NCBI RefSeq assembly: GCF_001425825.1
Contig: NZ_LMDM01000018.1
Location: forward strand, 1 to 32,816
Length of the DNA: 32,816 nucleotides
Source of the DNA: Rhizobacter sp. Root1238
Lineage (GTDB): Bacteria; Pseudomonadota; Gammaproteobacteria; Burkholderiales; Burkholderiaceae_C
Direction: 5' to 3'
In this document: one piece after another, positions 1 to 32,816 of the stretch
How positions within the stretch are numbered: the stretch's first letter is position 1
How the letters are laid out: every line of letters begins with the position of its first letter
Translations under genes and position numbers: made by a program
Notes under the pieces: generated by a model
Seen by the model: only the letters and a program-made list of their open reading frames with translations
Databases searched by the model: none
Told to the model about the DNA's origin: nothing

Positions 1-42
1 CGCAGCGATCGCCTCGTTCTTCGTCTTCGTCTTGCTTGGCAT
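1..42 (-). CDS. Partial transposase N-terminus (IS256-like)
   Basis: An ATG at 42 on the minus strand opens a frame reading MPSKTKTKNEAIAA up to the window edge. The Lys/Thr-rich start followed by alanines is like the beginning of IS256-family (mutator-type) transposases in related bacteria. Only 14 codons are visible and no DDE motif can be checked. The call rests mainly on the neighbouring terminal-repeat-like sequence and could be wrong. Confidence 0.4.
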   Translation of the reverse strand, partial: MPSKTKTKNEAIAA

Positions 43-96
43 ACATGCTCCTGGTCGTCATGCTATGCCTCGCACACAAAATTACTGACAGGCTCT
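1..96 (-). mobile_element. Probable end of an IS256-family insertion sequence
   Basis: Bases about 70-96 read on the minus strand as GAGCCTGTCAGTAATTTTGT followed by GTGCGAG. This resembles, from memory, the terminal inverted repeats of IS256-family elements in Burkholderiales. It lies just upstream of a minus-strand reading frame that starts like a transposase and runs off the window. The next gene on the right appears to have lost its 5' end, as expected for an insertion. The other end and the target duplication are outside the window, so the family assignment is tentative. Confidence 0.5.
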
Positions 97-106
97 CATT
101 CTTTGG

Positions 107-322
107 GTGCCCATCATTCCACTGAGCTCCTGGCGTGTTTACCCGACGGGCGAAGGTCAGGTCGACTACATCATCGGCGACGCCTCCAGAACCAGCCAAG
201 GGTTCCAGGCGGATCGAGTGCCACTCCACTGGAAGCAGGTGCTCAATGTCTATGCGATCGCTGTGCCAGCGGTGGGACTCGCGTGGTTCGCCCTCCACCG
301 CATTTTCCCGGGTTGGTTGTAA
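107..322 (+). CDS. Small membrane protein, probable 3' remnant of a gene cut by the IS
   Basis: The frame gives 71 residues from a GTG: a soluble part containing SSWRVYPTGEGQVDYIIG, then one C-terminal transmembrane helix (about residues 47-68, VLNVYAIAVPAVGLAWFALH) and a short tail. No Shine-Dalgarno precedes the GTG. The frame is open back to a TGA at 86-88, inside the putative IS terminal repeat. It therefore looks like the C-terminal end of a longer protein truncated by insertion. It ends 6 nt before the kptA ATG, which would fit translational coupling in the original operon. I do not recognise the family. Confidence 0.4.
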   Translation: MPIIPLSSWRVYPTGEGQVDYIIGDASRTSQGFQADRVPLHWKQVLNVYAIAVPAVGLAWFALHRIFPGWL

Positions 323-328
323 CTCTGC

Positions 329-868
329 ATGCCAGTCGATTCCCTTCAACTCAGCAAGTTCTTGAGCTTCGTCCTGCGACACAAGCCTGATGCCATCGGC
401 TTGGTATTGGACGCGCAAGGCTGGGCCAGCATTGACGAACTGATCGAGAAAGCCAACGCAGCCGGGACGCCGTTTGGCCGTGAGGACCTGTTGCAGGTCG
501 TCAAGACCAGCGACAAGAAGCGGTTCTCAGTGTCGCCCGACGAACTGCGTGTGCGTGCCGCACAGGGGCACTCGGTGTCGGTGGAGCTTGGCCTCTCACC
601 GCAGGTACCGCCACCGGTGCTCTACCACGGGACCGCGACGCGCTTCGTCGAATCGATCATGTCGGAAGGCTTGAAGCCGCAGGAGCGTCAGCATGTGCAT
701 CTGTCCATCGACGAAGCCACGGCGCAGCGTGTTGGCCAGCGTCATGGCACGCCACTCGTCCTCAAAGTCGATGCGCTTCGGATGCAGGCGCAGGGATTCA
801 CGTTCTTCATGGCGGACAACGGCGTGTGGCTGACCGATCAGGTTCCGGCGGAGTTCTTGTGGGCCTGA
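329..868 (+). CDS. kptA: RNA 2'-phosphotransferase (KptA/Tpt1 family)
   Basis: This 179-residue protein matches the KptA/Tpt1 family in length and layout. The family removes an internal RNA 2'-phosphate using NAD+, giving ADP-ribose 1'',2''-cyclic phosphate. The N-terminal winged-helix-like lobe (about 1-85) carries the conserved FVLRHKPDAIGL segment with the catalytic Arg-His pair, then GWASIDELI and DKKRFSVS with a further conserved Arg. The ADP-ribosyltransferase-like lobe (about 95-179) has LYHGTATRFVESI, HVHLS and FFMADNGVWLTDQVP. The ATG is 6 nt after the preceding stop and has no clear Shine-Dalgarno. Bacterial KptA roles are unclear; it may repair RNA or reverse 2'-phosphate damage. 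Its 3' end overlaps a dubious minus-strand ORF. Base composition is less GC-rich than the eCIS genes. Confidence 0.93.
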   Translation: MPVDSLQLSKFLSFVLRHKPDAIGLVLDAQGWASIDELIEKANAAGTPFGREDLLQVVKTSDKKRFSVSPDELRVRAAQGHSVSVELGLSPQVPPPVLYHGTATRFVESIMSEGLKPQERQHVHLSIDEATAQRVGQRHGTPLVLKVDALRMQAQGFTFFMADNGVWLTDQVPAEFLWA

Positions 869-1032
869 GGCTCAACAATCGAACTCGATGAAATCGTCGA
901 CTGCACGCCGTAACCAGTCATAGAGGCTGGCAAAGCGGCTTCGATGTTCCCAGCCAGCGGAAGCGGCCGCTTCTCTTCAGCAGGAAGGTCGAGACTCTTC
1001 ATCGCGTCGGTCCCGAGCATTGCCTTCATCAT
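838..1032 (-). pseudogene. Degenerate small ORF after the immunity gene
   Basis: A 64-codon frame starts with an ATG that overlaps the immunity-gene stop as ATGA, so it could be translationally coupled, but it ends inside kptA on the other strand. Its product ([20 protein letters not shown]...) has no domain I recognise. In another minus-strand frame over about 875-960 the DNA reads SRFASLYDWLRRAVDDFI then EFDC and a TGA outside kptA. That looks like a genuine protein C-terminus. A frameshifted remnant of one gene, spanning both frames, explains this better than an intact gene. Function unknown. Confidence 0.3.
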
Positions 1033-1433
1033 CGCGTGATCCTTTGCCCCGGCTTGCGATGGTCCTCCAGCGCCATCGAGTTCGCATGGATTTGCATCTC
1101 GACTTCCACGTGATTGCCGGCCGAATCGACGGCATCGATACTCATGACAATCAAATACTTGGCACTCTCACCTGCCAGCCGTTCCGCTCTGATGTCGTTG
1201 ATCGAATCGTTGGGAATCGCACCGCTGGGCTCGAAGACCACACTGGTCACACCTTCGAAGACGATGAATCCATCGGGCAAGTCTTCAGCTGTGTAGTAGT
1301 CCCAGGTGGCTGATCGCACACGAGAGATGCAAGTCGCCTGCACCTTGACTTCGGAGTTCCAGCCGTCAATCAAGATTGTTTTGCAACCACGATCGCCGAT
1401 GTAAATCGTCTTCAAAAATTCAATGATGTCCAT
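1029..1433 (-). CDS. Candidate immunity protein for the Rhs toxin tip (DUF6258-like)
   Basis: A 134-residue acidic soluble protein starting [20 protein letters not shown], with later motifs [19 protein letters not shown] and [12 protein letters not shown]-type C-terminal residues (actual end: [20 protein letters not shown]). From memory it resembles the small DUF6258 family; this could not be checked. It begins 5 nt after the Rhs stop, where polymorphic-toxin immunity genes sit, so it probably binds and neutralises the 116-aa tip in the cytoplasm of the producer and its kin. I chose the ATG at 1433 because the upstream TTG (1454) would overlap the Rhs end and has no better ribosome site. Neither start has a strong Shine-Dalgarno, which suggests coupling to Rhs translation. 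The gene is markedly AT-richer than its neighbours. Confidence 0.7.
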
Positions 1434-1438
1434 GATGA

Positions 1439-4400
1439 TCAATTGATAGGCCAATGAGCAGCGGGACTGTTCCAGGGGACGACACTCCCGTTCACGTCTA
1501 GCGAAGAACCTTGACCTTTCATTCCGGAAGCAGTGCCAAGCGCGTGCCCGTGCCCGTGGGGGGTAGGGTCATTCGCGTGACCTTGCGGGTTCAGCCTTTG
1601 ATAGTTCGAACCATTGGGATAGAGCGTGTGTGTGTCAACGCCCCCCTTTCCAGCAGCAACCGTACGTCCTCCAAGAGGTTCAATCAACGCGTTGCCCTTG
1701 GAGTCCACGACGATCCGACCAATCTGGTTTCCAGCCTTGTCCAAAGCTGGGCCAAGTCCCTTTGCGGTTCCAAAATTCAATTGACAAGCGTTGTGCACCC
1801 ACGCCCCGAGCGCGCCAACGAAGTACGTATGAAACTCCGCCACCTCGAAGTTGTACGTGTCCTGCGGTACGGTGTTCCGTCTCACGGCGGTGACCGTCAA
1901 CCAGCCGCCGCTGATCCGGTGGATCTTATCTCCCGCCACCAACGCTGCCGCAGCGACCCACCCTCGACCTTCGACGCGGAACGGGTGCTCGTCAGTCACG
2001 CCCAAGGTCTCCAAGTCGCCCTGTGAATCGACATAGCTGATCGCCAACGTCTGCTGGTCTTTGTGATGGAAGAGTCGCACGACGGGCTGCCACCGCGTCA
2101 CGCCTGTGAGTTCATCGCGCGCGGCCACGAGATCTCCGACACGAATGTCTTCGATCGGTTTCAGACCATCGGCAGTGTGAATCAGCGTACCGGCCACGAA
2201 GCACAGCGCGAAGGTTTCTCGCAACACCAATGACTCCGTTGCGCGAGTCGCCGAACCGATGCCGCCGGCTCCTCTGCCGGCCAACAGCCCAAATCCGATC
2301 TCAACGGTCGTGCCGAAGACCGGCGAGTCGTATGTGAAACGGATGTAGTCTGACAGCACAGGCATCGCGCCGCCGGATTGCCCGCCTATCTGCAAGCCGA
2401 CATTGAATGCCGTGGCAAATGCGCTGGCTGCGCCGACCAGCGGATTCGCTTCGATTCCAACGTTGCCGACCGCCTTTGCCGTGTCGAGCAATGCACTGCC
2501 CAAGCTCGACGAATCCTGCCCGCTCTGAGACATTGCGCCGCTGCCCTGCCCAAGCCGCACACCCTTGTCCTGACCTGACAGGCGCAGTCCGGATCCTGCC
2601 GGGTTTTTCTGCTCGATGCCCACCGGATTGCCATTCACGCTGCAAAAGAACCCCCCGGCGCACGGTTTGTCCAGAAAACCCGGCGTCTCGTTCGGTGCCA
2701 GCCCCGTCGGGTCGGTGAAGAACAGCGCGTTGTTCAGCACGTAGCTGTACCGATTGAACGCCTGCGCATTCGTCGGATCCGGCACGGTTGGATCGGCGCT
2801 GGTGTGGCGTCCGAGCAGCGGGTCGTACATCCGCGCGTTCATGTTCACCAGACCCAGTTGGTCCAGGTGCTCGTGCCCGGTGTAGCCGCTGTGGTCCTGC
2901 GCGTTCTTCAGGCTGCCCCATTGCGGGCCGCCGTCGTCGCTGCCGTCCGCGTTGCGCCGGCGCCCCCACGCGTCGTAGCTCATGCGCTGCAGCACGGCTT
3001 GGGCTTGGTCCATCTCGGCGAGCGTGGAGCCGAGGTGGTCCGTCAGGAAGTAGCGCAGGTTGCGCGCACCGTCCGCCGTTGGTGCGATGGCCGTGCCGCT
3101 GAACTTCTCCTCGATGAAGCCGAGCTGCGCCGGCAGCACCGTGCGGATCGTCGTCGTGTTGGCCGCGGCGTCGATCTCCTTTTCAATGGCGCCGCCGTAC
3201 CAGATCGTCGTGGTCGGGCTTCCCGCCACCTCACCGCTCATCGGGCTGATGGTCTGTCGGGTTCTTGCATGGTCCGGGCCGTACAGGAACGCCGTGCGCT
3301 GCACCGGGTTCGCACCATCGAGCTTGTCGATGCTCGATGGCATGTCGTACGCCGTCCACGCATAGCGGCGGCCCATGCCCTTCTTCAGGTTGCCATTGAC
3401 CTCGTAGTTGAACTCCGGGTTCGCCAGCCCGGCCACCGTGCCCAGCACCGACACCACCGCATTCGGTGCCGTGCTGCCCGCGCCCGACGGCGGGTAGCGG
3501 TACAGCCCGACGCCGGTCTTGCTCGTCAGGTTGCCCAGCTCGTCGTAGGTGGTCGTCTTGGTGACCCCGCCGATCGTGCTGGTGTACAGCCGGTTCAGCG
3601 CGTCGTACGTGAAGCTCTCGTTCAACGCCGCACCGCCATTGGCCATCAACTGGCTGCGGCTCTCCAGGTTCCCCAGCACGTCGTAGTCGTAGCTGTCGTT
3701 CTGGAACTGCGCATCGGCCGCCGACACCCCGCTGCGGATGCTGTTCAGGCGCCCGGTGTACGCGTTGTAGCCCCGGCGCGTCACCGCGCCGTTGCCCAGC
3801 TGCTCCTGAGTCAGCCGGCCTTCGGCGTCCATCGCCTGCGCCGTCCACAGCGTGATCGGCGTCGTCGCCGCGCCCTCGTAGCGGTCGATGCGGTCCGCGT
3901 AGCCGACCGCGTTGTAGTGCTGCTGGAAGGTGTTCGACGCGGCCACCGCACCCGTGGCACCGGCCCCTCTGGCCGAGCGGCTGTGGGTCGTGCGGTCGGG
4001 GCGGCCGAAGGCGTCGTACGTCACCGTGCTCGCGTAGTCCGCGTCCAGGCTCGTCACCGTCGTGCTCGGGCGGCCGAGCGCGTCGTAGCTGTGCACGCGC
4101 CGGTAGTCTTTCGCATTGGCGGCCCATGTGTACGTCTCGGCCAGCTCGCCGGTGCCCTTGGCGGCGGTGTCGTACTCCCAGCGGCTGTCCAGGTCCGGCT
4201 CCAGCCGGCGCGTCATGCGCCCGAGCACGTCGAACTCGAAGCTGGTGGTCTGCTGCTTCGAATCGGTCTGCTGGCGGGTCTGCCCGAGCGGGTCGACCAC
4301 GTAGGTCCAGTGCCCGAGGTTCGGGTCGTCCAGCGTGGTCTTGCGGCCCAGCCGGTCGTAGCCGATCTCGATGCGGTTGCCCTTCGGGTCGATCGTGCGG

Positions 4401-5371
4401 GCCAGGCTGCCGAACGCCTCGTACACGTAGCGCGTCGTCGCGCCGTACGCGTCGGTCACCGCGGCCAGCTGGCCGGCCGCGTTGCGCACTTCGGTGCGCA
4501 GCTGCCCCTTCGCGTTGCGGCTGGTGCGGCTCAGGCCGTTGTAGCTGAAGGTGGCGCTGTCGACCCCGCTGCCGGCCTTGTTCGGCGTGTTGATCTGCCA
4601 GACCCGGCCGAGCGCGTCGCGGTCGTAGCTCGTCCACACCGGGCTCTGTCCGGCCGCATAGGGACGGGAGAGGAACTGCACGCGGCCCCGGGCGTCGAAG
4701 ACCTTCTGGCTGAACACCGCTGCGCCGTCGAAGCCCCAGTGGCGCGTCAGCACCTCGTGCCCTGCGGTGTCCTCGAAGGCTTCGGTAGGGCTCGCCGTCT
4801 GGCTGGCTTCACCCGGGCCGCCCCATTGCTGGGTGATCGTCACCGACGCCGCGCCGTTCGCGCAGCTGTCCACGCATTGGCGGTAGGCGGTGCTGGTGGC
4901 ACTGCCGTCGGGGCGGCTCTCGCGCAGCTTGCGGCCCCAGCCGTCGTACTGCCAGCGGGTGGTCAACAGGTCGGCATCGGTGGCGCTCAGCACGTTGCCG
5001 GTGCCGGCATCGTGCGTGCTCGTCGTCGGGTGGCCCTTCGCGTTCGTGCTCTTCTCGACGTAGCGGTAGCGGCTGTCGTAGTCGGTGCCGTCGGTGCGGG
5101 TCTTTGTCTCGCCGGTCACCGGGTCGCGCCAGGTCACCGTGCGCTTGCGCGTCACGCCGTAGTTCGCGTCCGGCTCCATCGCGGTGCTCACCGTGTAGCG
5201 CGCGTCGTCCGGCTCCACCGTCTGCTTGATCGGCGTGCCGTACGCGTCGTACTCGTAAGTCACCGTGCGCGTGACCGTCTGGCCGGCCGTCTGGGCTTGC
5301 GTTGCAACGCTCAACCCGAGCAACGCAACCGAGAACGCGGCGCGAATCATCTTGTTGTTCGTCGTGCTCAT
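1439..5371 (-). CDS. Sec-secreted Rhs/YD-repeat polymorphic toxin with Hint domain and C-terminal toxin tip
   Basis: The protein has 1310 residues. A Sec signal peptide (about 1-27; hydrophobic core [11 protein letters not shown], likely cut after ATQA) is followed by YD repeats (about 40-760; many YDALGR/YDAFGR-type units). The Rhs core follows (about 770-890: [66 protein letters not shown]). After a Gly/Ser-rich linker comes a Hint domain (about 1057-1194) starting [13 protein letters not shown], with TDEHPF, and ending WVHN. It should cleave after the Asn and free the 116-residue tip. The tip has [23 protein letters not shown] and [10 protein letters not shown] and resembles polymorphic toxin type 24 from memory; its activity is not established here. 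ATG at 5371 overlaps the SpvB-like stop as ATGA. The Rhs shell probably encapsulates the tip. A GTG two codons upstream is an inferior start. Confidence 0.9.
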
Positions 5372-8300
5372 GTGCACTTCCCCGTCTTGATCGTGCCGGT
5401 CAGGCGCGCGGTCGCAGTCGTGAAATTCGCGCCCTGCACCTTCAGGTCACCCGCCGCGCTGCCCGAGGTGCATCCCGTCACGAAGACCACCCCCAGCGTG
5501 CACGACGCCCCCGCCGCGAGCTGCTGCCCGTCGACCGGGCAGGTGCCGCCTTGCCGCTCGAACGACCAGCCGCCCGAGCCCGACGGGAACACTGTCGTCA
5601 TCGGTGCGGGCGCCGATCCCGTGTTCGACACCGTCACCGTCTTCGCCACCGACGTGCGATCCAGCCCCTGCGCGCCGTAGTCCAGCGCCGTAGGGCTCAA
5701 CGTGATCGTCGTGTTGCTCGGCGCCGGCAGCACCGTCAGCGTCACCGAGATCGGCGGCACGCTGCCGCCCATCGACGAGGTGCCGGTGATCGTGCCGGTG
5801 TAGGTGCCGGCGGTGGCTGGCGAGTCGATCCGCACGCCGCTGCAGTACCCGCCGCCAAGGGCCGACCAGGCGGGACAGGTCATGGTCGTGCTGCCCAGCG
5901 TCAGGCTGCTGCTGCTAAACGACAGGTTCAGGGTCGTCGGCGTCGGCGTGCTGTTGATGTAGATCGCGTAGCCGACCGCCGGCGTGGGTGCCGTCGACGT
6001 GGCGCTGACCGAGGTGCTCGGAGCCGTGAGAACCGGAATGACGTAGCCGGTGCCCGAGACGCTGAAGGTGTTGCTGTTGTACGAAACCGCGCTCATCGAA
6101 ATGCCGCTGCCGCCGTAGCTCGTCGCCGCACTCGGCGTGAAGCTCACCGTCGCGGTGCAACTGCCACCCGGCGCCACGTTGCCGCAGCCGCCGGTGTTCA
6201 CGCTGAACCCGGCAGGCAGGTTCGCGATGCCCGAATTGGCGGCCCAGTTGTAGGCCACGTTGCCATCGTTGACGAGCGTCAGGTTCTGCGAAGCCGAGGC
6301 CCCCACGCCCACGTTGCCGAAGGCCAGGCTCGTCGGGTTCCAGCGCGGCACCGCCGATTGCGTGGTCCACGTCACCGTCGTGGCAACCGGTGCCGTCGTG
6401 GCGCCGCTCGGTGCAAAGGCCTGGCTCTGGTTGATCCCCGGCACATTGGTCGTTGCTGCGATCACCAGATTGCAGCTCGCGCCCGCCGCCACGGCGCTGC
6501 AGCCGTTGCTTGCCACGCTCAGCGGCGCGGCCAGCGCCGGCGAGCCGAGGCTCATCGGCAGGTTGCCATCGTTGCGGTAGGTGGCCGTCACCGTCTGCGT
6601 TCCGCCGCCGTACCAGGTCGCGGGCATGGTGAGGCTGGCGGCCGAGGTCAGCGTCGCGATCGTGCCGGTGCCATTGCCGCTCACCGAGATGGACAAGTTG
6701 ACGCCGTTCGCACGCTGGATCCCTCCATCGGCGCCGCCCTGCATTCGCGGATATGAACCCAGCACCTGTACGCTCGCGCCAATGCCGTTGGCAATCGCCG
6801 TCGGCTTGAAGCTCACCGTCACCGTGCAGGCGGCACCTGCCGCGAGAGCCGTGCCGCAGGTGTGCGTCAGCGCGAAGTCGCCCGGCTTCGTGCCGCTCAG
6901 CGCGATCGACAGGTTCGCGAGCGTGCCGCCGTTCGTCGCGTTGTTGGTCAGCGTCAAACTCTGCGCGGTGCTCGTCGTGTTCACCGGCACGTTGCCGAAC
7001 GACAGGCTGCCCACGCTGGGCGTGGTGCTCGCCAGCGAGAACGCGTAGTTCTGCTGCACGGTGTAGGTCGTGCCGGTGGCACCCACCACCTGGTAGCCGA
7101 TCTGGTCGGTCGCCGCGTAGCTGCCCGGCGTGGCCAGGCCACCGGTGCCGAAGAAGGTCTGGCACGACGCGCCGGGCGCGAGCACCGTGCTGCCCGGCAC
7201 GCAGTAGCCAGCCTGGCCCTGCCACGACCACATGCCCGCCGGCCCTGCGGCGGTCGTGTGCGCCGTGATCAGCAGCGACACGCTGCTGTTGTTCTTGATC
7301 GTCGGCCAGTCGCCCGAGTCGGACGCGGCACCGATCGTGCCCCACTGCGTCGCCGCCGGCACGAAGACCAACGGCGGCGGCGCCACCGTCAGCGACACCG
7401 CCTTCGATGCCACACCGCCCGCCGGCGACGGCGTCGCGCTCAGCGTGCCGCTGTAGGTGCCGGCGGCCGCGCCCGAGGTCAGCACCACCGCGCCGCAGTC
7501 GGCAGTGTTGGCCGAGCAGTTGACGGGGCCGGTCACCGTCATGCCCGCAGGTGCCGCGTAGGCGATCGACGCGGCCACCGTCTGGCCGGTGTTGCCCAGC
7601 GTGCAGCTCATCCACGCCAGCGCCGGGAGGGCGGCCGGGCTCGAGGTGTTGCAGGCCGAGAAGGTCAATGCGGACGGCGTCGCGGCCACGTCGCCCGCTT
7701 GCTGCGCCGATTTGGCCACCACCGTCTTGCGCAGCAGCCCGATCAGCCAGCTGCCCTGGAGGTTGTCGTAGCTGTTCGTCGTGGTGGTCGTGAAGCTGTC
7801 GCCGCCGCTCACCGTCTCGCTGCTTGACGTGATGTTGCCAAAGGCGTCGATACCGTTCGGGTTGACCTGCGTCGTGCGGGTCGTCATCGCCGAGTTGTCC
7901 AGGTCGCGCGTGGCGCTGGTGCTGCTGCTCGTGTAGGTGAACAGCGCGCCGCCGGTGGTCGCGAACGACGCCGGGGTGATGTCGACCTGGCTCAGCACGA
8001 CGCCGTTGGCCTGAGTCGCCCTGGTCTGCACCGGCATGCCGATGAACGGGTCGTCCTGCTTGAAACGGCTCAGTGTGGTCACGCCGGTGGAGGCGTCGGT
8101 CGACTGGATCGTCTCGAATCCCACCGACCCCAAGCCCTGCTGGTTGCTGCGCAGGCCCTGGTAGCGGTAATCGGTGCTCAGCCAGCCGCCCTGGCCGTTG
8201 GCGACACGGCGCTGCGCGACCAGCGGCGGGCCGCTGACGACGTTGCGCAGCGGCCAAGCCACGTCGGCCCCGCGCGTGTAGACGCTGGCGTCGTCCATGC

Positions 8301-9147
8301 GCTTGTAGCTGAACTGCGTCTGGTGGCCCTCGCCGTCGGTCACCGATTCGAGCAGGTCGCTGCTGCCGCCGTTGCCGGTCAAGGCCACGTACCAGCTGCC
8401 GGCGGAGTTGCTGGCGGCGATGTAGTACGCCCGGTCGGGGATGCCGTCGCCGTTGAAGTCACCGACGTAGCTGGCGGTTGCAGTGCCAGGGCTGGCCGGC
8501 GTCCACGCACGGCAGGCGATGTTGACGCTGCCGCCGTAGGTGTCGCCGAGCTGGTACGGCGCGCTGTCGCCCACTTGGCACACCGCCCCACCGCGGTACG
8601 CATCGGCGCGGCCGTCGGCATCGAAGTCACCGACGTTCGAGAACCCGATGCCGCTGGTCAAGCCCTGGATCGGAGAGCACGACAGCGACACGCCGGTGGA
8701 GCGGCACACCTTGCCGGACGCAACGCCATTGAGGACATGCGATTCGAGCACGTCGCTGTAGCTGTCGTACGGATCGCCGTTCTGGTCCGACAGAACCGTG
8801 GTGCCCGGATCGGGAATCACCGGCAGGAAGAAGTTGGTCTGCCCCATCGGCGTGGACCTCACCAGACCCTGGTCGGTCGACAGGAACACGCTCGCGTCGC
8901 TCCATGCGCCCGACTTCTCGGTGATGAGGAAGTCGGCGCGCCCGTCACCGTTGAAGTCCCCGGTCACCTTCTTGATGTTGGGGCCGCTCTCCCAATCCGT
9001 CAGCGTGGCCAGCACGAACTCGCTCGTGTCGTAGGCGATGCAGCCGCCGCCCGTGGCCACGCCGGTGCACAACCTGGAGCCGCCTTTGCTGCCGTTCTTG
9101 TCGACGGCAAGGATGTCGTCGCGCCCGTCGCCATTGAAGTCGGCCAC
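5368..9147 (-). CDS. C-terminal part of the disrupted SpvB/FG-GAP protein, with TcB-like and ASH/choice-of-anchor-D domains
   Basis: This open frame continues the SpvB-like gene after the in-frame TGA at 9172-9174. It has 1259 codons from a GTG with no ribosome site, so it is probably not a separate gene. It begins with further FG-GAP/VCBS calcium-binding repeats (ADFNGDGRDD near residue 3, then GDFNGDGRAD, GDFDADGRAD, GDFNGDGIPD). A TcB-like middle segment follows (about 275-420: VTDGEGHQTQFSYKRMD, STDYRYQGLRSNQQGLGSVG). About 700 residues of Ig-like ASH/choice-of-anchor-D repeats complete it (SLSFGNVPVNTTSTAQSLTL, SLAFGNVGVGASASQNLTL), with cysteine pairs. The stop overlaps the Rhs ATG by 4 nt. 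In canonical TcB proteins the C-terminal half is Rhs-like shell; here ASH repeats occupy that place. Confidence 0.75.
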   Translation of the reverse strand: MADFNGDGRDDILAVDKNGSKGGSRLCTGVATGGGCIAYDTSEFVLATLTDWESGPNIKKVTGDFNGDGRADFLITEKSGAWSDASVFLSTDQGLVRSTPMGQTNFFLPVIPDPGTTVLSDQNGDPYDSYSDVLESHVLNGVASGKVCRSTGVSLSCSPIQGLTSGIGFSNVGDFDADGRADAYRGGAVCQVGDSAPYQLGDTYGGSVNIACRAWTPASPGTATASYVGDFNGDGIPDRAYYIAASNSAGSWYVALTGNGGSSDLLESVTDGEGHQTQFSYKRMDDASVYTRGADVAWPLRNVVSGPPLVAQRRVANGQGGWLSTDYRYQGLRSNQQGLGSVGFETIQSTDASTGVTTLSRFKQDDPFIGMPVQTRATQANGVVLSQVDITPASFATTGGALFTYTSSSTSATRDLDNSAMTTRTTQVNPNGIDAFGNITSSSETVSGGDSFTTTTTNSYDNLQGSWLIGLLRKTVVAKSAQQAGDVAATPSALTFSACNTSSPAALPALAWMSCTLGNTGQTVAASIAYAAPAGMTVTGPVNCSANTADCGAVVLTSGAAAGTYSGTLSATPSPAGGVASKAVSLTVAPPPLVFVPAATQWGTIGAASDSGDWPTIKNNSSVSLLITAHTTAAGPAGMWSWQGQAGYCVPGSTVLAPGASCQTFFGTGGLATPGSYAATDQIGYQVVGATGTTYTVQQNYAFSLASTTPSVGSLSFGNVPVNTTSTAQSLTLTNNATNGGTLANLSIALSGTKPGDFALTHTCGTALAAGAACTVTVSFKPTAIANGIGASVQVLGSYPRMQGGADGGIQRANGVNLSISVSGNGTGTIATLTSAASLTMPATWYGGGTQTVTATYRNDGNLPMSLGSPALAAPLSVASNGCSAVAAGASCNLVIAATTNVPGINQSQAFAPSGATTAPVATTVTWTTQSAVPRWNPTSLAFGNVGVGASASQNLTLVNDGNVAYNWAANSGIANLPAGFSVNTGGCGNVAPGGSCTATVSFTPSAATSYGGSGISMSAVSYNSNTFSVSGTGYVIPVLTAPSTSVSATSTAPTPAVGYAIYINSTPTPTTLNLSFSSSSLTLGSTTMTCPAWSALGGGYCSGVRIDSPATAGTYTGTITGTSSMGGSVPPISVTLTVLPAPSNTTITLSPTALDYGAQGLDRTSVAKTVTVSNTGSAPAPMTTVFPSGSGGWSFERQGGTCPVDGQQLAAGASCTLGVVFVTGCTSGSAAGDLKVQGANFTTATARLTGTIKTGKCT

Positions 9148-9171
9148 CGGGCCGCCGAAGCTCGGGCCCGC

Positions 9172-9174
9172 TCA
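9172..9174 (-). other. In-frame TGA replacing an expected Trp codon
   Basis: The frame reads SGFSCSD-stop-AGPSFGGPVADFNG. The neighbouring repeat in the same protein reads TTFACQSWAGPANGDRGVAQ, so the stop sits where the paralogous repeat has Trp. TGG to TGA is a single change. The two open halves are in the same frame with no length change. Confidence 0.9.
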
Positions 9175-10572
9175 GTCGCTGCACGAGAAGCCGCTGCCGG
9201 TCGACAGGCACACGCTCCAGGTGGACGAACCCACGACGGAACTCCACGCGATGTCCATGCGACCGTCGCCGTTGAAGTCGCCCTGCGCCACCCCTCGATC
9301 GCCGTTGGCCGGTCCGGCCCACGACTGGCAAGCGAAGGTCGTGCGTCGCGACAGGCACACCTGCCAGTTGCCGGTACCGTCCGAGCGAGCCAGGTCGGCC
9401 GCGCCGTCCCCGTCGAAGTCACCCATCAGCACCTGTGTCTGCACCTGCTGCGTCTTGCTGCCGAGCTTCTGGTTCGACGGAATCAGCTCCTGCAGCTGCG
9501 GCACCGGGCCGCCCCAGTTGCCGCTGCTGGCCGCCGCGAAAGTCTCTGCCGCGGCGTCGCGCACCGTCCAGCCGAAGCGCGTCGCCGGCAGGCAGTTGCC
9601 CGCACCATCGCAATCGCTGATCGCATCGACCAGGCTGCGCCCGTTGATCGGATTCGTCTTGTAGGCGACGCGGTAGTCGCGCACCAGCGTGCCGCCGCTG
9701 CCGTCGGCCGCGGTGTCGATGCGCGTCTGGATCGCCGTCAGCCGCAGCGCGCGGCTCAGCAGGTTGCCGGCCACATGGCCTTGCCACGGGTCGGGCCGGG
9801 TCTCGTAGACGAAGTTGACCGCGTTGTACGGCACCAGCCCGGTGTTGTCGTTGCCGGTGTAGCGGATGCGTGTCGGCACCATCTCGCCGAGCGTGCTGTT
9901 CTTCGCGTAGCTGATGGTGGAGTAGCTGCCGCGCCGGTCCTGCGAGCGCGACAGCGCCCAGCGCAGGTTGCGCGTGCCGCCTTGCACGTCAAATGTGGCG
10001 TCGGCCGTGCCGCCGTAGGTCATCACCTGCCCGGACTTCAGGTAGACCGTCCACGCGTCGGGGCCCTTCGCCACGTCGGTGATGGTCGGCACGATCTTGC
10101 TGAAGCCGTCGATGCGCGTGCGGTACTCGCTGCCGTTCGAGCCGGTCGCGGGCAGCAGCCGCTGGCCGTCGAGGCAGAACTGGTCGTTCGCATCGAGCGA
10201 CACCGCGGTGCGCACGCCATCGATCGCCAGCGTCTTGCCGCAGCGCGCAATGCTCGACTGGCCACCGAGCGCCCAGCCGCGCCCGAGCGTGCTCGTGCCG
10301 GACTGGCTCGAGTAGTTCAGCGACACGCCAGGCGCCATGCCCGCCGTGCCCGGCGGTACCGCGATCGACACCGAGTACGTCGCCGCACCGGCGCCCACCG
10401 AGGCCCGCCCGGCGAGGCTGCCGGACACCGCACCCGACAGGTTCGGCGGCTGGATCGTGACGGCGGTCTGGGCCGATGCCAACGGTGTGAGTGCGCCAAC
10501 CAGGGGCACGAAGAAAAGCGCGACGCGCACGCGGCTGATCGCCCACGCGGCGATGGGGGTGAAATGCTGCAA
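9172..10572 (-). CDS. N-terminal part of a secreted SpvB-domain/FG-GAP protein, truncated by an in-frame stop
   Basis: 466 residues before TGA. Residues 1-35 are a Sec signal peptide (core VALFFVPLVGALTPLA, likely cut at ASA-QTA). The SpvB/TcaC N-terminal domain follows (about 55-330: YSVSIAVPPGTAGMAPGVSL, GRGWALGGQSSIARCGKTL), then FG-GAP repeats GDFDGDGAADLA and GDFNGDGRMDIA. The frame continues without shift beyond the stop; without it the protein would have 1734 residues. I chose the TTG start because GAGGAGG lies 5 nt upstream; the GTG 14 codons later has no such site. The gene is the TcB-like partner of the downstream Rhs gene, and both carry Sec signals, so the pair is probably exported to the periplasm or surface. 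If the stop is real, only a short SpvB/propeller fragment is made unless read through. Confidence 0.85.
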   Translation of the reverse strand: MQHFTPIAAWAISRVRVALFFVPLVGALTPLASAQTAVTIQPPNLSGAVSGSLAGRASVGAGAATYSVSIAVPPGTAGMAPGVSLNYSSQSGTSTLGRGWALGGQSSIARCGKTLAIDGVRTAVSLDANDQFCLDGQRLLPATGSNGSEYRTRIDGFSKIVPTITDVAKGPDAWTVYLKSGQVMTYGGTADATFDVQGGTRNLRWALSRSQDRRGSYSTISYAKNSTLGEMVPTRIRYTGNDNTGLVPYNAVNFVYETRPDPWQGHVAGNLLSRALRLTAIQTRIDTAADGSGGTLVRDYRVAYKTNPINGRSLVDAISDCDGAGNCLPATRFGWTVRDAAAETFAAASSGNWGGPVPQLQELIPSNQKLGSKTQQVQTQVLMGDFDGDGAADLARSDGTGNWQVCLSRRTTFACQSWAGPANGDRGVAQGDFNGDGRMDIAWSSVVGSSTWSVCLSTGSGFSCSD

Positions 10573-10577
10573 GAAAT

Positions 10578-10584
10578 CCTCCTC
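10578..10584 (-). promoter_or_regulatory. Strong Shine-Dalgarno fixing the TTG start of the SpvB-like gene
   Basis: GAGGAGG is followed by ATTTC and then TTG at 10572. The match and spacing favour this non-ATG start over the downstream GTG. Confidence 0.7.
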
Positions 10585-10652
10585 GGGGGGCAGTCGGTCA
10601 GTCCGCGCCGCTAGGTCTGCAGCGCTGGCCCTGCCGGGCCCCGGTGCTGCGA

Positions 10653-10672
10653 TGGATCCGCATCGGGATCCA
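10653..10672. repeat. Short perfect inverted repeat in the SpvB-Rhs leader
   Basis: Arms TGGATCC and GGATCCA flank the 6-nt loop GCATCG. It lies just downstream of the predicted -10 box, so it could be an operator or an early leader hairpin. Chance occurrence is possible. Confidence 0.4.
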
Positions 10673-10686
10673 CCGCAACGCGACGC

Positions 10687-10714
10687 ATGTTAGCGATGCG
10701 CCGGGTCTTTTCAA
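10687..10714 (-). promoter_or_regulatory. Putative sigma-70 promoter for the SpvB-Rhs-immunity operon
   Basis: On the minus strand TTGAAA (10714-10709) and TAACAT (10692-10687) are separated by 16 nt. This falls in the 219-nt AT-richer gap between the amidase gene and the SpvB-like gene, about 115 nt from the start codon. The boxes resemble the consensus, but nothing else confirms activity. Confidence 0.45.
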
Positions 10715-10791
10715 CAGGCCATGTGAATATTCACCAAAGCCACGAAACAGGCCAGGAAGGAGTACCCGCGCGGGATGCGCGGATCAACGAT

Positions 10792-11580
10792 TCACTTCGC
10801 ATCCACCGCCACCCAGGTGCGCGGCCCGACGATGCCGTCCGGCACCAACCGGGCGGCCCGCTGCAGTTCGCGCACGGCCGCCTCGGTGGCCGCGCCGAAC
10901 CAGCCGTCTTCCTTCAGCCGGCACTTCGCCTGGATCACCTTGACCCAGTCGTCGACCATGCCGCGGCGCAAGGTCGGCCGCGTTTGCGGCTGGCCCGCTG
11001 CCGGCTGCGGCTCCTGCAGCGGGATCGGCGCCAGCGCCGGCGCCGCACCCGACATCACGGCCCGAACCTGCATGCGGAATTCATCCATGTCGAAGGTCGG
11101 ATCGGGCTTGCGGCCGGGTTCCCATTCCTTGTGGCCGATGCAGAAATCCGACGACACGCCGACGTGTGCCAGCAGCGCCGCCACGCCGTGCTGGTAGGCG
11201 CGCAGCTGGACGTCGGGCCACGGATCGCCCTTCAGCCCGGTGTGCTCGGCCTCGATTCCGATCAGGTGCGCATTGCCGTCGCCGATGCCGCGGAAGCTGC
11301 CCTTGCCCGCATGGTTGGCCTGGCCGGCCGCCACGATGTAGAAGGTGCCGTCGCGTCCCAGCCCGAGCTGCGCAAGCGGCCCGGCCAGGTCGGAGCGGCC
11401 TTCCCTCAGCAGCCGCAGCGTCGGCATGTTGCCGGTCTTCGGCCCGGCGGTGTGGTGGCACAGCACGCCCTGCACCGAACCCATCTCGCGCCGACCGCGG
11501 TTCTCCCATCCGGGATCGGGCGCCACTTTCAGGCCCGCGTGCAGCAGCACGTCGGGCATCCAGGTGAGTGAAAAGCTCAT
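10792..11580 (-). CDS. N-acetylmuramoyl-L-alanine amidase with C-terminal peptidoglycan-binding domain
   Basis: The protein has 262 residues. An Amidase_2 (T7 lysozyme/PGRP-fold) domain covers about 25-175. It has the zinc-site motif LCHHTAG (His42/43), VAAGQANHAGKGSF, GIEAEHTG, and IGHKEWEPGRKPDP, which supplies the second His (150) and the K/D catalytic pair. A Pro/Gln-rich linker leads to a PG_binding_1 domain (about 205-262: VKVIQAKCRL, DGWFGAATEAAVRELQ, DGIVGPRTW). It should cleave the MurNAc-L-Ala bond of peptidoglycan. There is no signal peptide, so as in phage endolysins it would need a holin-like partner or cell lysis to reach the wall. It starts 14 nt after the membrane-protein gene with GGGGAG upstream, so the two form an operon. 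Confidence 0.9.
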   Translation of the reverse strand: MSFSLTWMPDVLLHAGLKVAPDPGWENRGRREMGSVQGVLCHHTAGPKTGNMPTLRLLREGRSDLAGPLAQLGLGRDGTFYIVAAGQANHAGKGSFRGIGDGNAHLIGIEAEHTGLKGDPWPDVQLRAYQHGVAALLAHVGVSSDFCIGHKEWEPGRKPDPTFDMDEFRMQVRAVMSGAAPALAPIPLQEPQPAAGQPQTRPTLRRGMVDDWVKVIQAKCRLKEDGWFGAATEAAVRELQRAARLVPDGIVGPRTWVAVDAK

Positions 11581-11594
11581 GTCGCGCTCCCCGG

Positions 11595-12491
11595 TCAGCC
11601 GGCCGCCGGCGCGGCCGGCCCGTCCTTGGCCACGCCACCTTGCGCCGCCGGCAAGTCCATGTCGTCGGTCGGTGAGTTCACGCCACCGTGCTCATGCTCG
11701 GCGTCACCGTCCGGTGCCGTGGTCGAAGCCGCTGCGGCATCCGCGCCATCCGCGGCCTTCGCGTCGGCCACCTGCGCCTTCATCGTTTCGATCGCCTTGG
11801 TCGCGACGGTCTCGGTGCTCTTGGCCGCGAAGTAGAAGCTGACGACCGAGGTCATCAGCGTGCCGATCAGCGTCAGCAGCTGCTTGGCGAAATCGACCGC
11901 GGCATTCGAGACGACGTGGCCGATCTGCACGTCGTACTTGAACAACGCGCCACCCGCGCACGGGTCGGGCAGGCTGCGGGGCGTGCTCGCCGCCGATGCG
12001 ACGGCGGCTGCCGCGCTCGCGGCGCCCGATGCCGCGGTGGCCGTCGGGCAGGCCACCGGCGTCACCTGCACCGAGCCATTCGCCGGATCCGACACCAGTT
12101 GCTGTTTCGCGGCCTCGTTCAGGCCGCGCAAGACGATCGGCTCGGGGCTGCTCAGCGATTGGTAGAGCATCACCGCGAGCAGCGCGAACAGCACGATCAG
12201 CGACAGCGCAATCGTCGCGCGGATCGAGCCCGGCGGCAGCGCGAGCGCCTCGCCAGCTGCCGACAGCCCGAGTCGATTGAACAGCGTCGACACCAGCGCC
12301 AGCGCACCGAGCAGGATCATGATCCCGAAGATCGCGAGGATCGGGTAGCCGAAGGTCGGGTTGTGGCGAAAGACCTCCAGCTTCCAGACCAGCGTCATGC
12401 TCGGAAGAAACACCAGCACCAGGCCGGCGCCGACCGCACCGCTGAAGTGTTCCGACGGCCGCTTGCCGCCCGGGTCGTGCAGATCGAACAT
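11595..12491 (-). CDS. Four-helix membrane protein of unknown function (possible holin-like partner of the amidase)
   Basis: 298 residues. Predicted helices: about 17-37 (AVGAGLVLVFLPSMTLVW), 48-70 (GYPILAIFGIMILLGALALV), 90-112 (RATIALSLIVLFALLAVML) and 203-223 (KQLLTLIGTLMTSVVSFYF). Between helices 3 and 4 lies an Ala-rich loop with two Cys (148, 178) that may be periplasmic. The C-terminal 75 residues are soluble, Ala/Asp-rich and end PAAPAAG. I do not recognise a family. The ATG at 12491 is preceded by AAGGA and is better than the upstream in-frame GTG-type starts. Placement directly before an unsecreted amidase suggests an envelope-permeabilising role, but this is inference; a stress-related or scaffold membrane protein is equally possible. 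Confidence 0.75.
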   Translation of the reverse strand: MFDLHDPGGKRPSEHFSGAVGAGLVLVFLPSMTLVWKLEVFRHNPTFGYPILAIFGIMILLGALALVSTLFNRLGLSAAGEALALPPGSIRATIALSLIVLFALLAVMLYQSLSSPEPIVLRGLNEAAKQQLVSDPANGSVQVTPVACPTATAASGAASAAAAVASAASTPRSLPDPCAGGALFKYDVQIGHVVSNAAVDFAKQLLTLIGTLMTSVVSFYFAAKSTETVATKAIETMKAQVADAKAADGADAAAASTTAPDGDAEHEHGGVNSPTDDMDLPAAQGGVAKDGPAAPAAG

Positions 12492-12600
12492 GGCTCGGAT
12501 CCTTCGTCGAACGGGTGCGCATTGATAGCGCGCCGCGCCGCCGCACGCATCCGCCCGCTTGATGACGCGTCGCACCGGGTGCATGGTCTATGCTCTGCAA

Positions 12601-13122
12601 ATGCGACACCTCCTGACGCCCCTGGCCGCTGCGCTGCTGCTGTCCACGCCGTGGATCGCCTGCGCCGCCGACCCCGCAACGCCGCCGCGCTACACCATCA
12701 AGCAGGACCGGCCGGACACCGGCTCGCACATCCTTCGGGATGTCGTCACCGGCAGCCATGTGCCGTTCGACAAGCCCTACGGCGAGCTGTCGCCGCAACA
12801 GCAGGCCATCGTGAAGTCGCAATACGAGGCGATGGGGACGAACGACGAGCCACCCTACCCGCTGAAGGGGCCACAGAGCCTCTACAAGGCGATGGCGGCC
12901 GGGCAGGACCACCTGCGTGCGCGCGGCCACCTCTCGCTTCTCGTCGATGTCGACAGCCGCGGCGAGGCGCAGTCGGTCTCGGTGCTGGTCTCACCGGATC
13001 CTCTCCTCACGAAATATGCCGCGGGCGTGCTGATGAATGCGAAGTACAAGCCGGCCCGCTGCGACGGCGCGCCCTGCGCGATGCAGTACCCGTTCCGCAT
13101 CAACTTCACGATGCGCGACTGA
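12601..13122 (+). CDS. Secreted protein with TonB-C-like domain
   Basis: 173 residues, the only plus-strand gene in this part. A clear signal peptide (MRHLLTPLAAALLLSTPWIACAAD, cut after ACA) decides the ATG at 12601 over three upstream in-frame starts; no strong Shine-Dalgarno is seen. The C-terminal region (about 105-173) has the look of a TonB C-terminal domain: LLVDVDSRGEAQSVSVLVS, LLTKYAAGVLMNAKYKPARC, then QYPFRINFTM. Unlike TonB there is no N-terminal anchor retained and no long Pro-rich spacer, so it is probably a soluble periplasmic protein rather than an energy transducer. It is divergent from the membrane-protein gene (110 nt) and convergent with the chemoreceptor gene. Function unknown. 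Confidence 0.75.
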   Translation: MRHLLTPLAAALLLSTPWIACAADPATPPRYTIKQDRPDTGSHILRDVVTGSHVPFDKPYGELSPQQQAIVKSQYEAMGTNDEPPYPLKGPQSLYKAMAAGQDHLRARGHLSLLVDVDSRGEAQSVSVLVSPDPLLTKYAAGVLMNAKYKPARCDGAPCAMQYPFRINFTMRD

Positions 13123-13147
13123 CGAGCTGACGCTGGGCGTGCGGCGC

Positions 13148-13166
13148 GCAGGCGGCGCGCGCCTGC
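13148..13166. terminator. Possible hairpin between convergent genes
   Basis: GCAGGCG and CGCCTGC can form a 7-bp GC stem over the loop GCGCG in the 95-nt gap between the TonB-C-like gene and the chemoreceptor gene. There is no T-run on either side, so it is not a classical intrinsic terminator. Confidence 0.25.
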
Positions 13167-13217
13167 TGCAGCAAGGCCTGCGCCGTCCTCACCCAGGGAC
13201 GTCACATCGGATACGGC

Positions 13218-14759
13218 TCAGACGGCGTGGATGCTTCGGTGCGCCGGGGCGATCTTGAACACCGAGACCAGTCGCATCAGGTCACCGGCCTGTTGCTCCA
13301 GGCTCTCGGCCGCAGCGGCGCTCTGCTCGACCAGCGCAGCGTTCTGCTGCGTGCCCTGGTCCAGCGACGTCACCGCCTGGTTGACCTGCGCGATGCCGCC
13401 GGTCTGCTCGGTGGTCGACGCATTGATCTCGGCGATCAGGTCGGTCACGCGGCGCACCTGCTGGACGATCTCGGTCATGGTCTTGCCGGCCTCGCCGACC
13501 AGCCGCGTGCCGCTGTCGACCTTCTCGACCGACGCATTGATCAAGGTCTTGATCTCGCGCGCCGCCTGCGCGCTGCGCTGGGCCAGCGACCGCACCTCGC
13601 TCGCGACCACCGCGAAGCCGCGGCCCTGCTCGCCGGCACGTGCGGCTTCCACCGCGGCGTTCAGCGCCAGGATGTTGGTCTGGAACGCGATGCCGTCGAT
13701 CACGCCGATGATGTCGCTGATCTTGCGCGAGCTCGCGCTGATCTCGGTCATCGTCGTGACGACCTGGGTCACCACCACGCCGCCGCGATCGGCCACCTGC
13801 GTCGCCGACACCGCGAACTGGTTCGCCTGCTGCGCATTGCCCGCATTCAGCTGCACCGAATCGGTCATCTGCTGCATCGACGCCGCCGTCTGCTGCAGCG
13901 CACTCGCCTGCTGCTCGGTGCGGTTCGACAGGTCGGCATTGCCGCTCGCGATCTCGGTGGTGGCATGGCTGATCGACTGCGCGCCGTTCTGCACGTCGCC
14001 GACCAGGCTGCGCAGCTGCTGCACCATGTCGCGCACCGCATGCAGCAGGCTGCCGTCGGCCCCCGGCTGCACCGCGATGTCGTGCGACAGGTCGCCTTGC
14101 GCCACGCGCAGCACCGCATCGCGGGCGTACTCGGGCTCGCCGCCGAGCTGGCGCCACACCTGGCGGACCACCCAGCGCGAGCCGATGCCCAGGCCGACGA
14201 GCACCAGGCCCGCGCTCGCCAGAATCGCCACCAGCGTCGCGCCGGTGCTCTTCTTCGCGCCCGCGAGCGCGGTGTCGAAGCCTTCCTGGGCTTCGGCATG
14301 CGCCTGCTGCACCGACGCGGCGAACAGCTTCTGCGCCGCCTGCATCTTCGACAGCGCGGCCGCTTCGTCGCCCTGCTGGCTGCCGATCACGATGCCGATC
14401 GCCTGCACCGCCGAGCCGTAGTACGCATCGAACTCGGCATGCAGGCGCTGCGCCGCCGCGGCACGCGCCGGGATCGCCTGCGTGGCCTTCAGCAGCGCGC
14501 GGATCTGCTCGGCCTGGACGCCGGTGGCTTCGAGGTGCTTCTTGTCGCCGTCGGACGCGGCGCCCTGCAGGCTGACGACCAGCGCATCGAAGCGGCTGCC
14601 CAGCTGCTGGCTCGCGCTGAGATAAGGGTAGTGCGTCTGGCCGACCGCATCCAGCGCCTGCGAGGTGCGGGTCGAGAATGCGAACACGACCATCACCCCG
14701 AGCGCGAACACGAGGGCCGACAACACCGGCAACAGCCAGATGGTGCTCTTGACTTTCAC
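13218..14759 (-). CDS. Methyl-accepting chemotaxis protein
   Basis: 513 residues. TM1 about 7-29, a periplasmic four-helix-bundle-like sensor about 30-170, TM2 about 172-196, HAMP about 198-250, then a long coiled-coil signalling domain. The hairpin tip is unmistakable (about 352-395: [40 protein letters not shown]). It should control CheA/CheW at the cell pole. The C-terminus (HRSIHAV) lacks the NWETF-type pentapeptide, so it would need help from other receptors for CheR/CheB docking. The GTG start is supported by GGAGG 5 nt upstream. It follows the solute-binding-protein gene by 15 nt. The small sensor domain and this linkage suggest it detects the loaded binding protein rather than the ligand directly. 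Confidence 0.93.
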
Positions 14760-14774
14760 GGCGGCCTCCGCGGA

Positions 14775-15575
14775 TCAGTCGACCGACTTCACGAGGTGGG
14801 CGACGGCGCTCTTGAATTCGGCCGAGTCGCGCGTCTTGCCTTCGAGCTTCCACACCTCCTTCGCGGTGGGGCCGTACTTCGCATAGAACACCTTCGAGAA
14901 GATCGTGAAGTACGGCTTCTCGGCCAGCGGCGGGTTGATGCGCTCGACCTTGGCACGCAGGTCGGCCTCGGCATGCAGCGTGTCGTCGGCTTCGGTGGTC
15001 TGCAGTGCGACCAGCTGGTAGCGGCCGGCCGCCAGGCGCTTCAGGATCTCGCCGGTGGCGTTGGCGCTGTCATCGACCTTGGCGCCCAGCTTGGTGAGCT
15101 GCGCAATGACCGAGTAGCCGGTCGGCGCACCGATGGTGCCGTCGACGCCGTTCAGCTTCTGGCCGTCCCAGCCTGCCGCCGAGCCCTTGATGCGGTACAG
15201 CGCGTAGGTGGCGCGGTACATGCGCTTGGTGGCGTCGGATTCGCCGTCGAGCTTGACCGGGTACACCGCGAATTCGGCGCGGTCGGCCGCGAAGCTGGCG
15301 TTGATGGCACCGTCCATCGCGCCGCTCTTGACCTCGGCCATGCATTGCTTCCACGGCATCGGCGCGAGCTTGATGGCCACGCCGAGCTGCTTCTCGATCG
15401 ATTGCATCATCAGCGCGCTGTAGCCGGGCTTGCCGTTGATCAGCCACGGATAGGCTTCTTCGTGCGAGTGGCACAGCGTGATCTTGTCGGGATTGGATTG
15501 CGCCTGGGCGGCGACGGGGGCCACGGCGGCGATGACGGTGAAACCAGCGGCGAGCGAACGGAGGAAGGTGGTCAT
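14775..15575 (-). CDS. Periplasmic solute-binding protein (family 3-like), likely chemoreceptor partner
   Basis: 266 residues with a signal peptide (MTTFLRSLAAGFTVIAAVAPVAAQAQ, cut after AQA). The remainder looks like a type II periplasmic binding fold of the SBP_bac_3 kind: an early strand DKITLCHSHEEAYPWL, LMMQSIEKQLGVAIKLAPMP, a DGAINASFAADRAEF segment and late FSKVFYAKYGPTAKEVW. Two Cys (about residues 35 and 78) may pair. No permease or ATPase gene is nearby, so it is an orphan for transport. Its operon with a chemoreceptor argues for a sensing role. Ligand unknown; amino acids or small acids would be typical of the family. The ATG at 15575 has no strong Shine-Dalgarno but is fixed by the signal peptide. 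Confidence 0.85.
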   Translation of the reverse strand: MTTFLRSLAAGFTVIAAVAPVAAQAQSNPDKITLCHSHEEAYPWLINGKPGYSALMMQSIEKQLGVAIKLAPMPWKQCMAEVKSGAMDGAINASFAADRAEFAVYPVKLDGESDATKRMYRATYALYRIKGSAAGWDGQKLNGVDGTIGAPTGYSVIAQLTKLGAKVDDSANATGEILKRLAAGRYQLVALQTTEADDTLHAEADLRAKVERINPPLAEKPYFTIFSKVFYAKYGPTAKEVWKLEGKTRDSAEFKSAVAHLVKSVD

Positions 15576-15800
15576 GTGATGCAGGAGCGGAGTGAGAGGG
15601 AGGTACAGCGCGGATCGCGGTGGCCACAGCAGGGCTTGGCCTTTTCCACGTCCACTCCCCCGGGCTTTCGGCATCGCCGCGTCGAACTGGAGATGGCTGG
15701 GCGCCCCAGGCGTGACCGAATGCGCATCGGCCGCGACGCATCCATCGCGGCGCAAGCTATCTGACGGCGAGGCGCCTGGCTCGGCCGCCGGCCGGGGCGC
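15576..15800. other. Gap between the eCIS operon end and the sensory operon
   Basis: 225 nt without a gene. It should hold the end of the eCIS transcript and the promoter of the binding-protein/chemoreceptor pair. I see only short GC stems (CGGCC-GGC-GGCCG near 15785-15800) without a T-run, and no convincing -35/-10 or sigma-28 boxes. Confidence 0.4.
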
Positions 15801-16342
<542 letters not shown>

Positions 16343-16346
<4 letters not shown>

Positions 16347-18799
16347 GGGGCCTCCACTCTCGGCTTGAACGTCACGTAAACGCCTGCGGCGAACAGCAGC
16401 AGGATCAGTCCGTACAGCAGGTAATTCTGCTCGCGCCAGTGCTGCAGCGCCGGGTCGCAGCTGAACACGACGAAGGCGAGCGCCAGTGTCGCGAGCGCGC
16501 CGGCCCACAGCATCAGCAGGTAGCGCCGGCCGATGCGCCGCACGCGGCAGTTCCATGCGTACAGCGCGATGCCGAGGCACTCCGCCAGCACCAGCGCCTC
16601 GAACAGCAGGCGCAGCGGCAGCCGGTTCGGGCACGCGAACTCGCACAGCCCGGCCAGCGCGCCGCGCGGCACCGTGTAGTTGTGCGCCAGCAGGCCGCTG
16701 ACGGTCTCGCCGCTGCCGAGTCCGGTGGTCGGCAGCGGCCACAAGCCGATGCCGCCGTAGGTCCACTTGATGTAGGCCAGGTCGCGGTCCAGCTGGTCGC
16801 GCTCCGGCGGGGCCAGCAGCACCGGCTTGTCGCCGCGCTGGTGGAACTCGATCGGCACCACGCTCTCGAGGAAGGCGATGCGGCGGTGCCCGGCCAGGTT
16901 CGGCGTGGCGTCGATCTGCGCGCGCAGCGCCATCGTGCTGGCGCCGGTCGGCTCGCTCAGCAGCACCAGGAAGTCGACCGTCAGGTCGGTGGTGCCGCGG
17001 TAGCGCACCTTGGCGCCCTCTTCGACGCCCTTGCTGCTGCGCCGCGGCTCGGCGCTTTCGAGCACGTCCATCAGGTCCGAGAAGTTGTAGGCGCCGGTGT
17101 CGCCCAGCAGGTGGTCGGGCACGACGATGTTGGCCTGGTAGCTGCGGCCCGACGCCTGCATCTCGGCCACCAGCCGCTGCAGGAACAGCTTCAGGAAGCG
17201 CGCGAAGGCCTTCTGCTGCGGCCCCTCGGTCGGCGAATCCTCGAAGAACACGGTGATGCCGTCGTACACGTAGGCCGATTCGCGCCACTGCGGCAGCAGC
17301 AGCCCGTCGAAGCGCGACTGCAGGTCGGTGTGGTGCGTGTCGGCCAGCACCACCGCATTGCGTGCCGCGTTGCGCGCGACCGCATCGGCCTGCGCCTCGG
17401 GCAGTGCCAGCAGCGACGCCCAATCGCGCCGGTACAGCACCAGGTCGACGCGCGTGCCGTGGCGCCGCGTCTCGCGCGCGAAGCCGCCCGACTGGCCGTC
17501 CCATCCCGGCGGCAGCACCCAGTTGCCGCTGTCGCCCAGCACCACGCCCATGTACTCGAGGCGGGTGAACAGGCTGAAGTCGACCGCCAGCGGTGCCTCG
17601 GTCGCGAGCCAGTACGGCACGAAGCCGATCACCTCGTTGTCGGTGCGCTGCGGCGTGCAGCCGCAGCCGGCACCGGTCAGGCGCAGCGGTTTCACGTCGG
17701 TGAACGGATGCCGCTTCTCGGCCACCTTGACGATGTCGTCGCGCAGCGCCGCCGGCAGCAGGTCGTCGTAGAACTCGCGCAGGCTCAGGCCGGTGGCCGC
17801 GGGCTTGCGCGATGGGGCCGATGCGGGCGCCGGCGCGGGTTGCGGCGGGCAACGGGTGTCGACGCTCAGCTGCTTCTTCAGCGCCATCTCGTTCACATGC
17901 ACGCGGTAGTAGTCGCAGCGGCTCTGCTCCAGCGCATCGACGAACAGCGCGCGCGTCGGGTACTCCACGTCGGTCAGCGGCAGCAGCACGGCCTGCAGTT
18001 GCTCGGCGCTCGGCACCACCGGCGCAGGGTCGCCGGGGGCCACCGCCGCGGGCGGCGCCGGGCCGTCGGCCGGCACCGGCCCGGTCTCCGGGGCCGGCAC
18101 CAGCCCCGGGGCGGGCGGTGCCGCCTCGGGCACCAGGCCGGCCTGGTCGGCCGGTGTCAGCTTGTAGGTCGCGGGCTGGCCGGCGCGGGTGTTCGCGGTG
18201 GCCTCGGCATCGGCGGTTCCGAGCGTCGTCATCGCACGCGGTGCCGCCGGCACCGACGCGGCCGATGCCGCCGCGGCCGGCTTGCTCGCGGCGGTGTAGA
18301 CGTTCAGCACATAGGCCTGTTGTGCCGCGCGCGGCGGCGATTCGGCGTCCTGCACGCCGAGCACGAAGCGGAAGCTGCCGTTCTCGGCCGGCAGGCCGCC
18401 GAGCCGGCCGTCTTCGGTCAGCACCAGCCCCGGTGGCAGCTTGCCGTCGACCGTGAAGCGGTACGGCGGCGTGCCGCCCTTCACGACCTCGCGCGGGCCG
18501 TAGGGCGCGCCGCGGCGTGCCGACGGCAACGTGACGGTCTTGTAGACCAGGCGCATGTCGATCGCCGACGCCGCCGGCCACGCGGCCAGCGGGACCATCG
18601 CGGTGTCGGGCGCGGTGTGGGGCGCGGTGTGGGGCGCGCCAGCAGGCGCTGACGCAGGCGCCGCCGGCGGCACCGTCGCGGCGCGCAACCCGAGGCTCGC
18701 GGCCATCACCAGCACCGCACCGGCCAGCGCGATGCGCAGCCGCCGGCAGCGCGCGCACGGTGCGGCGCGTGGGAAGGCTTGATCTCGATGCGTGTCCAT
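16343..18799 (-). CDS. eCIS-operon membrane protein with Ig-like (He_PIG) and GH18-like domains
   Basis: 818 residues. N-terminal TM or signal anchor about 21-42; Pro/Ala-rich spacer with an HTAP repeat; a putative Ig domain (about 95-170: GGTPPYRFTVDGKLPPGLVL, GRLGGLPAENGSFRFVL); another Pro-rich spacer; a helical part with ALFVDALEQSRCDYYRVH; and a domain about 385-690 that resembles glycoside hydrolase family 18 (NEVIGFVPYW at its start, YDGITVFFED at 512-521). GH18 enzymes need DxxDxDxE; here only the first Asp and the Glu remain, so catalysis is doubtful. Three C-terminal helices end it (about 730-750, 760-780, 793-811). Cys pairs in the central domain imply an extracytoplasmic location. 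It lies 5 nt after the ATPase gene. Likely an anchor or wall-contact part of the eCIS; this is inference. Confidence 0.8.
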
Positions 18800-18804
18800 G
18801 GCAG

Positions 18805-20172
18805 CTAGGCAGTCCGCCCTTCCTTGCGCAGTTCCTTCGCGACGCCACGCCGCAGGTCCGACGCATCGATGCGCTCGCGGCCCGCCTGCAGCGCACCGAG
18901 CGCGCCGAAGCGCACGACGTTCGCGATCGCCCCGCCCGACAGCTCGTGCCGCTCGGCGAGCCCGGGCAGGTCGACGTCGTCGGCCAGCCGGCCGGTGTGG
19001 CGCACCATGCCCTCCCACAGCAGGCGCCGCTGCTCGGCGTCCGGCATCGGGAAGTGCACCAGCGACTGGAAGCGCCGCGCGAACGCATCGTCGATGTTGG
19101 CCTTCAGGTTGGTCGCGAGGATCACCGTGCCGGGGAAGTCCTCGACCCGCTGCAGCAGGTACGACACCTCCTGGTTCGCATAGCGGTCGTTCGAGCTGGA
19201 GGTCGCGGTCCGTTTGCCGAACAGCGCATCGGCCTCGTCGAAGAACAGGATCCACTGCCGGCTCTGCGCCTGGTCGAACACCTGGGCCAGGTTCTTCTCG
19301 GTCTCGCCGATGAACTTCGAGACCACCATCGACAGGTCGATGCGGTAGACGTCGCTGCCGACCTCCTGGCCGATCAGCGTCGCGGTCAGCGTCTTGCCGG
19401 TGCCGGGCGGGCCGTAGAACAGGCTGCGGTAGCCGGGCTTCAGCGCCTTGTCGAGCCGCCAGTCGCGCAGCAGCCGCTGGCCGTGGCGGAACCAGGTGAC
19501 GATCGCCTGCACCTCGTCCATCACCTCGGCGTCGAGCACCAGGTCGCTCCAGCCCAGGCGCGTGGTGATCAGCCGCGCCGGGAAGCCGATGCCGTAGTCG
19601 GGCTTGCGGGCCTCGCCGGTCGCGAGCCGCTCCAGCGCGTCGCCGCTCACGTGCAGCGCAGCGCTCAGCCACGGCTCGCCGGGGCCGTCGTGCTGCAGCC
19701 GCAACAGGCCGTGGCGGCGCAGCGGACGCTCTTCGTCGAGCAGGCGCTGCAGCGCGAAACGGCGCGCCAGGTCTTCGCCGGCGACCAGGAAGGCCGCGGT
19801 CTCGCACGTCGGCAGGAAGCCGCCGTGCGAGCGCCCCTTCCAGCCGCCGAATTCGCTGAAGCCGCGGTCGAGGTTGCGGTTGCGCACGAACAGCATGTCG
19901 AGCAGCTGCGGCTTCAGGTGCGGCGCCAGCGCGAGCGCGAGCACCAGCCGCTCGTCATGGCCGAGGCCGGCGGTATGCACCAGCTCGGCATAGTCGCCGT
20001 CGTCGCGCGCCAGCGCGGGCGCGGCGATCGACGCGGCCGCCGGCGCATCGGCCTGGCCGAAATGCAGGCCGATGCGCGCCTGCAGCACGCGCTCCAGCCA
20101 CGCCAGCTCGCGCCCGACCACGCGCGCGTTCAGCTCGACGCGCAGCTGCCGCAGGTCAGCGCCACTCGACAT
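18805..20172 (-). CDS. eCIS AAA+ ATPase (Afp15-like)
   Basis: 455 residues. An N-terminal helical region (1-240) precedes one AAA+ module: Walker A GPPGTGKT (254-261), Walker B ILFFDEADALFGKR (308-321), sensor-1 Asn in ILATNLK (about 355), and arginine-finger DDAFARRF (361-368). The sequence is close to the ATPases encoded in Afp/PVC-type loci, which act in particle assembly or cargo loading inside the producer. The ATG is set by a near-perfect Shine-Dalgarno (AAGGAGGT) 5 nt upstream and lies inside the tape-measure gene (17-nt overlap), so it may be translated at its own higher rate. The position right after the tape-measure gene is the canonical eCIS order. Confidence 0.95.
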   Translation of the reverse strand: MSSGADLRQLRVELNARVVGRELAWLERVLQARIGLHFGQADAPAAASIAAPALARDDGDYAELVHTAGLGHDERLVLALALAPHLKPQLLDMLFVRNRNLDRGFSEFGGWKGRSHGGFLPTCETAAFLVAGEDLARRFALQRLLDEERPLRRHGLLRLQHDGPGEPWLSAALHVSGDALERLATGEARKPDYGIGFPARLITTRLGWSDLVLDAEVMDEVQAIVTWFRHGQRLLRDWRLDKALKPGYRSLFYGPPGTGKTLTATLIGQEVGSDVYRIDLSMVVSKFIGETEKNLAQVFDQAQSRQWILFFDEADALFGKRTATSSSNDRYANQEVSYLLQRVEDFPGTVILATNLKANIDDAFARRFQSLVHFPMPDAEQRRLLWEGMVRHTGRLADDVDLPGLAERHELSGGAIANVVRFGALGALQAGRERIDASDLRRGVAKELRKEGRTA

Positions 20173-21958
20173 GCAGCACCTCCTTCATCCACGGGTGGCG
20201 CACCGTCGCATACCCCCACGGCAGCTGGTCGATCAGCATGTCGAACGGCCGCGGCGCGACATGCAGCTGCCAGTGCTCGTCGGCATGCTGCAGCCGGCCG
20301 TCGCGCTGCAGGAAGGTCTCGCGCAACCCGGCCACCGAGGTGCTGCCCAGCACCTTCCAGTGCAGGATCATCGCGGCCAGCAGCCCGTCGACCGCGCTGC
20401 GCTCGGCATCGGTCGGCTGCAGCGCGCGCATCACCGGCGCCGCGAGGTCGATGCCGCACAGCAGCTTGTTCAGCACCAGCGCCGGCTCGGGCGCCGCGGC
20501 CTCGCCGGTGGCCACCAGCTGCAGCAGCAGCGCGGCGCGCTCGGCGGCTTCGGGGCCGGCGAAGGCGCGTTCGTCGGACAGGCCCAGCATCATGAAGAGC
20601 CGCGGCAGGTAGGGCGCGGCCAGCACCAGGCCGGCATTGCCGACCGGCAGCAGCTCGACCGGCGGCGGCGGCGCATCGACCTCGGGCTCCCGCACCGCCC
20701 CGGCGACCGGCTCGTGCGGCGGCTCGACCGCTGCACGCCGCCCGAAGCCCAGCGCGGCGACCGCCGAGGCCAGCGCGGCGACCGCCGAGGCCAGCACCGA
20801 CGTGGCCGCGCGCACCACCCGCTCGAACCACGACGGCGGCAGCGCCGGCACGCTGGCCGCGGCGACCTGCGAGCGCACATGGTCGACGTAGCGCCACGCG
20901 TCGAACGGCGCCGCGCCGCGTTGCCAGGCATGCTGCAGCGTCGCCTGCCACAGCAGTTGCCGGCGCTCGGCGCGTTCGTCGGCGGACGCCGGCCCCCCCG
21001 ACGCCACCGCCGCGATCCAGTCGTCGACCGCCGCCGTCACGCCGCTGCCCAGCCACAGCCCGAGCACCTGGTGCAGCAACGCCGCCGGCAGCGCGCGCAC
21101 GATGCGCTGGCGCAACGATGCGCGGTCGCCCAGCCGCTGCAGCGTGGCCTTCAGCCAGTCGCGGTCGTCCCTCAGCAGCGGCGCCCAGGCGGACGCGACC
21201 GACTGCAGCGGATCGCTGCTGGCTGAATACGCCGAATCCGCTTCGAGCGCCGCCAGCAGCTGCGCGCGCAGCAGCGCCCGCCCGGTCGCCTGCGGCGCGG
21301 CCGCATGGGCGAGCGCCTGTCCGAGCACCGCCTCCCACAGCGCCGCGGTGCCGAGCGCCGCGGCCTTCAGCAGCCGGTCGGCCGCGGCCGGTTCGCCGGG
21401 CATCAGCGCATGCACCAGCGCGCCCAGCCAGCCGGCGTCGAACTGCGTCACCAGCCGGCGCAGCAGGCGCGGCCGGTCGTCCATCGCGCGCAGCGCGTCG
21501 GCCAGCGCGGCCGCGCCGTGGCGCAGCACCTCGGCGGCGAGCGTGGCCGGGTCTTCGCCACGGCCCTGCCACGGCAGGTGCCCGTGCCGCAGGAAATGCA
21601 GCAAGGCCTCGAGCCGCGCCTGCGGCAGGCTGCGCCGCACGCCGCCGGGGCCGGTGCGCGCCGCGGCCGCTCCGCCCGGCCCGCGCAGGTCGGCCAGCCG
21701 CTCCTGCAGCCGCTCGCGCAGCCGCTCGGCCCAGGTCTCCTCCAGGCCGTCGAGCGCGACCTCGCCGAGGTCGATCGCCAGCTCGTCGATGCGCCACACC
21801 TCGTCAGGGCCGCAGGCGGCGTCGAACAGCGCATCGATGATGCGCAGCGCCGGGCCTTGCACGAAGGCGGCGAGCCGCGCCTCGGCCTCAGGCACCTCCA
21901 GCCCGCCGCCGAAGCCGACCTCGACGTGCAGGTGCTCGACCAGGTGGGCGTCAGGCAT
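20156..21958 (-). CDS. eCIS tape-measure protein (CIS_TMP family, Afp14-like)
   Basis: 600 residues. The N-terminus (HLVEHLHVEVGFGGGLEVPE, WRIDELAIDLGEVALDGLEE, then WAERLRERLQERLADL) and the C-terminus (NAGLVLAAPYLPRLFMMLGL, LVLNKLLCGIDLAAPVM, TSVAGLRETFLQRDGRL, then DMLIDQLPWGYATV) are the conserved ends of eCIS tape-measure proteins. The family usually runs longer, so the middle is short and Ala/Leu-rich. A perfect 21-bp tandem duplication (20750-20791) adds SAVAALA twice. The product should set tube/sheath length during assembly. I chose the ATG at 21958 over an upstream frame extension because it overlaps the previous stop by 8 nt and starts the conserved domain. Confidence 0.9.
   Translation of the reverse strand: MPDAHLVEHLHVEVGFGGGLEVPEAEARLAAFVQGPALRIIDALFDAACGPDEVWRIDELAIDLGEVALDGLEETWAERLRERLQERLADLRGPGGAAAARTGPGGVRRSLPQARLEALLHFLRHGHLPWQGRGEDPATLAAEVLRHGAAALADALRAMDDRPRLLRRLVTQFDAGWLGALVHALMPGEPAAADRLLKAAALGTAALWEAVLGQALAHAAAPQATGRALLRAQLLAALEADSAYSASSDPLQSVASAWAPLLRDDRDWLKATLQRLGDRASLRQRIVRALPAALLHQVLGLWLGSGVTAAVDDWIAAVASGGPASADERAERRQLLWQATLQHAWQRGAAPFDAWRYVDHVRSQVAAASVPALPPSWFERVVRAATSVLASAVAALASAVAALGFGRRAAVEPPHEPVAGAVREPEVDAPPPPVELLPVGNAGLVLAAPYLPRLFMMLGLSDERAFAGPEAAERAALLLQLVATGEAAAPEPALVLNKLLCGIDLAAPVMRALQPTDAERSAVDGLLAAMILHWKVLGSTSVAGLRETFLQRDGRLQHADEHWQLHVAPRPFDMLIDQLPWGYATVRHPWMKEVLHVEWR
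20178..20185 (-). promoter_or_regulatory. Strong Shine-Dalgarno for the AAA+ ATPase gene
   Basis: AAGGAGGT lies 5 nt before the ATG at 20172, inside the end of the tape-measure gene. It is the best ribosome site in the eCIS operon and fixes this start. Confidence 0.8.
20750..20791. repeat. Two perfect 21-bp tandem repeats inside the tape-measure gene
   Basis: The unit cagcgcggcgaccgccgagg+c occurs twice in direct succession and begins a third time. It encodes repeated SAVAALA-type heptads and keeps the frame, so the copy number could vary without inactivating the protein. Confidence 0.85.
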
Positions 21959-24500
21959 GGCCTTGCAGCCAGGGCTCGTCGCCCTCGCCGTCCCGAGCGT
22001 CGCCATCGTCGTCGCCGGGCTGGCGCAGGCATTGGATGACGCGGCACGCCGCTTCGTCGGCCAGTGCTGCCAGCTGCGCGTTGCCGGGCGCGGCCGCGAG
22101 GTTCCTGCGCGCCGTCAGCCACGGCACCCAGCACCCCTCGAAGCGCTGCATCGCATCGACCTCCAGCCACAGGCAGCGCAGCGACAGGTGGGCCGGGCAG
22201 TTGATGCGCAGCGTCTCCTGCGCGAAGCGGCGGAACGCCGGCTGCCGGGTGCGCGCCGTCCAGCCCGGCATCAGCACGCTGATGCGCAGTGCATGGAAAT
22301 CGGCCGGCAGCTCCAGCGCCGCATGCGCGCGGCCGCCGTCGGCGAGCGGCCGCAGCAGCACGTGCTCGACGACGTGCAGGCCTTCGCTCTCCTGGTGCAG
22401 GTGCAGCAGGAAGAGCCGCAGGCTGCCGGCGGCGCGGCGCGCGCTCGCGGCATCGGCGTGTTCGCCGAGGTCCCACCAGCGGCCGTCGTCGTCGGGGCCG
22501 AGCAGCAGCCGGTGCGGTGCGTCGGGCGAGGCATCGCCGCCGGCCAGCAGCCGGTACCGGTCGCGCCACAGCCCGGCGTGGAACACGCCCGCCGGCAGCG
22601 CGCCGCGCAGCACGGCCATGCGCTGCAGGTCGGCCTGCAGCTCGGCGCGGGTCGGCGGCGCCGTCGCCTGGCCGGCCGCGCCGGCGGCCTGCGCCTGCTG
22701 CGGCGCGAGCTGCAGCGACGCATGCTGCGGCAGCGGTTGCGGCACCAGCCGCAGCCGCTGCTGCTGCAGCGCCTTCGTCAGCGGCCGCGGGTGGCCGATG
22801 CGCAGGCCGAGCAGCAGCGCCACGCGCCGCTGCAGCCCGCTGCCGTTGTCCGGCGTGTCCCAGGCGTCGCGGCCCAGGTCGAAGCCGCCGGCGCGGTCGC
22901 GCGTCAGGCCGACCACGTCGCGCAGCCAGGCCGCCTTGTTCTCCAGCAGCAGCGATTCCAGCTCCTGCGGCGAATGGTGGCCGCAGAACTGGCGCATCGA
23001 GCTCTGCGCATAGGTGTCGCCGTACAGCGCCAGCAGGTGGTCGAGCGCGCGGCTCTTGCGCCGCGCCGAGCGGTCGAACGGCGGGTACATCGCCCGCTCG
23101 ACCTGCGCGGCCGGCGCGAGCAGCAGCCGCTCGACGCCGGGCACGCTGTCGGGCCCGATCATCTGCGACCACAGCGTCTGCCGCGAGCCGCCGTTCACCG
23201 AGAACAGCTCGCGCAGGTGCTGCACCTGGGCCAGGCCCTGCGCGATCACCTGCTCCATCATCAGCAGGTAGGCCTGCAGCTGCTGCGCACGGGCGCGCGC
23301 CTGCGGCGGCGCCGAGCGCGGCACGCCATGCCGGCCGACGCCGTAGATGGCCGGCAGCAGCCGCTGCACCGAGTGGTAGCGCTGCAGGTCGCGGTGCTGG
23401 CCGCGCGGCAGCGCGGCGGCGGCGCGGCCGGCCTGGTCGGCCTGCTGGCGCGAGCGGTTCGAGCGGCCGGCGGCGTGCAGGTCGTCGAGCTTGCGGCGCA
23501 GGTCGTCGGGCGTCACCGCGACCCGGTTGCCGCGCCGCGTGACCGCGATGGTGGCCGGCGCGCCGTCGGTGGGCATCGCGAGCCGCAGCGCCCAGCCGTC
23601 GCCGCGCCACGCGACCGAGCCGTTGCTGGCCACGTCGTTGGCCGGCCGCAGTTCCGACAGGCGCGCGAGCGCGACCCCCGGCACCGCCTGCACCACCGCG
23701 GCCAGGTCCGACAGGAACAGCCGCTGCGTGCCGTCCTGGCCCTCGGGCAGGTCGTCGATGAAGCCGTGCTTCAACGCCGGGCCGGTGTAGATGTCCTCCA
23801 GCGACGCGCCGGCGCGCCGGCGCTCGTCGAGGCTGCGGCAGGTGGCGGCGCGGGCGATGAAGCGGTCGCAGCGGTCGTACACCTCGGCCAGCACGTCGGC
23901 GGCGTCGCGCGGGCCGTCGATCTCGATCTGCGCATGCAGCTCGCAGGCCACGTCGCGCACGCAGGTCACGACCAGGTCGAGGTCTTCGCCGAGGTTGCGC
24001 TGCGCATGGAAGGCCTCGCGCGCGGCCGCGATGCGCTGCGCCGTGCCGTCGGCCGCGCCCTGCGACAGCTGCAGCACCAGGCGCAGCACGCCGTCGGCGC
24101 GCGGCTGCAGCGTCGCGTCGTCGAGGCCGGGCACGGCGTCGAGCAGCACGCGGCGCATGTCGGCGGGAGTGGTCGCGCGGCACGGGAAGATGTCGGCCGG
24201 CGGGTGCAGCGACAGCCCCGCGTAGTCGATCGTGCCGTCGGGCCCGGTCAGGTGGTCGGCGACCGGGAAATCGGCGCGGTACACCAGGTCGGTCAGCGCG
24301 TAGCAGAGCTGTTCCAGCAGCGTGATGCCGGGGTCGTGCAGGTTGTGGTCGGTCCAGGTCTGGCCGCTGACGGCCTGCAGCCATTCGAGGCCCTGCTCGC
24401 GCAGCCGCGCGAAGCTCGCCTCGCCGCGCTCCCTGGCGCGCGGCCGGGCGGGTCCGGGCTGGGGCTGGGGTTGAGGTTGGGGCAATGGGTTCGAGATCAT
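21951..24500 (-). CDS. eCIS baseplate wedge protein (Afp12-like)
   Basis: 849 residues. After a PQ-repeat start (MISNPLPQPQPQPQPGP) the first 100 residues include TWTDHNLHDPGITLLEQLCY and ALTDLVYRADFPVADHL, typical of eCIS baseplate components. The central block YHSVQRLLPAIYGVGRHGVP, then AQQLQAYLLMMEQVIAQGLA and LRELFSVNG is the conserved signature of Afp12-type proteins. The C-terminal half contains VEHVLLRPLADG and conserved Trp/Cys positions, and ends in an acidic tail (DDDGDARDGEGDEPW). It should form the wedge ring around the spike together with the baseplate-J-like protein. The ATG overlaps the preceding gene as ATGA and is the only sensible start. Confidence 0.88.
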   Translation of the reverse strand: MISNPLPQPQPQPQPGPARPRARERGEASFARLREQGLEWLQAVSGQTWTDHNLHDPGITLLEQLCYALTDLVYRADFPVADHLTGPDGTIDYAGLSLHPPADIFPCRATTPADMRRVLLDAVPGLDDATLQPRADGVLRLVLQLSQGAADGTAQRIAAAREAFHAQRNLGEDLDLVVTCVRDVACELHAQIEIDGPRDAADVLAEVYDRCDRFIARAATCRSLDERRRAGASLEDIYTGPALKHGFIDDLPEGQDGTQRLFLSDLAAVVQAVPGVALARLSELRPANDVASNGSVAWRGDGWALRLAMPTDGAPATIAVTRRGNRVAVTPDDLRRKLDDLHAAGRSNRSRQQADQAGRAAAALPRGQHRDLQRYHSVQRLLPAIYGVGRHGVPRSAPPQARARAQQLQAYLLMMEQVIAQGLAQVQHLRELFSVNGGSRQTLWSQMIGPDSVPGVERLLLAPAAQVERAMYPPFDRSARRKSRALDHLLALYGDTYAQSSMRQFCGHHSPQELESLLLENKAAWLRDVVGLTRDRAGGFDLGRDAWDTPDNGSGLQRRVALLLGLRIGHPRPLTKALQQQRLRLVPQPLPQHASLQLAPQQAQAAGAAGQATAPPTRAELQADLQRMAVLRGALPAGVFHAGLWRDRYRLLAGGDASPDAPHRLLLGPDDDGRWWDLGEHADAASARRAAGSLRLFLLHLHQESEGLHVVEHVLLRPLADGGRAHAALELPADFHALRISVLMPGWTARTRQPAFRRFAQETLRINCPAHLSLRCLWLEVDAMQRFEGCWVPWLTARRNLAAAPGNAQLAALADEAACRVIQCLRQPGDDDGDARDGEGDEPWLQGHA
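24457..24486. repeat. Imperfect 6-bp tandem repeat encoding Pro-Gln
   Basis: Hexamers of the ggctgg/ggttgg type repeat about five times and encode the PQPQPQPQ stretch at residues 6-13 of the Afp12-like protein. The unit is a multiple of three, so changes in number would not shift the frame. Confidence 0.7.
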
Positions 24501-25291
24501 GGCGCCGAGCCTTCCATCGTCTCGTCGAACCACAGCCGCGTCAGCGTCGCGCGGATGCTCACGCCGCTGCCGTAGTCGCACTTCGAGCGCACCTGCAGCC
24601 GGTAGCTGGCATCGCGCCCGCTGCTGCCGTCCCAGCGCAGTTCGAGCTTGTCGCAGCGCCGGCCATACCAGGCGTTGTCGCAGCGGATGCGCTTGCGCCG
24701 CGACAGCAGGTCCAGCCAGCCCGCCGCCGGGTTGTAGGTGTTCATCGCGATCGCATGCATCAGCGCGAAGCGGCCGCCGCCCGGGTGCCCGGCACCGGCC
24801 ATCACCTCGAAGGCCTGGCAGCCGGCGAGCGGGCCGGTCAGGTCGTGCCATTCGCCGTCGGCCAGCGCCGGCGCCAGGCCCGGCCAGCGGCACGAGCCGA
24901 CGCGGCCCTGCGACGCGACCACGCCGGCCACGTCGAGCGCCTGGCTCGGCTCGGCCGTGCCGATGCCCACGCGCTCGCGCGGATCGAGCGCCAGCACCGG
25001 CGCGCGGCCGCGCGACGCGGTGACGCCGGCGCGGTGGAACAGCAGCTGGTCGCGGTCGCCGCCATGGCTGATCGACCACAGCGCGGTGCGCGCGCTCTGC
25101 TCGCGGTAGAAGCTGACCAGCGCGTCGTAGCCGGCCGGCGTCGACACCTCGATGCCGTTCTCGGCCGACTTGCGGAAGCCCTCGTCGCTCATGTTGAGCA
25201 TCGAGTCGATCAGGTCGCCGAAGTGGTCGCGCGTCGGCAGCTTCCCTTCGTCGAAGAAGTGGCGCAGCGTCTCTCGGTTGCGGATCGTCAT
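24497..25291 (-). CDS. eCIS-conserved small fibre-like protein
   Basis: 264 residues. The N-terminus MTIRNRETLRHFFDEGKLPT, then HFGDLIDSMLNMSDEGF recurs in eCIS loci by my recollection. The middle carries ERVGIGTAEPSQALDVAGVV, the VGIGT-P--LDV motif typical of trimeric phage tail-fibre shafts. The C-terminal domain (about 150-264: DGEWHDLTGPLAGCQAFEVM, RFALMHAIAMN, RCDKLELRW, SYRLQVRSKCDYG, then IRATLTRLWFD) looks like a compact beta-rich knob. A role as a short fibre or baseplate decoration that contacts the target is likely but inferred; enzymatic activity is not indicated. It is joined on both sides by ATGA overlaps between two baseplate genes, which favours a structural subunit made in defined ratio. 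Confidence 0.75.
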   Translation of the reverse strand: MTIRNRETLRHFFDEGKLPTRDHFGDLIDSMLNMSDEGFRKSAENGIEVSTPAGYDALVSFYREQSARTALWSISHGGDRDQLLFHRAGVTASRGRAPVLALDPRERVGIGTAEPSQALDVAGVVASQGRVGSCRWPGLAPALADGEWHDLTGPLAGCQAFEVMAGAGHPGGGRFALMHAIAMNTYNPAAGWLDLLSRRKRIRCDNAWYGRRCDKLELRWDGSSGRDASYRLQVRSKCDYGSGVSIRATLTRLWFDETMEGSAP

Positions 25292-28200
25292 GCGCCGCCT
25301 CCGTCGAGCGTGCCGATCACGAAGGTGCTGCCGACCGACAGCCGCGCGATGCCCGTCGGCTGCGGCGCCGGGTCGGGAAACGCGGTGGCCGCGCTGACGA
25401 TGTGCGTGGCCATCGGCAGCGCCAGGCTCCACGGCGCGAGCGAGGTCGCATGGCCGCGGCCTTCGGTGTTGGCGCCGGGAGGGGCCGGCGCGCGGCGCGC
25501 GGTGTCGCCCAGCGTGTAGACGCCGTCGTCGCTGCAGGCCACGTGCAGCAGCGACAGCTGGGTCACGTAGTCGACGCAGTCGAGCGCGCGCAGCCGGGCC
25601 TCGAGGTCTTCGCCGCGCACGACCCAGTCGAACTCGGCGCCGCAGCCGTCGTCGAACCACGGCGACAGCGTCTCGACCACGCTGCGGTTGATGCGCTGCA
25701 GCGACGCGCCTTCATGCGCGCCGCGCACCAGCCCGACGGTGCAGCGCAGCTGCAGCCGGTCGTAGGCCGGGTTGCGCACGACGATCTTCGCGAACGGCGA
25801 CGCGCGCTCGCGCAGGTGCTCGGCCATGCGGCTCAGCTGGATCGCGTTGAAACGCGGCGCGGCGCAGGCGAAGTCGGGGTCGTTGCGCGGCACCTGCGGC
25901 ACGACGACCACCACCACCTGCCCGGCCTGCGGGCGCGGCTGGCCGGTCATCGCGATCTCGTCGCCGGACAGGCAGCGCACCTTGAACACCTCGGGGAAGC
26001 GGGCCAGCAGCAGCCGCTCCGCATCCCAGGCGACGCAGGCCCGCTGCTTGTGCCGCAGCCGCTCGCCGGCACGGGTGTACAGCAGGCCGGCGTCTTCGGC
26101 GCTGCGCAGCCCGAACGACGGGCCGACCTGCTGCACGCCGGCCAGCCCCGGCACCGACGCCAGCGACCGCGTGATGCGGCCGTGCGGCACGATTGCCAGC
26201 GGCGCCCCTTGCGACTCCGGCAGCACGCGCCGCGCGCGCAGCGCATGCGCCTGCACCGACTGCAGCGCCGCGAAACCCGCGAAGCCTTCGGCGGCCGAAG
26301 CGCGCAGCCAGTACAGGCCGGCCGGCATCACCTGGTTGTCGCGCGTCAGGTCGACCGGCAGGTCGAGCGTGACGATGCCCGAGGTCAGGAAACCCTCGGT
26401 GCTGTCGGCCAGCACGCGCGCCGGAGGCAGCGCGCGCCAGTGGTCGTCGGCCAGCGTTGCCCAGCGCACGCGCGCGCGCACTGCGTCGGGCCGGGTCGCG
26501 TCGGCGGCCGATTCGCGCAGCGAGAACAGCAGCGTCAGCGTGCCGCCCGGGTCGCTGGCCGACAGGCCGATGTAGAGGTTGCCGTCGTCGTCGGCGCGGG
26601 CCAGCAGCCCGTGGCCCGAACCGGCGGCGGCCGAATGCAGCGTCTCGACGCCGAACGGGTGCAGGTGCAGCAGGCGCTCGACGTCCGCATTCGCGTGCGT
26701 CTCCCCCTGCCCTGCCGCCTGCATCGCCGCGGGCCGGATCACGCCGCTGGCCTCGTAGCTCAGCGTCAGCCGTTCGATCAGCGGCGTGTACGGCGGGTTC
26801 GGCAGCGGCTGGCGCCAGCGAGCACGCAGGTTCTTGCGGGCGTTCGCGGTGACGGTGTCGGCCAGCACCATCGGGTACGCGGCATGGCCGAACGCGCCGC
26901 GCGGGTGGGTGAGGTGGAGCCGGACCAGCCCGTTGCGCGGCATCGCGCCGTCCCATTCGGCCGGGTCGCCGGCGCGGCTGTGCTTGCGCACCGAACCGGG
27001 GTCGACCTCGATGTCCAGCATCGGCTGCAGGCAGCCGGCGGCGTCCAGCGGCGCGAACAGCGGCTGCTGCGCCGACAGCCCGGCGCACGGCTGCCACAGC
27101 CCGTCGCGCAGGATGGCCAGCGCGGCGCGGAAATCGCCGTCGCGCTGCTCCACCGGGTAGCCGCGGTAGTGCGTCGCGAAGCCGCCGGCATCCGCCGGCA
27201 GGCCGCCCCATTCGAGCTGCATCGACAGGCGCTGGATGTTCTTGCACGCGATCTCGCGCGCGCCGACCACCAGGTACGACGACAGCGTCGGCAGCGGCCC
27301 GAATGGGTGGAAGGCCTTGGTCGGGTCGAGCCGGCCGAGGTTGTTGTGCAGCACCACGTCGCGCACGCCGCTCGCGCGCACGTTCAGCCGCGCCTCGGCC
27401 AGCGGCAGGTCGGCCAGCAGCGAGTACGGGTAGAGCCGCCCCTGCGTGCCCAGCTCGATGCGCAGCATCGGCAGCCGCGTGCCCCAGTCGGCGCCATGCA
27501 GCAGCGGGTCGCAGCCGACGATGGCCGGCGCCTCGGCGCGCAGCCGCAGCGTGATCGCGACGCCGCCGTCGGCCGCGCGGTCGATGTCGGAATCGGTCAC
27601 CTCCAGCCAGCCGTGGGCCGCGCTCAGGTGCAGCTTCAGCAGGCCGTGGAACAGCTGCTCGAACACCAGCTCGCGCTGCGGCGCCTGCGTGCCGGCCAGC
27701 AGCGTCAGCGGGTCGCCCAGGCTGCCGGGTTGCGGCAGCCGCTCGCGCAGCACGCGGCGCGCCGCGAGCCGCAGCCGGCGCAGCTGCGCGTCGGTGAAAT
27801 CGGCGCGCCCGCCGAGCAGCCACTGGCTGAGCAGCCGGCCGAAGGCCTCGCGCAGCGTGCGTGCATCGGTCGCGAAGGTGACCTCGTCGACGCGCAGGTC
27901 CAGCGCCTTCTCGTCGTCGACCGGCGTCGCGGCCCCGGCCACGCTGAGTTCGAGCCGGACCTGCCGCTCGCCTTCGCGCAGCAGCAGCAAGGGCGACACG
28001 ATGGCCAGGCCGAGCCGCGCGTCGTCGGCACCGCGGCCGCCGCCGAACAGCGGCCACGCGCTGCTGCCGTCGGGCACCAGGCGGGCCGCCTTCGCACGGG
28101 TCACGAAGCCGAACTCGCGCTCCGGCGAGATCAGCGCGTCGCGCTCCAGCCGCAACGTGCACAGCGCCGCGACGCGCGCATCGGTCACCACCAGCGGCGC

Positions 28201-29112
28201 CGCGCTGTGGAAGCGCAGCGGCTGGCCGGCCGCGTCCTTGCCGGCGTCGAACAGCGTGTCCTGCGGCACGTTCAGCAGGCGTTCGCCGCGCGCATCGCGG
28301 GCGCAGGCCAGGTGCACCTCGTCGGCCTCGGGCCCGGCCGGGCCGAAGCCGAGGCAGTCGCGGTAGTAGAAGTCGACATGCCGCGCGGTGAAGCGATTGA
28401 CCTCGCGCTGCGCCGATTCGCAGACCTTCAGGAATGCGATCAGCAGCCCGACCGCCGCCTCGTGGGTGCCGGTGTGCAGCGTGGCCGGCAGCAGCTCGCG
28501 CGCCAGGCCCTGCAGCCCGTCGATCGCGCTCAGGAACGCGAAGTAGCGCTCGCGCAGCAGCTCGCGCGGGCTGCGGCCGGCCGCCAGCGTCGCGAGCAGC
28601 GGCCGGTCGCTGTCCCAGATGGCGTCGAGCCGGGCTTGCGCATGGGCCACCGCACGGCCTTGCCAGCGGTGCTGCCCGAAGCTGCCGTGCACCCAGCGCA
28701 GGTCTTCGCCGAGCTGCTGGTCGACGAGCTGGCGGATGCGCTCGCGGAACGCATGCGCCTGCGGCTCGCCGCGGCCGTCGAGCGACTTGAACCACAGGTC
28801 GATCCACTGCGCCAGGTCGACCACCTGCTGCGCGAGCCGCGCCAACGGCGCCGAGTCGACATCGGCGAGGAACGCGTCCTGCAGCGCCCCCAGGTCGATG
28901 CTCGCGATGCGCGCCAGCACCATCGTGATGTCGCTGGCGAACATCGCGCGCCAGTCGCCGGCCTCGCGGTTGTCGAGGTCGATGAAGCGCAGCTGCCGCG
29001 CGAGCGTCGCGGTCATCGCGACACGCTGCTCGAACGGCAACTCGTCGACGCGGAAATACCCGTCGGCCAAGGCGGCCGGGAAACGCTCGCGCTGCGAGGT
29101 GCCACGGCTCAT
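25288..29112 (-). CDS. eCIS giant baseplate protein (baseplate-J/gp6-like, Afp11-like)
   Basis: 1274 residues. The N-terminal region has FRVDELPFEQRVAMTATLAR, then QLRFIDLD and FKVCES-type helices with EVNRFTARHVDFYYRDCLGF, the recurring eCIS Afp11 signature. The middle is a long beta-rich part (HPFGPLPTLSSYLVVGAREI, QRLSMQLEWGGLP). The C-terminal portion has the baseplate-J layout: RNPAYDRLQLRCTVGLVRGA, INRSVVETLSPWFDDGCGAE, LEARLRALDCVDYVTQLSLL. Gp6-like proteins build the wedge ring that changes conformation when the sheath fires. ATG overlaps the gp25-like gene stop as ATGA, and its own stop overlaps the fibre-like gene in the same way. The length fits the eCIS family. Confidence 0.92.
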   Translation of the reverse strand: MSRGTSQRERFPAALADGYFRVDELPFEQRVAMTATLARQLRFIDLDNREAGDWRAMFASDITMVLARIASIDLGALQDAFLADVDSAPLARLAQQVVDLAQWIDLWFKSLDGRGEPQAHAFRERIRQLVDQQLGEDLRWVHGSFGQHRWQGRAVAHAQARLDAIWDSDRPLLATLAAGRSPRELLRERYFAFLSAIDGLQGLARELLPATLHTGTHEAAVGLLIAFLKVCESAQREVNRFTARHVDFYYRDCLGFGPAGPEADEVHLACARDARGERLLNVPQDTLFDAGKDAAGQPLRFHSAAPLVVTDARVAALCTLRLERDALISPEREFGFVTRAKAARLVPDGSSAWPLFGGGRGADDARLGLAIVSPLLLLREGERQVRLELSVAGAATPVDDEKALDLRVDEVTFATDARTLREAFGRLLSQWLLGGRADFTDAQLRRLRLAARRVLRERLPQPGSLGDPLTLLAGTQAPQRELVFEQLFHGLLKLHLSAAHGWLEVTDSDIDRAADGGVAITLRLRAEAPAIVGCDPLLHGADWGTRLPMLRIELGTQGRLYPYSLLADLPLAEARLNVRASGVRDVVLHNNLGRLDPTKAFHPFGPLPTLSSYLVVGAREIACKNIQRLSMQLEWGGLPADAGGFATHYRGYPVEQRDGDFRAALAILRDGLWQPCAGLSAQQPLFAPLDAAGCLQPMLDIEVDPGSVRKHSRAGDPAEWDGAMPRNGLVRLHLTHPRGAFGHAAYPMVLADTVTANARKNLRARWRQPLPNPPYTPLIERLTLSYEASGVIRPAAMQAAGQGETHANADVERLLHLHPFGVETLHSAAAGSGHGLLARADDDGNLYIGLSASDPGGTLTLLFSLRESAADATRPDAVRARVRWATLADDHWRALPPARVLADSTEGFLTSGIVTLDLPVDLTRDNQVMPAGLYWLRASAAEGFAGFAALQSVQAHALRARRVLPESQGAPLAIVPHGRITRSLASVPGLAGVQQVGPSFGLRSAEDAGLLYTRAGERLRHKQRACVAWDAERLLLARFPEVFKVRCLSGDEIAMTGQPRPQAGQVVVVVVPQVPRNDPDFACAAPRFNAIQLSRMAEHLRERASPFAKIVVRNPAYDRLQLRCTVGLVRGAHEGASLQRINRSVVETLSPWFDDGCGAEFDWVVRGEDLEARLRALDCVDYVTQLSLLHVACSDDGVYTLGDTARRAPAPPGANTEGRGHATSLAPWSLALPMATHIVSAATAFPDPAPQPTGIARLSVGSTFVIGTLDGGGA

Positions 29113-29531
29113 TGCGGCCCCTCCTGCAGCGCGCCGTCGCGCAGGTACAGCGGGTACACCATGTTGCCGCGGGCGTTGGTGCTGCGGATCGTGTAGTCCA
29201 GCTGCAGCCGCAGCAGGCCGTCGTACAGGTCGGTGGTGTCGATGTCGACCTGCTCCAGCGTGACGCGCTGCTCGAAGAACAGCACCGCCTTCTCGACCAG
29301 GCTGCGGATCTCGGTCAGCGTGCTTTCGGTGATGTTCTCGAACACCATGCGCCGCAGGCCGCAGCCGTAGGTCGGGTGCATCACGCGCTCGCCGGGTGCG
29401 GTGGACAGCAGGATGCGCAGGCTCTCGCGCACGTCCTGGTCTTCCGACACCGTCACCGCATGCAGCGTGCGGCCGTCGAAGGCTGGCGGGAAGGCCCAGC
29501 CGGTGCCGAGGAAGCGCTTGTCGATGCCCAT
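29109..29531 (-). CDS. gp25-like baseplate wedge protein (Afp9-like)
   Basis: 140 residues. The start MGIDKRFLGTGWAFPPAF is characteristic of gp25/IraD-fold eCIS proteins. The core SEDQDVRESLRILLSTAPGE, RVMHPTYGCGLRRMVFENI, then LVEKAVLFFEQRVTLEQV includes the conserved EPR-like turn (here APGERVM) and the Y/F-G-GL motif. It should nucleate sheath assembly on the baseplate. I prefer the ATG at 29531, which has GGCAGG upstream and matches family starts, over a GTG at 29552 that overlaps the PAAR stop. It ends in an ATGA overlap with the baseplate-J-like gene. Confidence 0.93.
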   Translation of the reverse strand: MGIDKRFLGTGWAFPPAFDGRTLHAVTVSEDQDVRESLRILLSTAPGERVMHPTYGCGLRRMVFENITESTLTEIRSLVEKAVLFFEQRVTLEQVDIDTTDLYDGLLRLQLDYTIRSTNARGNMVYPLYLRDGALQEGPQ

Positions 29532-29544
29532 GGGTGCCTGCCGC

Positions 29545-29844
29545 TCAGCCACCGATCAGCACGGTGGGCCAGCCCATCGCGATGCTGCCGCCGTGCGCGG
29601 TCGGGTCGCCGATGCGCGCGGCCGGCCGGCTGCCGATCAGCACCGTCGTCGAGCCCTGGATGATGGTGTCGGGCGGGCCGACGCAGACCGCGCTGTCGCC
29701 GAGCACCGCGGCCGGCAGGCTGCCGATCAGCACGGTGGGCACGCCCGGGCCGACCACCGGTCCGCCGACGTGCGGGATCGGCGGCAGGCCCGGCGTGACC
29801 ATCGGGCACACGTGCATGTCGGTGAGGCGGGCGGCGGGCGGCAT
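29545..29844 (-). CDS. PAAR-repeat spike tip protein (Afp10-like)
   Basis: 99 residues, all PAAR domain. PPAARLTDMHVCPMV, the GGPVVGPGVPTVLIGSLPAA pattern, AVLGDSAVCVGPPDTI, and a second VLIGSRPAARIGDPTAHGG. His11, Cys13, His25 and a late Cys/His are the likely zinc ligands at the cone tip. The protein should cap the VgrG-like spike and pierce the target envelope. It has no C-terminal extension, so it carries no toxin itself. It lies before, not after, the gp25-like gene, which differs from the classical Afp order. The ATG at 29844 follows the spike-gene stop by 26 nt. Confidence 0.95.
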   Translation of the reverse strand: MPPAARLTDMHVCPMVTPGLPPIPHVGGPVVGPGVPTVLIGSLPAAVLGDSAVCVGPPDTIIQGSTTVLIGSRPAARIGDPTAHGGSIAMGWPTVLIGG

Positions 29845-29870
29845 GAGGCGTCTTTCGGGTGAGCCGGGGG

Positions 29871-31667
29871 TCAATTGATCATCACCATCGCGCCCTTGAC
29901 CACCGTCTGGCCGGCGGCCGAGAGTTCGGCGCTCGCATTGCCCTTCGCGGTGAAGCCGACCTGGGCCTGCGCGGCGATGTTCAGTCCGGCGAGCTTGACG
30001 TCGGCCTTGGACGTGACGCTGATGGCGCCGACCGCATCGAGCGTGATCGTGCCCTTGGCGGTGATCTTGATGTCGGCCGGGCTGTCGAGCGTGATGCCGC
30101 CGGGCGCGAGTTCGACCTTGTTGCCGTTCTGGTCCTGCAGCAGGATCGACTGGTCCTTGTCGCTCAGCACGATCTTGTTGTTGCCCGGCGTGGTGATGGT
30201 GATGACCTTGTCGGCCTCGTTGAACTCGAGCTTCGACTTGCAGCGGGTGACGATGGCCTTGATGTCGTTGGCCGCTTCGAGCGGGTACGGCGGGGCCTGC
30301 TTGCTGCTGTACAGGCTGCCGAGCACGACCGGGTGCGACGGGTCGTCGGCGAAGTAGCCGAGCACGACCTCGTCGCCGACCTCCGGCAGGAAGAACGCGC
30401 CGAAGGCGTTGCTGGCATGGAACTGCACCAGCCGCGCCCAGATGCCTTCGGTGGCCGCCTGCAGCATCGGCAGCTTGACCTGCACGCGCTGCTCGCCGGC
30501 GGGGTCGGCGTCGAGCTTCATCACGATGCCGACCTGCAGGCCGTGCACGCCGGGCAGCAGGCCGGCGCCGGGCGGCGCGATCACGTCGGCGCGCTCGACG
30601 AACCAGTCGGGCGCGAGGCCGAACTCGGCTTCGGTGACCCAGTTGCCGTCGGCGATCTCGTGGTGCAGCCCGGTGACCAGCAGCTTGCCGCTGAAACGCG
30701 CTCCGACGCCACTCAGCTCGATCAGGCCGCCGACCTTCGCGAGCGCCGAGCCCTGGAAGCTCAGGCGCCCGCGCAGCCGTGCGAGGCCCGACTTCAGCTG
30801 CTGCGCCTTGGCCCAGCTCGTCAGCGCGGCGAGCGGCTGCGGCGCGCCGGATTGCAGCCGCCAGGTCGGCAGGCCGATCACGCCGGCGAGCGTCGCCGAA
30901 TCGAGGTCGCCCTGCGCCGGCAGCGTGACCGGTGCGCTCGCGCTGCCTTCGAGCGCCGCCTGGCCCTTGATGTCCCACGAGAAGGCCTGGGCGCTGGCGA
31001 ACTGGCTGCGCGCGTCGAGGTCGGCCTGGAATTCGATCAGTTCGTCGCCGTACGCGACCTTCAGCGCGGCTTCGGCATCGACTTCGGGCGCCTTGACGGC
31101 AAGCTTGCCGTCTGTTGCGACCACCAGCAGGCCGTTGACCTCGGCGCGCGACAGCATGAAGTCCCAGTCGCTGCAGTAGTGCTGGACGAGTTCGGTGTGG
31201 CTGAGCTCGGTGGCGTCGACGTCGATCGCCAGGCCGTGCTCGCCGGCCAGCGCCTCGATGACGGCGCTGTCGGTCTGGTCGATGAAATTGGCATTGCGGC
31301 GGCCGACCGTCATCAGCACGGCCTTGTCGCGGCATTCGACGATCAGGCGTGCGTCGTTGTCGCCGCGCACCTGCAGCCCATGGCGAACGATGAGGCCTTC
31401 GAACAGCACGGCCGTGGGGTCGGACTGGTAGCCGGCCTTGATCGACAGCAGCACGCCGGGCTTGAAATGCGCGGAGTCGCTGAGCGGGAAGGTGCGGCTG
31501 GGGATGTCGCCATCGGCGAGTTCGATGCGGGCCGACGGCACGCTGTTGACGCCGCGCCGCACCGACACCGAGATGACCTCGACGGTCTCGTCGAGCGCGA
31601 CGCCATCGGCGCTGAGCAACAGGCGGACGACGCCATCCGTGTCGTCGAGGGGGGAGACGGCAGGCAC
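29871..31667 (-). CDS. VgrG-like spike protein (Afp8-like)
   Basis: 598 residues. A gp27-like N-terminal part (about 1-370: FKPGVLLSIKAGYQSDPTAV, LVQHYCSDWDFMLSRAEVNG, TGLHHEIADGNWVTEAEF) precedes a gp5 OB-fold (about 385-470: GVHGLQVGIVMKLDADPAGE, RVQVKLPM, FFLPEVGDEVVLGYFADDPS, HPVVLGSLYS). A C-terminal beta-helix follows (about 480-598: VITITTPGNNKIVLSDKDQS, LAPGGITLDSPADIKITAKG). It should trimerise as the central spike under the inner tube. The GTG start lies 3 nt after the LysM-gene stop with GAGG overlapping that stop, so the two are coupled. No effector extension follows the beta-helix. Confidence 0.95.
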   Translation of the reverse strand: MPAVSPLDDTDGVVRLLLSADGVALDETVEVISVSVRRGVNSVPSARIELADGDIPSRTFPLSDSAHFKPGVLLSIKAGYQSDPTAVLFEGLIVRHGLQVRGDNDARLIVECRDKAVLMTVGRRNANFIDQTDSAVIEALAGEHGLAIDVDATELSHTELVQHYCSDWDFMLSRAEVNGLLVVATDGKLAVKAPEVDAEAALKVAYGDELIEFQADLDARSQFASAQAFSWDIKGQAALEGSASAPVTLPAQGDLDSATLAGVIGLPTWRLQSGAPQPLAALTSWAKAQQLKSGLARLRGRLSFQGSALAKVGGLIELSGVGARFSGKLLVTGLHHEIADGNWVTEAEFGLAPDWFVERADVIAPPGAGLLPGVHGLQVGIVMKLDADPAGEQRVQVKLPMLQAATEGIWARLVQFHASNAFGAFFLPEVGDEVVLGYFADDPSHPVVLGSLYSSKQAPPYPLEAANDIKAIVTRCKSKLEFNEADKVITITTPGNNKIVLSDKDQSILLQDQNGNKVELAPGGITLDSPADIKITAKGTITLDAVGAISVTSKADVKLAGLNIAAQAQVGFTAKGNASAELSAAGQTVVKGAMVMIN

Positions 31668-31670
31668 GGC

Positions 31671-32363
31671 TTACCTCGACGCCGGCACCAGCAGCTGGGA
31701 GCCGGGTGCGACGGACATCAGCGTGGGCAGGTTGTTCGCGCGCGCGACCTCGGCCGCCATGTCGGCATCGCCGCAGTGCTCGGCACAGATCTGCGGCAGC
31801 GTGTCGCCGTCGATCACGGTGACGCTCCTGGCGCCGCCGGGCGGCGTGCGGTTGGAAACCAGCTTCGACTCCTCCTTGCTCATCGCGCCGAGGAAGTTGA
31901 GCTCGACGCGGGCACGCAGCGGTTCGCCGCTGGGCTTGAAGAGCGTGTACTGCGTGTTCAGCGATTCGAGCCGGCCGAAGAAGATCAGGCTGCCCCACAG
32001 CAGGCGAACGTACGGCGGCTCCTGCGTGTCGGCCTGGTACTGGTAAGCCACGGCGTTGAGCTTCTTCATCTGCGTGCGCACGTCTTCGCGCTGGCCGTTG
32101 GCGCCGGGCGGCACGACGCCGGTGCCGTCGAGCACGAGCGAGAACGAGACATGCTCGTCGCCGACCGAGCTGAACTTCGGGCTGCCCTGCGCATCGGCCT
32201 GGGTCTTTTTCTTGTCGTAGGTGATGCCGCTGGTGTGCTTGAAGTCGGCCGGGTTGATCTGCACGGTGAACGTCGCCGAATCGTCGAGCTTGACTGTGCC
32301 GTCCACCCGCGTGAAGCGCGTCATCACCAGGTGCGTGAGTTGGCCTAGGCGGTCGGTGGGCAT
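31671..32363 (-). CDS. eCIS LysM-domain tail/hub protein (Afp7-like)
   Basis: 230 residues. The N-terminal two-thirds (DDSATFTVQINPADFKHTSG, VGDEHVSFSLVLDGTGVVPP, VRLLWGSLIFFGRLESLNTQ, YTLFKPSGEPLRARVELNFL) match the Afp7/gp53-like adaptor that joins the tube end to the spike. The C-terminal part (about 180-228: VTVIDGDTLPQICAEHCGDA, DMAAEVARANNLPTLMSVAP, GSQLLVP) is a LysM domain, which in phage gp53 relatives helps baseplate assembly. The ATG at 32363 starts the family-like sequence; the frame extends 32 codons further but through an inverted-repeat region of low-complexity Pro codons, so I reject that extension. It is the first eCIS gene visible. Confidence 0.92.
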   Translation of the reverse strand: MPTDRLGQLTHLVMTRFTRVDGTVKLDDSATFTVQINPADFKHTSGITYDKKKTQADAQGSPKFSSVGDEHVSFSLVLDGTGVVPPGANGQREDVRTQMKKLNAVAYQYQADTQEPPYVRLLWGSLIFFGRLESLNTQYTLFKPSGEPLRARVELNFLGAMSKEESKLVSNRTPPGGARSVTVIDGDTLPQICAEHCGDADMAAEVARANNLPTLMSVAPGSQLLVPASR

Positions 32364-32388
32364 GGTGTGGTGCTCTGGCTCGGGGCGC

Positions 32389-32636
32389 GGGGGCGGTGCG
32401 GGCGGGGACAGGCTGGGGGACTCATGCCGGGGCGGTCGGCCCTGGCGGGCCGACTCCACGAAGAAGCTCGGCTTCGGGGGTGCATCGGCAAACTCCCTCC
32501 GCTCACTGCGTTCGCTGTGGTCAAACAGTGCCGATGAGTCAGTCCACGAAGCGTGCTGCGCACGCCACCCCCGAAGCCGACCTTCTTCGTCGCCCCAGAA
32601 ATCGCCCCCCAGCCTGTCCCCGCCCGCACCGCCCCC
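32389..32636. repeat. Perfect 31-bp inverted repeat upstream of the LysM gene
   Basis: Arms 32389-32419 and 32606-32636 are exact reverse complements (G-rich arm GGGGGCGGTGCGGGCGGGGA and on to GGCTGGGGG). They enclose about 186 nt that contain a second, inner inverted repeat. In RNA this would be a very stable long-range hairpin ending 26 nt before the LysM start codon. Confidence 0.85.
32461..32587. repeat. Inner 20-bp inverted repeat (19/20)
   Basis: AAGAAGCTCGGCTTCGGGGG at 32461-32480 pairs with CCCCCGAAGCCGACCTTCTT at 32568-32587 with one mismatch. It is nested within the 31-bp repeat, and the two pairs share nearly the same centre. Confidence 0.8.
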
Positions 32637-32816
32637 GAACCGAGTGTGTTGGGGGGCTGGGTGTGCGTGTTCGACGATGGGCTCGGTGTGGCTGCAAAGG
32701 CGCGTGGGGGGAGGCCATGGCGCGCCAATAAGGAGGGGGCGCCGGAGCTGGCTGGCTTCGTGGCCCGCGTGCGCAGCACGCTTCGTGAACTGACTGTCGC
32801 CGACTGTTTGACCACA
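32516..32816. repeat. 49-bp inverted repeat reaching the window edge
   Basis: Arms 32516-32564 and 32768-32816 match at 41 of 49 positions as reverse complements. The ends are perfect (TGTGGTCAAACAGT, and CACGAAGCGTGCTGCGCACG over 20 nt) and most mismatches fall in one 7-nt block. The right arm touches the window edge and may extend further. The left arm lies between the inner arms of the other repeats, so the three structures would compete. Confidence 0.8.

What the first reader, a model, noticed from the sequence alone, without database searches (positions are those of the whole stretch)
16343..18799. Membrane-anchored Ig/GH18-like protein with a broken catalytic motif inside an eCIS operon
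The sequence shows an N-terminal hydrophobic anchor, a He_PIG Ig-like domain, a GH18-like barrel and three C-terminal helices, translated from within the eCIS operon between the ATPase and the DUF4157 gene. The GH18 signature is reduced to YDGITVFFED: the first Asp and the Glu are kept but the two inner Asp are Thr and Phe. A pseudo-enzyme could bind glycan (chitin, peptidoglycan or GlcNAc polymers) and tether particles or the firing complex to the envelope. That would make this a cell-attached rather than freely released eCIS. I know of no described eCIS component with this architecture; this is the best candidate here for something new.
Basis: partly seen in the sequence, partly recalled or inferred. 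Interest (0 to 1): 0.7.

Follow-up and report, generated by a model that had tools for sequence, protein, structure and literature searches.

The report
Membrane pseudo-chitinase of an injection machine
One lineage of phage-tail-like bacterial injection machines carries its own membrane protein with a dead chitinase-like domain, which may hold the machine to the cell envelope rather than letting it drift free.

Summary
The gene is real: minus strand, 18799 to 16343, 818 aa, between the eCIS AAA ATPase and the DUF4157 gene of a Rhizobacter-type genome. It has an N-terminal hydrophobic segment, an Ig-like domain, a GH18-related domain and three C-terminal transmembrane helices. GH18 kinship rests on sequence; no fold could be computed. 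Copies in 14 genomes (window included) all lie in eCIS loci: 13 directly after the ATPase gene, one after the tape measure gene. Their eCIS form one side of a Cis12 tree. Two relatives carry a peptidoglycan-binding domain at the N-terminus. Predicted topology puts these parts in the periplasm. Best reading (inferred): an inner-membrane dock tying the particle to membrane and wall. A full-length relative of one copy already has a solved structure (PDB 9r9a chain B, 'Uncharacterized protein'), probably from the system of SalCis12; no paper on it in the library searched. A real, apparently undescribed part of a known machine; attachment unproven.

The parts
16343..18799 (-). The gene: 818-aa eCIS membrane protein with Ig-like and GH18-like domains and three C-terminal TM helices
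18677..18733 (-). N-terminal hydrophobic segment, residues 23-41 (signal anchor or signal peptide), preceded by six Arg
18299..18538 (-). Ig-like (He_PIG-type) domain, about residues 88-167
16730..17632 (-). GH18-like domain, about residues 390-690, preceded by a conserved Cys-Gly-Cys (379-381)
17237..17266 (-). Degenerate GH18 motif YDGITVFFED (residues 512-521)
16367..16609 (-). Three C-terminal TM helices (731-749, 761-779, 793-811); loop with five Arg between the first two
15801..16346 (-). DUF4157 (eCIS_core) protein, start overlaps the stop of the gene
18805..20172 (-). AAA ATPase of the eCIS, directly upstream
20156..22006 (-). CIS tape measure protein (CIS_TMP)
21951..24500 (-). Cis12-type baseplate protein; best PDB match SalCis12
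24497..25291 (-). Short fibre-like protein, 264 aa, no TM helix; profile matches the first 40 residues of Anabaena All3316 (Cis13) weakly
25288..29112 (-). Cis11-type baseplate protein
29109..29531 (-). gp25 baseplate wedge protein
29545..29844 (-). PAAR tip protein
29871..31667 (-). VgrG-type spike
31671..32459 (-). CIS tube protein with a sub-threshold LysM match

Best explanation
The protein is a conserved component of one lineage of Pseudomonadota contractile injection systems. Shown by sequence: gene, gene order, conservation in the lineage, degenerate GH18 motif, hydrophobic segments. Inferred from positive charges, peptidoglycan-binding domains in two relatives and the N-terminal hydrophobic segment: the Ig and GH18-like parts lie in the periplasm, while an Arg-rich loop and the C-terminus face the cytoplasm. 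Inferred mechanism: it is an inner-membrane dock. Its cytoplasmic loops or helices hold the baseplate side of the particle (perhaps through the short fibre), and its catalytically dead GH18-like domain, together with the Ig-like or peptidoglycan-binding domain, holds or senses the cell wall. The particle would thus be kept at, and perhaps triggered from, the envelope of the producing cell.
For: 14 of 14 genomes with the gene carry it in an eCIS locus, 13 directly after the ATPase gene and 1 (L059) directly after the tape measure gene. In the two draws searched for both, 9 of 9 genomes with the gene have CIS_TMP over its cut-off. The 13 gene-bearing rows are one side of a branch of a 17-row Cis12 tree, support 95/99. 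Motif DG[IV]T in 14 of 14; Glu place E 3, D 7, P 2, R 1, K 1. PF01471 over its cut-off in relatives L057 and L127. TM pattern and charges fit the positive-inside rule. dN/dS 0.25 overall, 0.21 in the GH18-like part against the L003 copy. The short fibre shows no TM helix in the gene-bearing loci scanned, whereas Anabaena Cis13, whose N-terminus it weakly resembles (E 0.022), carries its own (PMC8894136, passages). No long fibre gene was seen between Cis11 and tape measure in the 13 gene-bearing loci that cover that place. A relative has a solved structure, probably of the SalCis12 system.
Against: No fold, localisation or interaction was measured. Whether 9r9a shows the protein bound to a particle is unknown to me; its title and other chains were not visible. 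5 of the 14 genomes with CIS_TMP over cut-off in the two draws lack the gene, so it is not general to eCIS. The window copy has no recognisable peptidoglycan-binding domain; the domain passes its cut-off in 2 of 11 copies scanned singly. The Cis13 resemblance is weak. One paper warns that predicting the mode of action of a CIS from relatedness can be unreliable, and shows free cytoplasmic particles in Roseiflexus (PMC12998442, passages); another describes eCIS as released on lysis (PMC8213781, passages).
Confidence: 0.5

Rival explanations
1. It is the receptor or trigger of firing rather than a tether: particles float in the cytoplasm and meet this membrane protein only on stress, as proposed for CisA in Streptomyces.
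For: CisA is a membrane protein with a periplasmic substrate-binding-like domain, encoded just downstream of baseplate genes and required for function and firing (PMC12237407, title and passages). Sensor-type genes lie nearby: SBP_bac_3 and MCP in the window, a dCache protein in L128.
Against: Architecture unlike CisA as described; wall-binding domains in relatives suit a holder as well. The SBP and MCP neighbours were found in L003 but not in the stretches L002, L025 and L026.
Confidence: 0.2
2. It is an assembly or envelope-passage factor that acts transiently (places the baseplate or helps passage through the wall) and is not part of the finished machine.
For: Directly follows the AAA ATPase gene in 13 of 14 loci; close gene spacing in the window.
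Against: Residues needed for cleavage are lost; a relative has been solved structurally, though in what context is unknown.
Confidence: 0.13
3. It is an active or altered glycoside hydrolase.
For: The window copy keeps Glu at the catalytic place; the third Asp of the signature is kept in 3 of 14 copies (L027, L059, L131).
Against: Glu absent in 11 of 14 copies, the second Asp is Thr in 14 of 14, and no copy has all four residues.
Confidence: 0.05
4. It is an injected effector.
For: Next to DUF4157, a domain tied to eCIS toxins (PMC8213781, section 10); the same paper reports an eCIS-associated toxin predicted to be a chitinase (EAT3, Dickeya; passages).
Against: Conserved place and core architecture across the lineage, unlike cargo genes; N-terminal export-type segment and three TM helices.
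Confidence: 0.05

Closest known systems
PDB 9r9a chain B (864 aa, 'Uncharacterized protein'), probably of the SalCis12 system (9rce)
   Same: Matches the L059 copy over residues 40-886 (E 9.9e-183) and the window copy over 370-800 (E 5.1e-11); motif DGITLDID; C-terminal hydrophobic part shared
   Different: The match to the window copy does not include its N-terminal half with the Ig-like domain; species, title and partners of 9r9a were not visible
CisA of Streptomyces coelicolor
   Same: Membrane protein encoded in a CIS cluster and required for firing (PMC12237407, passages)
   Different: Single-pass, periplasmic domain of substrate-binding type; no sequence comparison was made
Cis13 of the Anabaena thylakoid CIS (All3316)
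   Same: Anchors a CIS in a membrane (PMC8894136, passages)
   Different: A fibre with a TM helix in the same chain; here the weak Cis13-like N-terminus is in the neighbouring 264-aa protein and the TM helices are in this one
Glycoside hydrolase family 18 (PF00704)
   Same: Sequence kinship at the start of the domain and around the motif
   Different: Signature broken; extra N-terminal module and TM helices
EAT3, predicted chitinase toxin of an eCIS (Dickeya)
   Same: Chitinase-type prediction in an eCIS locus (PMC8213781, passages)
   Different: Described as a toxin; not compared by sequence here

Membership tests
GH18 glycoside hydrolase | PF00704 match over the curated cut-off | tested here: not met
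   No match for the window protein; best relative L131 22.7 bits against 29.6
GH18 glycoside hydrolase | Catalytic signature DxxDxDxE (signature recalled) | tested here: not met
   First Asp 14 of 14; second Asp is Thr in 14 of 14; third Asp kept in 3 of 14; Glu in 3 of 14
GH18 glycoside hydrolase | Common descent of the domain with GH18 | tested here: met
   For: PF00704 E 9.3e-5 in L131 over the motif; hhalign above all 60 shuffles in three sets, one barely; L105, a PF00704 protein over cut-off, scores 24.4 bits with the family profile against at most 1.4 in 300 shuffles. Limits: the two matches in L105 overlap by only about 25 residues; the family profile finds nothing significant in the 21-domain GH18 panel (best E 2.1); hhalign probability at most 32%
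GH18 glycoside hydrolase | Alpha/beta barrel fold | not testable with these tools
   Structure prediction switched off
eCIS component | Gene found in eCIS loci and not elsewhere | tested here: met
   14 of 14 genomes; the other matches covered only the Ig-like part and linker, or in G022 only residues 374-471; all one search matches are among the 14
eCIS component | Physically part of or bound to the particle | not testable with these tools
   9r9a may show it; contents beyond chain B not visible
CisA | Single TM helix with a C-terminal periplasmic substrate-binding-like domain | tested here: not met
   Three C-terminal hydrophobic segments after the GH18-like part; CisA as described in PMC12237407 (passages)
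Cis13-type anchor | Baseplate-binding N-terminus and TM helix in one chain | tested here: not met
   The Cis13 match lies in the neighbouring 264-aa protein, E 0.022, which has no TM helix
Ig-like He_PIG domain | PF05345 match over cut-off | tested here: inconclusive
   Best 23.7 bits against 24 in L025; window copy none in Pfam but similar to annotated Ig-domain genes

The most novel reading that the evidence does not exclude
A lineage of Pseudomonadota eCIS is not extracellular at all: it is held in the inner membrane and cell wall of the living producer by a dedicated pseudo-chitinase dock, an independent solution to membrane anchoring beside Cis13 in cyanobacteria and the T6SS membrane complex, and the dead GH18 domain reads the state of the wall to gate firing.
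Probability: 0.3. Interest if true: 0.8.

Novelty: new variant of a known kind. Interest (0 to 1): 0.55.

Why it matters
Whether a contractile injection system is released or stays on the cell decides how it works, and relatedness alone predicts it poorly (PMC12998442, passages). This gene is a simple sequence marker for one lineage that may stay attached. It is easily missed by a Pfam-based survey: 9 of 11 copies scanned singly match no Pfam model over its cut-off. It makes the question testable by one deletion and tomography, and gives a genomic context to a deposited but uncharacterised structure.

Tried and rejected
Pfam and NCBIfam on the window protein: nothing informative. Plasmid and phage collections: Ig-domain hits or none (the listing shows 20 of 27 records); viral contigs: none. 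A shared C-terminal module between this protein and the other membrane proteins of some loci: tested, no significant match. YaaH-like GH18 as a specially close source of the domain: hhalign 22.6, barely above shuffles. Global hhalign against GH18 gave no useful score, and a HMMER search of the GH18 panel with the family profile gave nothing significant. PDB searches with neighbouring proteins showed 9rce chains but no further chain of 9r9a. Papers: 9R9A, SalCIS, 9RCE, SalCis12 and Sal-CIS gave nothing relevant; eCIS with chitinase, glycoside hydrolase, membrane-anchored, periplasm and Cis12, peptidoglycan-binding, Rhizobacter brought up no described component like this. Papers were seen as listings, or as passages for PMC8213781 (also section 10), PMC12237407, PMC8894136, PMC12210884, PMC10598620 and PMC12998442, and as outline for PMC13314943; none was read whole. 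The library holds no preprints and few subscription papers.

Full report
Setting. The window is the first 32.8 kb of a 104.7-kb contig of a 6.5-Mb genome. On the minus strand the window carries most of an eCIS: tube protein with a sub-threshold LysM match, VgrG, PAAR, gp25, Cis11, a 264-aa fibre-like protein, Cis12, tape measure, AAA ATPase, the gene in question and DUF4157. Just beyond the window lie two tube proteins, sheath, an unknown 281-aa protein and the Pvc16-type cap, so the locus looks complete.

The gene. It runs from an ATG at 18799 to a stop ending at 16343, 818 aa, five bases after the ATPase stop and overlapping the DUF4157 start by four. Hydrophobic segments lie at 23-41, 731-749, 761-779 and 793-811. 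Six Lys or Arg precede the first segment and none follow it in the next 20 residues; the loop between the second and third has five, that between the third and fourth one, the C-terminus two. By the positive-inside rule (established knowledge) this puts residues 42-730 in the periplasm, although the 20 residues before the second segment also hold three. The first segment may be a cleaved signal peptide; this was not tested. Against the L003 copy dN/dS is 0.25 overall, 0.14 in the Ig-like part, 0.21 in the GH18-like part and 0.39 in the linker, so the GH18-like part is constrained although its motif is degenerate.

GH18 kinship. The window protein matches no GH18 model. The evidence is indirect. 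Relative L131 matches PF00704 at 9.3e-5 over residues 233-321, below the curated cut-off; L025 at 0.086. A 374-aa protein of G022 (L105) passes the PF00704 cut-off, was hit by the window protein over residues 374-471 (E 8.3e-4), and scores 24.4 bits with the family profile against a best of 1.4 in 300 shuffles; but the family match covers its beginning and the PF00704 match the rest, with an overlap of only about 25 residues, so the bridge is partial. Profile-profile comparison with 21 GH18 domains puts DGITVFFED on the DGIDIDWE signature (E 5e-4, probability 32%). Scores exceed all 60 column shuffles for chitinase-like (34.7 against 22.0), L105-like (28.0 against 20.3) and, barely, YaaH-like sets (22.6 against 21.6). 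Against this, a plain HMMER search of the 21 GH18 domains with the family profile gave nothing significant (best E 2.1).

A lineage-wide pseudo-enzyme. In 14 copies (W, L002, L003, L025, L026, L027, L057, L058, L059, L127, L128, L129, L130, L131) the motif begins DG[IV]T in 14 of 14, so the second Asp of the recalled signature DxxDxDxE is always Thr. The third Asp is kept in 3 (L027, L059, L131). At the place of the catalytic Glu the residues are Glu in 3 (window, L002, L003), Asp in 7, Pro in 2, Arg in 1, Lys in 1. The solved relative 9r9a_B reads DGITLDID.

Distribution. The protein was sought in three overlapping draws of 60, 398 and 369 genomes. In the first, 13 of 60 matched: 6 over the GH18-TM part, 6 by the Ig-like part alone and 1 (G022) by residues 374-471 alone. 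In the second, 19 of 398 matched: 5 over the GH18 or TM part, 14 within query positions 49-284, that is the Ig-like part and linker. In the third, at a stricter limit, 7 of 369, all over the GH18-like part. Together 14 genomes carry the gene, the window's included. In 13 of 14 it follows the ATPase gene directly; in L059 it follows the tape measure gene directly and the ATPase lies apart on the other strand. DUF4157 lies within the fetched stretch in 11 of 14. CIS_TMP was found over its cut-off in 9 of 398 and 7 of 60 genomes (one more of the 398, G111, below cut-off), 14 different genomes; 9 carry the gene and 5 do not (G021, G212, G171, G190, G268). In the five stretches without it, five family members as queries found nothing below E 0.096; the G268 locus is a fragment. 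In these two draws no genome has the gene without CIS_TMP. In a Cis12 tree of 17 rows the 13 gene-bearing rows form one side of a branch, support 95/99; L130 and G268 had no Cis12 in the stretch, several rows have long branches, two of them meet, and 12 rows differ in composition, so the tree is suggestive, not firm.

Architecture across the lineage. PG_binding_1 passes its cut-off near the N-terminus of L057 and L127, with a weak PG_binding_3 hit in L130 (E 0.15); similar DG..GP.T stretches are visible by eye in L027 and L059. L131 has no recognisable N-terminal domain. The Rhizobacter copies carry the Ig-like domain instead. The GH18-like part and the three helices are thus the constant core, and the wall-facing N-terminus varies. 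The 264-aa fibre-like protein was found in 12 of 13 loci whose stretch covered its place (not in G123; L130 not covered), with no TM helix in those scanned. Its profile matches bd2133 (8ond, E 3e-5; a Bdellovibrio protein, recalled) and, weakly, the first 40 residues of Anabaena All3316, the Cis13 of the thylakoid CIS (E 0.022).

Known structure. The A1 profile finds one PDB sequence at E up to 1, 9r9a_B, 864 aa, 'Uncharacterized protein', two chains. The L059 copy matches it over residues 40-886 (E 9.9e-183), and the Cis12 of the same L059 locus matches 9rce_B, 'SalCis12', at 2.7e-194, the next best being 7.5e-35. I infer, without having seen either entry's title, that 9r9a_B is this component in the SalCis12 system. 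Neither name was found in the papers held. So a structure exists; its description was not available to me.

Published context. Membrane linkage of a CIS is known for the thylakoid CIS through Cis13 and Cis12 (PMC8894136, passages) and for Streptomyces through CisA (PMC12237407, passages). A Pfam survey of 1425 eCIS operons (PMC8213781, passages and section 10) names core and shell domains; a gene without a Pfam match would not show there (inference). That paper also lists a toxin from Rhizobacter sp. Root29 and a predicted chitinase toxin from Dickeya, so eCIS in this genus and chitinase-type eCIS genes are in print. The passages that my terms brought up in a review (PMC10598620), a metagenome survey (PMC12210884) and a hot-spring study (PMC12998442) mention nothing of this architecture.

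Judgement. The best mechanism, a membrane and wall dock, rests on gene order, predicted topology, wall-binding domains in two relatives and the lack of a long fibre gene; every step from there to attachment is inference. The trigger and assembly-factor rivals are open. The finding is a new variant of a known kind: a CIS-linked membrane protein unlike those described, in a lineage whose structural study seems to be under way elsewhere.

Noticed in passing
L128:3396-8208, L129:13602-18293, L130:5999-8152, L131:12960-14117, L058:12884-13981: Several loci with this gene carry further membrane proteins beside it: a ~700-aa protein with several TM helices (dCache/PDC sensor in L128, the only one scanned), a TPR protein in L128, and ~365-aa proteins of which two were scanned, with weak hits to ligand-gated ion channel families (E 0.02-0.03).
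   Followed up: partly
window 13218-15575: A periplasmic binding-protein-like gene (SBP_bac_3) and an MCP gene follow DUF4157; conserved in L003, not found in L002.
   Followed up: no
window 1439-10572: SpvB/FG-GAP-type and RHS-HINT genes lie downstream and resemble Tc/Rhs-type toxin parts; a published eCIS toxin (EAT1) is from Rhizobacter sp. Root29. Described only.
   Followed up: no
L024:5526-7551: Two response regulators and a histidine kinase upstream of the cap gene; one regulator carries GerE, the domain that Geller et al. report beside eCIS.
   Followed up: no
L025:10260-10640: In the G009 copy the signal-peptide-like N-terminus lies in a different frame from the rest: an apparent frameshift or sequencing error.
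   Followed up: partly
L024:4014-4859; L090: An unknown ~281-aa protein between cap and sheath is also labelled in 5 of 6 upstream stretches of gene-bearing loci. In the sixth, L090 (G050), genes upstream of gp25 are unrelated and no sheath, tube or VgrG was labelled, so that locus looks split.
   Followed up: no
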